A stretch of DNA of 64,000 nucleotides, from assembly GCA_020073375.1 (NCBI GenBank), contig JAIQFG010000003.1:47810-111809 (forward strand). The letters run 5' to 3'. This document shows, in pieces, positions 1 through 64,000 of this stretch. Both the position numbers and the translations under genes were made by a program. The notes beneath the pieces are model-generated. The model was not told the DNA's origin. It worked only from the letters and a program-made list of their open reading frames with translations, and did no database searches. Source of the stretch: Terriglobia bacterium. GTDB lineage: Bacteria > Acidobacteriota > Terriglobia > Acidiferrales > UBA7541. Position 1 is the first letter of the stretch. Each line of letters starts with the position of its first letter.

Positions 1-696
1 GTTGGGCTTGACCTTGTCGTGCAGTTCGCGGATGGCCGCGATGATGTGTTTGATCTGGTCGTGACCGAACTGCAGCGCTTCGGCGACCTGGTCTTCGCTT
101 ACTTCCACCGCGCCCGCCTCGATCATGACGATGGCCTGTTCGGTGGCCACCACAATAATGTTCAGCAAACTTGTTTTCTGCGCGGCCACGGTCGGGTTGG
201 CAACCAGTTTTCCCTCAACAAGGCCCACGCGCACAGCCGCCACCGGCGTGGTGAACGGCAGGTCGGAAATAAACGCCGCCGCCGACGCACCGGTGATGCC
301 GATCATGTCCGGATCGTTTTCACTGTCGGCCGAAAGCACCATCGCCACGATCTGCGTCTCGTTGCGCCAGGCTTCCGGGAACAACGGGCGCAGCGGGCGG
401 TCGATCATGCGCGAGGTCAGAATTTCGCGCTCCGAGGGGCGCCCTTCGCGCTTGAAAAAACCGCCGGGAATTTTTCCAGCCGAATACGTGTATTCGCGGT
501 AGTCCACGGTGAGGGGAAGAAAATCGCGGTCGTTCGCCTTGCTATCCATGCACGCCGTCACCAGCACGACGGTATCTCCGTAGCGCGCCAAAACCGACCC
601 GTTGGCCTGCTTGGCGATTTTTCCGGTCTCCAGAGTCAGCGTTCGTCCGCCGACCTCGACCGTTACGATGTGGGGAGCTGGAGCTGCTTGCGACAT
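1..696 (-). CDS. pnp: Polyribonucleotide nucleotidyltransferase (PNPase), N-terminal part
   Basis: The 232 residues seen start MSQAAPAPHIVTVEVGGRTL and continue with the first RNase PH-like domain of PNPase (ANGSVLARYGDTVVLVTA, DRDFLPLTVDYREY, GGFFKREGRPSEREILTSR, RPLRPLFPE). The frame runs off the left edge, so only about a third of the usual ~700 residues is present. PNPase is the phosphate-dependent 3'-5' exoribonuclease of the degradosome. The ATG is chosen because AGGAAG lies just upstream and the family N-terminus starts here. It follows rpsO on the same strand with a terminator hairpin between them, the classical rpsO-pnp order. Identification is firm. Confidence 0.97.
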   Translation of the reverse strand, partial: MSQAAPAPHIVTVEVGGRTLTLETGKIAKQANGSVLARYGDTVVLVTACMDSKANDRDFLPLTVDYREYTYSAGKIPGGFFKREGRPSEREILTSRMIDRPLRPLFPEAWRNETQIVAMVLSADSENDPDMIGITGASAAAFISDLPFTTPVAAVRVGLVEGKLVANPTVAAQKTSLLNIIVVATEQAIVMIEAGAVEVSEDQVAEALQFGHDQIKHIIAAIRELHDKVKPN

Positions 697-838
697 ATCC
701 TGTCTTCCTTTCGCTTTTCCGCCGCGTCCCGAACCATCGGGATTCGCGCGCGCGGAAAGAACTTACGAGTGCGGGAGAAAAATTTCCCGTTTTGTGTGGA
801 AGAGAATTGCCGCGAGAGGAAGGCTGGAAACGTCCTGC

Positions 839-876
839 AAAAAAAGCGGCCGGGCCGGATGGCCCAAAAGCCGCCT
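839..876 (-). terminator. Intrinsic terminator between rpsO and pnp
   Basis: Read on the minus strand, an outer GCGGC/GCCGC stem and an inner GGGCC-ATCC-GGCCC stem are followed by seven T residues. The position after rpsO and before pnp matches the known partial rpsO terminator of other bacteria, which lets part of the transcription continue into pnp. Confidence 0.75.
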
Positions 877-947
877 AGAAAGCTCCAGAACTCCGCGAAG
901 GCTCGGAGATGCCGTTGCCGCGAAAACCGCCCGCGCCTGCAGGGCGG

Positions 948-1235
948 TTACTTGCGCAAACTGAGGCGCTCGACAATATCCCGATACCGATCCGGGTCCC
1001 GGCGGTTGAGATAGTCCAGCAGACGCCGGCGCTTGTTGACCATCATGATCAAGCCGCGCCGCGACGCATGGTCCTTCAGGTGCGACTTCAGATGAGTGGT
1101 CAAATAGTTGATGCGCTCGCTGAGCAGCGCGATCTGAACTTCCGGCGAGCCTGTATCCTTCACATGCGCCCGATACTGCTCGATCAACATTGACTTGGCT
1201 TCTCTCAAATCGCCCTCTCCGCCGAACCCCATCAT
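948..1235 (-). CDS. rpsO: 30S ribosomal protein S15
   Basis: The protein carries the S15 signature: [19 protein letters not shown], then the [19 protein letters not shown] helices and the [20 protein letters not shown] tail. S15 binds the central domain of 16S rRNA early in 30S assembly. The start is uncertain. The ATG used gives 95 residues, with GAGAG three bases upstream. An in-frame TTG at 1208 lies behind a much better GGAGAGG with 5-base spacing and gives 86 residues, close to the usual 88-89. The TTG may be the true start. It lies upstream of pnp, as usual. Confidence 0.96.
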
Positions 1236-1272
1236 TTTCTCTCTCGTTTCGTCTTCTCTTCGACCTTAGGAG

Positions 1273-1300
1273 ACTATCACACGCCCCCGCCCACATGCAA
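1273..1300 (-). promoter_or_regulatory. Candidate promoter of rpsO-pnp
   Basis: On the minus strand TTGCAT and GATAGT are separated by 16 bases, ending about 40 bases before the rpsO start. The match to the sigma-70 consensus is moderate. It is placed by eye only. Confidence 0.4.
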
Positions 1301-1315
1301 AATGTTTATGCCGAC

Positions 1316-1388
1316 GTAGGACAGGCTTCAGCCTGTTTGCTCTTAGTGCGCGCACAAATCGAACCCGAAAGGCTGAAGCCTGTCCTAC
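1316..1388. repeat. GTAG-headed paired palindrome (REP-like), stem family A
   Basis: Begins GTAGGACAGGCTTCAGCCTG and ends with AGGCTGAAGCCTGTCCTAC, about 30 bases apart. Each arm is itself a short palindrome (CAGGCTTCAGCCTG) with GTAG at the outer end. It lies between rpsO and folE, five bases from the folE stop codon. The same arms recur at 17542, 23879 and 27551. Confidence 0.85.
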
Positions 1389-1393
1389 TCAAT

Positions 1394-2023
1394 TCACTTC
1401 GCGCGAATCAAGGAAAGAAATTCCTCGCGCGTCTGCGCATTCTCCCGGAACGCGCCCAGCATGGCGCTGGTCACCGCCTGCGAGTTCTGCTTTTCCACGC
1501 CGCGCATCACCATGCACATGTGCCGCGCCTCGATCACCACCGCCACGCCCAGCGGGTTGATCTTCTGCTGAATGGCGCCCGCGATCTGATTGGTCAGCCG
1601 CTCCTGAATCTGCAAGCGCCGCGCGAACATGTTCACCAGCCGCGGAATTTTGGAAAGGCCCACCACTTTCTTGTCCGGGATGTAGGCCACATGGCACTTC
1701 CCGAAAAACGGCAGCATGTGGTGCTCGCACATGCTGTAGACCTCGATGTCCTTCACCAGCACCATCTGGTCGTAGCAGACGCTGAACATCGCTCCGTTCA
1801 GCACTTTTTCCTGGTCCTGCTGGTAGCCGCTGGTCAGGAACCGCAGCGCCTTCTCAAAGCGCTCGGGAGTGCGCCGCAACCCGTCGCGGTCCGGGTCTTC
1901 GCCGATCATTTTCAGGATGCGCCGCATCAGATCCGCGATGGTTTCAGACCCTTCCGGTGTTCCGGGTTCGGTCAGTTCCAGATCTTCGATCTGCTTCATT
2001 TGTGCCGCCGTCTTTTCGGTCAT
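1394..2023 (-). CDS. folE: GTP cyclohydrolase I
   Basis: The 209 residues match FolE type I, which turns GTP into 7,8-dihydroneopterin triphosphate. Zinc ligands are visible as Cys99 and His102 in [10 protein letters not shown] and Cys170 in [10 protein letters not shown]. The conserved [22 protein letters not shown] and TRGVEK-like (RGVEKQNSQ) segments are present. Its ATG overlaps the stop of the upstream pterin synthase gene in an ATGA, so translation is probably coupled. With the two PTPS genes it makes a three-gene pterin operon, leading either to tetrahydrobiopterin-like cofactors or to deazapurines. Confidence 0.97.
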
Positions 2024-2445
2024 TGGAGGCTCCCGTGGTTCTCACCCAGGTATTCAAAACTGTTCCGGCCGGTTTCTTCCAGCAGCACGCGCTCCAGTTT
2101 CGCCGCCGGGAAAGCGCGCAAGCGGTTAAAAATCTCAATGCACAGATTTTCCGTGGTCGGCACGCGCTCGCGAAATTCGGCCATCTCTTCATTCAGATAT
2201 TTATGATCGAACGGCTCGATTACTTCGCGGCCGACAAACGCGTCCAGTTCGGTCAGATTCGCGATCATGCCCGTCGCGGGATCGGTGGGCCCGGAAACGG
2301 CCACTTCCACCACGTAGTTGTGCCCGTGCCCGTACGGGTTGTTGCATTTCCCGTAGACGCGCTGGTTCTCCGCGTCATCCAGCTGCGCACTGTGCAGCCG
2401 GTGCGAGGCGCAAAACGCGTACCGCCGAGTCAGATGAATCTTCAT
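2020..2445 (-). CDS. 6-pyruvoyl-tetrahydropterin synthase family protein, copy 1
   Basis: A 141-residue PTPS/QueD-fold protein. Zinc ligands are His15 (CASHRL), His40 and His42 (YGHGHNY). Cys34 in [13 protein letters not shown] is the expected catalytic thiol. This GKCNNPxGHGHNY form resembles animal PTPS more than E. coli QueD, which has KCGRLHGHSF. The substrate should be dihydroneopterin triphosphate from the next gene, folE. The start is the ATG that overlaps the previous gene's TGA, and its own TGA overlaps the folE ATG. BH4-type pterin synthesis or queuosine precursor synthesis cannot be separated by sight. Confidence 0.88.
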
Positions 2446-2897
2446 TGGCCCGCTCCCGCCGTTTTGCCGCTCCCGTTGCCGGCGGCGTTGCCTTCGCCGT
2501 AGCAATCCACAAACAAGTCCGGCGTCTCGTACAGCCGCACGCGATGTAGTCTCCCGCGCGTGATTTTTGTTTCCAGCAGCCGCCAGATCACAGCCGCGAT
2601 GTTTTCGCACGTCGGAATCTGCCCCGCCAGTTCCGGCACTTCATAGTTCAGGAAGCGATGGTCCATCCGGTCGCTCACTTCGCGCTCCAGAATGTCCTTG
2701 AGTTCCTTCAGGTCCAGGACCATCCCCGTCGCCGGATCCGGCTCGCCCGCCACGGTTACTTCCAGAACGTAATTGTGCCCATGCCCGTGCGGGTTATTGC
2801 ATTTTCCAAAGACGCGCCTGTTCTCCTCCGCCGAAAACGCCGGATTGTGATACAGATGCGACGCCGAAAACTCGATTTTGCGTGTCAGATAGACCAT
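2442..2897 (-). CDS. 6-pyruvoyl-tetrahydropterin synthase family protein, copy 2
   Basis: A paralogue of the next gene: about 151 residues with His14 (SASHLYH), Cys33, His39 and His41 in GKCNNPHGHGHNY. A Gly/Ala-rich tail follows the usual C-terminus ([18 protein letters not shown]). The ATG giving MVYLTRKIEFSASHL fits the family start; a second ATG 14 codons upstream (MQFFSF) has no better ribosome site. It is first of three genes linked by 4-base ATGA overlaps (PTPS2-PTPS1-folE). The two copies may act as a heteromeric pair or on different substrates. Confidence 0.85.
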   Translation of the reverse strand: MVYLTRKIEFSASHLYHNPAFSAEENRRVFGKCNNPHGHGHNYVLEVTVAGEPDPATGMVLDLKELKDILEREVSDRMDHRFLNYEVPELAGQIPTCENIAAVIWRLLETKITRGRLHRVRLYETPDLFVDCYGEGNAAGNGSGKTAGAGQ

Positions 2898-2981
2898 GTA
2901 GCGATTCAACAGGATTTCAGTGAACGAAAAGAATTGCACCGGCTACAAACTGTGATCCAGCGCGATTTCACCAGTCACCAG

Positions 2982-3998
2982 TCACAACTCACGAATCACG
3001 GGCACCTTCCGCCCCTTCCACGCAACGCTCCCCTGCATATAGAGCCGCTCCGAGGCCAACAGCGCCGCTACGTACATCGCCACCGCAGGCATATAGTATA
3101 TGGCAAAGACCGCCGGAAACCGGTTTCGTCGCAATTTCGCCGCATAGGCCGCGTGCCGCCCAACCAGCAGCACCAACCCAGCCGCACCGAAGATTAGATG
3201 CAATGGCGTCAGCAGAAGTAGCAGAAAAGGTATCCACGGCACGATCGATCGCACTTCCCGCCCCACGGCTCGCGTTGATCCGCACATCAAGGGGTACAGA
3301 TTCTTCGTCCACCCTTCCCACATCGCGCCAAACGTTCGGTACATCCTCACGCGCATGATCCCGTGGCCCGAGGCAAAATGCAGCCGCACGCCCGCTTGCT
3401 TGGCCAGTTGCGCGAGCGCCACATCCTCGAGCACTTCGCCCGCCACGGCCCTGTGCCCGCCAATACGCTCGTAGTCCGCGCGCCGGATCATCAGGTATTG
3501 CCCGCTGGCCGCCGCCGCGGGCGATTCTGGATCGTTCACGGCATCGTACGAAAACTTTTGCGCCAGGCGCACGTACACAAACGGAATCAGCGCGCGCTCC
3601 CACCAGGTCCGCGTTTCCTGCTCGGGCGAGTAAGACACCAGGCCCGCGCCGCTCTCCGCCGCATCGGCCAGCGCCCGCGCCGCCGATCCCGGAAGGTGTA
3701 CTCCATCCGCGTCCGTAAAGAGCAGCCATTCGCCCGTCGCCTCAGCCGCGCCCAGGGACACCGCGTAGTTCTTCCCCACCCACCCGGACGGAATTTCCTT
3801 CGTCTCCAGGACGCGCAACCGCGCTATGCGTGCGGAAAGTTTTTGGAGCGCGGCGCCCGTGCCGTCGGTCGACTGATCGTTGATGACAAAAATCTCGCCA
3901 ATCTCCGCCTGCGCCGCGAGCGATTCCACTGCGCCGGCAATGGTCGCCTCTTCGTTGCGCGCCGGCACAATCGCGGAAATTGTCGTGATGGGAGTCAT
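2982..3998 (-). CDS. Family 2 glycosyltransferase with C-terminal membrane segments
   Basis: The N-terminal half is a GT-A domain: ISAIVPARNEEATI, VINDQSTDGTG, the LLFTDADGVH metal-binding DxD, GQYLMIRRADYERIGGH and EDVALAQLAKQAG. The C-terminal half has two to three hydrophobic helices (IPFLLLLLTPLHLIFGAAG; AVFAIYYMPAVAMYVAALLA). This is the layout of the carotenoid/hopanoid-associated GT2 enzymes that act at the inner membrane. The sugar and acceptor cannot be read. I start at MTPITTISAIV because the upstream in-frame ATG lies inside the adjacent repeat. Neighbours give no pathway. Confidence 0.82.
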   Translation of the reverse strand: MTPITTISAIVPARNEEATIAGAVESLAAQAEIGEIFVINDQSTDGTGAALQKLSARIARLRVLETKEIPSGWVGKNYAVSLGAAEATGEWLLFTDADGVHLPGSAARALADAAESGAGLVSYSPEQETRTWWERALIPFVYVRLAQKFSYDAVNDPESPAAAASGQYLMIRRADYERIGGHRAVAGEVLEDVALAQLAKQAGVRLHFASGHGIMRVRMYRTFGAMWEGWTKNLYPLMCGSTRAVGREVRSIVPWIPFLLLLLTPLHLIFGAAGLVLLVGRHAAYAAKLRRNRFPAVFAIYYMPAVAMYVAALLASERLYMQGSVAWKGRKVPVIREL

Positions 3999-4006
3999 GG
4001 GGTTTA

Positions 4007-4107
4007 GTAGCACAGCCACTCTTGGCTGTGTGATTTTGGCAATCGTAAACGGACCGGCGAGTCAGGTGAAGCCTGCAAACCCGCACAGCCAAGAGTGGCT
4101 GTGCTAC
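4007..4107. repeat. GTAG-headed paired palindrome, stem family B
   Basis: Starts GTAGCACAGCCACTCTTGGC and ends with its reverse complement GCCAAGAGTGGCTGTGCTAC, about 60 bases apart. Closely related copies lie at 9068 and 38293. It lies between the divergently transcribed glycosyltransferase and redoxin genes. Confidence 0.87.
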
Positions 4108-4173
4108 TTAAACCAAATCGCCTCGCACGAACCCCGCCGAAGCGGGTATTATATAGTCGTTGGAGCGAAAACC

Positions 4174-4692
4174 TTGAAACATAAGATCCTGGGCCCGATC
4201 GGCCTGTGCATCGCTGCATTCCTGATCATCGCTTTCTTCTTCCCCAGCTACCGCCAGGGCGAAGCCAGCCTTGCAGGCCGCAAAGCCAAGGATTTCCAGA
4301 TGCAGATTCCGGGCGCGTCGCACCTCTCCGACCTGCGCGGTAAAGTCGTCATCCTGAATTTCTGGGCCTCCTGGTGCCCGCCATGCCTGGAAGAAACGCA
4401 GTCGCTGAACCAGCTCCAGCAGGCCATCGGCCCCAAAGGCGGCGTCGTCCTGGGCATCAGCGTCGATGACGATAACGAAGCCTACAAGAAATTCCTCGTC
4501 GATAATCACGTCATCTTCCCCACCTACGATGACACGACCAAGAAAACCGCCACCGATTACGGCACCTCCATGTTCCCGGAAACCTATTTCATCGACCGTG
4601 AAGGCCGCCTGGCGCGCAAAGTAGTGGGCCCCCAGGATTGGCAATCCCCCGAGATCATGCAGTCCATTGAAGTCCTGCTGAAACGGAATTAG
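4174..4692 (+). CDS. TlpA/ResA-like membrane-anchored thiol-disulfide oxidoreductase
   Basis: 172 residues: an N-terminal signal anchor (LGPIGLCIAAFLIIAFFF) followed by a thioredoxin fold with Cys68 and Cys71 in NFWASWCPPCLEE, a VVLGISVDDD strand and the cis-proline loop TSMFPETYFID. Such proteins face the periplasm and reduce disulfides, for example in cytochrome c maturation. There is no ATG or GTG at a sensible place. The TTG used follows GGAG with 8-base spacing and lies right before the anchor. No cytochrome gene adjoins it. Confidence 0.88.
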   Translation: MKHKILGPIGLCIAAFLIIAFFFPSYRQGEASLAGRKAKDFQMQIPGASHLSDLRGKVVILNFWASWCPPCLEETQSLNQLQQAIGPKGGVVLGISVDDDNEAYKKFLVDNHVIFPTYDDTTKKTATDYGTSMFPETYFIDREGRLARKVVGPQDWQSPEIMQSIEVLLKRN

Positions 4693-4733
4693 AAGCCTTT
4701 TCGCCAATCGATGTTGATTTTGTAGAGGCGATT

Positions 4734-4766
4734 CTGTCCCGCCCGCCGAAATTGGGCGGGGGACAG
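4734..4766. repeat. Intergenic hairpin after the redoxin gene
   Basis: CTGTCCCGCCC pairs with GGGCGGGGGACAG around a short AT-rich loop. There is no T tract, so it is at best a weak terminator or mRNA-end stabiliser. Confidence 0.5.
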
Positions 4767-4854
4767 AGTGGGCACTGTCCCGGAACCCGGGCGCATCGAC
4801 ATAGCCCAGGTTGACCGTTTTCAAGAATCTTGGAATTCAACTCAAGGAGACCTA

Positions 4855-5256
4855 ATGTCCGCCGTAAAACTGGAAGACGCCCGCCGCATCATCGCCGCCG
4901 CCGAGAAAAAATCCAAGGAAATCGGCCAGCCCATGAACATCGCCGTAGCCGACGAAGGCGGCAACATCGTGGCCCACGTGCGCATGGACGGCGCGTGGCT
5001 TGGCAGCATCGATATCTCCATGAAGAAGGCCTACACCTCGCGCGCCTTCGACATCGCCACAAAAGATCTGGCGGCACATTCGCAGTCCGGCGGACAGTTT
5101 TTCGGAATTCACGCCTCCAACGACGGAAAGATCATGATTTTCGCCGGAGGCATACCTCTGAAAAAGGATGGAAAAGTGGTTGGCGCGATTGGCGTCAGCG
5201 GTGGATCAGGCGATCAGGACCATGCGGTCGCCGAGGCAGGCGCCGCCGCGTATTAG
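4855..5256 (+). CDS. GlcG/HbpS-family (haem-degrading-fold) protein
   Basis: 133 residues with the DUF336/PF03928-type pattern: MNIAVADEGGNIVAHVRMDGAWLG, SIDISMKKAYTS, GGIPLKKDGKVVGAIGVSGG and a DHAVAEAGAAA C-terminal helix. Members include the haem-binding HbpS of Streptomyces and GlcG; most have no proven function. The ATG is well supported by AAGGAGA six bases upstream. It is a stand-alone gene with a hairpin after it. The role here is open. Confidence 0.85.
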   Translation: MSAVKLEDARRIIAAAEKKSKEIGQPMNIAVADEGGNIVAHVRMDGAWLGSIDISMKKAYTSRAFDIATKDLAAHSQSGGQFFGIHASNDGKIMIFAGGIPLKKDGKVVGAIGVSGGSGDQDHAVAEAGAAAY

Positions 5257-5287
5257 TTGCACTTCTTCTCGAAGAGCGCGATCAAAG

Positions 5288-5318
5288 GCCCCGCCCTTGC
5301 GCGATAGCAGGACGGGGC
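5288..5318. terminator. GC-rich hairpin between convergent genes
   Basis: GCCCCGCCC and GGACGGGGC form a stem around a 13-base loop between the GlcG-like gene and the convergent Met-rich gene. No T run follows on either strand, so termination is only suggested. Confidence 0.4.
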
Positions 5319-5360
5319 GCTCAATCACTAGAACTCTTGCAATTCCGCGGATCGCTTGGA

Positions 5361-5858
5361 CTAGCCGCCCGTCGATGGCTGAACATTCCCATTCGCTCCC
5401 GGGCAATTCGGGTTCGCGTTGCCGGGCTTCATCTGCATCATTTTCCCCTGCTGCGTCATGCGGCTGTGCATCTGTTCCAGCAAGGCCTGATGTTCCGCCA
5501 GCTTGGACTTCAGCGCTGCCGGGTTCTTCTCAGCCTGAATGGCCTTCATGCTCTCCATCAGCTTGCTCATGAGCGTGGTCATTTCCTGGTGGTGGGTAGC
5601 CATCTGGCTCATCATCATGGGCATATCGCCGCCCATCATGCCCTGGCCTTGTCCCATCATTCCTTGATTTCCGCCCATCATGCCCTGCCCCTGGCCCATC
5701 ATTCCCTGGCCCTGCCCCATCATGCCCTGATTCTGCTGGCAGGGAGCGGTCTGCCCCTGCTGCGCCTTGTCGGGTGATGCCTGCTGAGGCAGCGCCCTGA
5801 TCCCGAAGGCCAATAATGCCGGCACCAATAAAGCGCCGGTGAGAATTTTGGTTTTCAT
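5361..5858 (-). CDS. Met/Gly-rich exported protein downstream of the copper ATPase
   Basis: 165 residues. A signal peptide (KILTGALLVPALLAFGIRAL) is followed by tandem GMMGQGQ/GMMGGNQ repeats (roughly residues 45-80), then MPMMMSQMATHHQEM and a helical part rich in Met, Lys and Gln. Met-rich plus His motifs of this kind occur in periplasmic copper-binding proteins. With csoR and copA upstream on the same strand, copper or silver binding is a fair inference, not shown. The start has a strong AGGAGGG. About 210 bases of gap after copA leave room for its own promoter. Confidence 0.82.
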   Translation of the reverse strand: MKTKILTGALLVPALLAFGIRALPQQASPDKAQQGQTAPCQQNQGMMGQGQGMMGQGQGMMGGNQGMMGQGQGMMGGDMPMMMSQMATHHQEMTTLMSKLMESMKAIQAEKNPAALKSKLAEHQALLEQMHSRMTQQGKMMQMKPGNANPNCPGANGNVQPSTGG

Positions 5859-6069
5859 GGTAACCCTCCTGCTTTGCTTCCCTTGTTGCGCCACACGAAA
5901 TACCCAGCCGTTCCGGTTGTCGGGTCCGAGATTTATTCGCACGGGCCCAAAATCATTGTCGCAAAGCGCATAGGTTGGCTCTGTGCCCGGTGTCACCCAG
6001 GGTTGTGATCTCCGACACGCGGGGATTTCCAAGGCACGAAGAGAGAAGTGAGGGTAGCAAGAAGGTCGA

Positions 6070-8634
6070 TCAGAGCCGCACGCGCCGCAGTCGCAGCGCA
6101 TTGCTAATCACCGACACCGAACTGAAACTCATCGCCGCCGCCGCGATCATCGGGCTGAGCAGCAAGCCGAAGAACGGATACAAAATTCCCGCCGCGACCG
6201 GCACTCCAATCGAGTTGTAAACGAACGCGAAAAACAGGTTCTGCTTGATGTTGCTCATGGTCGCGCGGCTCAGCGCGCGGGCGCGGACAATGCCGTTCAA
6301 ATCGCCCTTCACGAGCGTGACGCCCGCGCTTTCCATGGCCACGTCCGTGCCCGTGCCCATGGCGATGCCCACTTGCGCCTGGGCCAGAGCCGGAGCGTCG
6401 TTGATGCCGTCGCCGGCCATAGCGACGAACCGGCCCTCGCCCTGCAGTTTTTTCACGATGGCGGCTTTGTCTTGCGGCAGCACGTCGGCGATCACTTCGT
6501 CGATGCGCAGATTCGCGGCCACGGCTTGCGCGGTTGTGCGGCTGTCGCCGGTCAGCATCAGGATGCGGATGCCGTCTTCATGCAGCCGCCGGATCGCGTC
6601 GGGCGTTGAGGCCTTGACCGGATCGGCTACGCCGAGCAGCCCGCCGATTTTTTTCTCGATCGCCACATAAATCACCGTCTGGCCCTGCGCGCGAAGCGAT
6701 TCCGCTTTCGCCGCCAGCGGACCCGGGTCGACGTGCAGCTCTTCCAGCAATTTTTGATTCCCCAGAGCGACCGGCGAGCCTTCCATAACCCCGCGAACGC
6801 CGCGTCCGGTCAGCGATTCAAACGCTTCCACCGAAGAAATCCGCACATCCCGCTCTTCCGCTCCCTTGACGATGGCCGCCGCCAGCGGATGCTCGCTGCC
6901 GCGCTCCAGGCTCGCGGCAATGCGCAGCAGTTTCTTCGCATCCATGCCCGCGGCCGGCTCGATGGAAACCAGTTTCGGTTTGCCCTCGGTCAGCGTGCCG
7001 GTTTTATCGACGACGAGCGTATCCACCTTGCGCAGCAGTTCGATGGCTTCGGCATTTTTGAACAGCACGCCCATCGTCGCGCCCTTCCCCGTGGCCACCA
7101 GGATGGACATGGGCGTCGCCAGTCCCAGCGCGCACGGGCAGGCAATGATCAGCACCGCGACGGCGTTGACGGTGGCATGCGCCATGCGCGGCGCCGGACC
7201 CCAAGCCGCCCACACGGCAAACGTCAGCACGGAAATCCCAACCACAATGGGCACAAAATAACCGGCCACCACGTCGGCAAGTTTCTGAATCGGCGCGCGG
7301 CTGCGCTGCGCCTCTCCCACCATCCGCACGATCTGCGCCAGCAGGGTTTCCGAGCCCACGCGCTCGGCGCGCATCAACAGCGAGCCCGTGCCGTTCACCG
7401 TCGCGCCGGTCACGCGCGAATCTTTCGATTTCTCGACGGGAATCGCTTCCCCGCTGATCATCGATTCGTCCACGCTGCTTGAGCCTTCGAGAACCACGCC
7501 ATCCACGGGAATTTTTTCGCCCGGACGCACGCGCAGGCGGTCGCCGGGCTTTACGGTTTCCAGGGGCGCGTCCACTTCCGAGCCGTCCTCGCGGACTAGC
7601 CGCGCCGTCCTCGGCGCAAGCCCCAGCAGCGCCTTGATCGCCGCGCCGGTCCGGCTGCGCGCGCGCAATTCCATCACCTGCCCGAGCAGCACCAGCGTCG
7701 TGATCGCCGCCGCCGATTCAAAATACACGTCCACATCGCCGTACAGGCCGCGGAACGACGCCGGAAAAATTCCTGGAGCGGCAAAGGCCACTACGCTGTA
7801 CCCGTACGCGACTCCCACGCCCAGGCCGATCAGCGTGAACATGTTCAAATTCCGCGTGATGAGCGACCGCACGCCTCGCACAAAAAAAGGAAATCCCGCC
7901 CACAGCACTACCGGCGTCGCCAGCACGAATTCAATGAATTGCAGATCCCTTGGCGAAGCCCCGCGCAGCAGGCCCGCAAGGCCAGGGATGACTCCGGCCA
8001 TGGCGATCCCCAGCACGGGAATCGTCAGCCCCACGCTGATCCAGAACCGCCGCGTCATGTCCGCTAGTTCTGGATTTTTTTCTTCGGCGGCCGAAACGGT
8101 TCGGGGCTCAAGCGCCATCCCGCAGATCGGGCAAGCCCCCGGCGCATCCCGCACGATCTCCGGATGCATGGGGCACGTGTACTCCGTCTTGGTCGCCGGT
8201 AACGCCGCGACCGCGGGTTCCAGAGCCATCCCGCATTTCGGGCAGTCTCCCGGCCCCTGCTGGCGAACTTCCGGATCCATTGGGCAGGTGTATTCGTTTT
8301 GTTGGGCTTTGGCGCGCGGCTGGGCTTGTGCGGGAACCGCAAGTGCAGAAGCTGGTGCGGGATGACTGTGGCCCGGCGTCGCAGCCGGAGCAATCCCCAC
8401 CAGAGCGGAAGGCGCGGGCGCGATTTGCAAGGGCTTCGCGGACATCGGATCATTTCCCGCCAATTGCCCGGGCGCGAAGTACTTCGCGGGATCCGCCTTG
8501 AATTTTTCCTTGCAGCCCGGGCAGCAGAAATAAAACGTTTTTCCGCCGTGCTCGTGCGTCGCTTTCGCGCGCGCCGGGTCCACCGACATTCCGCAGACGG
8601 GATCTTTTTCGAGGTGTCCGGTTTGCGTACTCAC
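6070..8634 (-). CDS. copA: Copper-translocating P-type ATPase with YHS and two heavy-metal-binding domains
   Basis: 854 residues. The N-terminus has a YHS domain ([20 protein letters not shown], residues ~10-55) and two YTCPMxPE zinc/heavy-metal-binding domains (~115-140 and ~151-177) instead of the usual HMA domains. The P1B core shows the CPC transport motif (Cys499, Cys501), the phosphorylated Asp543 in [24 protein letters not shown] and [15 protein letters not shown] indicates Cu(I)/Ag(I) export. It starts with GTG behind GAGGTAAGAAG and lies 6 bases after csoR, so the two are one operon. Confidence 0.96.
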
Positions 8635-8640
8635 GTCTTC

Positions 8641-9000
8641 TTACCTCGACTGCAGTTGCATCAGGTCCAGCAACTCGTCGTACATGGCTTCGGCGCGGCC
8701 CGGCGCGGCGCTGCGTATGGCGTCGGCGGCGCAGTGGCGCAGGTGATTCTTCATCAGCGCGCGCCCAACCGAACGCAGCGCTTCCTGCACGGAGGAAATC
8801 TGCACCAGAATGTCGGCGCAGTAGCGGTCCTCATCCACCAGGCGCTGCAGTCCGCGCACCTGGCCTTCGATGCGCCGCAGCCGCTTCAGATTGGAGGATT
8901 TGATTTCCGGATCGACTTCCAGAGCCTTGCGGTTTTTTTCGCGCGCCCCGCAGCCGCAGGCGGCCGCTTGCGCGCGCGTATTCCTTTTCTGAATAGCCAT
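8641..9000 (-). CDS. csoR: CsoR-family copper-sensing repressor
   Basis: 119 residues of the DUF156 family. The four-helix core carries the Cu(I) fingerprint Cys61 (RYCADIL), His86 and Cys90 (KNHLRHC), as in CsoR. It should bind DNA without copper and release it when Cu(I) binds, controlling itself and the adjacent copA. The ATG has GGGAGAG upstream. It has an unusual N-terminal extension containing CGCG, which could be an extra metal site. An operator should lie within about 60 bases upstream, but I could not define it. Confidence 0.93.
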   Translation of the reverse strand: MAIQKRNTRAQAAACGCGAREKNRKALEVDPEIKSSNLKRLRRIEGQVRGLQRLVDEDRYCADILVQISSVQEALRSVGRALMKNHLRHCAADAIRSAAPGRAEAMYDELLDLMQLQSR

Positions 9001-9067
9001 CGTCTCTCCCCGCCAGGAGTCACTACGCCCGCAGCCTAACATACCCCCCGCCCCTATGTAAAGCCAA

Positions 9068-9168
9068 GTCGCACAGCCACGTCTGGCTGTGTGATTTTGT
9101 GATCCAATCCCCATCGCCCAATCTATCTCAATCGCAAAACCCCACACAGCCTGGAGTGGCTGTGCTAC
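9068..9168. repeat. GTAG/GTCG-headed paired palindrome, stem family B
   Basis: GTCGCACAGCCACGTCTGGC at the left and CTGGAGTGGCTGTGCTAC at the right, a diverged copy of the element at 4007. It lies between csoR and the small gene at 9196. Confidence 0.75.
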
Positions 9169-9180
9169 TCATTCTCCCGC

Positions 9181-9196
9181 TGGTATAATGCCGGCA
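9181..9196 (+). promoter_or_regulatory. Extended -10 promoter, probably giving a leaderless mRNA
   Basis: TGGTATAAT ends six bases before the ATG of the next gene. With usual spacing, transcription would start at or next to the ATG, and no ribosome-binding site is present. No good -35 is visible. Confidence 0.5.
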
Positions 9197-9441
9197 TGAC
9201 ACTGGTGGAAATTACCTACGAACTGCAATCCCCCCTCAACGCCGAGCAACTCCGCGCGCTTGGCAGCTTCGCCAACACGTACGGCCTGCGCCGCTTCCGC
9301 GTGGATGAAAAAACCAACCGCCTGTCGTTTGAATATGACGCTTCGCGCCTGAAGGAAACCGAAGTGGCCCACGTGCTGCGCCAGGCGAACATTCCGGTGA
9401 CCGGTCGCGTCGAACCGGTGGCCACGGTTTCGCAGTTATAG
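9196..9441 (+). CDS. Small conserved-looking protein of unknown function (81 aa)
   Basis: MTLVEITYELQSPLNAEQLR continues to a predicted alpha/beta protein with alternating strands and helices (RFRVDEKTNRLSFEYDASRL, EVAHVLRQANIPVTG). The pattern resembles ferredoxin-like or HMA-like small domains, but the CxxC metal motif is absent. The name is therefore left open. A perfect TATAAT directly upstream and normal codon use support a real gene. It stands next to the copper operon but is transcribed away from it. Confidence 0.7.
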   Translation: MTLVEITYELQSPLNAEQLRALGSFANTYGLRRFRVDEKTNRLSFEYDASRLKETEVAHVLRQANIPVTGRVEPVATVSQL

Positions 9442-10254
9442 ATTTGCTGAGGCTAGGAACCGATAGGGCGGAGTGAATTGATCAGCGCAAAAGGGCCGAG
9501 GAATCATTCGGGCGCGAAAAAATGCGAGCGCGAAAAAATGCGGGGCCAAAAAGAGTACGGGGCCCTTGCTTGGGAACAAGGGCCCCGAAAGACGCATTCC
9601 GTTTCCCGATCTTTTTTTTTGTCGACCGGGGCGTGGGGTCATCCATCCTAGCTTCCCTCTCAGAGGCAGGTGGGAACGACCAGCACTTGTCCAGGAGCAA
9701 GCCCCTTCCCCCTCGCTCAAGGACTTGTGTAAGTCGTCTATCGGAATGCGTCCACGTTCTCCTAGCTATGCACGATGGAGACCAATCTTTCGGACATTCC
9801 CCTTCGCGCGATTTCCTTATTTTTGTTGATTTTCCCAAATCGTTTCGCGTGCATTCCATTCCCCGCCATTCGGTTTTATCCTGAATCGGGAGGGCGTTCT
9901 CCCGGCTCGGGAATTGCAGCAAATCTACTGGCTTCGTTTGCCTCCATCGGCATTTCCGCGATCAGTTTCCCCCGAAGGTATCGACGAAAAGCCTGCGGCA
10001 CCGGTCCACCTCACCTGGATCACACTTGGCCACGATGCGGCGGCCATAAGAAAGAGCCTGTTGGCCGCTGCTTATGAACTTGCGTTGAAGCCAAGCATGT
10101 GGTCCCGATCGCGCGTGAATACCATTTCGGAACAGCGATCGGGTCCTCGGCACCTTCAAGTTGCGGCCGTCCGCTGATTCGGTGCTGCTTAGCCCACGCA
10201 ACTCATTCTTTTTTGCCACTCCGCGTGCCCATTATTCATGCGAGGAACCATGCA
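9442..10254. other. 813-base intergenic region with a perfect hairpin and a tandem repeat
   Basis: No frame here looks like a protein. It holds a 16-base unit repeated twice in tandem (GCGCGAAAAAATGCGA at 9512 and GCGCGAAAAAATGCGG at 9528). A perfect 10-bp hairpin follows at 9559-9586 (GGGGCCCTTG, 8-base loop, CAAGGGCCCC), and a run of T residues lies near 9612. The right half probably contains the pilB promoter, which I cannot place. An untranslated RNA is possible. Confidence 0.5.
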
Positions 10255-12135
10255 ATGAAGCGGAAGCGCCTGGGAGAGTTGCTCCAGGAAAGGGGAAAAA
10301 TATCCGCGGAGAGCCTTCAGCAGCTTTTCAGCGACCAGAAAGATAAGGCCATTCGCCTGGGCGAGTTGATCCTGGAGCGCGGCCTGGTTGAAAAATCCGC
10401 CCTGACCAAGGCGCTAGAGGAAGTCTCGCGCGTGCCATACATGGATTGCACCAACGTCACCTGCGATCCTCAGGCGCTGCATTCCATCCCCCACGAAGTC
10501 GCGCGCCGCCTTTCCATCCTGCCCATCCGCATGGAGCCGAATGTCCTCGTGGTGGCTATGGCCGAGCCTCAAAATCTGCCGGTGCTGGACGAACTTCGCT
10601 TCATCTCCGGAAAGACAATCTCCCCGCGGATCGGCTTTCTAAAGGAAATTGCGGCCGGCATATCCCGGAATTATGGAAGCGGCAATTTGAAGCCCGCGGA
10701 CCAGGAGGGGCAGGCTTTGGGGTCGGGAACATCGTACGATTCGCTTCCGGAGATGGAATTCGTTTCCACCAGTTCCCGTCAGGCCAACAAAGAAGCCATT
10801 CAGGAAATTCAAGCGGAGATCAATCAGAAAAGCACGCCCGCCGTGCGCCTGGTCACGGGGATCATCCGCGATGCGATCTCCCGGCAGGCCAGCGACATCC
10901 ACATCGAGCCGCAGTCGGCCGCAACCTTCGTCCGCATTCGCGTGGATGGCGTGCTGCGCGAACTGACCAACATCCCTCGCGCCCTGCAGAATTCCCTGAT
11001 TTCGCGCGTCAAGATTCTTTCCGACATGGATATCGGTGAACGCCGCGCGCCGCAGGACGGACGGTTCATGGTGGCCATCGGGCCGCACAAAATCGACTTG
11101 CGCGTATCCACGCTGCCCACGCAGTACGGTGAAAAAATCGTGATCCGCCTGCTGGAAACTTCCGCGCCGCTGCTGAGCTTCGCCACTCTCGGTTTCCCTC
11201 CGGAAATTTCCGAACGCATCACGAACCTGCTCTCCTTGCCGCAGGGCATGTTGCTGGTCACCGGCCCCACTGGATCCGGCAAGAGCACGACACTCTATTC
11301 CGCGCTCAATCTGCTGCGAAGGCCCGCGGTCAACATCGTCACCGTTGAGGACCCGGTGGAATACGAACTGGCGGGAATCAATCAGGTGCACGTGAACACA
11401 AAGGCGGGGCTGACTTTCGCCAGTTGCCTGCGTTCCATCCTGCGACAGGATCCCAACGTCATCATGGTGGGAGAAATTCGCGACCTGGAAACCGCCGAAA
11501 TCGCCCTGAAAGCCGCGCAAACCGGTCACCTGGTTTTGTCCACCCTGCACACCAACGACAGCATATCGGCCGTCGCCAGGTTGCTCGACCTGGGAATTCC
11601 CGAGTATCTGATCTCCTCTTCGCTCACGGGAATCCTGGGGCAGAGACTGGTGCGAAAACTTTGCGCCTGCCGCAAATACGAACCTCCCAGCCACGAACAT
11701 ACTGAACGCCTGTTCGCCGCAGGCTGGCCGCAAGTTCCCGCACGAGTTGCCAGGCCGGTGGGATGCTCCATGTGCGATAAATCGGGATACAAGGGACGCG
11801 TCGGCATCTACGAATTGCTGGTGTTGGATCAGTCTGTCCGTGCAGCCCTGCGCGGAGGGTTCAAGCCGGAAATCGTCCGCAACGCAGCGCTGGGCTCGGG
11901 AATGCGCCGCATGCAGGACGACGCGTTTGAAAAGCTGTTCATGGGCGTCACCACGCTGGAGGAGATTCTCCGCGTGGTCCCGGTCGAAAACGTGGCGCTT
12001 TCGGAATGCACGGGATGCGGCCATGAGCTTCTTCCTGCGTTCCAGTTTTGCCCCTACTGCGGCCTCCCTCGCGGTATCGGCGAAAGAAGCCAAAAACCTG
12101 CCGCGCGACCGGTTCCCGATGGAGTGCTCCCTTGA
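10255..12135 (+). CDS. pilB: Type IV pilus assembly ATPase (PilB/GspE family)
   Basis: 626 residues: a GspE N-terminal domain (~1-140), then the secretion ATPase core with Walker A GPTGSGKST (337-345), Walker B NVIMVGEIRDLETAE, the His box GHLVLSTLHTND and a tetracysteine zinc site (Cys470, 472, 504, 507). A second zinc ribbon, Cys585/588 and Cys599/602 (CTGCG...CPYCG), is added at the C-terminus. It powers pilus extension from the cytoplasm. GAGGA precedes the ATG. Its TGA overlaps the ATG of the PilZ gene, and a PilT-type gene follows, so this is a pilus motor operon separate from pilMNOPQ. Confidence 0.93.
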   Translation: MKRKRLGELLQERGKISAESLQQLFSDQKDKAIRLGELILERGLVEKSALTKALEEVSRVPYMDCTNVTCDPQALHSIPHEVARRLSILPIRMEPNVLVVAMAEPQNLPVLDELRFISGKTISPRIGFLKEIAAGISRNYGSGNLKPADQEGQALGSGTSYDSLPEMEFVSTSSRQANKEAIQEIQAEINQKSTPAVRLVTGIIRDAISRQASDIHIEPQSAATFVRIRVDGVLRELTNIPRALQNSLISRVKILSDMDIGERRAPQDGRFMVAIGPHKIDLRVSTLPTQYGEKIVIRLLETSAPLLSFATLGFPPEISERITNLLSLPQGMLLVTGPTGSGKSTTLYSALNLLRRPAVNIVTVEDPVEYELAGINQVHVNTKAGLTFASCLRSILRQDPNVIMVGEIRDLETAEIALKAAQTGHLVLSTLHTNDSISAVARLLDLGIPEYLISSSLTGILGQRLVRKLCACRKYEPPSHEHTERLFAAGWPQVPARVARPVGCSMCDKSGYKGRVGIYELLVLDQSVRAALRGGFKPEIVRNAALGSGMRRMQDDAFEKLFMGVTTLEEILRVVPVENVALSECTGCGHELLPAFQFCPYCGLPRGIGERSQKPAARPVPDGVLP

Positions 12136-12500
12136 TGAAGCGCGCCAGGACCAAGCCGCAATACGATGCCCCGCGCAGCGAGCCCCGGTTCCAGCAGCTC
12201 AGCGAACTCCATCTGAGCTATGAAGGCGGGGGCGTGGACATTCCCATCCGGCCTCCCGACATCAGCGTGCAGGGCATGTTCGTAAACACTTCGACACATT
12301 TTCCGGAAGGCGCGGTCGTGATTTTGCGATTTCGCTTGACGCGGTCCAACGTCGAAGTCCAGACTCGTGGTGAAGTACGCTATTGCCTGCCTGGTATAGG
12401 CATTGGGGTGGAATTTATCGGTATCGCACAGGAAGCAAGGCAAGCTATTGAAGAAGAACTTGAAGCTTCTTCGCGAGCCCGCCGCCCAAGAGCCAAGTAA
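12135..12500 (+). CDS. PilZ-domain protein (c-di-GMP binding)
   Basis: 121 residues consisting of little more than a PilZ domain. An Arg-rich start (KRARTKPQYDAPRSEPRFQQ) is followed by the DISVQGMFV box (D/N-x-S-x-x-G) and a beta barrel (VVILRFRL, GEVRYCLPGIGIGVEFI). The ATG shares one base with the pilB stop (TGATG), so translation is coupled. It probably links cyclic-di-GMP to the neighbouring pilus motors, as PilZ proteins do elsewhere; this is inferred from position. Confidence 0.88.
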   Translation: MKRARTKPQYDAPRSEPRFQQLSELHLSYEGGGVDIPIRPPDISVQGMFVNTSTHFPEGAVVILRFRLTRSNVEVQTRGEVRYCLPGIGIGVEFIGIAQEARQAIEEELEASSRARRPRAK

Positions 12501-12577
12501 GAGTACCTTGCAAGGCTTGTAACCAACTGCAGATAAACCGCTTCTGCTAACTTTGGCGAACATCCCAGGAGCCTCCC

Positions 12578-13768
12578 ATGGATTCGACGACTGTGCAGCC
12601 GCCTCCCTCCGCGATTGCCGCTGGTGACCCGGTGGCGGCCCCTGCTGCGGCGCCCAAGGTGTCCACAGCCGCTATCGTGGCCACGATGCTCCAGGTATCG
12701 AAGCAAGTCAGCGACCTGATCTTCTCGCCCAGCCGCGCGCCGCAGGTTGAACTTTCCGGTCAGCTGAAGGAAGTGAATATCGCAGGGGTGGGCAAGTTGA
12801 CCCCTGAAGCGACCCGCCGGATAGCCGTCGATCTGATTGGAAAGAATGAACTTGTGGCCGGAAAACTGGAAAAAGAGGGATCGGCCGACCTCTCCTATAG
12901 CCTCCCCGGAATCGCGCGCTTCCGCGTCAATATTTTCCGTCAACGCGGCACCTATGCCATCGTCATGCGCGTAATACCTCAAGTGATACCTGACTTTGCA
13001 GCGCTGAGCTTGCCGCCTCAACTGGGAGAGACTGCGGAATTGCGCAACGGCATCGTCCTAGTGACGGGCCCGACCGGCTCCGGGAAGTCGTCGACGCTTG
13101 CCGCTATCCTAAACAAAATAAACGAAGAAAAGGCCTACCACATCCTCACCATCGAGGACCCCATCGAGTTTCTCCACATCCACAAGAAATCGACCATCCA
13201 CCAGCGCGAATTGCACAGCGACACGCCCAGTTTCGCGCTGGCTCTGCGCGCCGCGCTGCGCCAGGCGCCCAAGGTAATTCTGGTGGGAGAAATGCGCGAC
13301 AAGGAAACCATCGAAATCGCTCTGGAAGCGGCGGAAACCGGCCATTTGGTCTTCTCCACGCTTCATACGATTGACGCGTCGAAGACCGTCGAGCGCATTG
13401 TTGGCGTTTTCCCGCTATCGGATCAGCAGACCATCCGCAGCCGCGTCTCTAAGGCGTTCCGATACATCGTCTCCCAGCGACTGATGCCCAAGAAAGACGG
13501 GTCAGGACGGGTCGCCGCCATCGAAATACTGAAATCCACCATGCGCACCCGCGAATACGTGGAAAAAGGCGAAGGCGAGGGCAAAACCCTAGTCGACGCG
13601 ATGCGCGACGGCACAACGGAAGGGATGCAGCACTTTGACGGCGAACTGGAGCGCATGATTCGCGCCGGAATCGTGGACCTGGAGACCGGGCTGGGCTATG
13701 CATCCAATGCCGGGAATCTGCGGCTGGAACTTGCCGATTTTGCGGAGGCTTCCAAAACGAATTCCTGA
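12578..13768 (+). CDS. pilT: Pilus retraction ATPase, PilT/PilU type
   Basis: 396 residues. A Pro/Ala-rich start is followed by the PilT N-domain and RecA-like core: Walker A GPTGSGKSS (164-172), ILTIEDPIEFLH, the atypical Walker B VILVGEMRDKET, GHLVFSTLHTIDASKTVERIVGVFP, and AFRYIVSQRLMP. This matches PilT/PilU, which depolymerises the pilus. AGGAG lies before the ATG. The 30-residue extra N-terminus and the long C-terminus (~20 residues) exceed the usual 345. PilT and PilU cannot be told apart by sight. Confidence 0.92.
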   Translation: MDSTTVQPPPSAIAAGDPVAAPAAAPKVSTAAIVATMLQVSKQVSDLIFSPSRAPQVELSGQLKEVNIAGVGKLTPEATRRIAVDLIGKNELVAGKLEKEGSADLSYSLPGIARFRVNIFRQRGTYAIVMRVIPQVIPDFAALSLPPQLGETAELRNGIVLVTGPTGSGKSSTLAAILNKINEEKAYHILTIEDPIEFLHIHKKSTIHQRELHSDTPSFALALRAALRQAPKVILVGEMRDKETIEIALEAAETGHLVFSTLHTIDASKTVERIVGVFPLSDQQTIRSRVSKAFRYIVSQRLMPKKDGSGRVAAIEILKSTMRTREYVEKGEGEGKTLVDAMRDGTTEGMQHFDGELERMIRAGIVDLETGLGYASNAGNLRLELADFAEASKTNS

Positions 13769-14001
13769 GAAATCCGTCCCGGCTATCTGGCGGGCATAGC
13801 CGGACCATCCGCACCGGATGCACCTGCCAGCTCATCAAGTAACTTCATCATTTTCAGATAAATACTGCCTCCTACAAGCCCGTGTAAATCCTTTGGAAAT
13901 CGCGTCGTCCGTGACCGTACCGGTACGCCCAAGACCCTGCTACCAGCAAATCCCATCCGTCGCACTATCGGCGGAACCGCGCTCGCGTTCCAGAATGATG
14001 C

Positions 14002-14319
14002 ATGAAAACGCGAGCCCGCAGCAGCAGGTTTTCCCGAGCCGTTCGCACCGCGATCCTGCTGGTATCGGCTGCCGCCGCTGTCTCCGCAAGCCCGTCGACC
14101 ACATCGCTCCCCAGCGCGAAAACGCCCCTGTGCTACTGCCATTGCGAGCAGATGAATGGCGGGAAGCAATGCACGAAGATGTGCGAGCTGCCGCGATACG
14201 AGAATCGCTGGTGGGCTAAAACCTGCCGCCCGAAAAGCGCCATGGGGCCGAGTACGTCTGCGCCGGCTTCCGATTCCGGCTCCAGAAAAACGAATCGCAC
14301 GGAAGAGGCTCGCAAATAG
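14002..14319 (+). CDS. Small Cys-rich putative secreted protein
   Basis: 105 residues. A basic start and hydrophobic stretch (TAILLVSAAAAVSASPS) look like a signal peptide, followed by CYCHCEQMNGGKQCTKMCEL and WWAKTC, six Cys in about 35 residues, then a Ser/Lys tail. The spacing suggests a disulfide-stabilised or metal-binding secreted mini-protein. No family was recognised and no clear ribosome site is visible. The 233 bases before it, after pilT, hold nothing I can name. Confidence 0.55.
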   Translation: MKTRARSSRFSRAVRTAILLVSAAAAVSASPSTTSLPSAKTPLCYCHCEQMNGGKQCTKMCELPRYENRWWAKTCRPKSAMGPSTSAPASDSGSRKTNRTEEARK

Positions 14320-14612
14320 GTCTTTCAGTTGATCACTCTGAAGCAGAAAACATCCCGCGAATCTTCCGCCGAGTGTTTGCTATCCGCGCGAAGAATCATG
14401 TACCGGTGCTCCTCCATCCCCTTTCCTGATTGAAACATCTGAAAGCCGATTTGTCCGGATCGAATGTTTGAATGACGAGCAAAGGCAATCCCCACCAATC
14501 TGAGCTAGAATGCATTTTCCGGCGCGGCGGCATCCAGACCGCGCACGCGTGAAATGAAGGTTGCTAAGGAACGTCGGCGAGCTGAAAAAATGCTCGCGCG
14601 GGAGGAGTTTCC

Positions 14613-15602
14613 TTGACGGTGAATCGAATCGGCGCCTCGGCACACAATACTGAACTTCGCCATGACTGGAGCCGGGAAGAAATCCGGAACGTCTACCGGC
14701 AACCCCTGCCGAACCTTTTGTACTCGGCGCAAACGCTGCACCGCGAATTTCACGATCCCACGCGCGTGCAGTTCTGCCAATTGCTCTCGGTGAAGACCGG
14801 AGGGTGCCCGGAAGATTGCGCGTATTGTCCGCAAAGCGCGCATTACACGACCGAAGTGAATCGCGGCGGCCTGCTGCCGGTGGATGAAGTCATGGAATTT
14901 GCCACGCGCGCGCGAAACGAGGGCGCGACGCGCCTGTGCATGGGCGCGGCCTGGCGGAACGTGCAGGAGGGCGAGGATTTTGAAGCGGTGCTGGAAATGG
15001 TGCGCCGTGTGTCCAAACTCGGCATGGAAGTGTGCTGCTCGCTGGGCATGCTGAATGAAACGCAAGCGGAGCGCCTTGCGGACGCAGGCCTGACCGCTTA
15101 CAACCACAACCTGGACACTTCGCCAGAATTTTACGGCCAGATCATCACCACGCGCAATTACGACGACCGGCTGCGCACGCTGGCGGCAGTGCGAAAGGCG
15201 GGCGTGACGGTCTGCTGCGGCGGCATTGTGGGACTGGGAGAATCGGAAAACGACCGCATCGGCCTGCTGCAGCAGCTTTCCGCGCTGCGGCCGCATCCGG
15301 AAAGCGTTCCGATCAACGCGCTGGTGCGCGTGGCGGGAACGCCGCTGGAAAATGTGGAGGGGCTCGATCCGCTGGTCTTTGTGCGCACGATTGCGACGGC
15401 GCGCATCCTGATGCCCGCGTCCATGGTCCGGCTGAGCGCGGGTCGGCGCGCACTGTCGCGTGAAGCGGTGGCGCTGTGCTTCCTGGCCGGGGCCAATTCC
15501 CTGTTCATCGGAGAGAAACTTCTGACCACGCCGAATCCCGAGCCCGAGCAGGACGCGGCCATGCTCCAGGCGCTTGGCCTGGAACCGTTGCCGCTGCGGT
15601 AG
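14613..15602 (+). CDS. bioB: Biotin synthase
   Basis: 329 residues of a radical-SAM enzyme. The 4Fe-4S cluster ligands Cys65, Cys69 and Cys72 are in [40 protein letters not shown] and RLSAGRR complete the BioB signature. It inserts sulfur into dethiobiotin in the last step of biotin synthesis. The TTG start follows GGAGGAG with 5-base spacing. It is first of the bioB-F-D-A series on this strand. A TAGAAT -10-like hexamer lies 100 bases upstream (14506), without a convincing -35. Confidence 0.97.
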
Positions 15603-15618
15603 CAAAATTCACGCGCCG

Positions 15619-16779
15619 ATGAATCCACGCATCGTCAACGAACGCAATGTGACCGACCGGATCGAGGCCGAGCTCGCCAATCTGGAATCGCACGCGCAGC
15701 TGCGGCGCCTGGAAGCTCCCGGCGGCATCGATCTCAATTCCAACGACTATCTCGGACTCGCCACCGACCCGCGCATGAAGCAAGCAATCCTGCAGGCGGT
15801 GAATTCCGCGCCGCGTATCGCTTCCACCGGATCGCGCCTGCTTTCCGGCCACGACCAAGCATGGACCGCGCTGGAAAGGGAATTCGCAAAATGGGTCGGC
15901 GCGGAGTCCTCGCTGTACTTCACTTCGGGATACGCCGCGAACGTGGGCCTGCTGAGCGCGATCCTTCGGGCCGAAGACGTGGTTTTTTCAGATAGCGCCA
16001 ATCACGCAAGTCTGATCGACGGAATGCGCCTGGCGAAATGTAAGAGAGTTGTCTTCCCGCATCAGGATCTGAATTTTCTGGAGGACGAGCTTCGCCGCAA
16101 TTCCGCCGCCAGTGCGCGAGTAATTGTGGTGGAAAGCGTGTTCAGCATGGAGGGCGATCGCGCGCCTCTGGCCGATTTGATAGAACTTGCGGACCGGCAC
16201 GGCGCGGAACTGATCGTCGACGAAGCGCACGCCATCGGCGTGTTCGGCGCGGAGGGCGCCGGGTGCGTTGCGCAGGCAGGGCTTTCCGGGCGCGTGCTGG
16301 CCACGGTTTACACGTGCGGCAAAGCGCTTGCGGCCGCCGGTGCTTTTGTGTGCGGCTCGGAAAAGTTGAGCGAGTTTCTTATCAACCGCGCGCGGACTTT
16401 TATCTTCAACACTGGGCTACCGCCTTATTTTTCGGCGCAAGTTGCCGCGGGAATGCGCCTTGCGGCCGCGGCCGATGCCGAGCGCGCGCATCTCGCCGAA
16501 AATTCAGTGTTCCTCAGAAATAGATTGAAGGAAAACGGCTTCGACACAGCCGGAAGCGATACGCAAATCGTGCCGGTGATCCTGGGCGCGAACGAAACCG
16601 CAGTGAAATTTGCCGCGCAGCTCCGTGGGCGAGGATTTGGCGTGCGCGCGATCCGCCCTCCCACCGTTCCGCCAGGTTCCGCGCGCCTGCGGTTGTCGCT
16701 GTCGGCAAATCTATCGCGCGAAACGATGGCCGAGCTTGCCAACGTAATGAAGGAAGTAAAGGAAATTGAGGAATTATAG
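15619..16779 (+). CDS. bioF: 8-amino-7-oxononanoate synthase
   Basis: 386 residues of a fold-type I PLP enzyme joining pimeloyl-ACP/CoA and alanine. Motifs: DLNSNDYLGLA, GSGSRLLSG-like STGSRLLSGHD, VDEAHAIGVFG and the Schiff-base Lys235 in YTCGKALAAAG. The ATG is 16 bases after the bioB stop. The last ten residues, MKEVKEIEEL, are encoded inside the left arm of an inverted repeat, so the natural C-terminus was probably replaced by repeat insertion. Confidence 0.96.
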   Translation: MNPRIVNERNVTDRIEAELANLESHAQLRRLEAPGGIDLNSNDYLGLATDPRMKQAILQAVNSAPRIASTGSRLLSGHDQAWTALEREFAKWVGAESSLYFTSGYAANVGLLSAILRAEDVVFSDSANHASLIDGMRLAKCKRVVFPHQDLNFLEDELRRNSAASARVIVVESVFSMEGDRAPLADLIELADRHGAELIVDEAHAIGVFGAEGAGCVAQAGLSGRVLATVYTCGKALAAAGAFVCGSEKLSEFLINRARTFIFNTGLPPYFSAQVAAGMRLAAAADAERAHLAENSVFLRNRLKENGFDTAGSDTQIVPVILGANETAVKFAAQLRGRGFGVRAIRPPTVPPGSARLRLSLSANLSRETMAELANVMKEVKEIEEL

Positions 16780-16876
16780 GAAGTAAAGGAAAAAGCGGCT
16801 TGAGGCGATGACCGGCGAGCGGAGGATTCCGATCCTTTGCTTCCATAACTTCCTTTACCTCCTCTACTTCCTTTAC
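16749..16876. repeat. Inverted repeat of GGAAGTAAAGG type between bioF and bioD
   Basis: The left arm has AGGAAGTAAAGGAAATTGAG and a second AGGAAGTAAAGGAA. The right arm has the reverse complement as ACTTCCTTTACCTCC and TACTTCCTTTAC. The arms are ~40 bases long and imperfect, with a ~50-base spacer. It is unrelated in sequence to the GTAG elements. Confidence 0.7.
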
Positions 16877-16890
16877 ACACGGCGCAGCTG

Positions 16891-17529
16891 ATGAACGGCT
16901 CATTCGTAACCGGCACGGACACTCATGTGGGAAAAACAGTGCTGTCGGCGCTTCTGGTCGCGGCGCTGAACGGCATGTATTGGAAACCCGTGCAGACCGG
17001 AACGGCCGAGGGCACGGACCGGGATTCGGTGCGGGCGTGGGCGGGAGTGCCGGAAGAGCGTACCTGGCCGGAGCGATACCAATTCGATCCTCCGGTGTCG
17101 CCGCATCTGGCGGCGCGCCTGGCGGGAGTGCGCATTGCGCTCGATGCATTTGAAATTCCGGAGGCGCCGGCGGGGCTGCCGTGGATCGTGGAAGGCGCTG
17201 GCGGTGTGATGGTGCCGCTCAATGAACGAGACCTGATGCGCGATCTGATGCGGCAGCTGGGGCTTCCCGTGGTTGTGGCCGCGCGCACGGCGCTGGGCAC
17301 GATTAATCACACGCTGCTTACGCTGGGGGCGCTGCGCGAAGCGGGTTTGCAGGTTCGAGGGGTCGTGTTGATCGGCAAGGAAAACGCGGAGAACCGGCAC
17401 GCGATCGAGCACTATGGGGATGTGCGCGTGATCGGGCATATCCCGATGCTGGAGCGGATTGGCCGCGCGGCGCTGCTCGACGTGTTTGAGAAACGTTTCG
17501 ATCGCGCGGCGTTTTTCGCGGCGCGCTGA
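16891..17529 (+). CDS. bioD: Dethiobiotin synthetase
   Basis: 212 residues. MNGSFVTGTDTHVGKTVLSA is the BioD P-loop (GTDTxVGKT). WKPVQTG with the catalytic Lys, the acidic VEGAGGVMVPL loop and VVVAARTALGTINHTLLTL follow. It forms the ureido ring from DAPA, CO2 and ATP. It starts directly after an inverted repeat that lies between it and bioF, with no strong ribosome site (AGCTG), so its translation may depend on read-through from bioF. Confidence 0.96.
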   Translation: MNGSFVTGTDTHVGKTVLSALLVAALNGMYWKPVQTGTAEGTDRDSVRAWAGVPEERTWPERYQFDPPVSPHLAARLAGVRIALDAFEIPEAPAGLPWIVEGAGGVMVPLNERDLMRDLMRQLGLPVVVAARTALGTINHTLLTLGALREAGLQVRGVVLIGKENAENRHAIEHYGDVRVIGHIPMLERIGRAALLDVFEKRFDRAAFFAAR

Positions 17530-17541
17530 AATTGCGGTTTT

Positions 17542-17617
17542 GGCAGGGCAGGCTTCAGCCTGTCGCACTTGCTGCAAGCATGCAAAATCAAAGCCGACAG
17601 GCTGAAGCCTGTCCTAC
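17542..17617. repeat. GTAG-type paired palindrome, stem family A
   Basis: Left arm GGCAGGGCAGGCTTCAGCCT, right arm CGACAGGCTGAAGCCTGTCC followed by TAC. It fills the space between bioD and bioA, ending 12 bases before the bioA ATG. Confidence 0.82.
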
Positions 17618-17628
17618 TTAAATCGATT

Positions 17629-18951
17629 ATGAGCCCATCGAAACTCCATCTTTGGCATCCATTTACGCGCGATGGCGCGGAACCTGCGCCGCCTACTGTG
17701 CGGCGGGGCGATGGGGTATTTCTGGAAACCACGGATGGGCGCAAAATCCTGGACGCGATCTCGTCGTGGTGGGTCAATCTGCACGGGCACTCGCATCCTG
17801 CAATCGCGGCGGCTATCGGAGAGCAAGCCGCGCGGCTGGAGCACGTTTTGTTTGCGGGATTTTCGCATGAACCCGCGGAAGAACTGGCGGAGCGGCTCGG
17901 GAAAATCGTGCCGGCTCCGCTGCGGCATATTTTTTTCTCGGATGACGGATCAACGGCGGTGGAAGTCGCGCTGAAGATGGCCGTGCAGTATTGGAGCAGC
18001 CTCGGCCGAGCGAAAAAACGACAAATCGTCGCGCTGGAACATGCGTACCACGGCGACACTTCCGGCGCGATGTCCGTGAGCGACGATTCGCCGTTTACCA
18101 GCGCGTTTTCCTCGCTGCGCATTCCCATGCTGCGGACGCATTCGGCGTATTGCGCGCACTGTCCGGTGGGGTTGACGCGGGCGACGTGCAAGATCGAATG
18201 CCTGAATCGCCTGGAGCAACTGCTGGCCGAGCGTGGCCATGAGATTGCCGCCGTGATTGTCGAGCCGCTGCTGCAGGGCGCGGGCGGAATGATCGTGCAT
18301 CCCGAGGAATTTCTTGCCGGGGTCCGCCGGGTCACCGCCGATCACGACGTGCTGCTGATTGCGGACGAAGTGCTCACCGGGTTTGGCCGGACGGGGAAAA
18401 TGTTTGCGTGCCAGCGCGCGAGCGTGGTGCCCGATTTTATGTGCGTCGCCAAGGGACTGACCGGCGGGTTTCTTTCGCTGGCCGCGACGCTCACGACGGA
18501 CCGCATTCATGAAGCGTTCACCGGCGGCGACCCGGATCACGTTTTCTATCACGGGCATTCCTATACGGCCAATCCGATCGCGTGCGCGGCGGCCAATGCC
18601 AACTTGCGGATATTCGATACCGAGCCGGTCTTCGAGCGGATCGTCGCGATCGAGCGAGTGCATCAGGCGCGCCTGCCGGAATTTGCGGCGCATCCTTGTG
18701 TTGCGGATGTGCGACACATCGGCACGGTGGCGGCCATCGAGCTGAGGGTTCCGGATGCCGGTTACCTGTCGTCGCTTCGGCCGAAGCTGTATGAATTTTA
18801 TTTGCGGCGCGGAGTGCTGCTGCGGCCGCTTGGCAATGTGGTTTATGTTTTGCCGCCTTACGTGATTGCGCCGGAGCAACTGCATTTTGTGTATGACACG
18901 ATTCGGGATTCGCTGGGGCTGGTGGTTCAGGCTTCAGCTTGCGCGGTTTAG
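17629..18951 (+). CDS. bioA: Adenosylmethionine-8-amino-7-oxononanoate aminotransferase
   Basis: 440 residues of a class III aminotransferase: HLWHPFTRDG, SSWWVNLHGHSHP (SWW is BioA-specific), FFSDDGSTAVEVALKMAVQYW, AYHGDTSGAMSV, LIADEVLTGFGRTG, and the PLP Lys in CVAKGLTGGFLSLA. It makes DAPA from KAPA with SAM as amino donor. The first ATG after the repeat gives the family start. The last residues VVQASACAV come from an adjoining GTAG-type repeat, so the native C-terminal end has been rewritten. Confidence 0.96.
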   Translation: MSPSKLHLWHPFTRDGAEPAPPTVRRGDGVFLETTDGRKILDAISSWWVNLHGHSHPAIAAAIGEQAARLEHVLFAGFSHEPAEELAERLGKIVPAPLRHIFFSDDGSTAVEVALKMAVQYWSSLGRAKKRQIVALEHAYHGDTSGAMSVSDDSPFTSAFSSLRIPMLRTHSAYCAHCPVGLTRATCKIECLNRLEQLLAERGHEIAAVIVEPLLQGAGGMIVHPEEFLAGVRRVTADHDVLLIADEVLTGFGRTGKMFACQRASVVPDFMCVAKGLTGGFLSLAATLTTDRIHEAFTGGDPDHVFYHGHSYTANPIACAAANANLRIFDTEPVFERIVAIERVHQARLPEFAAHPCVADVRHIGTVAAIELRVPDAGYLSSLRPKLYEFYLRRGVLLRPLGNVVYVLPPYVIAPEQLHFVYDTIRDSLGLVVQASACAV

Positions 18952-19000
18952 AGTTTGCGCGTGTAACACTTAAACCGCACAGGCTGAAGCCTGTGCCACC
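18921..19000. repeat. Paired palindrome overlapping the 3' end of bioA
   Basis: GGTGGTTCAGGCTTCAGCTT at the left and AGGCTGAAGCCTGTGCCACC at the right. This is stem family A with GGTGG/CCACC instead of GTAG/CTAC ends. The left arm codes for the last residues and stop of bioA. Confidence 0.78.
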
Positions 19001-19069
19001 AAAATCTGTTCGGCACGGCTCCGCGACTCGCTGCTTGCGACAGCGGTCATGGGACGCTATCCTCATTCG

Positions 19070-19091
19070 GCGGGCTGCAAGTACAGCCCGC
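19070..19091. repeat. Short perfect hairpin (GCGGGCTG / CAGCCCGC)
   Basis: Eight-bp perfect arms around the loop CAAGTA, upstream of the kinase gene. Similar hairpins with a CAAnTA-like loop occur at 23624, 27774 and 48382. Confidence 0.6.
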
Positions 19092-19151
19092 ACCCGTTTT
19101 CCAAGAACGTAAGCTTTCTGACTGATTGTCACGAAATACCGCCGAGGAAAT

Positions 19152-19793
19152 GTGATCAAGTTCTCCTTCATCGGAATGTCCGGCGCCGGAAAGTCTCACT
19201 GGGCCGAGAAGCTGGCGGGGGCTGGGTTTCGCGTGATCCGCGTTGACGATCGCATCGAGGAAAAGCTCGCGCCGGAGTTGGCGGCCGGGGACTACAAGGG
19301 GATCGGCGGGGTTGCGGCATGGATGGGCTGGCCCGACCAGCCGGCCTATCGCGAGCGGGAGCAGAAATATCTGAACCGGGAAGTGGAGTCCATGAACGAA
19401 GCGCTGAATGAAATGGAATCTGCGGGCGAGGAAGGCATGATATTGGACACGACCGGAAGCGTGGTGTACACGGGCGAAGAAATCTGCAAGCGCATGCAGA
19501 GCCTGACCACGGTGGTGTACCTGGAAGCGCCGGCCAAGGAAGAAAAAATACTGATTGCGCGATACCTTTCCGATCCGAAGCCCGTGCTGTGGGGCGATCG
19601 ATTCGTTCCGCGCGCGGGAGAGTCCGCGAACGACACCGTGTCACGCTGCTATCCTGAGCTGATCGCGCACCGCAAGAAGCTCTACGAAAAATACGCGCAC
19701 CGAGTGGTGTCCATCGAGCGGCTGCGAAAGACGAATCCGGACGCGCGTGCATTTCTGGAGTATATCGACGAGCAGGCGCGGCGCGCGCGATGA
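19152..19793 (+). CDS. Shikimate-kinase-like P-loop kinase
   Basis: 213 residues. IKFSFIGMSGAGKSHWAEKLA is a P-loop like that of shikimate and gluconate kinases, and DDRIEEKL follows as the acidic second motif. MILDTTGSVVYTGEEICKRM and the DPKPVLWGDRF region do not match true AroK, which is ~170 residues with an RPLL lid. The substrate is therefore open. GTG start, GAGG four bases upstream. Its stop overlaps the thrC ATG in ATGA, so it may support the threonine branch, for example as an alternative homoserine kinase; that is speculation. Confidence 0.8.
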   Translation: MIKFSFIGMSGAGKSHWAEKLAGAGFRVIRVDDRIEEKLAPELAAGDYKGIGGVAAWMGWPDQPAYREREQKYLNREVESMNEALNEMESAGEEGMILDTTGSVVYTGEEICKRMQSLTTVVYLEAPAKEEKILIARYLSDPKPVLWGDRFVPRAGESANDTVSRCYPELIAHRKKLYEKYAHRVVSIERLRKTNPDARAFLEYIDEQARRAR

Positions 19794-21097
19794 AATATCG
19801 GAGCACACTGCGCCGCAGCCCGGAAGTGAGCCTGCGCGAAGCCGTTCTGCGCGGCTCGGCGCCGGATGGCGGCCTGTACATGCCGGTGGAGATGCCGCGA
19901 CTGCCAGCCGATTTTCAGGGGCGGCTGGCGAAGCTTTCGTTCCAGGAAATCGCGCGGGAAGTCGGCGCTCTGTTTACCGGCGATGAAGTGCCTCCGCAGA
20001 TTTTACGCAAAATTGTCGCCGAAGCCTTCAATTTCCCCGTGCCGCTGGTGACGCTCAGCGAGCGGCTGCATATTCTGGAACTGTTTCACGGGCCGACGCT
20101 GGCGTTCAAGGATTTTGGGGCGCGCTTCATGGCGCGCCTGATGGAATATTTCGTTCAGGAATCGGGAAACCAACTCACCGTGATCGTGGCCACCTCGGGC
20201 GATACGGGAAGCGCGGTGGCGCAGGCGTTTCTGGGGCTTCCGGGAATCCGCGTGGTGATTCTTTATCCGGCAGGGCGCGTGAGCGTGGCGCAGGAAAAGC
20301 AACTGACCACGCTGGGGCAGAATATTACCGCGCTGGAACTGGCGGGCTCGTTTGACGATTGCCAGCGACTGGCGAAACAATCGCTGGTCGATCCGGAACT
20401 GGCCGCGCGCCTCACGCTCACTTCGGCCAATTCCATCAATATCGGGCGGCTGATTCCGCAGATTTTTTATTATTTCCATGCCGTATCGCAGCTGCGCTTG
20501 CCGGAGATTCCGGCAGTGTTCGCCGTGCCCAGCGGAAATTTCGGAAATCTGACGGGCGGGCTGCTGGCCAAGCGGATCGGGTTGCGCGTGCCGCAATTCA
20601 TCGCCACGACAAACGCCAACGACGTGTTCCCGGAATTCCTGCGCAGCGGGAACATGATCCCGCGCGCTTCGCGGCACACCATTTCCAACGCCATGGACGT
20701 GGGAAACCCGAGCAATTTCGCGCGCATCGTCGATCTTTACGACAACGATCTGCAGGCCATCCGGCACGACATCTGGGGCTGCAGCTTCAGCGACGAGGAA
20801 ACGCTGCGCGTGATGCATGACGTCGAATTGCGCCATCAGTACGTGCTCGATCCGCACACGGCGGTGGGCGTGCTCGGCTGGCAATCCTATGCGAAACAGA
20901 ATCCGGCCGCCACGCAGGGCATCGTCCTGGCCACGGCGCATCCGGCGAAGTTCGCCGAAACCGTGGCCCGGGCCACGGGCCTGCGTCCGGAAATGCCCGA
21001 GCGACTGGCGGCATTCCTGGGACGGCCAAAAAAATCCATTCCGTTTCCCAACCGATTCGCCCAACTTCAGGAATTTCTACTTTCCACCAACTCCTGA
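19790..21097 (+). CDS. thrC: Threonine synthase (canonical long type)
   Basis: 435 residues of a fold-type II PLP enzyme with MKYRSTLRRSPEVSLREAVL, APDGGLYMP, the PLP Lys107 in LFHGPTLAFKDFGARFM, VATSGDTGSAVAQAF and NSINIGRLIPQIFYYFHA. This is the class of E. coli and yeast ThrC and converts O-phosphohomoserine to threonine. It is translationally coupled to the preceding kinase-like gene. A second, different threonine-synthase-family gene lies at 32108, so this copy is the better candidate for threonine production. Confidence 0.96.
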   Translation: MKYRSTLRRSPEVSLREAVLRGSAPDGGLYMPVEMPRLPADFQGRLAKLSFQEIAREVGALFTGDEVPPQILRKIVAEAFNFPVPLVTLSERLHILELFHGPTLAFKDFGARFMARLMEYFVQESGNQLTVIVATSGDTGSAVAQAFLGLPGIRVVILYPAGRVSVAQEKQLTTLGQNITALELAGSFDDCQRLAKQSLVDPELAARLTLTSANSINIGRLIPQIFYYFHAVSQLRLPEIPAVFAVPSGNFGNLTGGLLAKRIGLRVPQFIATTNANDVFPEFLRSGNMIPRASRHTISNAMDVGNPSNFARIVDLYDNDLQAIRHDIWGCSFSDEETLRVMHDVELRHQYVLDPHTAVGVLGWQSYAKQNPAATQGIVLATAHPAKFAETVARATGLRPEMPERLAAFLGRPKKSIPFPNRFAQLQEFLLSTNS

Positions 21098-21121
21098 TAT
21101 CTTTTCCTTCACGGAGAGGAC

Positions 21122-22261
21122 ATGAGACTGCTGACTGCCATCCTAGGTCTGTTGCTGCTGTTCGCCACGCTCTGGGATGCGTTTGAGACGATCATTTTGC
21201 CGCGGCGCGTGACGCGGTCGTACCGTATCGTGCGCGTGTTTTACCAATTCACCTGGAAAATCTGGGCGGGGATCAGCAAGCTGTTCCGCTCGAAGAAATC
21301 GCGCGAGACGCACCTGAGCTATTACGGGCCGCTATCGCTGCTGATGCTGTTCGCGGCGTGGGCCGTGCTGCTGATGTTCACCTTCGCGCTGCTGCATTGG
21401 TCGGCGGGATCGGGAATCACGATGTCGGGGACGGCATCGACGTTCCGCACCGATCTGTACATGAGCGGGACGACGTTTTTCACGCTGGGCCTGGGCGACG
21501 TCACGCCGCGCACTTCGCTGGCGCGCGTAATTACGGTCGCCGAAGCGGGCATGGGCTTCGGGTTTCTGGCCATCGTGATCGCATATCTTCCGACGATGTA
21601 TGGCGCGTTCTCGCAGCGCGAATTGAACATTTCGCTGCTTGATGCGCGCGCCGGGTCGCCGCCCACGGCCGCCGAGCTGCTCCGCCGGCATTCGCACTTT
21701 GCCGACAACGGCGTGCTCACGCAATATCTGCGCGACTGGGAAATCTGGTCGGCGCAACTGATGGAAAGCCACCTGTCGTATCCGGTGCTGTGTTATTTCC
21801 GTTCGCAGCATGACAATCAATCGTGGCTGGCGGCGTTCACGGCGGTACTGGACGTGAGCGCGCTGATGATCGCGTACGCGAAGGATGAGGCGAAATGGCA
21901 GGCGCAGCTTACGTTTGCGATTTCGCGCCACGCCGTGGTGGATTTGTGCGAGGTGCTTCGTGTGCGGCCAGTAGCCATCCCGCACGACCGGCTGCCGGCG
22001 AAGGACGCCGTCGAGGTTCGCGACCTGCTGGTGAAATGCGGCGCCACCGGGAATTGCAATGAGGCGGGCGACCTGAAGCTGAAGCAATTGCGGGAAATGT
22101 ACGAACCTTATTTGAACGGATTGTCGCTGCGGCTGCTGATGCCCATTCCCTCCTGGGGCGTGGGCGCGCAATTTGTGGAGAATTGGAAGCGATCGGCCTG
22201 GGGAAAAATTTCGGGGCCGTCGGGGCCGGGATCGGCCGGCGGGCATTCGGATCATTTTTAG
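21122..22261 (+). CDS. Two-TM ion channel protein with a GLGD filter
   Basis: 379 residues. Hydrophobic helices at ~1-18 (LTAILGLLLLFATLWDAFE) and ~73-95 come before a pore region TTFFTLGLGDVTPRTSLARV (about 117-136) and a further helix (MGFGFLAIVIAYLPTMYG). This matches the Ion_trans_2/KcsA-like pore, but the filter reads TLGLGD rather than TVGYGD. The ~230-residue cytoplasmic C-terminus has no RCK signature that I recognise. GGAGAGG before the ATG is a strong ribosome site. Ion selectivity cannot be read. Confidence 0.8.
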   Translation: MRLLTAILGLLLLFATLWDAFETIILPRRVTRSYRIVRVFYQFTWKIWAGISKLFRSKKSRETHLSYYGPLSLLMLFAAWAVLLMFTFALLHWSAGSGITMSGTASTFRTDLYMSGTTFFTLGLGDVTPRTSLARVITVAEAGMGFGFLAIVIAYLPTMYGAFSQRELNISLLDARAGSPPTAAELLRRHSHFADNGVLTQYLRDWEIWSAQLMESHLSYPVLCYFRSQHDNQSWLAAFTAVLDVSALMIAYAKDEAKWQAQLTFAISRHAVVDLCEVLRVRPVAIPHDRLPAKDAVEVRDLLVKCGATGNCNEAGDLKLKQLREMYEPYLNGLSLRLLMPIPSWGVGAQFVENWKRSAWGKISGPSGPGSAGGHSDHF

Positions 22262-22298
22262 GCAGGGATCGCCGGGTATGGCGGAATTGATTGCGCGG

Positions 22299-22333
22299 GT
22301 AGGAGCATCCGCCTCGGCGGACCGTGCCCCTAC
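22299..22333. repeat. Single GTAG...CTAC palindrome
   Basis: GTAGGAGCATCCGCC and GGCGGACCGTGCCCCTAC form one imperfect hairpin with GTAG/CTAC ends. It lies between the channel gene and the convergent DUF4126 gene and may act as a terminator or REP unit. Confidence 0.6.
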
Positions 22334-22388
22334 AACTTAACCTCACTCAAAATTGCGGCAGACGGCTCGGGCCCTCGGTGCTAAAAAC

Positions 22389-22868
22389 CTAAAATCGGGA
22401 AACCAGGAAGAATGCTCCGCCAACGGCGACCGCATCTTCCGCCAGCGCGACGACAATATCCGGAACGTTCACAGACTTCACCAGCCAATGCCGGGTGTGA
22501 TAACCGCCGAGAGTTCCGGCGACGGCTGCCGCTGCGCCGAACAATGCGCCGAAATAAATCGGCTGGTGCGCGCAGACGTACAAAGCGGCCGCGGAAAATG
22601 CCCCGGTGAGGATGCGGGCCGCGAATGCGGGGGGAATGGTCCGGCGGGGCGTGAACGGGAGTTTATCGGCGATCAACTCAAAAAGGGCCAAGGCTGACAA
22701 GCCGTAAACGGCGGCCGCCGCGGACAGGAAAGCCATGGGAGTATTGCCGGGATCAATCCAGTGAAGATGCGCGGCCCAACTGACCGCCGCGGGTGTAGTC
22801 AGCGACCTTAGCCCGGAGATGACGCCGATCCCTAACGCGGCGAGAATTAGAATCGTGGTCGGGCTCAT
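22389..22868 (-). CDS. DUF4126-type membrane protein
   Basis: 159 residues with four hydrophobic segments (TTILILAALGIGVISGLRSL, AFLSAAAAVYGLSALALFEL, RILTGAFSAAALYVCA, ALFGAAAAVAGTLGGYHTRH) and the GLRSLTTPA start typical of DUF4126 proteins. Their function is unknown. The ATG lacks a good ribosome site. The gene is followed on the same strand by two small genes for RNA-related proteins, but the gap suggests separate units. Confidence 0.75.
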   Translation of the reverse strand: MSPTTILILAALGIGVISGLRSLTTPAAVSWAAHLHWIDPGNTPMAFLSAAAAVYGLSALALFELIADKLPFTPRRTIPPAFAARILTGAFSAAALYVCAHQPIYFGALFGAAAAVAGTLGGYHTRHWLVKSVNVPDIVVALAEDAVAVGGAFFLVSRF

Positions 22869-22913
22869 CGGGACATCGAAACTGAATCGTGGAGGCCGGG
22901 AGAAAATTCCGGA

Positions 22914-23108
22914 CTAGCTTTCCGGATCGGGGTCCGAGAAATTTCCCTGGGGATCGTAAAGCGGGCCGGTCAAGGGTTCCATCAGGGGTTCGGCCTCGGA
23001 TGGCCCCGCTAGTTTTTTCTGCGCACGGCGCTCAGCCTTGGCGCGCTGTTTTTCCTGCCTTTTCATTTCTTTCTGGCGTTTTTGAAATGTCGACTTGGAC
23101 GTTGCCAT
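22914..23108 (-). CDS. Small basic protein of unknown function (64 aa)
   Basis: MATSKSTFQKRQKEMKRQEK is highly charged and helical, followed by an acidic/proline tail (SEAEPLMEPLTGPLYDPQG). The Lys/Arg/Gln-rich first half looks nucleic-acid or ribosome associated. A strong AAGGAG stands before the ATG. It follows the RRM protein gene by 63 bases on the same strand, so both may be cotranscribed. No family name is justified. Confidence 0.75.
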   Translation of the reverse strand: MATSKSTFQKRQKEMKRQEKQRAKAERRAQKKLAGPSEAEPLMEPLTGPLYDPQGNFSDPDPES

Positions 23109-23171
23109 CAGATCTCCTTAGATCGCGCAGTGATGCGCGTCAAACACAATGCGGGAAAGAGGCGCTGGAAA

Positions 23172-23594
23172 TTACCAGCGCGGTTCGCGGGGCTGCCTGG
23201 GGCTGTCGCGGTAATCCTCAGTCGAGAAGCGGCCGCTCTTGGAACCGCCGCGCCCGCCACCGCCGCCGCCTCGGGGCCGGTCACGATCGCGGTCGCGGTC
23301 GAAACCACCGCCGCCACCGCCGCCACGCGGACCACCGCCGCCGGAAGCGGACTTGGGACGAGCTTCGTTCACCTTCAGATTGCGGCCGCCGACTTCCTTC
23401 CCGTCAAGGCCCTGGATGGCCTTTGCGGCTTCCGCATCGTTGGGCATCTCGACGAAAGCAAATCCGCGGGCGCGTCCGGTCTCGCGGTCCATCGCAATGT
23501 GGACGCGGGTGACCTGGCCGAAGGGCTCGAACAGTGCGCGCAGTTCCGTCTCTGTCGTCTGGAAGCTCATGTTTCCCACAAACAAGTTCTTCAT
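23172..23594 (-). CDS. RRM-domain RNA-binding protein with RGG/Arg-Asp tail
   Basis: 140 residues. One RRM (1-80) has RNP2 KNLFVGNMSF and RNP1 RGFAFVEM. A low-complexity tail follows with GGGGPRGGGGGGGFDRDRDR and RGG repeats. Such proteins occur in cyanobacteria and several other phyla as cold-induced RNA chaperones; that role is inferred. GAGAG lies before the ATG. It is upstream of the small basic gene on the same strand. Confidence 0.92.
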   Translation of the reverse strand: MKNLFVGNMSFQTTETELRALFEPFGQVTRVHIAMDRETGRARGFAFVEMPNDAEAAKAIQGLDGKEVGGRNLKVNEARPKSASGGGGPRGGGGGGGFDRDRDRDRPRGGGGGGRGGSKSGRFSTEDYRDSPRQPREPRW

Positions 23595-23623
23595 GTTCGT
23601 CTCTCTTTTCGTCTATTTTACGG

Positions 23624-23677
23624 CGGGCTCGAATTAGAACCCGCATCCTGCTTTCCGCGGGTTCCAAGTGGAGCCCG
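23624..23677. repeat. Imperfect inverted repeat CGGGCTC...GAGCCCG
   Basis: CGGGCTCGAATTAGAACCCG and GCGGGTTCCAAGTGGAGCCCG pair with a few mismatches. Each arm is itself a smaller hairpin with a GAATTA or CAAGTG loop, like the short palindromes at 19070 and 27774. It lies in the 362-base gap between the RRM gene and dapD, which holds no gene. Confidence 0.6.
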
Positions 23678-23878
23678 TGGAAATCTGCGTTCCGCGCACA
23701 TGGTTAACGGCCGGATTCAGATCGCGTCGAGGCGACGTTGAGGACCGGATGAAATCATGAGGGGCCTGCGTCCAACAGCACCCGGAAGGATAAAGAAGGC
23801 AGCCAGCATCCTTCCAACCCAGTTTAACTATAGCATGAGGTCCGGCGCATTTCCGAATAGATTTCCTGGGGAGTCAAG

Positions 23879-23952
23879 TTGGACAGGCTTCAGCCTGTCG
23901 GGTATAGGGTTGCTCACGCACACAAAAACCGAAAGGCTGAAGCCTGTCCTAT
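23879..23952. repeat. GTAG-type paired palindrome, stem family A
   Basis: TTGGACAGGCTTCAGCCTGT at the left and AGGCTGAAGCCTGTCCTAT at the right, the same arms as at 1316. It ends five bases from the dapD stop codon. Confidence 0.82.
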
Positions 23953-23956
23953 TAAG

Positions 23957-24793
23957 CTACCTCAGGAGATCTTCCAGCTGGATTTTCGCGTCGGTTTTGG
24001 AATCGCGGTATTTTACGATCACGGGGGTGTAGAGCGAAATGCCCCACTCCTTGCCCATGCCGCGGGAGATAGCGCGCGAGCCGGCGACGACGACTGCTTC
24101 CTCGGGCACGATGAGAGGCTCGGTTTCGGTGGCGGCGTATACTTTGCCGCGCACGATGTCATAGACGGGCGTGGAGCGGTTGAGAATGGTGCCGGTGCCG
24201 AGGACGGCGCGGCGCTTCACGATCGTGCCTTCGTAGACGCCGCAGTTTCCGCCCAGAAGCACTTCGTCTTCGATGATGACGGGCAGAGCGCCGACGGGTT
24301 CGAGCACGCCGCCGATCTGCGTGGCGGCCGAGATGTGGCAGTTACGGCCGACCTGCGCGCAGCTGCCGACCAGGGCGTGCGAATCGACCATGGTGCCGTC
24401 GCCCACGTAGGCGCCGGCGTTGACGAACATCGGCGGCATGCAGACGACGTCGCGCCCGATGTAGACACCGTCGCGGATGCTCGATCCGCCAGGAACGATG
24501 CGCACACCGTCGCCGGGGGCGAATCGCTTCACGGGATAGGTGTCTTTGTCGTTGAACGGCTGTTTCGCGGCGTCGATCGACATGTCCACAATCGTGCCCA
24601 TGCGGAAGCCGACCAGAATTCCCTTTTTCACCCAGGCGTTGGTGCGCCAGCCGCTTGGTTGCGAAGCATCCGGCTCGGCCGAACGCACGCGCCCCGCGTT
24701 CAGCTCCGCTTTGAACGCGCGGAATAGTTCGCGGTCCGATTCGGTGTAGCTTGCGGGCTTCTCCTGGAACAAAGCCTCGATCCGCTTTTCCAT
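23957..24793 (-). CDS. dapD: 2,3,4,5-Tetrahydropyridine-2,6-dicarboxylate N-succinyltransferase
   Basis: 278 residues. The N-terminal helical part is followed by a left-handed beta-helix of hexapeptide repeats ([53 protein letters not shown]). The [12 protein letters not shown] segment is typical of DapD, as is the length (~274). It succinylates tetrahydrodipicolinate in the lysine/DAP pathway. It starts 4 bases after dapA and is the last gene of dapE-dapB-dapA-dapD. An upstream TTG inside dapA is a possible longer start. Confidence 0.95.
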
Positions 24794-24797
24794 CTGC

Positions 24798-25709
24798 TCA
24801 GCTGCGGTTGGCAACGTGGACCCTTTCCAGAAGCGCAAGGGATTCGAGCACGGCGCGAATCCTGGCAAGATTTTCGACGCGCGGCGGCACCAGGGGCAGC
24901 CGGAACACGGGCTGCAGCAGGCCCATTTCCGCCATGCCTGCTTTCACGGGCGTGGGATTGGTTTCCACGAAGTTGACTTCCAAAAGCGGCAGCCACTTGC
25001 GCTGCATGGCGCGCGCGGCAGCAAAATCCCCGGAGACGCACATCTCGGCGAGTTTGGTCATCTCCGCGGGAATGATGTTGGAGGCCACGGAAATAATTCC
25101 GCGCCCGCCCATGGCCGCGATCGGCAAGGTGAGCGAATCGTCGCCGGAAAGGACGATGAAGTCTTCCGGCACCTGCTGGATCACCTGCGTGATCTGCGAG
25201 AAGCTGCCCGACGCTTCCTTCACGCCGATGATATTTTCGATTTCCGAGAGCCGCCGGACGGTTCCGGGATCGATGTTCACGTTGGTGCGCGGCGGCACGT
25301 TGTACAGAATGATGGGCAGCGAGATCGCCGACGCGATGGCCTTGTAATGATGGTAGAGGCCTTCCTGCGTGGGCTTGTTGTAATAGGGCGTGACCGACAA
25401 AATTCCGTCGGCACCCATGCGCTCGATGGCGCTCGCCATCTCGATCACTCCGGCCGTGTCGTAGCCGCCGGCTCCGGACAGCACGGGCACTTTGCCCTTG
25501 GCCTCTTCCAGCGTGATGGCCACAACGCGCAGGTGTTCGGCGTGCGAGAGCGTCGGGCTTTCGCCCGTGGTGCCGCAAGGCACCAGAAAATTGATGCCCG
25601 CGGCAATTTGCCGGCGGATCAGGCGCCGAAGTGTTTCTTCGTCAAGCGAGAAATCTTTTTGGAACGGCGTGACCATCGCCGTGCCGCATCCTGTGAATCC
25701 CTTGAACAT
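24798..25709 (-). CDS. dapA: 4-Hydroxy-tetrahydrodipicolinate synthase
   Basis: 303 residues of a TIM barrel with the Schiff-base Lys164 in [10 protein letters not shown], Tyr136 in LYNVPPRT and the Thr pair in PCGTTGES. It condenses pyruvate and aspartate semialdehyde, the first step unique to lysine. The ATG ([16 protein letters not shown]) fits the family, with AGAGGTG upstream. About 80 bases separate it from dapB, so it may also have its own promoter. Product supply comes from asd and lysC elsewhere in the window. Confidence 0.97.
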
Positions 25710-25788
25710 GGGGGCACCTCTTTTTGCCTGATGTAAATTATGCGGGGTCACGGCAATGCCGTGCCCCAACGATTAATTCGTCCCACGA

Positions 25789-26517
25789 TTAATCCGCGGG
25801 CTGGCGTTCGCGTTTCGCGTCGCCCGCAAAGATAACTTCGCCGAATTCGTGCAGGCCGCGCTTGCCGATCACCCACTGCGCGGCCTTCAGAGCGCCACGC
25901 GCGAAACCTTCGCGGCTGCGGGCGGTGTGCCGCAGCGTGATGGTGTCGGCGGCCGAATCGAATCCGATTTCGTGCGTGCCGGGAATCGTGCCGGCCCGGT
26001 TGGAGCTCACGTCGATGCGCCGCGAATATCCCGCGCGCTGCATTTCCTCCACCAATTGCAGCAGCGTGCCCGAGGGCGCGTCCTTCTTCGCCGTATGATG
26101 CACTTCCCAGGCCCACGCGCCGTATTCCGGTTCGCCGGCCATCAGGCGCGCCGCCTCGGCCACCACGCGGCGGAACACGTTCACGCCAATCGAATAATTC
26201 GCGCTCCACACCACGCCAACGCCGGAAATGTCCACGAATTTCCGGACGCGGCCGAGTTCGCCGTACCAACCCGTGGTGCCCACCACCGTGGGGACGCCGA
26301 TGGCGCACAGCCGCTCGAGATTCGCCACAGCCACGTGCGGCGTCGAGAACTCGATGGCCACGTCCACGCCGCGAAAATTTTCCGGCGTGATTCCGGCCTG
26401 GTTCACGTTCGTATCGATGTCCAGCTTCAGGCCCACCGAAAATCCGGCTTCCGGGGCGAGGCGCTCGATGAGCTGGCCCATTTTTCCGTACCCGACGATG
26501 GCAAGATTTTTAGGCAT
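25789..26517 (-). CDS. dapB: 4-Hydroxy-tetrahydrodipicolinate reductase
   Basis: 242 residues: an N-terminal Rossmann fold (LAIVGYGKMGQLIERLA), VAIEFSTPHVAV, VVGTTGWY and the catalytic EVHHTAKKDAPSGT loop. It is ~25 residues shorter than E. coli DapB, mostly in the Rossmann part, as in other compact DapB proteins. Its start overlaps the end of dapE by 8 bases, so the two are cotranscribed. Confidence 0.95.
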   Translation of the reverse strand: MPKNLAIVGYGKMGQLIERLAPEAGFSVGLKLDIDTNVNQAGITPENFRGVDVAIEFSTPHVAVANLERLCAIGVPTVVGTTGWYGELGRVRKFVDISGVGVVWSANYSIGVNVFRRVVAEAARLMAGEPEYGAWAWEVHHTAKKDAPSGTLLQLVEEMQRAGYSRRIDVSSNRAGTIPGTHEIGFDSAADTITLRHTARSREGFARGALKAAQWVIGKRGLHEFGEVIFAGDAKRERQPAD

Positions 26518-27535
26518 GGAGGGCTTGTCCTCGGCTCAACAGAGTGCGCGTCATGTTCGCGTAGGTATCGACCGCATCGAGCAATTCGCGCTTGGAAATC
26601 TTCTCCTGCGTGGTGTGCGCCACGTGAATACTGCCCGGGCCGAACAGGAACGGCTCGCCCCAGGCCGGCGCCAGCACCGGAATATCGGTGGTGAAGGCCA
26701 CGACGGAGGTGGGAAAACCGTCGAGCGCGGCAAAACGCATGGCCGGCAACGACAAGATCTCCTTCACCTCGGCGCGATCGCCGACCGCGGCGCGCAGCGC
26801 CCGATCGATTTGCCGGCCGTCGCTCACCAGGCGAATCGCGAGTTCCGCCTTCGCCGCGTCCGGGATAATGTTGGGCGCGCGCCCGCCGGAAATCGTGCCG
26901 ATGTTCAGCGTCGTCTTCCCCAAGACCAGATCCGCTGGCAGAGGCATTCGCCGGATCGAATCCAGGGCGTCGAGAAGTTTTTCGATGGCGGAATCGCCCA
27001 GTTCCGGATAGGCCGAGTGCGCCATCTTGCCCGCGGCGATCACTTCGCAACGCAGAATTCCCTTCGAGCCGAGCGCGACTTTGCTCTCGGTCGGCTCGCC
27101 GTTGATCAGGTAGCGCGCTCCTCGAGGCGATCGCGCGGCCACTTCGGCGCCGGCGCTGTTGCGCTCTTCCCCGACGACAAACAGCAGTCCGAAATTCCGC
27201 GTGCCAGCTTCAATCAATTTTTCGGCGGAGGCAATCATCGCGGCGATGATGCCCTTGGCATCGCACGAACCGCGCCCGTAAATATTGCTGTCGTCCTCGC
27301 TCGACGGGAAAAACGGCGGCACAGTATCCATGTGCGTGGAAAGCACGACCACGGGTTCGCCCCACTCGGCGTACACATTGAAGCGGTTGGGCGTCACCAT
27401 CATGGCTTCCACATTGCCGCCGGACCCCGCCGCCAGGCCGGAGAGATAGTGGAGCAGGTATTCGCCTACCTGCTTTTCATTCTCCGTGATCGACTCGATG
27501 TCGACCAATGCGCGCGTCATTTCAAATGGATGCAT
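26510..27535 (-). CDS. dapE: M20-family deacylase, probable succinyl-diaminopimelate desuccinylase
   Basis: 341 residues of a zinc-dependent M20 peptidase: LSTHMDTVPP (first metal ligand), IYGRGSCDAKGIIAAMI, VVGEERNSAGA (catalytic Glu) and a dimerisation domain. The place ahead of dapB-dapA-dapD and the presence of the succinylase DapD point to DapE, although ArgE-like specificity cannot be ruled out. It is the first gene of the lysine operon. No ribosome site is obvious. The aminotransferase step (DapC) and DapF are not in this window. Confidence 0.85.
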   Translation of the reverse strand: MHPFEMTRALVDIESITENEKQVGEYLLHYLSGLAAGSGGNVEAMMVTPNRFNVYAEWGEPVVVLSTHMDTVPPFFPSSEDDSNIYGRGSCDAKGIIAAMIASAEKLIEAGTRNFGLLFVVGEERNSAGAEVAARSPRGARYLINGEPTESKVALGSKGILRCEVIAAGKMAHSAYPELGDSAIEKLLDALDSIRRMPLPADLVLGKTTLNIGTISGGRAPNIIPDAAKAELAIRLVSDGRQIDRALRAAVGDRAEVKEILSLPAMRFAALDGFPTSVVAFTTDIPVLAPAWGEPFLFGPGSIHVAHTTQEKISKRELLDAVDTYANMTRTLLSRGQALHA

Positions 27536-27550
27536 GTGATTGCCGCAAAC

Positions 27551-27662
27551 GTAGAACAGGCTTCAGCCTGTTTGGTTTTTTCTTGATAAGCCGCAACCGG
27601 GTTTCATCCGGCGCGCATCGCAATATTCAAATTCAAAACCGACAGGCTGAAGCCTGTCCTAC
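27551..27662. repeat. GTAG-headed paired palindrome, stem family A, long spacer
   Basis: GTAGAACAGGCTTCAGCCTG at the left and CGACAGGCTGAAGCCTGTCC plus TAC at the right, with a spacer of about 70 bases. It lies just upstream of dapE. Confidence 0.83.
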
Positions 27663-28110
27663 TGGGTCGTGATCGATTCTAATCCTATGGGGGGAACGGC
27701 GCGCAGGCGAAGGAGCGGCGCGCAAAGGGGCAGGCGCCTCGCTCCTCGATAGCGCTCCATCCGTTTTCGGATCGGGCTCCAACTAGAGCCCACAACCGAC
27801 CTCAGGATGACAGTGGGCGGGTGTTAGCCTCGCCCCCCAGCCTCCGCGGCAGGATTGCCGTCGGCGGCTTCGGCGGAAGAAACTGCTTTGCACCTTTCGC
27901 CAAGCCTCCGAAATTCCTCGGAACCGCTGCCCGGCTACTGATTGCTTCCGCTCCTCTACCAAGACGCGTCAAAGATAGCATCCGATGCCTGCCGGGTCAA
28001 ACGAAGCGGGATTTCAGGCCGCCCGGTTGCAAATTGTCCGCGGCCCTAAATTGTGCGGAACTACCCCGCCCTTGCTATAATTCCAGCCGCGGCGAATCCA
28101 GCGCGCATCC
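27663..28110. other. Intergenic region upstream of the FkbM gene
   Basis: About 450 bases without a convincing gene. It holds a perfect 6-bp hairpin at 27774-27791 (GGGCTC, loop CAACTA, GAGCCC). At its right end is a promoter with TTGTGC (28051) and an extended -10 TGCTATAAT (28073-28081). Confidence 0.55.
28051..28081 (+). promoter_or_regulatory. Promoter of the FkbM methyltransferase gene
   Basis: A perfect TATAAT with TG one base ahead (extended -10), and TTGTGC 19 bases upstream. It ends 29 bases before the ATG. Confidence 0.55.
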
Positions 28111-28923
28111 ATGAATCCTTCCCTGCAATATGAAATTCGCGGCTGGGCGTACTGGGCCAAATGCCTGAACCCGCTTCGGCCGACCATCACGATTCCCGAT
28201 TTGCCCCTCGATATCAAACTGCATGCCTACAAGCGCGACGCGGTGGGACGAGGCCTGTACCGCCGAAAGATTCATGAGCCTGCGCTGACCGAATTCCTGC
28301 TGACGCGATTTGTCAGTGCCGCGGAACGAAACTTCATCGACGTTGGCGCAAACATCGGTTACTTTTCCTGCCTGATGTCAAAGCTGGCCGGGCCGTCCGG
28401 CTCAGTACTGGCCGTGGAACCGGAACCGGACAACCTGAAACTTCTGGAACAAAATCTGAAGATCAATAACCTGATGAATGTGACGGTTTATGCGTGCGCC
28501 CTGGGCGAGCGGGAAGGCCTGGCCAAGCTGGGATTGTATAAGGCCGCCAACCGCGGGCGCCATTCGATGCTGGACGCGGACGCCGCGAACACAATTCCGG
28601 TAAGGGTCCGGACGCTGGACGAGGTGGTGAAATCCTCGCCCGTCCAGGGCGCGTCGTGGGATCTGGTGAAAATCGATGTCGAAGGCTATGAAGGATTCGT
28701 GCTCGCGGGGGCGAATCAAACTCTTCCCCGCGTGGAAAGACTGGTCATGGAATTTTCTCCACCGCTGCTTCGGACAGCCGGGTTCGATCCGGCATCGCTG
28801 CTCGAAACGATGTGCGGGGAATTCTCGAAGATTTACCGTATCGCGGGCGCCGAGCTAGCGGTCACATCGAAAGACGAGTGTCTGGCTAGCGACGCACAGG
28901 TGGAGCTGGTATTCGAGCGCTGA
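28111..28923 (+). CDS. FkbM-family SAM-dependent methyltransferase
   Basis: 270 residues. The SAM-binding motif I is NFIDVGANIGYFSCLMSKLA, followed by VLAVEPEPDNLKLLEQNLK, RVRTLDEVV and the FkbM hallmark DLVKIDVEGYEGFVLAGA. FkbM enzymes mostly methylate oxygen on sugars or natural products; the substrate here is unknown. The gene stands alone between repeats and a histidine kinase on the other strand, with a clear upstream promoter. Confidence 0.88.
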   Translation: MNPSLQYEIRGWAYWAKCLNPLRPTITIPDLPLDIKLHAYKRDAVGRGLYRRKIHEPALTEFLLTRFVSAAERNFIDVGANIGYFSCLMSKLAGPSGSVLAVEPEPDNLKLLEQNLKINNLMNVTVYACALGEREGLAKLGLYKAANRGRHSMLDADAANTIPVRVRTLDEVVKSSPVQGASWDLVKIDVEGYEGFVLAGANQTLPRVERLVMEFSPPLLRTAGFDPASLLETMCGEFSKIYRIAGAELAVTSKDECLASDAQVELVFER

Positions 28924-29041
28924 AGAAGATGCACTGTCCGCATGAACCGGCCCCGGAGGATTCGACCTGCAGGCCAGCTGCCGTTTCGGCCTGCACTGCG
29001 CGGGAGGAACTGCTCCGGAAAAGCCCAGGATTTAAGAATTC

Positions 29042-31420
<2,379 letters not shown>

Positions 31421-31849
31421 TGGCTTTCTATCCGCCTGCGGAAATCGAGGCGCTCGTTCGGATCATTTTCTTTCGCCGGGTGGAGCGCGCTTCCGGCCGG
31501 TGGCGCCCTCTGTGATTAGGTTGCAAATCTTGCGATCCCTGGATCGCTGTTCTTTCACGCACCGCCAAATCACAATTGGAGTGTCGACCGGGAAGGAGCA
31601 ATTGAATTGCCAACCACAAGAATCTGGCGGGGCTAACCATTGAATTATGAATGGTTTGGATGAGGACAAATGCCGCCTTGTGCCAGCGGATCCGGAGGAA
31701 GTGTCAAACGGAAACAATCTGTTTCAAGCGGGCGTGAGGCATGGTTTGCGTTGGGCTCTTCATTCGGGCCGACAGGAGTGTATAAATCGGGCTTCGAGGG
31801 TCAATCAAGAAAAGGCGCCCGCCGCAAACTATGCCGCGGGAAAAACGCC
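31421..31849. other. Intergenic region between the kinase and the SAM-II promoter
   Basis: About 430 bases. I see no supported gene, hairpin or repeat apart from the kinase promoter that must lie at its left end on the minus strand. Confidence 0.4.
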
Positions 31850-31878
31850 TTGACAGGAAGATACGCTAAATCTATACT
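31850..31878 (+). promoter_or_regulatory. Consensus sigma-70 promoter of the SAM-II-led unit
   Basis: TTGACA and TATACT with exactly 17 bases between them. The predicted start, near 31885, lies about 7 bases before the first paired base of the riboswitch. Confidence 0.85.
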
Positions 31879-31890
31879 TTCTTCGCTGGA

Positions 31891-31942
31891 CACGTGGCGA
31901 TTTAAGGCAACTTGCTCCACGTAAAAAACTGCTAAAGAGTCG
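31891..31942 (+). promoter_or_regulatory. SAM-II (SAM-alpha) riboswitch candidate
   Basis: The segment follows the SAM-II consensus in order: P1 left strand ACGTGG (31892-31897), the loop GATTTAAGGCAACTTGC, P1 right strand CCACGT (31917-31922), an A-rich joint (AAAAA), then GCTAAAG (31931-31937) that completes the pseudoknot region. GATTT, CTTGC, CCACGT and GCTAAAG are the conserved blocks of the metA/metX leaders described in alphaproteobacteria. SAM-II RNAs bind S-adenosylmethionine and turn methionine genes down. A terminator follows at 31970. Covariance scoring was not possible here. Confidence 0.82.
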
Positions 31943-31968
31943 GACGAGCACTCAATTAGAACTTTTTG

Positions 31969-32007
31969 AGCCCTCCCCCTCTTTGGCGTGGAGGGTTCTT
32001 TGTTTTC
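31969..32007 (+). terminator. Intrinsic terminator / expression platform after SAM-II
   Basis: CCCTCC (31971-31976) pairs with GGAGGG (31990-31995), extended by flanking GAG and TTC, followed by TTCTTTGTTTT. It lies between the riboswitch and the coding region, so SAM-dependent early termination is likely. Confidence 0.72.
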
Positions 32008-32107
32008 AGGAAACTCTTCCGCGCCGCCAACCTGCAGCAGTTCATCCAGTCAGAATGTTATTTTTATTAGGTGGCCGCAAGCCAGCCATCGAAAGCGGGA
32101 AGCCATT

Positions 32108-33358
32108 ATGGCCGAACATTTTCAATTGAAATGCCGAGAATGCGGGAAGTTGTGGGGAAATCAGGCACGTTCGTTCTGCGAGGAGTGCCTGTCGCCGCTG
32201 GAAGTGGTTTACGACCTGGAGGCCATTCGCCCTGTTTTTACCCGCAAGAACATCGAAGCCGGGCCGAACAATCTGTGGCGCTATAGCGCGCTGCTACCCC
32301 TGCCCGATGGCTACCAAGCTACTCTGCCGACAGGGTTTACGCCGCTGGTACAGGCGCGGCGGCTGGGCAAGAAACTGGGCGCCAGCCAGCTTTACGTGAA
32401 AAACGACGCCGTCTGCTTCCCCACCCTCTCGTTCAAGGATCGCGTGGTGGCAACCGCCCTGGCTGCGGCGCGCCGGTTTGGCTTTCAGGTAGTGAGCTGC
32501 TCCTCGACCGGCAATTTGGCCAACGCAGTGGCCGCGCAGGCCGCACGCGAGGGATTCGACGCCTGGATCTTCATTCCCGCCGATCTGGAACCCGCCAAGA
32601 TTACCGGCACGCAGGTCTTCGGTGCGAAGTTGGTGCGCATCGCCGGAAACTACGACCAGGTGAACCGCCTTTGCTCGCAGATCGCCGAGAAATTCAACTG
32701 GGGATTCGTGAACGTGAATCTGCGGCCGTACTACGCCGAGGGTTCCAAGACCGTGGGGTATGAAATCGCCGAGCAACTCGGCTGGCGACTGCCCGACAAC
32801 ATCGTGGTGCCCATGGCCGGCGGCTCGCTGATCACCAAAATCCGCAAGGCGTTCAATGAGCTGATCGCGCTGGGACTGGTCGAAGAAAAGAAAGTGAAAT
32901 TCTTCGGCGCGCAAGCCACCGGCTGCTCGCCGATTTCCGACGCCGTGAAGCGCAATCTGGACCGCTTCGAGCCGCAAAAGCCCGCGACGATTGCGCGCTC
33001 GCTGGCCATCGGCAATCCCGCCGACGGCTTTTACGCCTCGCGCGCCATTCGCGACAGCGGCGGCTGGGCCGAGGATGTTTCCGACGCCGACATCGTCAAG
33101 GGCATTCAGCTGCTTGCCGAACACGAAGGAATTTTCACGGAAACGGCCGGCGGCGTAACCACTGGCGTGACCCAGAAACTGATTCAGCAGGGCTACATCA
33201 ATCCTAGCGAAATCACAGTGGCCTGCATCACGGGCAACGGCCTGAAGACAATCGACGCGATTTCGCAGGAATACACGTTGACGCCGGCGATCGAGCCGCG
33301 CCTTAGCGTGTTTGAATCCTTCATCAATGACCGCATGGTTGCAGTGGCGGGAAACTAG
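32108..33358 (+). CDS. Threonine-synthase-family PLP enzyme under SAM-II control
   Basis: 416 residues. An N-terminal zinc ribbon (Cys9, Cys12, Cys24, Cys27) precedes a fold-type II PLP domain with Lys110 in CFPTLSFKDRVV, SCSSTGNLANAVAAQAA and VPMAGGSLITK. It differs from the canonical ThrC at 19790. By homology it would be annotated thrC (O-phosphohomoserine to threonine). The SAM-II leader and the CysO-like gene 6 bases downstream instead suggest that it makes homocysteine from an activated homoserine with carrier-bound sulfide. That function is inferred. GGGAAG stands upstream of the ATG. Confidence 0.85.
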   Translation: MAEHFQLKCRECGKLWGNQARSFCEECLSPLEVVYDLEAIRPVFTRKNIEAGPNNLWRYSALLPLPDGYQATLPTGFTPLVQARRLGKKLGASQLYVKNDAVCFPTLSFKDRVVATALAAARRFGFQVVSCSSTGNLANAVAAQAAREGFDAWIFIPADLEPAKITGTQVFGAKLVRIAGNYDQVNRLCSQIAEKFNWGFVNVNLRPYYAEGSKTVGYEIAEQLGWRLPDNIVVPMAGGSLITKIRKAFNELIALGLVEEKKVKFFGAQATGCSPISDAVKRNLDRFEPQKPATIARSLAIGNPADGFYASRAIRDSGGWAEDVSDADIVKGIQLLAEHEGIFTETAGGVTTGVTQKLIQQGYINPSEITVACITGNGLKTIDAISQEYTLTPAIEPRLSVFESFINDRMVAVAGN

Positions 33359-33364
33359 GAAAAC

Positions 33365-33661
33365 ATGAAAATTACCGTGGAAATTCCCACAGCATTGCGC
33401 CGGTTTACCGACGGCGTGCAATCCATCGAATGCGGCTCAGCGACCTTGCCGGAATTGATGAGCGAAATCGAGTCGAGGTTCCCGGCCATCAGCAAGCACT
33501 TGCGCGACGATGCCGGGCAGGTGCGGCGCTTCATCAACATTTACGTAAACGAGGAAGATATTCGCTTTCTCGGCGGGGACAGCTACAAGTTTCGCGAAGG
33601 CGACCGCGTGCTGGTGGTTCCCTCGATCGCCGGCGGAGCTCCCTCAAATGCCTGCGGATGA
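33365..33661 (+). CDS. CysO-like (MoaD/ThiS family) sulfur carrier protein with masked Gly-Gly
   Basis: 98 residues with the beta-grasp fold. MKITVEIPTALRRFTDG and RRFINIYVNEEDIRFLGG are very like mycobacterial CysO, ending in VPSIAGG. Gly90-Gly91 should carry the thiocarboxylate, but seven more residues (APSNACG) follow, so a protease of the Mec/JAMM type would have to trim it before activation by an E1-like enzyme. Neither partner is in the window. It starts 6 bases after the PLP gene and belongs to the SAM-II unit. Sulfur delivery to homocysteine or cysteine is inferred. Confidence 0.85.
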   Translation: MKITVEIPTALRRFTDGVQSIECGSATLPELMSEIESRFPAISKHLRDDAGQVRRFINIYVNEEDIRFLGGDSYKFREGDRVLVVPSIAGGAPSNACG

Positions 33662-33713
33662 AAAAGATGCGGGGGGACGGCTTCTTGACTCGCACCCCGC
33701 GGCCATCTTTGGC

Positions 33714-33741
33714 TTGACAATTCCGGCAGCTGAATTATTCT
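33714..33741 (+). promoter_or_regulatory. Promoter of the Thr/Ile attenuator
   Basis: TTGACA and TATTCT with 16 bases between. The expected start is about 3-4 bases before the leader peptide ATG, so the leader mRNA would be nearly leaderless. Confidence 0.7.
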
Positions 33742-33750
33742 GTAGGGGAT

Positions 33751-33852
33751 ATGATCACCACGACTACCAAGGGAATTATGATTACCACGCGCACCCCCAA
33801 GTGTATTGGGGCGGCGCGGACCCCCTTGGGAGCCAAGGATACGCAAGCGTAG
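33751..33852 (+). CDS. Threonine/isoleucine-rich leader peptide (thrL-like)
   Basis: A 33-codon frame starting MITTTTKGIMITTRTP: nine Thr and four Ile in all, seven Thr and three Ile within the first 15 codons. AGGGG lies two bases before the ATG, or the message may be leaderless. E. coli thrL has the same character (runs of Thr and Ile) and stalls ribosomes when charged Thr- or Ile-tRNA is short. A promoter lies just upstream and a strong terminator 28 bases after the stop. Inside the frame CCCCAA/TTGGGG (33795-33811) can form an early hairpin. Downstream are sirC-, cobA-, asd- and lysC-type genes. Confidence 0.82.
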   Translation: MITTTTKGIMITTRTPKCIGAARTPLGAKDTQA

Positions 33853-33880
33853 CAAGAAATCCTTTCAGCTCTTAGATGCG

Positions 33881-33918
33881 GCCCGCGAAGCTACCAAGCT
33901 CGCGGGCGTTTTTATTTT
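33881..33918 (+). terminator. Attenuator terminator
   Basis: GCCCGCGA pairs with TCGCGGGC, with an inner GCT/AGC and the loop ACCA, one bulged A, then TTTTTATTTT. CCGCG in its left arm can pair with CGCGG at 33815-33819 inside the leader frame, a possible antiterminator contact of only five bases. Confidence 0.82.
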
Positions 33919-33920
33919 AG

Positions 33921-34045
33921 GTAGCACAGGCGCTGTTGCCTGTGTGGGTTGGGCGGGTGAAACTGGATTTGCGGGTGATGTGCGGGTTAGAAAAGCACAC
34001 AGGCAGCCCCTCGCAGGGGCTCGGGATAAAGAGTGGCTGTGCTAC
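33921..34045. repeat. GTAG-headed paired palindrome, diverged
   Basis: GTAGCACAGGCGCTGTTGCC at the left and AGAGTGGCTGTGCTAC at the right, with two further short palindromes inside (CACACAGGCAG, CCCTCGCAGGGG). It starts two bases after the attenuator T run and ends 26 bases before the next gene. Confidence 0.75.
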
Positions 34046-34071
34046 TGGACCGCGCGCGAAAGAATGATGCC

Positions 34072-34644
34072 ATGAGTCTATTTCCCATGTTCGTGAAGCT
34101 TGAGGGCCGGCAGGTGCTGGTGGTCGGCGCGGGAAGCGTGGGCGAGGCGAAGATTGAAAGCCTGCTGGCGACCGATGCCGCGGTGCGCGTCGTCGCGCCG
34201 CACGCCACGCCGCGCGTTCGCGAATGGGCGCGCGAGGGGCGCATCGAATGGCACGCCCGGGAATATTCTCCGGCGGATTTCGCGGGCGTGTTTCTGGTCA
34301 TCGCCTCGACCAATTCCCCGGCGCTGCATGACGACATTTATGCGGAGGCGAAAAGCCGCGGCGTGCTCTGCAACTGCGTGGACGAACCGGTGCGCTGCGA
34401 CTTCTACTTCCCCGCCGTGGTGCGCCGTGGAGAATTGCAGATAGCGATTTCCACCGGCGGCCTAAGCCCCGCGCTGGCGCAGCGGTTGCGCAAGGAACTG
34501 GAACAGCAGTTCGGGCCGGAGTGGGAGCAGTGGCTGGAGCAGCTCGGCCGCACGCGGGACGAGTTGCAGAGCATTCCCATGCCGCCGGAGCAGCGCAAGC
34601 GCCTGCTGCACCAGTATGCGAGCCTGGATCCGAAGCCGCAGTAG
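34072..34644 (+). CDS. Precorrin-2 dehydrogenase / sirohydrochlorin ferrochelatase (CysG-N, SirC type)
   Basis: 190 residues. MSLFPMFVKLEGRQVLVVGAG is the NAD-binding start of this family; VIASTNSPALHDDIYAEA, CNCVDEPVRCDFYFPAVV and ISTGGLSPALAQRLRKELE are its signature segments. It oxidises precorrin-2 and probably inserts iron to make sirohaem, the cofactor of sulfite and nitrite reductases. The ATG follows an in-frame upstream ATG that lies inside the repeat. It is the first structural gene behind the Thr/Ile attenuator. Confidence 0.92.
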   Translation: MSLFPMFVKLEGRQVLVVGAGSVGEAKIESLLATDAAVRVVAPHATPRVREWAREGRIEWHAREYSPADFAGVFLVIASTNSPALHDDIYAEAKSRGVLCNCVDEPVRCDFYFPAVVRRGELQIAISTGGLSPALAQRLRKELEQQFGPEWEQWLEQLGRTRDELQSIPMPPEQRKRLLHQYASLDPKPQ

Positions 34645-34696
34645 CGCGTGGGATGAAAAAATCGGGATTTGTAAAGCAGGACGCTTCCGAAAAGCT

Positions 34697-34824
34697 TTGT
34701 GGGTCGGACCTTCAGGTCCGAGGTTACTGCGGCAGGTCTAAGGGCTTTTAAGCCCTGGCGCTTCAGGGGCTAAAGCCCATCGCCCGTAGAAGCTTTATGT
34801 CGGAGCTGAAGCTCCGACCCACAA
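34697..34824. repeat. Paired palindrome with GTGGGTCGGA ends
   Basis: TTGTGGGTCGGACCTTCAGG at the left and GGAGCTGAAGCTCCGACCCA at the right. Between them are more small hairpins (GGGCTTTTAAGCCC, GCTTCAGGGGCTAAAGC). This is a third sequence family of the same architecture; a fragment like it lies at 43860. Confidence 0.75.
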
Positions 34825-34877
34825 ACCAGTTTCTTAAGGCACAGCAGCCGCGAAGCTTGAGAGGAATGAGAATCGAA

Positions 34878-35699
34878 ATGCCGGGAAAAGTTTATCTCGT
34901 GGGAGCCGGGCCGGGCGATCCGGAATTGCTGACGCGCAAGGCGTGGCGCGTGTTGCAGTCCGCCGACGCCGTGCTGCACGACGACTTGGTCTCCGAAGAG
35001 ATTCTGCGGACTTTGCCGGCAGCCGCGCTGGTCCTGAACGTGGGAAAGCGCTGCGGCGCCAAGGGAATTTCGCAGCGCGAGATCAACGAGCGCATGGTGG
35101 ACCTGGCGCGCGCGGGAAAAATCGTCGCGCGCCTCAAGAGCGGAGACCCGCTGCTGTTCGGCCGCGCGGGAGAAGAGATGGAAGCGCTGCGCGAAGCGGG
35201 CGTCGAGTTCGAGGTAATTCCTGGAGTCACTTCGGCGCTGGGCGCGGCAGCTTCGGCCGGAATTTCGCTGACCGACCGGCGGCGCGCTTCGCGCGTGGTG
35301 TTTGTCACAGCGCATCGCGAGGGCGGCTCGGGGCTGATTCACGAACACGACGTGGCCGCGGACACTACCTACGTGATTTACATGCCGGGCAACCGCTACG
35401 CGGCGCTTTCCTCGGAACTGATGGCTGCTGGACTTGGTGCGGAAATTCCCTGCGTGCTGATCTCGCGCGCGACCACAAAGGACGAAACGGTGTTTCGTAC
35501 GACGGTCGGAAAAATATCCGAGTGCCCGGCGGTGGTGTCGCCGTCGCTTGTGATCGTGGGCGCGGTGGCGGGCGCGCCGCTTGGCCAAGAAACCAAAACC
35601 TCCGAAGGCGAACTCTTGGCCGAGGATTATTCGGAAATTCTAAGTCTTGCTTTGCAGCATCCATTCCATCATTCGTTGAGGGGGAACGGTGTCGAATAA
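34878..35699 (+). CDS. cobA: Uroporphyrinogen-III C-methyltransferase
   Basis: 273 residues from MPGKVYLVGAGPGDPELLTR. VLHDDLVSEEIL, GDPLLFGRAGEE, EVIPGVTSALGAAASAGI and a late VIVGAVA are standard for SUMT (CobA/CysG-C). It makes precorrin-2 from uroporphyrinogen III with SAM, feeding the preceding dehydrogenase. An ATG four codons upstream (34866) is an alternative, but its GAGGA is too close. The 3' end overlaps asd by 11 bases. The ~20-residue tail after the catalytic domain is not family-typical. Confidence 0.93.
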   Translation: MPGKVYLVGAGPGDPELLTRKAWRVLQSADAVLHDDLVSEEILRTLPAAALVLNVGKRCGAKGISQREINERMVDLARAGKIVARLKSGDPLLFGRAGEEMEALREAGVEFEVIPGVTSALGAAASAGISLTDRRRASRVVFVTAHREGGSGLIHEHDVAADTTYVIYMPGNRYAALSSELMAAGLGAEIPCVLISRATTKDETVFRTTVGKISECPAVVSPSLVIVGAVAGAPLGQETKTSEGELLAEDYSEILSLALQHPFHHSLRGNGVE

Positions 35700-36795
35700 C
35701 AAAGTGCGGGTGGGAATTCTGGGCGCGACCGGGATGGTCGGCCAACGATTTGTGCAAATGCTGGAGCATCATCCCGGGTTTGAGGTCACGGCGCTGGCCG
35801 CTTCGGACCGGTCGCAGGGCAAGCCCTACGCGGAGGCGTGTACCTGGCGGCTGGTGGGCGACATGCCGGCCTTCGCGCGAGCGATGATCGTGCAGCCGCC
35901 GCAGCCGCCGCTGGATTGCGACGTGGTCGTTTCCAGTTTGCCTTCCGACGTGGCGCGCGCCAGCGAAGAAGCCTTCGCCCGCGCCGGCTATCCCGTAATC
36001 AGCAACGCCTCCAGTTTGCGCATGGACCAGGACGTTCCCCTGCTGATTCCCGAAATTAATTCCCAACACCTCGATGTTCTGGAGCGCCAGAAGCAGGAGC
36101 GCGGGTACACCACCGGCTACGTGGTCACGAATCCGAATTGCTCGACGATCATCATGGCGCTGGCGCTGGCGCCACTGCACGCGAAATTCGGCATCGAGGC
36201 CGTGATCGCCACAACGCTGCAGGCCGTATCCGGAGCGGGCTATCCGGGCGTGCCTTCGCTCGACGTGGTCGACAACGTGATTCCCTTCATCGGCGGCGAG
36301 GAGCCGAAGATGGAAAGCGAGACGCGGAAAATTCTCGGCAGCCTCGGACGCAATTCCTTTGAGAACGCTCCGTTCGCGGTGAGCGCGCAATGCCATCGCG
36401 TGAACGTGGCCGACGGGCACTTGGTGGCGGTGCGCGTGAAACTCGCCAAGCGCGCGACGATTGAACAAGTTCGCGAGGCGCTGGCGTCCTACCGGTCGGT
36501 GCCGCAGGAACTGAACCTGCACACCGCGCCAAAAAATCCGGTGCTGGTGCGCAGCGAAGACGACCGGCCGCAGCCGCGCCTGGACCGTGACGCGGGCGGA
36601 GGCATGAGCGTCACCGTCGGGCGATTATTTCCCGACAGCGTGTTCGATTACCGGTTTGTGGTGCTGGGGCACAACACCGTGCGCGGCGCCGCGGGCGCGG
36701 CGATCCTGAATGCCGAATTGCTGCAGGCGCGCGGGCTGCTCACGGCCAACTCCGGGCCTGAAACCGCTGCGGCGGGCAAAGCGAGGGTGCGATGA
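35689..36795 (+). CDS. asd: Aspartate-semialdehyde dehydrogenase (archaeal/fungal type)
   Basis: 368 residues. VRVGILGATGMVGQRFVQML binds NADP; the catalytic Cys151 is in VTNPNCSTIIMALAL, and GAGYPGVPSLDVVDNVIPFI is the marker of the archaeal/fungal branch of ASADH. It gives aspartate semialdehyde for Lys, Met, Thr and Ile. GTG start behind GAGGGGGAACG. It overlaps the gene before by 11 bases and the gene after by 4 (ATGA), so this is one operon. Confidence 0.95.
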   Translation: MSNNKVRVGILGATGMVGQRFVQMLEHHPGFEVTALAASDRSQGKPYAEACTWRLVGDMPAFARAMIVQPPQPPLDCDVVVSSLPSDVARASEEAFARAGYPVISNASSLRMDQDVPLLIPEINSQHLDVLERQKQERGYTTGYVVTNPNCSTIIMALALAPLHAKFGIEAVIATTLQAVSGAGYPGVPSLDVVDNVIPFIGGEEPKMESETRKILGSLGRNSFENAPFAVSAQCHRVNVADGHLVAVRVKLAKRATIEQVREALASYRSVPQELNLHTAPKNPVLVRSEDDRPQPRLDRDAGGGMSVTVGRLFPDSVFDYRFVVLGHNTVRGAAGAAILNAELLQARGLLTANSGPETAAAGKARVR

Positions 36796-38249
36796 GCCGT
36801 CCGATCCAGGTGATGAAATTCGGCGGCACGTCGGTGGGCGATGCCGGGCGCATTCGCAGCGCGGCGAAAATCGCGGCGGATACGTCGAAGGACCGCGCGG
36901 TGGTCGTGGTGGTTTCGGCCATGTCCGGAGTCACCAACACCTTGATTGCGGCGGCGGGAAAGGCCGCTGCGGGCGATGAATCGGCGGCCGAAGCGCTGGC
37001 AAAATCGCTGCAGGCCAAGCATCACGAAGCCATCGGCGAGTTGATCGCGAACATCGACCGGCGGCGCGAACTGCTCGCGGAAATCGACGCCCTGATCGAA
37101 CGCGCGGCCAATCATTGCCGGGGCTGCGCGCTGCTCGGAGAACTTTCGCCGCGCGCGCTGGACGTGATTGCCGGAACGGGCGAGCGCATCACCGCGCGCA
37201 TCACTGCCGCTGTGCTGCGTGAGTTGGGCTACCGCGGAGTGGCCTTCGATGCGACTGACCTGATCGTTACGGACGACGTTCACGGCGGCGCCAGGCCGCT
37301 GCCCGTGCCCACTCGCACGAAAACACAGGCGGCGCTCATGCCGCTGCTCGAAGCGGACGGCATACCGGTCGTGACTGGATATATCGCCGCAACCGCCAAG
37401 GGCGTTCCCACGACGCTTGGCCGCGGCGGCTCCGATTATTCCGCAACGATTCTGGGCGCGGCGCTCGACGCCAGCGAAGTGATCATCTGGACCGACGTGA
37501 ACGGCGTGCTTACCGCGGACCCCAGAATGGTTCCCGACGCGGTCACACTGGACGAAGTTTCCTACGCTGAAGCAGGCGAACTCGCGTTTTTCGGCGCGAA
37601 GGTGCTGCACCCGATGACGCTGCGCCCGGTGATCGAAAGCGCCATCCCCGTATGGATCCGCAACAGTTTCCAGCCTCAGCAGGCCGGAACGAAAATCACG
37701 CACAGCGTGCGGCCCGCGCCGAAGGGCGTCAAGGCCGTGACGGCCACGCGCGACGTGGCCATGATCTCGGTAGCCGGGCCGGGAATTATCGGCGTGCCGG
37801 ACATCGCCGCGCGGATTTTCGGCGCGACTGCTTCCGTTCGCGCCAATATCGTGATGATTTCGCAATCGTCGTCGCAGGACAGCATCTGCTTCGTGGTGCA
37901 GGCCGCCGACGCCACGCGCACGGAGAAGGCGCTGCGCGACGCGCTTTACGAAGACGTGCACCTGCACGACCTCGAACACGTGAAGGTGAACAAGAACGTG
38001 GCCATCGTCGCCGCAGTCGGCGAAAATATGGCCGGAACCCCAGGCATCGCCGGCGCCGTCTTCAGCACCATGGGCAAGGAATCGATCAACATCATCGCCA
38101 TCGCGCAGGGATCTTCCGAGTACAACATTTCGTTCCTGGTGGATTCGACGGGGATGGAAAAAGCGGTGAAGGCGCTGCATCAGGCGTTTGGGCTGGGCAA
38201 GCAGGAATTGGGTGGAGAAGCGAGGCCGGTGGCGCAGGTGACTTCTTAA
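36792..38249 (+). CDS. lysC: Aspartate kinase with ACT domains
   Basis: 485 residues. The kinase starts IQVMKFGGTSVGDAGRI, with TGERITARITAAVLRELGY, TTLGRGGSDYSATILGAAL and WTDVNGVLTADPRMVPDA. Two ACT repeats follow (MISVAGPGIIGVPDIAARIF; VAIVAAVGENMAGTPGIAGAVF), with SINIIAIAQGSSEYNISFLV as an effector-binding stretch, so feedback by Lys, Thr or homoserine is expected. It is the last gene of the attenuator-led operon and coupled to asd by ATGA. No homoserine dehydrogenase domain is attached. Confidence 0.95.
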   Translation: MSRPIQVMKFGGTSVGDAGRIRSAAKIAADTSKDRAVVVVVSAMSGVTNTLIAAAGKAAAGDESAAEALAKSLQAKHHEAIGELIANIDRRRELLAEIDALIERAANHCRGCALLGELSPRALDVIAGTGERITARITAAVLRELGYRGVAFDATDLIVTDDVHGGARPLPVPTRTKTQAALMPLLEADGIPVVTGYIAATAKGVPTTLGRGGSDYSATILGAALDASEVIIWTDVNGVLTADPRMVPDAVTLDEVSYAEAGELAFFGAKVLHPMTLRPVIESAIPVWIRNSFQPQQAGTKITHSVRPAPKGVKAVTATRDVAMISVAGPGIIGVPDIAARIFGATASVRANIVMISQSSSQDSICFVVQAADATRTEKALRDALYEDVHLHDLEHVKVNKNVAIVAAVGENMAGTPGIAGAVFSTMGKESINIIAIAQGSSEYNISFLVDSTGMEKAVKALHQAFGLGKQELGGEARPVAQVTS

Positions 38250-38292
38250 GTTCCCAATGGCATTACAAATGTAGATTGAGAGAGACGGCCGA

Positions 38293-38393
38293 GTAGCACA
38301 GCCACTCTTGGCTGTATTGTTTTGTAGACCACACTCAGACCCCAGCTTCAACCACATTTGCGAAACCCACACAGCCAAGAGTGGCTGTGCTAC
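38293..38393. repeat. GTAG-headed paired palindrome, stem family B
   Basis: GTAGCACAGCCACTCTTGGC and GCCAAGAGTGGCTGTGCTAC, identical arms to the element at 4007. It lies between lysC and the convergent permease gene and ends one base before the permease stop codon. Confidence 0.88.
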
Positions 38394-38394
38394 T

Positions 38395-39906
38395 TCACCG
38401 TGTCGCGGCGTTCTTCTCGGCGGCCTGAATCCGCAGGCGGCTGTGGCGAACGCCGTAAGTGAAATAGATCACCAGGCCAATCGCCAGCCAGCCCACCAGG
38501 CGGTACCAGTTTTCAACGGGCAAGGAAAACATCAGGAGCAGGCAACTCGCGATTCCCAGGACCGGCACAATTGGGCCCAGCGGGGCGCGGAACGGGCGAT
38601 GCACTTCGGGATGCGTGCGGCGCATGATCATCACGGCCGCGCAAACAATGAGGAAGGCCAGCAGCGTGCCGATGTTCACCAGTTCGGCCAGGAAACGCAG
38701 CGGCAGGAAGGCGCCCATGGTGGCGACGAACACTCCGGTCATGATCGTCGATTTCCAGGGGGTGCGGAAACGCTCGTGCACGGCGGCGAAAAAATTGGGC
38801 GGGAGCAGGCCGTCGCGGGCCATGGCCAGGAAAATTCTGGGCTGGCTGAGCATCATGACCAACAGCACCGAGGTGATGCCGGCCACTGCGCCGACGGCGA
38901 TCAGAAGCTGCGCCCAGGGGAGTCCCACCTGGCGGAAGGCGTCGGAGACCGGAGCGTCGATGTTGATCTGGCTATAGGGAACCATTCCAGTAAGCACTCC
39001 GGCAACAGCAATGTAAAGAATGGTGCAAAGGACCAGCGAAGTCATGATCCCGATAGGGACGTCGCGCGAAGGGTTTTTGGCTTCCTCGGCGTGCGTCGAT
39101 ATCGAATCGAAGCCGATGTAGGCGAAGAAAACCAGCGCGGCCCCGGCCAACATGCCTTGCGGCTTGCCGCCGGGCCCGGCCTGACCGAGCACGGTGTGGC
39201 CGAAGAAGCTGAGTCCGCTCAATCCAAACGGGGCGAAGGGATGCCAGTTTTCCGCATGAACGTAAAATGCGCCGACTCCGATCACGAAAAAGACGATCGC
39301 AAGCTTCAGCATGACGATCACGGCATTCAGGCTCGCGCTTTCCTTGATTCCCTTCACCAGGACGACGGTCACGGCCGCGGCAATCGCGATGGCCGGCAGA
39401 TCGAACCACGTTCCCGTGAGAATGACGCGACCCGCGACAGGGTCCCAGTCGAAGGGCGCGTTGGTGAAGACGTGCGGCAAGCCGATGTGAAAGAAGGAAA
39501 GAAAATCCTGGAAGTAGTGAGACCAGCCGTGCGCGACCGTCGCCGAGGCCACGGCGTACTCCAGGATCAGGTCCCATCCGATGATCCAGGCAAACAGTTC
39601 GCCAAGCGTGGCGTACGCGTAGGTGTAAGCCGACCCGGCCACCGGAACCATGGAGGCGAACTCGGCATAGCACAGCGCCGCGAAAATGCACGTCAGCCCG
39701 GAGGCGACGAACGACAGCATCAGCGCGGGGCCGGCCAGGTCATGCGCGGCGACGCCGGTGAGAACGAAAATTCCCGTGCCGATGATCGCGCCCACGCCCA
39801 GGCTCGAGAGCTGCACGGGGCCGAGGACGCGATGGAGGCGGTTTTCACCCCGCAGTTCTTCGAGCAGGGCCTCATGCGATTTTGTCTGGAACAATTGGTT
39901 TGCCAT
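38395..39906 (-). CDS. APC-family amino-acid permease (CAT/YfnA-like)
   Basis: 503 residues with about 12-14 membrane helices. SSLGVGAIIGTGIFVLTG is the TM1 GxG ligand-binding break, YAEFASMVPVAGSAYTYAY and FFAYIGFDSISTHAEEAKNPSRDVP are CAT-type markers. It likely moves cationic or neutral amino acids with protons across the inner membrane. The ATG is preferred over an upstream GTG because AAGGTGG sits correctly before it. Its stop is flush against a repeat. Confidence 0.9.
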   Translation of the reverse strand: MANQLFQTKSHEALLEELRGENRLHRVLGPVQLSSLGVGAIIGTGIFVLTGVAAHDLAGPALMLSFVASGLTCIFAALCYAEFASMVPVAGSAYTYAYATLGELFAWIIGWDLILEYAVASATVAHGWSHYFQDFLSFFHIGLPHVFTNAPFDWDPVAGRVILTGTWFDLPAIAIAAAVTVVLVKGIKESASLNAVIVMLKLAIVFFVIGVGAFYVHAENWHPFAPFGLSGLSFFGHTVLGQAGPGGKPQGMLAGAALVFFAYIGFDSISTHAEEAKNPSRDVPIGIMTSLVLCTILYIAVAGVLTGMVPYSQINIDAPVSDAFRQVGLPWAQLLIAVGAVAGITSVLLVMMLSQPRIFLAMARDGLLPPNFFAAVHERFRTPWKSTIMTGVFVATMGAFLPLRFLAELVNIGTLLAFLIVCAAVMIMRRTHPEVHRPFRAPLGPIVPVLGIASCLLLMFSLPVENWYRLVGWLAIGLVIYFTYGVRHSRLRIQAAEKNAATR

Positions 39907-39986
39907 AGCCACCTTTTGTGCTTCGAGTGATTCAAAAAAACGGCCCGAACCGTACGGGGCGTCGTGCTTGACGGACTGAGAAAATA

Positions 39987-40008
39987 CCCGTCCGCCGTGG
40001 CGGACGGG
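39987..40008. repeat. Perfect 10-bp hairpin upstream of the permease
   Basis: CCCGTCCGCC and GGCGGACGGG around GT, in the gap between the two permease genes. It may terminate or stabilise the upstream permease message (minus strand). Confidence 0.6.
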
Positions 40009-40038
40009 CTACGGCAACTCTGCAAATCACGTAACGCG

Positions 40039-40114
40039 CTGTGGCCTGCCTCTTCAGAGGCGGGGTTTTTGATCGCGCTTGCAAACAAAACCGACAGGGT
40101 GAAGCCTGTCCTAC
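40039..40114. repeat. Degenerate paired palindrome, stem family A right arm
   Basis: The right arm CGACAGGGTGAAGCCTGTCC plus TAC is clear. The left arm is eroded (TGGCCTGCCTCTTCAGAGGC). Its last base is shared with the stop codon of the neighbouring permease. Confidence 0.6.
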
Positions 40115-41670
40115 TAGTTTTGCGCGGTCGCCGGGCGGCGCGACCATACCATGTACACCGGCACGCCGATCAGCACAATCACCAACCCCGGCCAGGTATC
40201 CTGCGTCTGGTACAGAATCAGGATCAGCATGATCAGCGAGGCCATGATGATGTAGAGCACCGGCACGAAGGGATATCCCCAGGCGCGATACGGCCGCTCG
40301 GCGTCCGGCCGTTTTCTGCGCAGCACGAAAATCCCGCCGATGGTCAGCACATAAAACATCAGCGCGGCGAAGACCACGTAGTCCAGCAGGACGCTGTACA
40401 GGTTGCCGTAGGTGACCGCGCCGGTCGCGCCATTCACCAGGCGCGTCCGGAGCAGCACCAGAACTCCGCCCCACACGCCTTGCAATAGAAGTCCCATTGC
40501 GGGGACGTGATTGGCGTTCAGGCGTCCGGTGCCGCGGAAAAAAAGTCCGTCGTGGGCCATCGCGTAGTAGACGCGGGCGCCCGCCAGGATCAGGCCGTTC
40601 GCGCAACCGAACGTGGAAATCATGATGGCCACGGCCATGAGCGTTGCGCCGCTGTTTCCGAAAATCACGCCGAGCGTCGCGGTGGCCACGCGGTCGTCCG
40701 GCGCGGTTTGGATCTGGTGCAGCGTGAGCGCCGAAAGGTAGCCCACATTTGCAAGGCAATAGAGGGAGATCACAATGGCGGTGCCGATGGCGAGCGACAG
40801 AGGCACATCGCGGCGCGGATTTTTTACTTCTCCGGCCGTGAACGTAATGTTGTTCCAGGCGTCGGCCGAAAACAGCGAGCCCACCTGCGAAACGCCGAAT
40901 GCGATCAGCAAACCAAAAAGACCCGTCGCCGCCGTCACCGACGGCAGGAAAGATTTCAGCCAGTTCGCTCCCGGCTCGATAGTGTTGGGATCGTGAACGG
41001 CCCAGAGATCCGAGAAATTCGCATGAATCGCGGCAGCGTTCCGCCCGAGGAAAACTCCCGCCAGGATCAGTCCGGCCAGCGCCAGGGTTTTGGCGGATGT
41101 AAAAATATTCTGGATCAGCTTTCCGAGTTTCAATCCGCGCGTATTCAGCAACGTGAGAAACGCAATCAGCAACAGCGCGACAAATTGCTGCAGCGAAAGG
41201 CTGACGGCATATCCGGAAGATAACTGGATGGGGGGAACGATCCAGGCGTTCGGCGAAATCGCCGGCCACAGGACGCCCAGGAATCGCGCAAAGCCGACCG
41301 CCACGGCGGCAATCGTGCCCGTCTGGATGACCAGAAACAGCGTCCAGCCGTACAAAAAGCCCCACAGGGGAGAATACGCTTCGCGCAGGTAGATGTACTG
41401 CCCGCCCGCTTTGGGCATCATCGCGGCCAATTCACCGTAGGAAAGCGCCGCCGCGACGGTCATCAGGCCGGAGATGATCCACGTTGCCAGCAGGCCGCCG
41501 GTTGAGCCCGTGTTTCGCGCGATGTCCGCGGACACGATGAAAATTCCCGAGCCGATCATGGACCCGACGACGATGGTAGTGGAATCAAAAAGCCCGAGTT
41601 CGCGGATGAAGCCGGACGGCTTCGATTCGGAAGGCGCCGCAGTAGCCATTGGGGACTGCCCTTCGGACAT
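40114..41670 (-). CDS. APC-family amino-acid transporter (LAT/SteT-like)
   Basis: 518 residues with ~12 helices. FDSTTIVVGSMIGSGIFIV carries the GSGI break of the LAT subfamily, with SYGELAAMMPKAGGQYIYLREAY, AFGVSQVGSLFSADAWNNIT and GEVKNPRRDVPLSLAIG. Exchange or proton-coupled uptake of amino acids is likely; substrate unknown. AAGGAGC stands nine bases before the ATG. A loop at ~220-260 is longer than in SteT. It neighbours the other permease on the same strand but with a repeat-filled gap of ~200 bases. Confidence 0.9.
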   Translation of the reverse strand: MSEGQSPMATAAPSESKPSGFIRELGLFDSTTIVVGSMIGSGIFIVSADIARNTGSTGGLLATWIISGLMTVAAALSYGELAAMMPKAGGQYIYLREAYSPLWGFLYGWTLFLVIQTGTIAAVAVGFARFLGVLWPAISPNAWIVPPIQLSSGYAVSLSLQQFVALLLIAFLTLLNTRGLKLGKLIQNIFTSAKTLALAGLILAGVFLGRNAAAIHANFSDLWAVHDPNTIEPGANWLKSFLPSVTAATGLFGLLIAFGVSQVGSLFSADAWNNITFTAGEVKNPRRDVPLSLAIGTAIVISLYCLANVGYLSALTLHQIQTAPDDRVATATLGVIFGNSGATLMAVAIMISTFGCANGLILAGARVYYAMAHDGLFFRGTGRLNANHVPAMGLLLQGVWGGVLVLLRTRLVNGATGAVTYGNLYSVLLDYVVFAALMFYVLTIGGIFVLRRKRPDAERPYRAWGYPFVPVLYIIMASLIMLILILYQTQDTWPGLVIVLIGVPVYMVWSRRPATAQN

Positions 41671-41726
41671 TCGGCCGCTCCTTATCGGGTTGCTCGGGGT
41701 CCCGAGAAAATTTCGGTCGGGCCGGT

Positions 41727-41793
41727 GTAGCGCCCGCCTTCAGGCGGGCGATTGCGCCAGATCGCAGGGTGCCCGCCTGAAGGCGGGCGCTAC
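41727..41793. repeat. GTAG-headed paired palindrome, stem family C
   Basis: GTAGCGCCCGCCTTCAGGCG at the left and CGCCTGAAGGCGGGCGCTAC at the right, perfect inverted copies about 27 bases apart. It ends one base before the thiE stop. Confidence 0.87.
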
Positions 41794-41794
41794 A

Positions 41795-42436
41795 TTATTT
41801 CGCCGGGCCGGCAGTGGAATCGGCCACTGCGAGAAATGCGCGCGCGCGCTGGCCGGGATTTTCGGCGCGGATCAAATCGCTGATCACCGCCAGTGAATCC
41901 GCCCCGGCGCGGTAGACTTCCGCCGCGCGTTCCAGGGTAATTCCTCCGATGGCCACCAGCGGCTTCGCCGTCAATTTGCGTGCGCGCCGCAACAGCTCGG
42001 TGCCCACGACCGCATCGGGATTCTGCTTGGTGGCTGTGGGAAACACGGGGCCAAACGCAATGTAATCGGCGCTGGTGCGATCGGCGGCCTGCACCTGTTC
42101 CAGCGTGTGCGTCGAAACTCCCACCCAGCGCTCGCGGCCGCAAATCGCGCGGGCTTCCTCCACTCCCAGGTCGTCCTGCCCCACGTGCACGCCGCCCGCT
42201 CCGGTAAGCAGCGCGATATCCGGCCGGTCATTGACGATAAATCGCACGCCGCGCGCGCCGAGCATTTTAGAAAGGTGCATGGAAACGTCGAAAAATTGGC
42301 GAGTAGGATCGGTCTTGTTTCGGTATTGAATCAGTTCGACACCGGATCCCGCCAGCGCTTCAGCCAATGCCAGCTCCGAAACGTTGAGCAAAGTGGGGTC
42401 GATTATGGCATAGAGGCGCGGAAACACAAGGTTCAT
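41795..42436 (-). CDS. thiE: Thiamine-phosphate synthase
   Basis: 213 residues of a TIM-barrel enzyme: LIQYRNK (pyrophosphate site), RFIVNDRPDIAL, GVHVGQDDLG, GVSTHT, ADYIAFGPVFPTATK and VAIGGITLE. It joins HMP-PP and thiazole phosphate. It starts 6 bases after accC and is probably cotranscribed with it; this pairing has no metabolic reason I can see. Its 3' end abuts a repeat. Confidence 0.95.
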   Translation of the reverse strand: MNLVFPRLYAIIDPTLLNVSELALAEALAGSGVELIQYRNKTDPTRQFFDVSMHLSKMLGARGVRFIVNDRPDIALLTGAGGVHVGQDDLGVEEARAICGRERWVGVSTHTLEQVQAADRTSADYIAFGPVFPTATKQNPDAVVGTELLRRARKLTAKPLVAIGGITLERAAEVYRAGADSLAVISDLIRAENPGQRARAFLAVADSTAGPAK

Positions 42437-42442
42437 AAGGGC

Positions 42443-43792
42443 TTATCCGGCCGAGGATGTGGCGAATCGGTCAAGGAAGTGGGTATCGAAGCGGCCCTCG
42501 GCAAAATCCTTGTCCGCCATGATCTTGCGCTGCAGGGGAATAGAGGTCTTGATGCCCTCGACCACGAACATTTCCAGGGCGCGCCTCATGCGGGCGATGG
42601 ATTCGGCGCGCGTATCGCCGAAGGCAATAAGCTTGGCGACCAGGGAATCATAGTAGGGCGGGATCACGCCATCGGCGTGCGCGGCGGTATCCACGCGAAT
42701 CCCGGGGCCGCCGGGGGTGCGGAACACGGTGATGCGTCCGGCCGAGGGCACGAAGGTTTCAGGATCCTCGGCGTTGATGCGGCATTCGATGGCGTGGCCG
42801 TGCGAAACCAGCTTGCCCACCACGTCCGCAAGTTTCTCGCCCGTGGCAAGGCGGATTTGCGATTTGATCAGGTCCACGCCCGTGACCATTTCCGTGACCG
42901 GATGCTCCACCTGGATGCGCGCGTTCATCTCGATGAAGTAAATCGAGCCGTCTTCGTCCATCAGGAATTCCACGGTGCCGGCGCTGCTGTAGCCGATCTG
43001 CTCGAGCGCCTCGACCACGCGGGCGCCGAGTTCCTTGCGCTGTTTGGGATCAATCGCCGGCGAAGGAGATTCCTCGATCAGTTTCTGGTGGCGGCGCTGG
43101 ATGCTGCATTCGCGCTCGCCCAGGTGCATGACGCGGCCGTGCTTGTCGCCCAGCACCTGGAATTCGATGTGCCGCGGGCGCTCGATGAATTTTTCCAGGT
43201 ACACGTCGGGAACGCCGAAGGCCTGCTGCGCTTCGTTTCGCGCGGTGCCGAATGCTCCGGGCAACTCATCTTCGCTGCGGACGACGCGCATGCCGCGCCC
43301 GCCGCCTCCGGCCGACGCTTTTACAATTACCGGATACTTGATGCGCGCCGCTTCGGCCAGCGCCGCAGCCTCGTCCGGCACAATCCCTTGCGAACCGGGC
43401 ACCACCGGCACTCCGGCGGCGGACATTTCGCGGCGCGCTTGGTCTTTTTCGCCCATCATGCGCAGCAGGTCTGGGGAAGGGCCGATGAAGGTAATGTGCG
43501 AGGCCTCGCACACCTCGGCGAAATTGGCGTTCTCGGAAAGAAATCCGTAGCCGGGATGGATGGCGTCGACGTTGGTGATTTCCGCCGCGCTGATCACCTG
43601 CGGAATGTTCAGGTAACTCTCGCTTGATTTCGCGGGGCCAATGCACACGGCCTCGTCGGCGAAGCGCACGTGCAGCGAGTTGCGGTCGGCTTCGGAATAG
43701 ACGGCGACGGTGGCGATGCCCAGTTCCTTGCACGCGTCAATCACGCGCAGGGCGATTTCTCCACGATTGGCAATCAGGATTTTTCGGAACAT
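42443..43792 (-). CDS. accC: Biotin carboxylase subunit of acetyl-CoA carboxylase
   Basis: 449 residues of an ATP-grasp enzyme: [67 protein letters not shown] and [20 protein letters not shown]. It carboxylates biotin on AccB in fatty-acid synthesis. There is no clear ribosome site. A ~190-base gap with a repeat lies between it and accB on the same strand, which is more than usual for accBC. Confidence 0.97.
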
Positions 43793-43859
43793 GAGTAAGA
43801 GTATGCCGGGCTGGGAACGATGCCCAAGTCCTTCTATGCTTGTGTGAGGCCGGTGAATC

Positions 43860-43927
43860 CAAGCCGACAGCGGCTAAAGCCGGTCTTTCCGGGTTCCCTT
43901 ATGTCGTGGCTAAAGCCCCGACCCACA
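43860..43927. repeat. Degenerate paired palindrome
   Basis: CCGACAGCGGCTAAAGCCGG at the left and GTGGCTAAAGCCCCGACCCA at the right, a relative of the element at 34697, in the accC-accB gap. Confidence 0.55.
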
Positions 43928-43984
43928 AAGATTTCGACGCTTTCAAATAAACCCTTCCGGCCCGGGGGCAGCGGTAAAGTCCGG

Positions 43985-44539
43985 CTATTTTTTCGGTCCC
44001 GAAGGACGCAGCGCAAACAGCGGCTCGCCGTATTCCACCGGCTGGCCGTTTTCGACCAGCACGCGCACGACTTCCCCGCTGATGTCCGCTTCGATTTCGT
44101 TCATCAATTTCATGGCTTCGATGATGCAGACGGTCTTGCCGGGCTCCACGCGATCGCCCACGCGAACGAACGGGCCGGCGTCCGGACTTGGGCCGGCATA
44201 AAACGTGCCGACAATGGGCGACTTGATGATGTGCTCCTCGGCAGCCGGGGGCGCGGGCTGGCTCGGCGGCTGGGCGGCCGCAGGCGCTGGCGCCGTAAGC
44301 TGTGCATGGACCGGCGGCGCAGTTACAGGCGCCTCAGGAGCGGTGGGCAAAGCGCGAAGGATCGGCGCCGCGCCCTGCGGCACGGCCTTTTTCAGCCGGA
44401 TGCGCAAGTCTCCGTGGGCATACTCAAATTCTTCCAGGCCATATTCGGCCATGAAGGAAAGCAGGCGCTCGAGTTGGCCCAAGTCAACCCCGGGCACACC
44501 CGACTCGGGGTTCTGCGATGGTTTCTTGGATCCCTTCAT
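43985..44539 (-). CDS. accB: Biotin carboxyl carrier protein
   Basis: 184 residues. An N-terminal helix ([33 protein letters not shown]), a Pro/Ala linker (~70-100) and a biotinyl domain with Lys144 in [13 protein letters not shown]. The thumb loop [18 protein letters not shown] is typical. It carries carboxybiotin between AccC and the transferase. It follows the peptidase gene by 27 bases. The biotin genes at 14.6-19 kb make its cofactor. Confidence 0.96.
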
Positions 44540-44566
44540 ATCGTCGTGTGCAAAGCTGTTTGCCGC

Positions 44567-45649
44567 CTAGATTTCGATGAATTCCCGCGGAGCGCTGGTC
44601 AGAATTTCGGCTCCCCGGGGCGTTACCAGGGCTTCGTCCTCGATGCGGATTCCCCCGACGCCTTCCATGTACACGCCCGGTTCCAGCGTGATCACGTTGC
44701 CCGCTTCCAGCGACCACTTCTGCCCGCGCGCCACCCGGGGGTCCTCATGGATTTCAATGCCCAGCCCATGGCCCGTGCTATGCACGAAGTAGCGTCCCAA
44801 GCCTTTATGCTGCAACACATTTCTGGCCGCGGCATCCACAGTACCGGCGGAGACGCCGGCCCGCAAGACGTTCCGTGCGGCCAATTGCGCGTCCAGCACT
44901 GCCTGGTACCACTGTTTCACGCGAACAGGCGCCCGGCCGAAATACACCGTGCGCGTCAAATCGCTGCAATAGTGGCGGAGTATAGCACCCAGGTCCAGCA
45001 CGACCAACTCGTTTTTCCCGATTCGGCGCTCCGTGGGGCGCGCATGAGGCAACGCCGATCGCGGTCCGGCGGCAACGATCGCTTCAAAGGATTCGCCCGA
45101 GGCTCCCTTGCGCCTCATGCGGTAGCCGATCTCAGCGGCAATCTCGAGTTCGGTGACTCCGGGCCGGATCTGGCGTATGGTTTCCTCCATCACCTCGGAA
45201 CCCAGGCGCGCGGATTCCCGCAGGCATTGGATTTCAAAGGGGTCTTTGACCGCCCGGAGTCGCTCCGCAATGCCGTCGACGCCCGCCCATTTCACGGACG
45301 ATCCGGCGGCTTTCTTCAGCGCTTTCCAGCCCGCCAGCGTGAGCCGCGAGGGAGAAACCGCGACGCGGTTGCGCCCTTTTTTCCGCAGGTGCTCGCCAAC
45401 CGCTTCCAGAAGGGACCCGCGATGGATGCGCGTGCGAATCCCGGGGCATTCCTGCTTGGCCTGGATCGTGAATCGTCCGTCGGTAAACAGCGTGGCGGAA
45501 GAGGAGTCCACCAGCAGGGCGCCCGAATCTCCGCTGAATCCGCTCAGGTAATAAATGTTGGGAAGATGAGTTTCCAGGAGCGCGCCGACGCCGTGCGCTT
45601 CGAGGGAATATCGGAGACGCTTGAGCCTGGCCGAAGTGGTGGTCTGCAT
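44567..45649 (-). CDS. pepQ: M24-family Xaa-Pro peptidase
   Basis: 360 residues. A creatinase-like N-domain (NIYYLSGFSGDSGALLV, TDGRFTIQAKQE) precedes the pita-bread domain with metal ligands in VVLDLGAILRHYCSDLTRTV, HSTGHGLGIEIHEDP, ITLEPGVYM and RIEDEALVT. It cleaves X-Pro bonds. The ATG lies directly after a terminator stem and its T run, with no ribosome site, so the message may start close to the ATG. It leads accB-accC-thiE. Confidence 0.93.
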   Translation of the reverse strand: MQTTTSARLKRLRYSLEAHGVGALLETHLPNIYYLSGFSGDSGALLVDSSSATLFTDGRFTIQAKQECPGIRTRIHRGSLLEAVGEHLRKKGRNRVAVSPSRLTLAGWKALKKAAGSSVKWAGVDGIAERLRAVKDPFEIQCLRESARLGSEVMEETIRQIRPGVTELEIAAEIGYRMRRKGASGESFEAIVAAGPRSALPHARPTERRIGKNELVVLDLGAILRHYCSDLTRTVYFGRAPVRVKQWYQAVLDAQLAARNVLRAGVSAGTVDAAARNVLQHKGLGRYFVHSTGHGLGIEIHEDPRVARGQKWSLEAGNVITLEPGVYMEGVGGIRIEDEALVTPRGAEILTSAPREFIEI

Positions 45650-45684
45650 AAAATAAAGGGAGGAGACCGAGGTCCCCTCCCGAG
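45650..45684 (-). terminator. Intrinsic terminator of the pilMNOPQ operon
   Basis: On the minus strand GGGAGGGGACC and GGTCTCCTCCC form a stem with a TC loop, followed by TTTATTTT. It lies between the pilQ stop and the pepQ ATG, touching the latter. Confidence 0.8.
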
Positions 45685-45710
45685 TCAAGAGATATTGTAG
45701 CCTGTGGAAC

Positions 45711-47615
45711 TTAGCCCGGCAAAATGCGGGGCGTCAGGAAGAAGAGCAATTCCTGGGTGGAAACGTTGACGGTGGTGTGCTTAAAGAGGTTCCCGATCAG
45801 GGGCACGCTGCCGAGCAGCGGCACCTGGTCGACGCTGGTGTTTTGATTGGTGATCACGACTCCGCCGATGACCACCGTGCCGCCGTCATTGATCAGCACC
45901 TTGGTCTCGGTCGATTGCGTGTCCAGAGCAGGAGTGCCCTGAATTCGCGCGATGCCCTGGTCGATCTGCGTGTTTTCCACGGTCACGTCCAGGAATACGG
46001 TGCCCTCCGCGGTGATCTGCGGCGTGACTTCCAGCTTCAGCACGGCGTCGATGTATTGCACGGCAATCGTGTTGTTGATGTTGGTCTGAATCGGGATCTT
46101 GGTGCCCTGCTTGACGGTCAGCTTCTCGTTGTTCTGGGTCACGCCTCTCGGTTCCGAGAGGACTTTTCCGACGCCGCGGCTTTCCATCAGGCTCAGCATG
46201 AAGTCAACGGCGTAGTTATGCCCCTGCGTGGAGATCGTGAAGCCGCTATTTGGAGCGGTCGCGCCCAGATTCGAGACCAGCGGAATGGAATTTCCAACGC
46301 CCGAAGTGGATGAGAACGGCGGAATGATCGAGTGGATCACCGGGCTCAGGAACGTAGGGTTGCCCACCAGGCCGCCCAGCGCCGTGTTTCCGGTCGTGTT
46401 CAGCGGAGTGGAAAACCCGAATTGCGTGCCGACTTCCCGCGCGAATGATCGCGAAGCCTGCACCACGCGGGCGTCGATTTCCACCTGCTGCGATTTCCGG
46501 TCCAGCTGGCGCAGCAGATCGTCGATCTTGGGAATCGAGGAAGGAATGTCGCGAATGATCAGCGTGTTCGACCGGATGTCGGCATAGACGTCGCCGCGAG
46601 TGGTCAGGAATTTCTTGATTGTCGGCGTCATTTTGTCGGCCTGGGCGTAGCTCAGGACGCGCGTGACGGTCACCGGCTCGATGGCTTCGCTTTCGGCCTT
46701 GAGCAGGTCGCGGCGCTGATCGGCTTCATGCCTCAAGGTATCCTGCGTGGCGATGCGCAGCACGTTGCCGTCGATTTCCTTAGTCAAGCCGTTGTTGCGC
46801 AGCACGATGTCCAGGCCCTGATCCCAGGGTACTTCGTCCAGAACCAGCGTCACCGTTCCGCGCACCGAAGGATCCAGAACCACATTCAGTCCGCTGATTT
46901 CGTGAATCAGGCGGAAGAAATCCTTCAGGTCCACGTCCTTCAAGTTCACGGAAATGGGGTCGCCCGTGTATTTCTTGTTCGGCGTAGCGCCGGCCGGCAT
47001 CTGCGGCGCGGAAGTGGCGTCCTGCGGCTGGGGCGCTGCCGGAGGATTCGCGGGACGGGCAAATCCCGGATTGCTGCCCGTCAAAGAACCAGGAAGCGGC
47101 ATTTCAGGAGCGCTCGCGTTTGCCAGCTTGCGTACGACGGGCGTGCGCGCTGGATGAAACGCAGCCGGGGTCGCGACGGTCGCGGGTGCAGCAAAGGAAA
47201 TCGTGACGCCGGAGGCATCGCTCTCGCCGGTGAAGGAAACCGGCTGCGAAAGATCGATTACCACGCGCGATTTACCGGGAACGGGCTGTCCCACGCGAAC
47301 GGCCGTTACCGGCGCGTAGGTGCTGGAAATCTTCCTGAGCCTGGGAGCAAGTTGCGCGGTGGAAAAATCCAGAACCAGGCGCGGCGGCGAATCCAGACGC
47401 GAGGATTCGTAGCGAAGATCTCCGGTCCCGGTAATCCGCACGGTGGTCAACTGACCCGCGCGATCCACCATAACTTCCGAGATCGACGCCGGCTGCGCCG
47501 TCGTGCTCACGGCCGCTTGCGGGGCGCCCTGCGCGTTCGCCGGTAGAGCCGCGAGCGCTGCGGCGCCCGCCAGCAGCAGGCTACCGAACCCGAAGGCCGG
47601 CGATTTGATCTTCAT
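45711..47615 (-). CDS. pilQ: Type IV pilus secretin PilQ
   Basis: 634 residues. A signal peptide (~1-28), one AMIN domain (RYESSRLDSPPRLVLDFSTA), a Pro/Ala linker, an STN/N0 domain (ISVNLKDVDLKDFFRLIHEI), N1 repeats, and the secretin domain (VGKVLSEPRGVTQNNEKLTV, VFLDVTVENTQI, PLLGSVPLIGNLFKH, LLFFLTPRIL). It forms the outer-membrane pilus pore. AGGAGAACAGCA precedes the ATG, which overlaps the pilP stop by 4 bases. Last gene of the operon. Confidence 0.96.
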   Translation of the reverse strand: MKIKSPAFGFGSLLLAGAAALAALPANAQGAPQAAVSTTAQPASISEVMVDRAGQLTTVRITGTGDLRYESSRLDSPPRLVLDFSTAQLAPRLRKISSTYAPVTAVRVGQPVPGKSRVVIDLSQPVSFTGESDASGVTISFAAPATVATPAAFHPARTPVVRKLANASAPEMPLPGSLTGSNPGFARPANPPAAPQPQDATSAPQMPAGATPNKKYTGDPISVNLKDVDLKDFFRLIHEISGLNVVLDPSVRGTVTLVLDEVPWDQGLDIVLRNNGLTKEIDGNVLRIATQDTLRHEADQRRDLLKAESEAIEPVTVTRVLSYAQADKMTPTIKKFLTTRGDVYADIRSNTLIIRDIPSSIPKIDDLLRQLDRKSQQVEIDARVVQASRSFAREVGTQFGFSTPLNTTGNTALGGLVGNPTFLSPVIHSIIPPFSSTSGVGNSIPLVSNLGATAPNSGFTISTQGHNYAVDFMLSLMESRGVGKVLSEPRGVTQNNEKLTVKQGTKIPIQTNINNTIAVQYIDAVLKLEVTPQITAEGTVFLDVTVENTQIDQGIARIQGTPALDTQSTETKVLINDGGTVVIGGVVITNQNTSVDQVPLLGSVPLIGNLFKHTTVNVSTQELLFFLTPRILPG

Positions 47616-48367
47616 TGCTGTTCTCCTGGACTTGGGTAAAGTCGCTTGGTCACCTGACGTTCGAGAGGCTTTCCAAATGCGTCTTTGCCAAACTCGTGGA
47701 ACGATATGGCTTCGAGCGTGATCTTATCGACCGAGCCGTCGTACAATTTGTCGCCTTCCCTCAGGAAGTACACACGCTTCTGTGGATTGGAAACGATGGC
47801 GATCATTCCGCCGGACCCGCGCACAATTCCGTCAATATGCAGCGAGCCCACGACCAGCCCGGCTTTGCCCGGGGGGAGGTTCTCGGGAGGCGCGTTGGCC
47901 GCCTGGGCCTTGTTCAGCAGCGCTTCAAACGGATCGCGCCGCGCCACGTTTGTTTTTTCCGCCGGTTTCTCGGCGGGCTGTTTCGCTGCGGCCGCCTTTT
48001 CCGCGGGCACGGCAGCCGCTTTCGCGCCGGGTTTTTCCGCTGCCGGAGCCTTGGCCGCGGCCGCAGGCGTCTTCGCCGGAGCTTTTGCGGCGGCGGGAGG
48101 CGTTTTTTGCGCGGCTTTGGCCGCAGCAGGCGGCGCCTGTTCGGGCGCTTTCGCCTTCGCGGCCGGTTTCTTGGCCGTGTTCTGGATCGGCTCGGAGGCG
48201 GGCGCCTGGGCCGCCGGCGCCGGTTGGGAAGCGCCTGCCCCCTTCATCAACTGATCGCGCACCGAATTCGGCGAGACGTTCGGATGCTCTTGCGCGAACG
48301 CGCATGTTGCAAGAACCACCGGCAGAGCCAGCGGCAACAGTGTTCGCGAGAACTTTGCGAATCGCAT
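47612..48367 (-). CDS. pilP: Type IV pilus lipoprotein-like PilP
   Basis: 251 residues. A signal sequence (LLPLALPVVLATCAFAQ, with a Cys that could be lipidated) precedes a very long Ala/Pro/Lys linker (~50-150). The PilP beta domain follows: RRDPFEALLNK, LVVGSLHIDGIVRGSGGMIA, VYFLREGDKLYDGSVDKIT. The linker is longer than in model PilP proteins and would span the periplasm from PilNO to PilQ. The name rests on position and on the C-terminal domain. The first upstream ATG lies in a hairpin, so a later one is used. Confidence 0.85.
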   Translation of the reverse strand: MRFAKFSRTLLPLALPVVLATCAFAQEHPNVSPNSVRDQLMKGAGASQPAPAAQAPASEPIQNTAKKPAAKAKAPEQAPPAAAKAAQKTPPAAAKAPAKTPAAAAKAPAAEKPGAKAAAVPAEKAAAAKQPAEKPAEKTNVARRDPFEALLNKAQAANAPPENLPPGKAGLVVGSLHIDGIVRGSGGMIAIVSNPQKRVYFLREGDKLYDGSVDKITLEAISFHEFGKDAFGKPLERQVTKRLYPSPGEQQ

Positions 48368-48381
48368 AGTCAATTTACCCC

Positions 48382-48437
48382 GCGGGCTGCTACTGCGGCC
48401 CGCAAACATCATCCGGCGGACTCAAATTCCGCCCGCA
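48382..48437. repeat. Two small hairpins between pilP and pilO
   Basis: GCGGGC/GCCCGC (48382-48403) and GGCGGA/CCGCC (near 48415-48437). The loops resemble those of the hairpins at 19070 and 27774. Confidence 0.5.
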
Positions 48438-48455
48438 ACTTCCATCCCATCCCGC

Positions 48456-49091
48456 CTATTTCTTGGCGGGCGCCGCTTTGGCCGCCGGGGCTGTTCCGGC
48501 ATCCCCCGGCTTGCTGAAGAAAGTGGTCACCAGGCACTTGCCGGTCACCGAGGTTCCGGGACGCACGGGATAGCGCGAAGCCTTGGCGTCCCCAAGACCG
48601 GTGAACGTCAGGTCGCCCACGTTGATGATGCGGGAGAGCCGGCTCAGCCTGGAAAAAAAATCCTCGATGCTGAAATACGGGCCGTCCACTTCGATATCGA
48701 ACGGCAACTCGTAGTGATAATCCTTGGGCACCACGGCCTGAGCGGTCAGCCGGCGGATCGACACGCCCGAGGCCGCCGCCGATTCCTGCAGCAGGCGCAT
48801 GAACTCGTCCAGTTCCTTGTCTTCCGGCACGATGGTCTTCAGGGTTTCCAGTTGCTTTTCCAGGGCGGCCATTTCCAGCTTGAATTCGGCGTTGCGCCGC
48901 TCGTACACCTGAAGTTCCGATACCTGGCGGTTCAAGTCCGAATCCCGGTTGTGGTTGGTTTCCAGATCGCTGCGCAGGCTGGCCACGGGAAACACCGGCA
49001 CGTATTCCCCCGCGCCGATAATCACCAGCGCGAGCGCGAAGAAGACCAGCGCCTGGAGGTACCATGGATATTCGCGAAACGAAATCGCCAT
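48456..49091 (-). CDS. pilO: Type IV pilus inner-membrane protein PilO
   Basis: 211 residues. A short cytoplasmic start, one membrane helix (LQALVFFALALVIIGAGEYV), a coiled coil (~40-90) and the PilO ferredoxin-like part with YHYELPFDIEVDGPYFSIEDFF. It forms the PilN-PilO alignment complex. It starts 8 bases after pilN. There is a short Lys/Ala tail. Confidence 0.93.
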   Translation of the reverse strand: MAISFREYPWYLQALVFFALALVIIGAGEYVPVFPVASLRSDLETNHNRDSDLNRQVSELQVYERRNAEFKLEMAALEKQLETLKTIVPEDKELDEFMRLLQESAAASGVSIRRLTAQAVVPKDYHYELPFDIEVDGPYFSIEDFFSRLSRLSRIINVGDLTFTGLGDAKASRYPVRPGTSVTGKCLVTTFFSKPGDAGTAPAAKAAPAKK

Positions 49092-49099
49092 CGATCCCC

Positions 49100-49723
49100 C
49101 TAGAGTTTCCCCGTCTTGCCGGCGGGCGCCGCGGCAGGCGCCGGCACCGCGGCGGTTTGCGGCAGCCCGAACTGCGCCGTCAGGCTGAACAGATAAATTT
49201 CCACTGCTTTATTGCTTTCGTCCTGGTGCGATTCCTTGATTTCCACGTTCTGGAAATAGCCGGAACGCTTGAGCTGCGTGATGTAATTGGCCACCGCATT
49301 GATCGAACCCGCAGAGCCGTTGATGGTCAGGGCATCGCCCTTCTTGTCAACCGAGGTCAGCCAGAGCGTGTCGGTGCGGCTCACCGTGTTGGCGATGGCG
49401 TCCAGAAACTCCTGGCCGCCGGTGCGATTCCTCTGCAGCTGCTCGATCACTGAAATTCTCTGCTGCAGAATCGTCTTCTGCTTTTCGAAGTTTTGCACCT
49501 GCAGCTTGAGCTGCTCCAGGCGCGCTTTTTCACCCGTCTGTTTCTGGATGTGCGCGAGGACCATTTTATTCTCGCGATCCATCAGCAGATAGTGGCCGTA
49601 CAGAATCCCGGTGCTCGCAACCAGCGCGATGGCCATCAGCACGTATTGCAGCGTGGCTTCGATCGGCACCGCGGTGCGCGTCGCTTTCGGTCGCGTTCTG
49701 CCCAGCAGGTTGATGCGAATCAT
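49100..49723 (-). CDS. pilN: Type IV pilus inner-membrane protein PilN
   Basis: 207 residues. MIRINLLGRTRPK is the PilM-binding INLLG start. A membrane helix (~27-45) and coiled coil follow, then the periplasmic domain (DTLWLTSVDKKGDALTINGS, NAVANYITQLKRSGYFQNVE). Its ATG overlaps the pilM stop by 4 bases, so the stoichiometry is probably coupled. Confidence 0.94.
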   Translation of the reverse strand: MIRINLLGRTRPKATRTAVPIEATLQYVLMAIALVASTGILYGHYLLMDRENKMVLAHIQKQTGEKARLEQLKLQVQNFEKQKTILQQRISVIEQLQRNRTGGQEFLDAIANTVSRTDTLWLTSVDKKGDALTINGSAGSINAVANYITQLKRSGYFQNVEIKESHQDESNKAVEIYLFSLTAQFGLPQTAAVPAPAAAPAGKTGKL

Positions 49724-50772
49724 GGCTCGTCAAAACTCCTGAGCGCCAGGCCCACGGCAATGGCCAGGCGCGGGGCCAACTCGCGAATCTGATCCTCGTT
49801 GTGCCGCCCCGGATTGATCACGATCTTGCGGAACGGGTACATCTCCTCGACCGGTACGGCGAATTCTTCCCGCAACACGTCCATCAAGCCCGGAACGCGG
49901 GAACTGCCGCCGGCCACCACGATTTTCTGGATACTCTCGCCGGTGGCGGTGGCGCGGAAAAAGTCGAATGTCTTCTGGATTTCCAGAACCAGAATGTCCG
50001 TAACCGAACGAAGGATCGTGCCGCGATGCTCCTCGGCCACGCCGGCGATGTTTTCACCGTGCTTGAGCCGCTCGGCGTCCTCGAAGCTCAAGTCGAGTTC
50101 CTTCTGCAGGGCGTCGGTGTACTGGTTGCCGCCGACGGAAACGTCGCGCGTAAACAGCGGAATCCCGCCGCGCACAATGTTGATGTTCATGACGCTGGCG
50201 CCGATGTTGAGCAGCGCGATGGTCTGTCCGGGATCGGGGTCGTAATTGACCTCAAAGCAATTCTGCAGCGCGAAGGCGTCGATATCCACAACCGTGGAAT
50301 TTTTTCCGGCCTGCGCCAGAACGTTGGTGTGATTCAGAATCTTGTCTTTTTTCACCGCCACCAGCAGAACATCCATCTGCGAATCCACCGACTCGAGCAA
50401 TTGATAATCCAGGTTGACGTCGGCGATGTCGAACGGAATGTGCTGGCTGGCTTCGGATTGCACGCGGTCGTAGAGTTCTTCCTCGGTCATCATCGGCAGC
50501 GGCACGCGCTTGACGATCACCGAATGCCCGGAAACGGCGGTGGCCACGTTGCGGGTTTTTATTTTTTGCGTCTCGAAGATGTTGCTGATCGCCCCCGCTA
50601 CCAGCGGAGCGTCCATGATGGCGCCGTCGACCACGGTATCCTGCGCCAGCGGCTCCAAGCCAAAACTCACCAGTTCATAGCCCTGCTTGGTGCTCTTCAA
50701 CTCGACGGCTTTGATCGAGCTGGAACCGATGTCCAAACCCACCAGAGCTTTTTGTTTTGAGCCACCAAACAT
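49720..50772 (-). CDS. pilM: Type IV pilus actin-like ATPase PilM
   Basis: 350 residues with the actin-like fold: ALVGLDIGSSSIKAVEL (phosphate 1), VVDIDAFALQNCFEVN, IALLNIGASVMNINIV (phosphate 2), GGNQYTDALQKELDLSFEDAE and KIVVAGGSSRVPGLMDVL. It docks on the cytoplasmic tail of PilN. First gene of pilMNOPQ, with GAGGGG before the ATG. Confidence 0.96.
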   Translation of the reverse strand: MFGGSKQKALVGLDIGSSSIKAVELKSTKQGYELVSFGLEPLAQDTVVDGAIMDAPLVAGAISNIFETQKIKTRNVATAVSGHSVIVKRVPLPMMTEEELYDRVQSEASQHIPFDIADVNLDYQLLESVDSQMDVLLVAVKKDKILNHTNVLAQAGKNSTVVDIDAFALQNCFEVNYDPDPGQTIALLNIGASVMNINIVRGGIPLFTRDVSVGGNQYTDALQKELDLSFEDAERLKHGENIAGVAEEHRGTILRSVTDILVLEIQKTFDFFRATATGESIQKIVVAGGSSRVPGLMDVLREEFAVPVEEMYPFRKIVINPGRHNEDQIRELAPRLAIAVGLALRSFDEP

Positions 50773-51258
50773 GTCTAAACCCCTCTAGCAGTCCCTAGCG
50801 CCCGCTCGCTTTATCCCGCTCGGCGAATCTTGCGTTCACGCGCCCGTCGTTCCCATCTGGCCTGAATTCAATCCGCTACCGGCGCAGGGAGGCCGAAAGC
50901 TAGCGGCCGTCCCCGCCGAATGATTTGTCCATGCCCGCAAAGCAGGCTTGTGAACGCACAGTTCGGAGGCCCCGCGCTAAGTTTTCCATCTGTGTTTTCA
51001 ATCATTGGCCCCATACGGCCACAGAAACCCGATGCGGCGAGCACGCCTCAAGGCTTGCCGAGTGTGCCGCGCAAATCGAATTTGGCATCCCACACCCGGA
51101 GTGTCAAGCAAACGGATTCGGAAGTTGTTGTGAAGAATACGGGTTAAGCGGCTGAACGGGCGGACAGGAAAAGGACAGAAAATACCATTACTTGTGGTTC
51201 AGTAATACTAGGACTACTATTGCCGGTGCATACGTTGCGGGTGCCTTTTTCGGGCTGC
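50773..51258. other. Intergenic region between ubiD and pilM
   Basis: Nearly 490 bases without a gene. The pilM promoter should lie here on the minus strand. The best candidate is TTGACA at 51107-51102, followed 17 bases later by the poor -10 CAAATT. A small AT-richer patch (AGTAATACTAGGACTACT, ~51200) resembles nothing known to me. Confidence 0.4.
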
Positions 51259-52716
51259 CTATTGTCGTTTCAGTCCCAGCGACTGCCAAATTGTGTCGAT
51301 GTGCTGTTTGGTTCCCTGGTCCATGACAATTTCATCGGGCCACGGACGCCGGAATCCTTCGCTCTCCCACTTGCGCGTGGCGTCGATTCCCATCTTTGAT
51401 CCGTAGTCCTGAATGCGCGAAGCATGGTCCAGGGTGTCCGCCGGACCCATCGCGAACTCGATGTCCCTTTGCGGATCAATCGCGCAAAGCGATTTCCACA
51501 CCACTTCCCGGAAATTTTGCACGTTCACGTCATGATCCACGACCACCACCACCTTGGTGAACATGGCCTGCCCCAACGACCAGATGGCGTGCATGATTTT
51601 TCGCGCGTGCCCGGGATAGGACTTGCGAATGGAGACGATCATCAGGTTGTGAAACACGCCCTCGGCGGGCATGGCCACGTCCACAATTTCCGGATACTGC
51701 ATTTTCATGACCGGAAGAAACACGCGCTCCACCGCATGGCCCATGAAAAAATCTTCTTGCGGCGGCGGCCCCACGATCGTCGTCAGATAGATCGGATCGC
51801 GCCGGTGCGTGATGCAGGTGACGTGAAAAACGGGAAACTCTCCCTCGAGCGAATAAAATCCGGTGTGATCGCCGAAGGGGCCCTCGGTGCGCATCTCTTT
51901 CAAATCCACGTAGCCTTCGAGCACGATTTCCGCGTTGGCGGGAACTTCCAGTTCGGAAGTTTCACAGCGAACCAGTTCCACAGGCTCGCGACGCAGGAAT
52001 CCGGCAAACATCATTTCGTCCAGATCGGGGGGAATCGGCAGGATGCCGGAGAGGCACGTCATGGGATCGGACCCGATGACCACGGCCACGTCGATGCGCC
52101 CGTCGGGATTGGCCAGACGTGCGCGGCGAAAATGTTCGGCGCCGTGCTTCTGCGTCTGCCAGTGCATGCCCGTGGTGCGTTCGTCGTAAACCTGCATGCG
52201 GTACACGCCCACATTGCGCTTCCCCGTTTCCGGGTTGCGCGTAAACACCAGCGGCCAGGTGATGAACCGTCCGGCGTCCTTGGGCCAGCACTGCAAAATG
52301 GGGAAATGAAACAAAGAAATATTTTCGCGGCGGATGACTTCCTTGCACGGGCCGTTCTTCACAGGCTTCGGAAAAAACGAGCCGAGCTCGGCAAGCTTCG
52401 GCAGCATCTTGAGCTTGTCAAGCAAGCCCGACGGCGACTGCATGTCCAGAAACCCGCGGATGCGCGCGCCCACTTCGTCAACGTCGGAAACTTCCAGCGC
52501 CAGATTCATGCGCCGCTCGCTGCCCAGCATATTGATCAGCAGCGGAACGCGAGAACCTTTGGGATGTTCAAACAGCAGCGCCGGCCCGCCTGCGCGCGTC
52601 ACGCGGTCGGTAATCTCGGTGATCTCCAGAACCGGATCGATCTCCGCACTGATGCGGTGCAGCTCGCCCTCTTTTTCCAGCTTTGCGATAAATTCGCGCA
52701 GATCCCTGTACGCCAA
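51259..52716 (-). CDS. ubiD: UbiD-family prenylated-FMN decarboxylase
   Basis: 485 residues. YRDLREFIAKLEKEGELHRI is the UbiD start, with SRVPLLINMLGSERRMNLAL, HWQTQKHGAEHF, EGPFGDHTGFYSLEGEFPVF (catalytic Glu region) and VVVVVDHDVNVQNFREVVWK. It may serve ubiquinone or menaquinone synthesis; no ubiX adjoins it. A GTG eight codons upstream would put the start inside a repeat. The TTG chosen follows AGGGGG with 5-base spacing. Confidence 0.92.
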   Translation of the reverse strand: MAYRDLREFIAKLEKEGELHRISAEIDPVLEITEITDRVTRAGGPALLFEHPKGSRVPLLINMLGSERRMNLALEVSDVDEVGARIRGFLDMQSPSGLLDKLKMLPKLAELGSFFPKPVKNGPCKEVIRRENISLFHFPILQCWPKDAGRFITWPLVFTRNPETGKRNVGVYRMQVYDERTTGMHWQTQKHGAEHFRRARLANPDGRIDVAVVIGSDPMTCLSGILPIPPDLDEMMFAGFLRREPVELVRCETSELEVPANAEIVLEGYVDLKEMRTEGPFGDHTGFYSLEGEFPVFHVTCITHRRDPIYLTTIVGPPPQEDFFMGHAVERVFLPVMKMQYPEIVDVAMPAEGVFHNLMIVSIRKSYPGHARKIMHAIWSLGQAMFTKVVVVVDHDVNVQNFREVVWKSLCAIDPQRDIEFAMGPADTLDHASRIQDYGSKMGIDATRKWESEGFRRPWPDEIVMDQGTKQHIDTIWQSLGLKRQ

Positions 52717-52727
52717 TCCGTCCCCCT

Positions 52728-52884
52728 GTAGGACAGACACTCCTGCCTGTCCCTTCCGTCACATCAGCGAACATCGGCGCATGAAACCTAAATTCGAGTT
52801 CGCGGATGCCTCAAGTGCATTAAAGCCGCCTCGCATACGCGCTTCCCAGCAGCGCGCGGGGACAGACAAGAACGTCCGTCCTAC
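52728..52884. repeat. GTAG-headed paired palindrome, stem family D, long spacer
   Basis: GTAGGACAGACACTCCTGCC at the left and ACAGACAAGAACGTCCGTCC plus TAC at the right, with about 115 bases between. It lies immediately upstream of ubiD. Confidence 0.75.
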
Positions 52885-52967
52885 AACGCACCGCGACACT
52901 CTAGCACGAAATGCAGGATGAAGAATTCTTGCAAGCACCCGGAAGGTTTGCTAGCGTAAGGTTCAGA

Positions 52968-53041
52968 GCGGGCGTCGTACAATGGCAGTATAGAAGCTTC
53001 CCAAGCTTCGGACGTGGGTTCGATTCCCATCGCCCGCTCCA
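52968..53041 (+). tRNA. tRNA-Gly (CCC)
   Basis: 74 bases. Acceptor GCGGGCG pairs with CGCCCGC, followed by T and an encoded CCA. The anticodon stem GAAGC/GCTTC has the loop TTCCCAA, so the anticodon is CCC. GTGGGTTCGATTCCCAT is the T arm. Its last 26 bases are the left attachment site of an integrated element. Confidence 0.95.
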
Positions 53042-53042
53042 T
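53016..53042 (+). repeat. attL (27-bp direct repeat, tRNA-Gly 3' end)
   Basis: GGGTTCGATTCCCATCGCCC followed by GCTCCAT, identical to 63390-63416. Integration here leaves the tRNA intact. Confidence 0.9.
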
Positions 53043-53157
53043 AACCCTCGTTGATTCGGTTGCCCTTGCGCTGCTGACTAAGGAAAAAAGGACTCAGTGG
53101 GGTGCGTTTTGGCCCCAAGTTGGCCCCAAGTCTTATCCGAAGTTCAGTAGGCGAGAC

Positions 53158-53511
53158 ATGAAAGACCTGCAAGCCACAACGCAAGAATTCGCTGCTCTAC
53201 TGCGTATCGAGTTCGCTTCCGAGATCGAGCAAGACGGACACGGATTCAAGCGGCGCGTCTTGCGTTTTCTCAAAGCTGAGCTTCCCCCCGGGCCAGGGCG
53301 CCCACGCACTGAAGCCGTGACTCACGCGACCGAAATGCTGGCCCAGGGCAAGACCTGGCGGCAAATCTATGCGGAATGTCTTCCCCGCAGCATTGGCGGA
53401 CATGATTCACGCCAACTCACACAATACCGCTTGCGCTGCGCCGTTCGGTCCCGCCGCAATGCGCACAAGCGTAGAAAATCTCTCTCCAATTTTTCGGCGA
53501 ACAAAAATTGA
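53158..53511 (+). CDS. Island protein of unknown function (117 aa)
   Basis: MKDLQATTQEFAALLRIEFA begins a helical, basic protein (PPGPGRPRTEAVTHATEMLA, GKTWRQIYAECLPR, LRCAVRSRRNAHKRRKS). The GKTWRQIY piece could be a helix-turn-helix-like segment in a DNA-binding protein. The ATG is the first after the att site at a plausible place; an upstream in-frame ATG lies inside the tRNA. No family was recognised. Confidence 0.65.
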   Translation: MKDLQATTQEFAALLRIEFASEIEQDGHGFKRRVLRFLKAELPPGPGRPRTEAVTHATEMLAQGKTWRQIYAECLPRSIGGHDSRQLTQYRLRCAVRSRRNAHKRRKSLSNFSANKN

Positions 53512-53561
53512 GTCCGATGTTTCGTCTTTTCGCTTTGCGTGTGGACCGGTAGTCTCGAATC

Positions 53562-54023
53562 GTGAAAATGCTCACCCGCGATCAACTCGAAACCCGCAAG
53601 GAAAAGGCAGTCCGGTTCGTGGAGAACGTGTTGGACGACCCTAGCCGAGCGGACGAGATCGCAGATGAAAGCCTGGAAAGTTATGCCCAGCGGCGACAAA
53701 TCCAAATCGTGGAAAACCCAAACGGAGACCTTATGCCAAGAGTACGTCTAATCAATCCCCCTCATGTTTCCAATCCCAGGCGGCAGATCACGCAGCCGAA
53801 TCCACAGTCGGGCCGGTCGGAACTTCTGGCCCGAATTCGGGAGCTTCAGCAGGAAAACAACCAGCTTCAGGACACGCTGGACAAGGTCGCCGACCTCGCA
53901 GCTGCGCCGGAAGACGGCCTTGAAGAAGAACACAACGATCTGGTGGACAAACTGAATGACATCATTGACGTTGTCGCTCCCTCTGAAGATAAAAACGAGG
54001 ACGACGACCTGGGAAACGAGTAG
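53562..54023 (+). CDS. Acidic coiled-coil island protein of unknown function
   Basis: 153 residues from a GTG (or an ATG two codons later). It has RKEKAVRFVENVLDDPSRAD and SYAQRRQIQIVENPNG, then a predicted coiled coil (ARIRELQQENNQLQDTLDKV) and a very acidic end (SEDKNEDDDLGNE). It may be a scaffold or small regulatory protein. The HNH frame that follows overlaps its 3' end. No family name. Confidence 0.65.
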   Translation: MKMLTRDQLETRKEKAVRFVENVLDDPSRADEIADESLESYAQRRQIQIVENPNGDLMPRVRLINPPHVSNPRRQITQPNPQSGRSELLARIRELQQENNQLQDTLDKVADLAAAPEDGLEEEHNDLVDKLNDIIDVVAPSEDKNEDDDLGNE

Positions 54024-54067
54024 CGCGCGGCGGATGCGGCGAGGGTTGGCGGAAGCCGCCCCAGGCA

Positions 54068-54490
54068 ATCACCGACCGCGCCGCGCGTTACCGGGCGAAT
54101 TCCCCACAGTGCCGCCCACATCGGCCACGCACCTGCGCGTTCTGCGGAGCAAAGCAAAACGTCGAAGTGCATCATGTGGACGGCTACGAGGAAAACACCG
54201 AGCCAGCTAATTTGGCGTGGGCCTGCCGGAGTTGCAATACGGCGATAGGCGTTGCGCTGAGAAACGCCGGTCTCGGACAGCGCACACGGCAGTACAACCC
54301 AGCCGCTAAAAGCGCACGCACGTTGAGCCAATGGATTACAGCCGTATTGAGCATGAAGGGCAAATCCGACGCCATGGACCCCGCTACCGCAATCGAGATT
54401 ATCCACGCCACACCACCAGAGCGTCGTTCGCATTTCGCACAGGAAATTTGGAGACTTCGGCGCGAACGGGGCACAGACCTGAAGAAGTAG
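54068..54490 (+). CDS. HNH-endonuclease-like protein; start codon unresolved
   Basis: The frame reads TDRAARYRANSPQCRPHRPR, TCAFCGAKQNVEVHHVDGYE, then NLAWACRSCNTAIGVAL: two CxxC pairs around HHVDG, a compact HNH/zinc fold. A conserved-looking tail follows (SDAMDPATAIEIIHA, FAQEIWRLRRERG). The first normal start, GTG at 54167, would cut off the first CxxC. Between the in-frame stop at 53990 and that GTG there is no ATG, GTG or TTG. I begin at an ATC before the domain. The gene may use a rare start, be frameshifted, or be decaying. Confidence 0.6.
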   Translation: MTDRAARYRANSPQCRPHRPRTCAFCGAKQNVEVHHVDGYEENTEPANLAWACRSCNTAIGVALRNAGLGQRTRQYNPAAKSARTLSQWITAVLSMKGKSDAMDPATAIEIIHATPPERRSHFAQEIWRLRRERGTDLKK

Positions 54491-54553
54491 AACGCACCTA
54501 GAACTCGTTTTTAGACGTTTTTTCTTTTTTTCTTTTTTGGGAGGCTGGACGCA

Positions 54554-55846
54554 ATGAAGGACTACACCACAGGCCGGGCAGCACGCGAATTGCGCGTGTC
54601 CCAGAACCGTCTCCGCGCTCTCTGCCAGGCGGGAATGATTGCCGCCCGAGCTACCCCTGGAGGCCATTTCAGGATTCCGAAGAGCGAAATCGATCGTTTG
54701 CGACGCGACGGCGTGCCCGATCCACCACCGGCTACACCGACCGAGGACGAACTTGAGCCTATTAACGTGCCTATGACTAACCCGGTACGCCATCCTACCC
54801 TTCTTGCAGAGCCATCAGACCAGACCATTGCCGCGGCCGACGATGTCGTCCGCCTCGAAAACGAGGTGAGAGGCATCCAACTGAAACGAGCCAGAGAAGA
54901 AAACCTGGATTGGTTCCGCGAGAGGCAAAGGAAAGAAGCCGAAACGAAAGCAGTTCGAGAACAGCAGCGATTGGAATCAAGAGCGATCCAGCTTCGGCGG
55001 CACTGGGAGAATACTTGGATCGAATATGCACTTGAGATTATCCCCGAGGACGCGCCCGAATCCTTTCGTCTGCCCGTGTCGGAATTCGTCCGGGAGGCCC
55101 TGGCCGGTCTCAACCCAAACGACCCAGAGGAAGTGACAGAACCATTAATTCGCGCTGCTGTGGACAGGGGACTTCGACCGTGGCAACGAAGTAAGGAAAT
55201 TAAAAGCGCCATCCAAGAAGCCCAAAACCAACTCCCCTACTGGGCTAAGACGTATCCGGGACCATCGGAATGGGAATTGAAGGCGATTCACGCTGCTTCT
55301 CATGCCATCAGCGAATTACGAAATGACGCCACTACTGAGGAGATGAGGGCCGCGGCAATTGAAGCAGGTAGAGCTGTTGCGAGTGATTACCAGCACGCAG
55401 AGGAGTGCCGGAGATTAGTACAGTCGGTTTTCCTTCTCCAGACACCAGACGAACAAGAAACAGCCCGACAGGCCGTAAAAGCAGCACTCGACAAATTGCC
55501 TGTGGGAATCGGTCGAACTCAGATGGAACGCGTCCGCGATGATGCGCTAGCCCCATTCAAGGCCGCAGAAGCAGATTTCCGCGTTAACGCCCAGGCTGCA
55601 TGCCAAGCCGACTCTTACCTGCTTCACGTCGATTCACATTTGGACAAAATTGCTGCGGATCCACACAGCGACTTGTCTTTGGGAAACTTTTCCGACCGCT
55701 GCCGACTCGCCCAAGAGTTGAAACAAGAGATTCGGCCGATAGTGATTGAGGAAATTCTAACCGAGCCCTTGACCCTGGACGAAGCCAATACGTTAATCGA
55801 CAGCCTGGTGGATCGCAGTCTATCCCGCAATATCAATTATCAATGA
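54554..55846 (+). CDS. MerR/excisionase-like DNA-binding protein with long helical region
   Basis: 430 residues. The first ~55 form a winged helix of the MerR/excisionase kind (YTTGRAARELRVSQNRLRAL, ATPGGHFRIPKSEIDRLRR). The rest is charged and mostly helical, including LENEVRGIQLKRAREENLDW and RKEAETKAVREQQRLESRAI. A role in excision control or element maintenance is inferred from the N-terminus. GGGAGG lies before the ATG. Nothing follows on this strand for 3.7 kb. Confidence 0.75.
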   Translation: MKDYTTGRAARELRVSQNRLRALCQAGMIAARATPGGHFRIPKSEIDRLRRDGVPDPPPATPTEDELEPINVPMTNPVRHPTLLAEPSDQTIAAADDVVRLENEVRGIQLKRAREENLDWFRERQRKEAETKAVREQQRLESRAIQLRRHWENTWIEYALEIIPEDAPESFRLPVSEFVREALAGLNPNDPEEVTEPLIRAAVDRGLRPWQRSKEIKSAIQEAQNQLPYWAKTYPGPSEWELKAIHAASHAISELRNDATTEEMRAAAIEAGRAVASDYQHAEECRRLVQSVFLLQTPDEQETARQAVKAALDKLPVGIGRTQMERVRDDALAPFKAAEADFRVNAQAACQADSYLLHVDSHLDKIAADPHSDLSLGNFSDRCRLAQELKQEIRPIVIEEILTEPLTLDEANTLIDSLVDRSLSRNINYQ

Positions 55847-55977
55847 AGCTCATTTTGAGATGTTTTGCGATTGCCTCGGTGATTGTTTGTCCTTATTGGA
55901 GTCGCTGCACCCAGGCCAATGCTTCAGCTGCAGGAAGAACCGCAAGAAATAGCTCCGGCAAGAAGAGTGAGCGAGCC

Positions 55978-58173
55978 TCACAGGGTCACTCTGTCGATTT
56001 CAAAAAAGGCGTCCAGGCTTTGCGCTGCAAGTGGCCCCATGCGTCGGCGGGCTCCATCGAGGTGGTCTCGAATTCGCCTACGAATGACCCATTCCGGCTT
56101 ATCCTGCATTTCCGTGCGGATGCTTGTCGCCTCCCCAATGAGATCTCTTGTCAAGAAGCTAACCAAGCGGGGCTCAAGAAACACGTGCAAGCCGCGAATG
56201 GAATCCTTAGGCAGACGAGAACGGGCTGGGCCGATGGTCAGGTACTGTGCTAGGAAATCGAGGCTCAAGACTGGGGAATCTGGAACTTGAATTCCGTACT
56301 GTTGTTTGGCAACGTCACCTATGGCGAACGCTTTGCGGTCGAGGGTTAGCCACCATGCACTGTATCCAAATGCGGACGGCTTTTCTTGGTGGCGCTGTTG
56401 AATCACCCCCACATAATTTTCGGCATCGTGGCGACTGAGCCGACTTAGCATAATAGGGTCAGCGGCCACACCAGATTTCTCTCTTCGCCGAGAGTGAATC
56501 TCGTACCATATTTCTTGTATTGTTTGACGCAACCGCTCGGGAGCTTCGTTCGCCCTTGCTTCCAAGTCATGTCGTTGGATTCCAAACCTCGTATCCAAGT
56601 ATTCAAAAATGTCTTCCAATGGCCTGAGAGAACCACGAAATGTTTCTGTCCATGACTGAAATTCAGAAATTGCCCTCCCAGACTGGAGAAAGATTTCTAA
56701 TAGAAACGGAATGCGCCCCTCCCACTGATTAGCGATATGGCTGCAGTGAACCGCACGGTTGATATGCCTTTCCAATTCCTCGATGACACCGCTCGTAGCA
56801 AAAAACTTGATTCCAGCCTGGCTCGCGATTTGGTACATCTGTTGGAATCGCCTTCGTTTGTCCTCCAACACCTCCTCGGCCAATAGAGGCAAAATGGCGG
56901 AAGTATCCAGCCATATCTCCCCGTGTGAAAAAATCTTTTGAACTGCGCTCTGTACGTCGGGCGTTTGCCTTAGGAAGGCCAGCAATGTATACGAGTCTGC
57001 CAAGTCGCTGATGTAAAGTTGCGTTGCGTCTCCAGGATCACCGAGGATCTCGCGCACGAGGGCAAGGAGCCATTGTTGGTCGCCGTCCAGGTCTCCCTTG
57101 CGGGGAATGTTGACGCGAAGATCGTCATTGATAATTTCGGGCAGGTGGTCCGTAGGAAATGTGGAGATGCTCCCTGCTAGTATGGCCGTAGCAAATAACT
57201 CGGCCCTTTGATACAAACATCGATCCAGAAGGCGACGAATTCGTGTTGCAATGTATGTTGTGTCTTCCGGGAGAGAGGCCGCACTTGGTCGGCGCTTTTC
57301 GATTGCATCTCGGAGTTCATCCAGAATTTCGACCTCGGCAAGCTCACGCTTTGTAGCGAAATTTGAAAGCCGCTCTGTCTCCTCAAAGGTCAGACAGAAT
57401 TCGTCGGATTTCGTCCAGTGACGAATCGACCGCTTCGTCAGCCTCGCGAGTCCGCTCTCGGTTAGTTGGTCGACGCGATTCGGATCGTCCGCTGGGAGCA
57501 ATTGACGGACCCTATGCTTTATTTCGTCTCGCGTCATTCTGTGTTCTGAATCACTGTCGATCAAGACCGAACGAATTAGTGCCTCGAAGGAGAGTTTCGT
57601 CAAACCCTTTTCTTGAACTTCATCCCGAAGCTGGAGCGTGAGGTACAAGAGCGCGGCCCTAAGCTCATCTTTGTCGAGAGCAGAGGCTTGGGTAGGCCCG
57701 ATCCTTCTTGACGAGAGGTAGGGGTCTACAATGTCGCGAGCGAGTTCCTCTGACGCCGCTTCAGTCTGGGAACTCTTTCTCAAACGATCAAGGAAGTATG
57801 CTCTGTCCCTCACATCCAAATGGAGGGAGTAGGTTGTGCGTATCTCTGATCTGAGATCGTCGACGTCGGCACCAATTTTCTGATTCGTGACGTAGATGAG
57901 CATTTGCGCCGACTGCAAAGTTGACGAAACTCGCTTGGCAGTAGCTCGAATCTTTGAGCGCCAGTCTTGAGCAACCGAGTACTGAAGGACCTGTGAAGCG
58001 TCACCCTTCGGCGAGAAAATCTCCGCATCACGACCTGAGTCGCCGGATGGTAAAGCAACAGTTCGGAGGTCCGGGATTTCGGCAGACAAGAACTCGGACG
58101 CAAACCTCTCAAACCTTTCCCACTGACCTGGGGTCAGTTTTTCAAGTGCCAGCTCTAATCTTTCTCTACTCAT
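55978..58173 (-). CDS. Putative two-domain nuclease: Mrr-like PD-(D/E)XK plus PIN-like
   Basis: 731 residues. The N-terminus (~1-110) resembles Mrr-type restriction folds: WERFERFASEFL, then SGDSGRDAEIF and VLQYSVAQDWRSKI. The usual Q-x-K is Q-Y-S, so activity is uncertain. Around residues 420-480, GEIWLDTSAILPLLAEE, FFATSGVIEELERH and later WWLTLDRKAFAI follow the acidic pattern of PIN ribonucleases. The long middle is helical with no recognised family. It lies in a mobile island downstream of an unknown gene, fitting an anti-phage role, which is inferred. The second Met is used as start. Confidence 0.75.
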   Translation of the reverse strand: MSRERLELALEKLTPGQWERFERFASEFLSAEIPDLRTVALPSGDSGRDAEIFSPKGDASQVLQYSVAQDWRSKIRATAKRVSSTLQSAQMLIYVTNQKIGADVDDLRSEIRTTYSLHLDVRDRAYFLDRLRKSSQTEAASEELARDIVDPYLSSRRIGPTQASALDKDELRAALLYLTLQLRDEVQEKGLTKLSFEALIRSVLIDSDSEHRMTRDEIKHRVRQLLPADDPNRVDQLTESGLARLTKRSIRHWTKSDEFCLTFEETERLSNFATKRELAEVEILDELRDAIEKRRPSAASLPEDTTYIATRIRRLLDRCLYQRAELFATAILAGSISTFPTDHLPEIINDDLRVNIPRKGDLDGDQQWLLALVREILGDPGDATQLYISDLADSYTLLAFLRQTPDVQSAVQKIFSHGEIWLDTSAILPLLAEEVLEDKRRRFQQMYQIASQAGIKFFATSGVIEELERHINRAVHCSHIANQWEGRIPFLLEIFLQSGRAISEFQSWTETFRGSLRPLEDIFEYLDTRFGIQRHDLEARANEAPERLRQTIQEIWYEIHSRRREKSGVAADPIMLSRLSRHDAENYVGVIQQRHQEKPSAFGYSAWWLTLDRKAFAIGDVAKQQYGIQVPDSPVLSLDFLAQYLTIGPARSRLPKDSIRGLHVFLEPRLVSFLTRDLIGEATSIRTEMQDKPEWVIRRRIRDHLDGARRRMGPLAAQSLDAFFEIDRVTL

Positions 58174-58549
58174 TGTCAGCCGCGAAACCGCAGACGCCAC
58201 CTAGTCAGAATTTCCTTTTTGATCTCGGAAACGGCACTATCCTACACCCGCCACGTGTGCACTTTCGTGATTTTCCATAAATTATTAATTGCTGTAGTTG
58301 GCGACCTGTTGCCCGACAAACCCATCACGTCAAGCAGCTATTGAGCCCACTCACGAGCCTTTGAGCTGCCCGCTCATTGGGGGTAATTTGCTCGTTAGGT
58401 TCTTGATGCGGATGTACGCCCGACTCTTAAATCATGTGACGACCCATAGGAAGCACCGTAGGCGTTGCTGAGTTGACTTGTGCCTGAACGGATTCAGGGC
58501 CGCATTCTCTGTAGGGACGCCTTTCCCAATTAGCCGAACTCAGCAAATA
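58174..58549. other. Intergenic region between the island nuclease and the 336-aa gene
   Basis: 376 bases, AT-richer than the flanks (AAATTATTAATTGC near 58280). No gene or RNA recognised. It may hold the promoter of the nuclease gene on the minus strand. Confidence 0.4.
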
Positions 58550-59560
58550 TCATGGTGTACTTGGCACGCTGAAACCAAGAAAATTTCGTTTGGCTTTGTC
58601 CCACTCGGCCTTGAGGTCATTGCTCAAGAGATGAGCGATAAATGCTGGCGGGTTCGTCCTTGTCCGCTGGTCAAGCAGAAACCAGCCCAATTTTTCAAGC
58701 CAAAATCTCGGCAGATTCTCCAAAACAACGAAAGTGTCAGGCCTTCCTGATCCAGTCCAGACAACTGCCTCGGAATCGAGCCCCGCAGCGCGGAGATTTC
58801 CAAGGGCAAGCAAACTCCCGAGCTTTCTTGGTCTGCACTTCTTTTGATAACGAGTTTCCAAGCTTCTGAGGCTCTCTGCCTCCAGCGTTATCTTCCAGTC
58901 AAACAAGGCTGCTGCAATCTGCTCGTAAGCCTTCGACTTGCTTGTATTGAGATGCACTAAAAGCATAATGCCTGCGAGCTTGCGATGATCGTGTTCATCG
59001 AAACGCCGCCCGCGGTGCGGCGTGCGCTTCGTTTTCCCCATTAGATCGCGGCGAACCTGCGCCATCCTTTCCGCCCTCAGCCGCTTCGACACACCAGCCT
59101 TCAACAAATCCTCTTCAGCCTTTTTTAGAACATCGTGGTCTTGCTCGAATTGTGATAGTTGGCCCTCCAAATTGTCTGAGTTCACCTGGAAATGTTGGGC
59201 GACCGCAAGTATTGCCTTGGTCGCACGTCTGATGTCCATGGGTAGCAACGGTGGTCTCTTCTGCGAAGAAAGCGTCGTTACCAAAAGGAAATTTCTCAGA
59301 TATAGCCAGCGGTTGTAGTCGGGACTATTCAAGACACTTTGCGGTGACGCCTCGCTGCACACACGTATCGCGGTGATAAGGTCGCGATCGGAAATGTCGG
59401 GAATCGTCGGAAACCAAATTCCCGGTGCCACCAATGATCTAACTAAGGCCGCCCTAATCGCTTCTGAACTTTGAGCTGCAAAAAGAAGAAAATCACCCAC
59501 ATTTTGCGGGTCGATTACACCCCCGTGCGGAATTGGATCAGATGGCGAATTGCGGCGCAT
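58550..59560 (-). CDS. Island protein of unknown function (336 aa)
   Basis: Starts MRRNSPSDPIPHGGVIDPQN. Mostly helical, with NVGDFLLFAAQSSEAIRAAL, a charged linker (KRTPHRGRRFDEHDHRKLA) and a C-terminal SGRPDTFVVLENLPRFWLEK. No enzyme motif is visible. It is divergent from an XRE regulator with a palindrome between them, and precedes the large nuclease on the same strand, so it may be the partner of that protein. Function unknown. Confidence 0.7.
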   Translation of the reverse strand: MRRNSPSDPIPHGGVIDPQNVGDFLLFAAQSSEAIRAALVRSLVAPGIWFPTIPDISDRDLITAIRVCSEASPQSVLNSPDYNRWLYLRNFLLVTTLSSQKRPPLLPMDIRRATKAILAVAQHFQVNSDNLEGQLSQFEQDHDVLKKAEEDLLKAGVSKRLRAERMAQVRRDLMGKTKRTPHRGRRFDEHDHRKLAGIMLLVHLNTSKSKAYEQIAAALFDWKITLEAESLRSLETRYQKKCRPRKLGSLLALGNLRAAGLDSEAVVWTGSGRPDTFVVLENLPRFWLEKLGWFLLDQRTRTNPPAFIAHLLSNDLKAEWDKAKRNFLGFSVPSTP

Positions 59561-59579
59561 ACGCGAGGAACGATTCTAT

Positions 59580-59591
59580 GTGAAATTTCAC
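59580..59591. promoter_or_regulatory. 12-bp palindrome, likely operator
   Basis: GTGAAATTTCAC, a perfect inverted repeat in the 35-base space between the divergent 336-aa gene and the XRE regulator, four bases before the regulator's ATG. It is a good candidate for autoregulation by that protein. Confidence 0.6.
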
Positions 59592-59595
59592 CTAG

Positions 59596-59808
59596 ATGAA
59601 ATTGAAAGAGATTCTGCGAGCAAGAGGTCTGGCACAGCGCGACGTGGCCGAGAGCATCGGGCTGCATCCGGTTCGTCTTTGCAGAATCATAAACGGGCGA
59701 TTCCCCGCACGTCGGAAGGAACGCCAACGACTAGCTGACTATCTGGGTCTTCCGATTTGTAAGATTTTGCCGCGTCGAAGGGACCGCTGGCGACGGCGAC
59801 GAACGTAA
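59596..59808 (+). CDS. XRE-family helix-turn-helix regulator
   Basis: 70 residues. MKLKEILRARGLAQRDVAES with IGLHPVRLCRIINGRF is a lambda-repressor-type HTH (helices 2-3). LADYLGLPICKIL follows, then a very basic tail (PRRRDRWRRRRT). It probably controls lysogeny-like decisions or the divergent cargo genes through the adjacent palindrome. No ribosome site; the message may be leaderless. Confidence 0.82.
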   Translation: MKLKEILRARGLAQRDVAESIGLHPVRLCRIINGRFPARRKERQRLADYLGLPICKILPRRRDRWRRRRT

Positions 59809-59864
59809 AAGAGAAATCCCGGGCCGCACCGGCAGCGCGGCCCCGGGGGAATGGCAAGGTCACG

Positions 59865-60119
59865 ATGCAAAACGAATACTACCAGTCAGACGGTGCCAGT
59901 TTAAGCGCACTACCTCTCGCCGCCGACGAATTGCGCGTGCTGGCACGCTTCGAGTTTCTCTTCGATCACAACTCATCGGAGGGCCTTCTCCTCGCGCAAT
60001 TGTCGCTTGACCTGAGGAAACTTTCTGCTGGCGCTTCCTTGCGGTCAACTTGTCTATGGCGAACATTCGCCGCACAGTACCCGAGCGCTCGCCGCGCGCA
60101 TGTCGAGTTTGAGCGATGA
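59865..60119 (+). CDS. Small island protein coupled to the primase gene
   Basis: 84 residues (MQNEYYQSDGASLSALPLAA ...), helical, with no motif I recognise. AAGGTC lies a few bases before the ATG and its TGA overlaps the primase ATG (ATGA). Coupling suggests a replication accessory or regulatory subunit. Function unknown. Confidence 0.68.
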   Translation: MQNEYYQSDGASLSALPLAADELRVLARFEFLFDHNSSEGLLLAQLSLDLRKLSAGASLRSTCLWRTFAAQYPSARRAHVEFER

Positions 60120-62017
60120 AACCGCTGCCAGCGATTCTTAAGCGGCTCCAGAGTGTGTGCAGAAACGGTGACGGCTGGACCGCCCTCTGTCCCGCACACG
60201 AGGATCGTCGGCCCTCGCTTTCAATCAATGTGCGGCAAGGAAATATCCTGCTTCACTGCCACGCCGGATGTGCGGCGGAAGCCATCTGCGCGGCGGCGGG
60301 AATCGAGATGCGCGACCTTTTTATTGAGACTAAGCCCCAAGCTACAGAAGCCCGGATCATTGCCGAGTACGGCTACACCGACGAAAGCTCCAAGTTACTT
60401 TTCCAGGTGGTGCGTCTCCATCCGAAAGGTTTCCGGCAACGACGGCCCGATGGAAACGGCGGCTGGACGTGGAATCTCAACGGAGCGCGACGCGTGCTTT
60501 ATCGCTTGCCAGAAGTGCTCGCTGCCAAATCCGTGCTCATTGTCGAGGGCGAGAAAGACGCGGAGATGGCCCGGAGCCTGAATCTAGTAGCCACGTGCAA
60601 TCCAGGCGGCGCGGGCAAGTGGCGCGATGATTATTCGGAATCTCTTCGAGGAAAGAAAATCGCGATCATTACCGACGCCGATGAACCGGGCCGGAAACAC
60701 GCGCAGCACGTGGCACAGTCGCTTCACAGCAAGACGGAATCCGTCAAGGTGCTGGAACTGCCCGGCGCGAAAGACCTAACCGAATGGGTCGAGCGCAGCG
60801 GAACGCGCGAGGCGTTCATGGAACTGATTCGCAGCGCGACTGTGTGGAAGCCCGCCGGGGTGGTAGAGACAGGCAAGCTAACACCACAAAGCGGGTTCCG
60901 GCTCACATCACTGCATGACTTGATGTTGGAACCCGAAGAGCATATTTCCTGGCTGCTCGCCGACAAACTTCCAGCTGGCGGTCTCTCCGTCCTGAGCGCA
61001 AAGCCAAAAGTGGGCAAGTCCACGTTTGCGCGGTGTCTTGCCCTCGCGGTTGCCACGGGCGAGCCGTTCCTGGATTGCGCGACGGCACAAGGACCAGTGA
61101 TTTATCTCGCGCTCGAAGAGAAACGGAGCGAAGTCCGCCGCCACTTTGCGGACTTGGGTGCAACGGGCGAGGAAGAAATTTACATCCACGCGGCCAGTGC
61201 GCCGCAAGAGGCCGTGCTGGAACTATGCCAAGTGACAAGACAGAAGCGTCCGGTCCTGATCGTCATTGACCCACTTTTTAAGTTTGTCCGCATTCGAGAC
61301 GAGAAGGCATACGCCGAAGTTTGCAATGCAATCGAGCCGCTGCTCACCCTCGCCCGAGAGAGCGGCGCTCACGTTCTCTTGTTGCACCATAGCGGAAAAA
61401 TGGAAAAGGCTGACGCGACGGACGGCATCTTGGGGAGCACCGCAATTTTCGGAGGAGTAGATACGGCAATCATTCTGAAAAAGGCAGACCGATACAGGAC
61501 CGTCCAAAGCTGTCAAAGGTACGGGACAGACTGGTCGGAGTTAGTGCTCAATTTCGACCCGGCTGAGCGGAGTCTTTCGCTGGGCGTGGAGAGGGCTGAG
61601 GCCGAGGCCGGGCGGATCGGTGAGTCCATTGCCGCCTACCTGGCCGGTTGCGACGAGCCGCAGACACGAATCCAGATCGAAGCGCATGTCGAGGGCAAGA
61701 CCAAGCACAAGCGCACGGCTCTCAAGGCTCTGTGCGCAGCCGGGCGGGTGTCTGAATCGGGAGCTGGGGCCAAGGGTGACCCCCTCCGCTACACGCTAAA
61801 CCCGAGCACCAAGCTCCAAGCGGAAAATGAGCCTAAGCCATTCGTGGATTCTCGTTCCCATATATATGCGGGAACAAGGGAACAACAATCCAAAAACGGG
61901 GCAGAAACCCAAATAAACACTGGCGACATTCTTGTTCCCGGTGTTTCGCGTGAGCCACAGAATGAGGTTGATTCTGGGGAACAGGCATTTTTTGAGGGGA
62001 AACTGTGCACCGGGTAG
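60116..62017 (+). CDS. Primase-helicase (CHC2 zinc finger, Toprim, RepA-like ATPase)
   Basis: 633 residues. A zinc finger (Cys25, His28, Cys48, Cys52 in ALCPAHED...LLHCHAGCA) comes before a Toprim domain (SVLIVEGEKDAEMA, IAIITDADEPGRKHA) and an AAA_25/RepA-like ATPase with Walker A SAKPKVGKSTFA and Walker B VLIVIDPLF. LLLHHSGK and GSTAIFGGVDTAI follow. Such fusions replicate plasmids, satellites and prophages. It is the element's replication protein and would imply an excised, replicating form. Confidence 0.9.
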   Translation: MKPLPAILKRLQSVCRNGDGWTALCPAHEDRRPSLSINVRQGNILLHCHAGCAAEAICAAAGIEMRDLFIETKPQATEARIIAEYGYTDESSKLLFQVVRLHPKGFRQRRPDGNGGWTWNLNGARRVLYRLPEVLAAKSVLIVEGEKDAEMARSLNLVATCNPGGAGKWRDDYSESLRGKKIAIITDADEPGRKHAQHVAQSLHSKTESVKVLELPGAKDLTEWVERSGTREAFMELIRSATVWKPAGVVETGKLTPQSGFRLTSLHDLMLEPEEHISWLLADKLPAGGLSVLSAKPKVGKSTFARCLALAVATGEPFLDCATAQGPVIYLALEEKRSEVRRHFADLGATGEEEIYIHAASAPQEAVLELCQVTRQKRPVLIVIDPLFKFVRIRDEKAYAEVCNAIEPLLTLARESGAHVLLLHHSGKMEKADATDGILGSTAIFGGVDTAIILKKADRYRTVQSCQRYGTDWSELVLNFDPAERSLSLGVERAEAEAGRIGESIAAYLAGCDEPQTRIQIEAHVEGKTKHKRTALKALCAAGRVSESGAGAKGDPLRYTLNPSTKLQAENEPKPFVDSRSHIYAGTREQQSKNGAETQINTGDILVPGVSREPQNEVDSGEQAFFEGKLCTG

Positions 62018-62052
62018 GGGTATCGGTCGGGACGGTCTACAACGTCGCGTAG

Positions 62053-62159
62053 CGGCGTTCAAAAAACGTCTTATCGGCGAATTCTGCAAGCTCTTGATTT
62101 TGCGATGTCCTCAAAAGCACAAAGCGGCGCAACAAAAACCAACTGTTTTTTGAACGCCG
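62053..62159. repeat. 15-bp perfect inverted repeat upstream of the integrase
   Basis: CGGCGTTCAAAAAAC at 62053-62067 and GTTTTTTGAACGCCG at 62145-62159, 77 bases apart, ending 50 bases before the integrase ATG. It is too far apart for a normal terminator. Possible roles are an excisionase/integrase arm site, an operator pair, or part of an origin. Confidence 0.7.
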
Positions 62160-62209
62160 GTGCTATCCTCCCAGCCCGAGGGCAACCGTCAGCGAGTGAA
62201 AGAGGAAGC

Positions 62210-63370
62210 ATGGCTCGTAGACGGTATCAGAGAGGTAGTGTGTTTTTAAGGGGTCAAAATCCGGTGTGGGTTGGTCGATACCGGGAGGATATCCTGAGAC
62301 CAGACGGAAAGGTAATTCGGCAGCGGCGGTCAGTGGTGCTTGGAACAAAATCTGAGTTTCCAACCAAGCGACTTGCCGAGAGACGTATGGACCATCTCCT
62401 TGCGAGGATCAACGCTCCGAGCTACAGACCGGCGCGCATGTCCACGCTTGAAGAATTCGCCGAACGGTGGAAGGCTGAAATACTTACGAAGCAGAAGCCA
62501 TCAGCCGCCCGGTCCGCCCAGTCTCACCTCCAGTGTTACATCATCCCGCACCTTGGAAAAATCCGACTCGATCAACTCAGCGTAGAGAATCAGCAAACCT
62601 TTGTTACGTTAATCTCCACGGGTATTTCACGCAAAACCGTGGTGAACGTCCTAGGGACGCTGTCCTCCATGCTGAGTACGGCGAAAGATTGGGGCTACAC
62701 ATGCGAAGGTGTGAGCCTCCGGAAGTTGGCGTTACCGGAACGGAACATCACCGCGGAAGGAAGATACTTCACTGTGGAAGAAGCGCGAAACATCATCGCC
62801 GCAGCGAAGGAGCCGTGGCGCACAATGTTCATGCTTCTGGCAATGACAGGACTGCGGGCCGGCGAAGCTCTCGGCTTGCAGTGGGGCGACGTAAACTTCG
62901 AGCGTCAACAGATTCATGTGCGGCGCACGGCATGGAATGGTCGGACTCAAACGCCAAAGAGCAAACAGAGCGAGGCCGTTCTCCCGATACCGGGTCCTCT
63001 CGTGACGGTGCTCAAGGCGTACAGAGAGCAGTGGAAGGAGAATGCCAGCGGATTCTTGTTCGTGACCAAGAACAACCGACCTCCATCATCGAACAAGGTG
63101 GTCGAGTATCGGCTCTGGCCAATCTTGGACAAGCTCAAAATTCCGCGATGCGGACTCCACGCCTTTCGTCACACGGTAGCCTCAATGCTCGTGGACTCTG
63201 GGGCTCCCGTTACAGTGGCCCAGGCTCAACTCCGCCACTCGGACACGAAGACTACTCTCGGTTATACGCATTTGCTTGGCGATTCGCAACGTCAAGCGAT
63301 GGAGAAAGTGGCTTCGATTTTGGCCCCAAATGGACCCAAATTGAAGCCGGACAATCAATGGATTCAATAA
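62210..63370 (+). CDS. int: Tyrosine-type site-specific integrase
   Basis: 386 residues. The arm-binding part (RRRYQRGSVFLRGQNPVWVG), the core-binding domain (~75-165) and the catalytic domain follow with Arg216 in TGLRAGEALGL, Lys in TPKSKQSEAVLPIP, HAFRHT (His317, Arg320), His343 and Tyr352 in TTLGYTHLLGD. All catalytic residues are present. AGAGGA precedes the ATG. Its stop is 19 bases before attR, the usual place. It should integrate into the tRNA-Gly gene. Confidence 0.95.
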   Translation: MARRRYQRGSVFLRGQNPVWVGRYREDILRPDGKVIRQRRSVVLGTKSEFPTKRLAERRMDHLLARINAPSYRPARMSTLEEFAERWKAEILTKQKPSAARSAQSHLQCYIIPHLGKIRLDQLSVENQQTFVTLISTGISRKTVVNVLGTLSSMLSTAKDWGYTCEGVSLRKLALPERNITAEGRYFTVEEARNIIAAAKEPWRTMFMLLAMTGLRAGEALGLQWGDVNFERQQIHVRRTAWNGRTQTPKSKQSEAVLPIPGPLVTVLKAYREQWKENASGFLFVTKNNRPPSSNKVVEYRLWPILDKLKIPRCGLHAFRHTVASMLVDSGAPVTVAQAQLRHSDTKTTLGYTHLLGDSQRQAMEKVASILAPNGPKLKPDNQWIQ

Positions 63371-63389
63371 GTTAGCAGCGCTTGGAGAC

Positions 63390-63416
63390 GGGTTCGATTC
63401 CCATCGCCCGCTCCAT
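63390..63416 (+). repeat. attR (27-bp direct repeat of the tRNA-Gly 3' end)
   Basis: Identical to 53016-53042. Only the T-arm and acceptor 3' half of the tRNA are present, so this is not a second tRNA. Integrase genes face it from both sides. Confidence 0.9.
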
Positions 63417-63421
63417 CTAAC

Positions 63422-64000
63422 CTACTGAATCCACTCACTTGCATCCCCCGATTTGGGCGCACTTGGGCGCAGAATTTCACCCACTTTGTCCACAGCCTCA
63501 CGCTGCGCGTCTCCAATTACGTGCCCGTGAACGCCGAGCGTGATCCGCGCATCCGAGTGACGCATCTGCTCTTTCGTTACCGTAGCAGGTGCGCCCACGT
63601 TCATTAGTAAGCTCGCGTGCGCATGCCGGAATGCGTGCAAGCCCCCGCGAGGAAGTTTTAGTTTATCGAGTACCGGCCAAAGCCCGTACTCGACGACTTT
63701 GTTGGCGGCGTACGGCCGCCCGTTGCGGTTGACGAAGAGAAACCCTTCTGGATTCACCTTCCACGTCGCCAGATATAGGTCCGCAGATGCGACTCCGCGG
63801 CCTTTATGCTCGACGGTTTTTTATGCGCCAGTACTTCTCGTTCCCACACTTTTGCAAATTCTCCGATCATCGCGAATTTCCCGGGCCGATAATCAACGGC
63901 ATTCACCTTTGCCAAAAACGGCTCGAATGCGCGTTGAGCATTTTTAAGCGTTCGGAGTTCGGCAACCGATCCAAGTACGACCGATCGTTCAACTCTGCGG
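63422..64000 (-). pseudogene. Broken tyrosine integrase of a second element
   Basis: Two pieces line up with the intact integrase. The upstream piece (about 63762-64000) reads FEPFLAKVNAVDYRPGKFAM and VWEREVLAHKKPSSIKAAES, the core-binding part. The downstream piece reads NPEGFLFVNRNGRPYAANKV, HAFRHAHASLLM and MRHSDARITLGVHGHVIGD. Roughly 160 residues between them, including the first catalytic Arg, are missing, and the join shifts the frame to a TGA. The catalytic Tyr position reads His (LGVHGH, family LGIYGH). It ends 6 bases from attR. The start lies beyond the window. Confidence 0.88.

Follow-up and report, generated by a model that had tools for sequence, protein, structure and literature searches.

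Gene pair and leader at the locus

The window is a stretch of 64,000 nt from a Terriglobia bacterium (assembly GCA_020073375.1, contig JAIQFG010000003.1, positions 47,810-111,809 of the forward strand), whose genome is placed by GTDB in Acidobacteriota; Terriglobia; Acidiferrales; UBA7541 and is 94.7% complete. At 31850-33661, a promoter, a riboswitch-like leader and a terminator precede two genes. The first encodes a PLP enzyme of the threonine synthase family, here called ThrS, and the second, which begins 6 bases after the stop of ThrS, encodes a small sulfur carrier. These features and their context in the window are as follows.

31850..31878, + strand: sigma-70-type promoter, TTGACA-17-TATACT, matching 11 of 12 consensus positions
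31884..31955, + strand: predicted SAM-II-like riboswitch aptamer (Rfam SAM_alpha, 24.8 bits, sub-threshold)
31977..32005, + strand: intrinsic terminator between aptamer and ThrS, hairpin 31977-31995 and T-rich tail
32108..33358, + strand: ThrS, threonine-synthase-family fold-type II PLP enzyme and predicted homocysteine synthase (416 aa, ATG start at 32108; TIGR00260, own clade, diagnostic residues)
33365..33661, + strand: CysO-type beta-grasp sulfur carrier (98 aa; PF02597, CysO similarity)
19790..21097, + strand: separate threonine synthase ThrC, context (TIGR00260, 287.5 bits)
34075-34644, + strand: CysG-N-type siroheme gene, context
34797-35699, + strand: uroporphyrinogen-III methyltransferase, a siroheme gene, context
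35689-36795, + strand: aspartate-semialdehyde dehydrogenase, context (TIGR00978, 457 bits, over cut-off)
36792-38249, + strand: aspartate kinase, context (TIGR00657, 410 bits, over cut-off)

The sequence-only reading of this DNA had described the enzyme as a fold-type II PLP protein of the threonine synthase family and the carrier as very like CysO, and profile and structure matches agree with both. ThrS scores 267.5 bits against the TIGR00260 thrC model (curated cut-off 167.1), and its PLP lysine is assigned to K110 through the SFKDR motif. The nearest solved relative of the carrier is Mycobacterium tuberculosis CysO (3dwg, E 2.6e-20), and its beta-grasp domain matches PF02597 with 46.4 bits. 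Searched for across genomes, the gene pair recurs in several phyla, as these are named in the records.

The consensus promoter proposed from the sequence holds up: the interval 31700-32120 has two promoter-like sites, where shuffles have 0.1 on average. The proposed SAM-II aptamer stands in its core and hairpin and falls short in its score. The conserved core at 31892-31939 contains the hairpin ACGTGG/CCACGT, GATTTA, CTTGC and GCTAAAG, and alignment of the leader to the Rfam consensus shows the conserved SAM-II features GATTT..CTTGC..GCTAAA together with the hairpin. At gathering score, Rfam lists no riboswitch for the window leader. In a permissive Rfam search, the SAM-II-class model SAM_alpha (RF00521) matches 31884-31955 at E 0.0013, scoring 24.8 bits of the 36 needed for gathering; the SAM-II long loop model (RF01726) reaches 19.1 bits of 44. 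The window has one match to a 44-nt core pattern, at 31894-31937, and 100 shuffles have none. Across 17 ThrS leaders, themselves chosen by a pattern fixing part of the same core letters, 45 of the 48 positions of 31892-31939 are invariant. The six-pair aptamer hairpin is invariant in these leaders as well, leaving no variation for a covariation test. Model R1, which includes the window sequence itself, scores the window leader at 90.5 bits. Energy-only folding is uninformative (z -0.9), the pseudoknot lying outside that folding model. The terminator claimed from the sequence is also present. On its own, such a site is no more than chance would give (mean 0.6 in shuffles), but 20 of 23 SAM-II-type leaders carry one against 0.95 expected. 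The leader is predicted to stop ThrS transcription when SAM is high.

SAM riboswitches ahead of ThrS in other genomes

We tallied 96 Acidobacteriota ThrS loci, or 87 distinct loci once near-identical contigs were merged. A SAM riboswitch of either class precedes ThrS in 81 of the 87: SAM-I (RF00162, at or above gathering) in 55 and the SAM-II-like core in 26, leaving 6 with neither. In the window's own family, the regions upstream of ThrS are SAM-II-like in 15/19 cases and SAM-I in 4/19. The SAM-II-like aptamer occurs in tandem at five loci. An Rfam scan of 6 ThrS loci outside Acidobacteriota found no SAM riboswitch. Two classes of SAM sensor placed on one gene point to a role of ThrS in the methionine branch. 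The presence of both classes also opens the idea to a direct test in cultures of Terriglobus, Edaphobacter or Granulicella.

ThrS is a clade apart from ThrC

A canonical ThrC had been noted at 19790, and its TIGR00260 score of 287.5 bits confirms it; the gene overlaps a shikimate-kinase-like ORF (19152-19793). ThrS membership was set at 409 bits or more (the next score is 251), a threshold chosen after the score gaps had been seen. In a tree of sequences from the same phylum, rooted at the midpoint only, 29 ThrS rows form one clade with support 100/100, apart from 20 ThrC rows. Row comparison finds twenty positions that are fixed in ThrS and rare in ThrC; R206, Y209, A237, L137 and T381 are fixed in ThrS and absent from all 20 ThrC rows. 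The loss of a single phosphate-binding arginine was considered as proof of changed specificity and dropped, since that position varies among ordinary ThrC rows too.

A second TIGR00260 match (E <= 1e-20) is found in 77 of 79 ThrS genomes, and at least 69 of the 79 have two matches over the curated cut-off among the matches listed. This distribution speaks against ThrS being the sole threonine synthase and is in line with the suggestion that a separate ThrC leaves the paralogue free for another task. The listed relatives of ThrS number at least 120, with identities from about 71% upwards; those that have a name are all called threonine synthase.

Distribution of MetX, MetA and MetY

A complete MetX/MetY system under the same SAM-II control in the window genome would have spoken against a role of ThrS in homocysteine synthesis. 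In the genome, no full MetX (the best hit is a partial 88-bit match) and no MetA were found. MetY was not found either: both full-length PF01053 enzymes of the genome fall below its cut-off of 495 bits, at 332 and 350. Full MetX was defined as about 249 bits or more in the phylum sample and as E <= 1e-55 in the class sample, both set after the score gaps had been seen. Lower-scoring MetX-like alpha/beta hydrolases were not counted; these reach at most 216 bits (a partial gene, G109) and otherwise at most 175, with one of 140 in the ThrS genome G103.

Among 200 genomes of the window's class, 121 have ThrS, 56 have MetX and 8 have both, against about 34 expected (Fisher p 4e-17, kinship ignored); 113 have ThrS without MetX. 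One further ThrS gene, cut by a contig end (G262), lies outside the class count and would bring the genomes with both to 9. In a phylum sample of 149 genomes, MetX occurs in 2/35 ThrS genomes versus 30/114 others and MetA in 0/35 versus 8/114, with G112, whose ThrS gene is truncated at the end of a contig, counted as ThrS-positive. At the thresholds used, 76 of the 149 have none of ThrS, MetX and MetA, so absent acylation does not by itself demand ThrS. Outside the Terriglobia-type loci, full MetX is present in 12 of 31 ThrS genomes. The mutual exclusion of ThrS and MetX describes the window's class and fails among these 31 genomes of other groups.

The carrier, sulfur-supply genes and neighbours

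A carrier lies within 2 kb downstream of ThrS in 75 of 80 loci of the multi-phylum set, and 67 of 72 BLAST-found carriers are within 100 bases of it. The carrier of the window does not end in GG; its C-terminus is IAGG followed by seven residues, with GG at residues 90-91 and then APSNACG, so trimming would be needed. Among the 87 parsed carrier frames, GG is the exact C-terminus in 19, is followed by 1-7 residues in 60 and by more in 8. A JAMM protease is present in 61 of 65 genomes, which makes tail length uninformative as a predictor of JAMM. In three of the four genomes lacking it (G019, G343, G349) the carrier ends exactly in GG, and the fourth (G356) has a NIL fusion.

At a locus separate from the pair, the window genome has CysM-like, Mec-like, CysO-like and MoeZ-like genes in a row. 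Its JAMM protease matches PF14464 with 95.8 bits, and its E1-rhodanese has MoeB/MoeZ as best models, one of which (PRK08762) is over its cut-off. CysK is over cut-off (TIGR01139, 451 bits), and the CysM-like enzyme scores 341 bits against TIGR01138 (cut-off 394).

Beside ThrS or the carrier, several loci have MoeB-type enzymes, CysM/CysK, and siroheme or nitrite/sulfite-reductase-like genes. Homoserine kinase ThrB, over cut-off, adjoins ThrS or the pair at L054, L163, L164, L165 and L177, and is also found in the ThrS operons L152 and L153. ThrB beside ThrS would fit a threonine synthase as well. At L152-L155, where the carrier is missing, ThrS is the first in a series of genes that includes MetY-type, MetX and ThrB-type members. 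The carrier is missing too at L054, a locus of the window's own family, and there ThrB comes after ThrS. In a sister subclade (48-50% identity), the stretches read show no carrier beside ThrS, the nearest being 2.5 kb downstream (L178); two of its members (G125, G077) also have MetX.

Proposed function

We propose that ThrS and its CysO-type carrier are likely a homocysteine synthase (probability roughly 0.68), with O-phosphohomoserine as the predicted acceptor, the carrier thiocarboxylate as the predicted sulfur donor and a leader that would shut the system off with SAM. Product, acceptor and donor are each inferred. The Mec-like JAMM protease may first trim the carrier to GG, and a MoeZ-type E1-rhodanese would then adenylate and sulfurate it. 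Like a threonine synthase, ThrS might eliminate the phosphate of O-phosphohomoserine, after which the carrier sulfur would attack C-gamma, in place of the attack of water on C-beta. Finally, the JAMM protease could cleave the carrier-homocysteine adduct, as in the CysM-CysO-Mec pathway. At loci without a near carrier, the sulfur for ThrS may come from a carrier whose gene lies elsewhere, or from free sulfide.

Stated more widely, we lean somewhat towards a general methionine route that would be new: a fold-type II, ThrC-derived gamma-replacement turning O-phosphohomoserine directly into homocysteine by a dedicated protein thiocarboxylate, possibly the main route in many Acidobacteriota, recurring in Dadabacteria, Myxococcota, Nitrospirota and others, and hidden under the name of threonine synthase. 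In the literature searched, no ThrC-type homocysteine synthase appeared in titles or the beginnings of abstracts, a weak sign as most subscription papers lie outside that coverage.

If true, this would supply the missing step of methionine synthesis in a large group of bacteria from soil, 113 of 200 class genomes having ThrS and no MetX. Pathway tools that seek acylation enzymes only would miss methionine synthesis in these genomes, and a family now named threonine synthase would be re-named. To our knowledge, the proposed homocysteine-forming reaction is known only from fold-type I enzymes, and ThrS would achieve it with fold type II. Plants send O-phosphohomoserine to methionine, and the bacteria considered here would do likewise.

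Alternative readings

ThrS could be a SAM-regulated homocysteine synthase acting on free sulfide, with the carrier serving otherwise, for example as a second CysO for cysteine. SAM-I-controlled ThrS genes without a nearby carrier (L054, L152, L156, L158, L166) would fit this, as would L177 in G028, where ThrB flanks ThrS on one side and siroheme / nitrite-sulfite-reductase-like genes on the other. However, the carrier follows ThrS so regularly and so closely, and is accompanied at several loci by a MoeB-type activating enzyme, that we consider this reading unlikely.

Alternatively, ThrS may be an additional threonine synthase with a merely coincidental link between its expression and SAM, as its family name, its TIGR00260 score and the ThrB, LysC and Asd neighbours would allow. 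Yet nearly all ThrS genomes have another thrC-family gene, and the twenty ThrS-fixed positions are rare in ThrC. In addition, threonine synthesis has no role for a sulfur carrier, and a SAM-OFF switch would cut it exactly when phosphohomoserine should go to threonine. We regard this as quite improbable.

That the pair makes cysteine from O-phosphoserine and carrier thiocarboxylate, in the style of mycobacterial CysM-CysO, seems to us very improbable. CysO is indeed the closest solved carrier, and cysteate synthase, a ThrC paralogue, uses O-phosphoserine and sulfite; ThrS matches the corresponding model, TIGR03844, with 51 bits against a cut-off of 325. However, the window genome already has CysK and a CysM-like enzyme, the latter clustered with Mec-like, CysO-like and MoeZ-like genes, and two SAM riboswitch classes and the absent MetX argue for methionine.

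Formation of cystathionine from O-phosphohomoserine and cysteine, as in plants, followed by a lyase that yields homocysteine (the two PF01053 enzymes, which score under every curated cut-off listed, could be lyases), would leave the carrier unexplained and, the cystathionine synthases known to us all being of fold type I, is extremely improbable.

Comparison with known systems

In a 2011 paper that PMC5764234 cites, Krishnamoorthy and Begley reportedly described a protein-thiocarboxylate methionine pathway in Wolinella succinogenes with HcyS, HcyD, HcyF and MetY. The ThrS system resembles it in its small beta-grasp carrier, in the E1-like and JAMM-like proteins of the genome and in homocysteine as predicted product. 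The partner enzyme in Wolinella is the fold-type I MetY and the acceptor O-acetylhomoserine, whereas in the window the partner is a fold-type II threonine-synthase paralogue and the predicted acceptor O-phosphohomoserine. SAM riboswitch control is a further feature in which the ThrS system differs. A threonine-synthase fold that makes homocysteine with a carrier would be a new variation on thiocarboxylate-dependent homocysteine synthesis.

The mycobacterial cysteine pathway is given as CysM-CysO-Mec-MoeZ in PMC3227635. The ThrS system shares with it a CysO-type carrier, a fold-type II PLP enzyme, a phosphorylated amino acid as acceptor (predicted here) and a genome with Mec-like and MoeZ-like genes, but ThrS belongs to the ThrC family, not to CysM, and its predicted product is homocysteine. 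ThrC itself, whose chains 1uim, 2zsj and 2d1f are the closest solved relatives of ThrS, has the same family membership and the PLP-lysine and STGN motifs; ThrS is set apart by its own clade, its fixed residues, SAM control and a carrier partner. Direct sulfhydrylation by MetX-MetY would give the same proposed product, but MetX, MetA and MetY were not found in the window genome. The leader resembles SAM-II (SAM_alpha) in its core letters and hairpin, with a terminator downstream; it differs in scoring below gathering, and in relatives SAM-I takes its place.

The gene pair

ThrS, a threonine-synthase-like PLP enzyme, and the CysO-type carrier that follows it are filed here as a predicted new form of thiocarboxylate-dependent homocysteine synthesis. 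The sequence-only reading of a promoter, a threonine-synthase-family enzyme and a CysO-like carrier was borne out, with exact coordinates for the two genes:

start 31850, near-consensus promoter
32108-33358, ThrS enzyme, 416 aa
33365-33661, carrier, 98 aa, starting 6 bases past the ThrS stop

The source genome comprises 5.29 Mb in 176 contigs and is 94.7% complete. The closest ThrS outside the window's genome, also from Terriglobia, is 98% identical. ThrS scores 267.5 bits against the thrC model TIGR00260 (cut-off 167.1) and 288.4 bits against the threonine synthase model PRK08197, under the cut-off of 303. The solved chains closest to ThrS are threonine synthases, and the one closest to the carrier is mycobacterial CysO. 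Seven extra residues follow the GG of the carrier, i.e. GG is not terminal.

The pair recurs across genomes. In one set of relatives' loci, 75/80 have a carrier frame no more than 2 kb downstream of ThrS; where BLAST found the carrier (72 loci of this set), 67 have it at a distance of up to 100 bases. Among the five loci without it, the sequence of L057 and L082 stops within 240 bases. In the phylum-genome search, with 1.5 kb readable, the carrier was near ThrS in only 17/30 loci.

ThrS differs in sequence from ordinary threonine synthase

For threonine the cell has another candidate besides ThrS: the separate canonical ThrC claimed for the window is indeed present at 19790. At least two thrC-family matches (E <= 1e-20) occur in 77/79 ThrS-bearing genomes (exceptions, G140 and G356), and among the matches listed, at least 69 of those 77 genomes have two over the curated thrC cut-off. 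A tree of 49 sequences puts all 29 ThrS rows into a single clade (100/100), separate from the 20 ThrC rows. Twenty residues set the two groups apart: each is fixed in 97% or more of up to 111 ThrS rows and found in no more than 10% of the 20 ThrC rows. They include R206, Y209, A237, L137 and T381; A237 is glycine in 20/20 ThrC. ThrS retains the PLP-lysine and STGN motifs.

A shikimate-kinase-like ORF at 19152-19793 (+) (PF01202, 28 bits) overlaps the ThrC start by 4 bases. By analogy, its product may be a homoserine kinase of the shikimate-kinase type, such as has been reported for Desulfovibrio (PMC5764234).

Two predicted SAM sensor classes precede ThrS

No Rfam riboswitch reached the gathering score in the window's ThrS leader; a permissive scan scored 31884-31955 at 24.8 bits for SAM_alpha and 19.1 bits for SAM-II, both under threshold. 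What argues for a real RNA at the proposed SAM-II candidate is comparison between leaders. The core is invariant at 45/48 positions across 17 aligned leaders with variable flanks, an invariance that is partly built in because these leaders were chosen for matching GATTT, TTGC and GCTAAA. A model made from the 17 leaders, run on 92 sources (783 kb), gave 14 strong matches (E <= 3e-7) in 9 sources, all upstream of ThrS, and two further matches at chance level (E 0.48). The exact 39-nt core, with one A/G position free, occurs in L118 and L162, whose ThrS are only ~58% identical to the window's. The suggested terminator also stands up to comparison, with a terminator-like hairpin after the core in 20/23 leaders versus 0.95 expected from single-base shuffles; the stem sequences differ between loci. 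In five loci (L115, L118, L120, L159 and L160) the SAM-II-like aptamer upstream of ThrS is present as a tandem pair.

In relatives, ThrS can instead be preceded by SAM-I (S-box, RF00162), scoring at or above Rfam's own threshold. The tally covers 94 Acidobacteriota loci scanned with Rfam plus the core-bearing window and L170; loci with a common 120-base stretch were then counted once.

Sensors upstream of ThrS
96 Acidobacteriota loci: SAM-I 62, SAM-II-like core 28, neither 6 (L059, L113, L114, L116, L124, L185)
87 merged loci: SAM-I 55, SAM-II-like core 26, neither 6
Window's own family, 19 upstream regions (one more was left out as too short): SAM-II-like 15, SAM-I 4

One or the other sensor is therefore found at 81/87 merged loci, while the six loci scanned with Rfam outside Acidobacteriota had no SAM riboswitch upstream of ThrS. 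Since ThrS is guarded by two different SAM sensor classes, we place it in the methionine branch.

Distribution of MetX, MetA and MetY

A complete MetX/MetY system, which would speak against this role, was looked for in the window's genome and not found. The best MetX match there is partial (88 bits), MetA is absent, and two full-length PF01053 proteins both fall far under the MetY cut-off. The expectation that ThrS genomes lack the usual enzymes largely holds for MetX within the class. Among 200 genomes, 121 have ThrS, 56 MetX, 8 both and 31 neither (Fisher p 4e-17, kinship uncorrected). In the phylum set of 149 genomes, 2/35 ThrS genomes have MetX versus 30/114 others (Fisher p 0.009, kinship uncorrected); for MetA the counts are 0/35 versus 8/114. 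In 54 further ThrS genomes reached via loci, full MetX is present in 2 of the 23 that come from Terriglobia-type loci, with one more giving a weak match, but the expectation fails among the 31 others, where 12 have it. This counts against a simple exclusion rule, as do the 76/149 phylum genomes with none of ThrS, MetX and MetA at the thresholds used.

Proposed mechanism

Threonine synthase eliminates the C-gamma phosphate of O-phosphohomoserine, after which water is added at C-beta. By analogy, we infer a mechanism in which ThrS would perform the first half of this reaction, phosphate elimination; the carrier thiocarboxylate would then attack C-gamma, and a JAMM protease would cut the resulting carrier-homocysteine adduct. 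The closest precedents are CysM-CysO and the HcyS-MetY pathway of Wolinella, reportedly a carrier-dependent homocysteine synthesis.

A row of four genes on another contig of the window's genome encodes a CysM-like enzyme (TIGR01138, 341 bits, under the cut-off of 394), a JAMM protease resembling Mec, a CysO-like carrier that has a C-terminal tail of its own, and an E1-rhodanese of MoeB/MoeZ type. In Mycobacterium, as described in PMC3227635, MoeZ loads sulfur onto CysO, CysM contributes O-phosphoserine, and cysteine is then freed by Mec. The activating and releasing enzymes of this row could also serve the ThrS carrier.

The titles and abstract openings searched, a scope outside which most subscription papers lie, held no threonine-synthase-type homocysteine synthase, and "thiocarboxylate" and "sulfur carrier" do not occur in the available part of the GapMind main text. 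At E <= 1e-60, ThrS has at least 8000 relatives, possibly including ordinary ThrC; among the 120 matches listed, every source name given is threonine synthase.

Gene neighbourhoods of ThrS

Arrangements around ThrS
ThrS-carrier-ThrB: L163, L164, L165
ThrS-ThrB, no carrier: L054
ThrB-ThrS-siroheme genes-nitrite/sulfite-reductase-like gene: L177
CysK-MoeB-ThrS-sulfite-reductase-family-carrier-MoeB: L064; L071 similar
ThrS-carrier-MoeB-(weak DsrE-like)-CysM-like: L062, L072
ThrS-MoeB/ThiF-type enzyme: L156, L158, L166
ThrS-carrier adjoining siroheme genes: L159, L160, window
ThrS-carrier-methionine-synthase-like (under family cut-offs): L162
ThrS-MetY-MetX-(MetW)-ThrB, ThrS first, no carrier: L152, L153, L154, L155

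ThrB scored 194 to 257 bits against TIGR00191 (cut-off 168) in L054, L152, L153, L163, L164, L165 and L177. The carriers of L064 (7627-8142) and L071 (7751-8266) have a C-terminal NIL domain fusion (PF09383, 51 and 49 bits), and their GG is therefore internal. The L152-L155 run, where MetY was tested in L152 and MetW in L153 and the remaining members were named by similarity to these, may be either two homocysteine routes in one operon or a ThrS moving to another role.

The L064 cluster is followed by a variant radical-SAM protein and a DASS-family anion symporter (8987-11195). A lysine-biosynthesis unit lies near ThrS in the window:

27742-27966 (-), Lysine riboswitch (RF00168, 62.4 bits)
26510-27535 (-), M20-peptidase-family gene, downstream of the riboswitch
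25789-26517 (-), DapB-family gene, likewise downstream of the riboswitch

The Lysine riboswitch also occurs at L018 (784-1009). L045 has a Fluoride riboswitch at 321-393, and L096 has two Acido-Lenti-1 RNAs (8349-8393 and 8491-8535) on opposite strands, ~100 bases apart.
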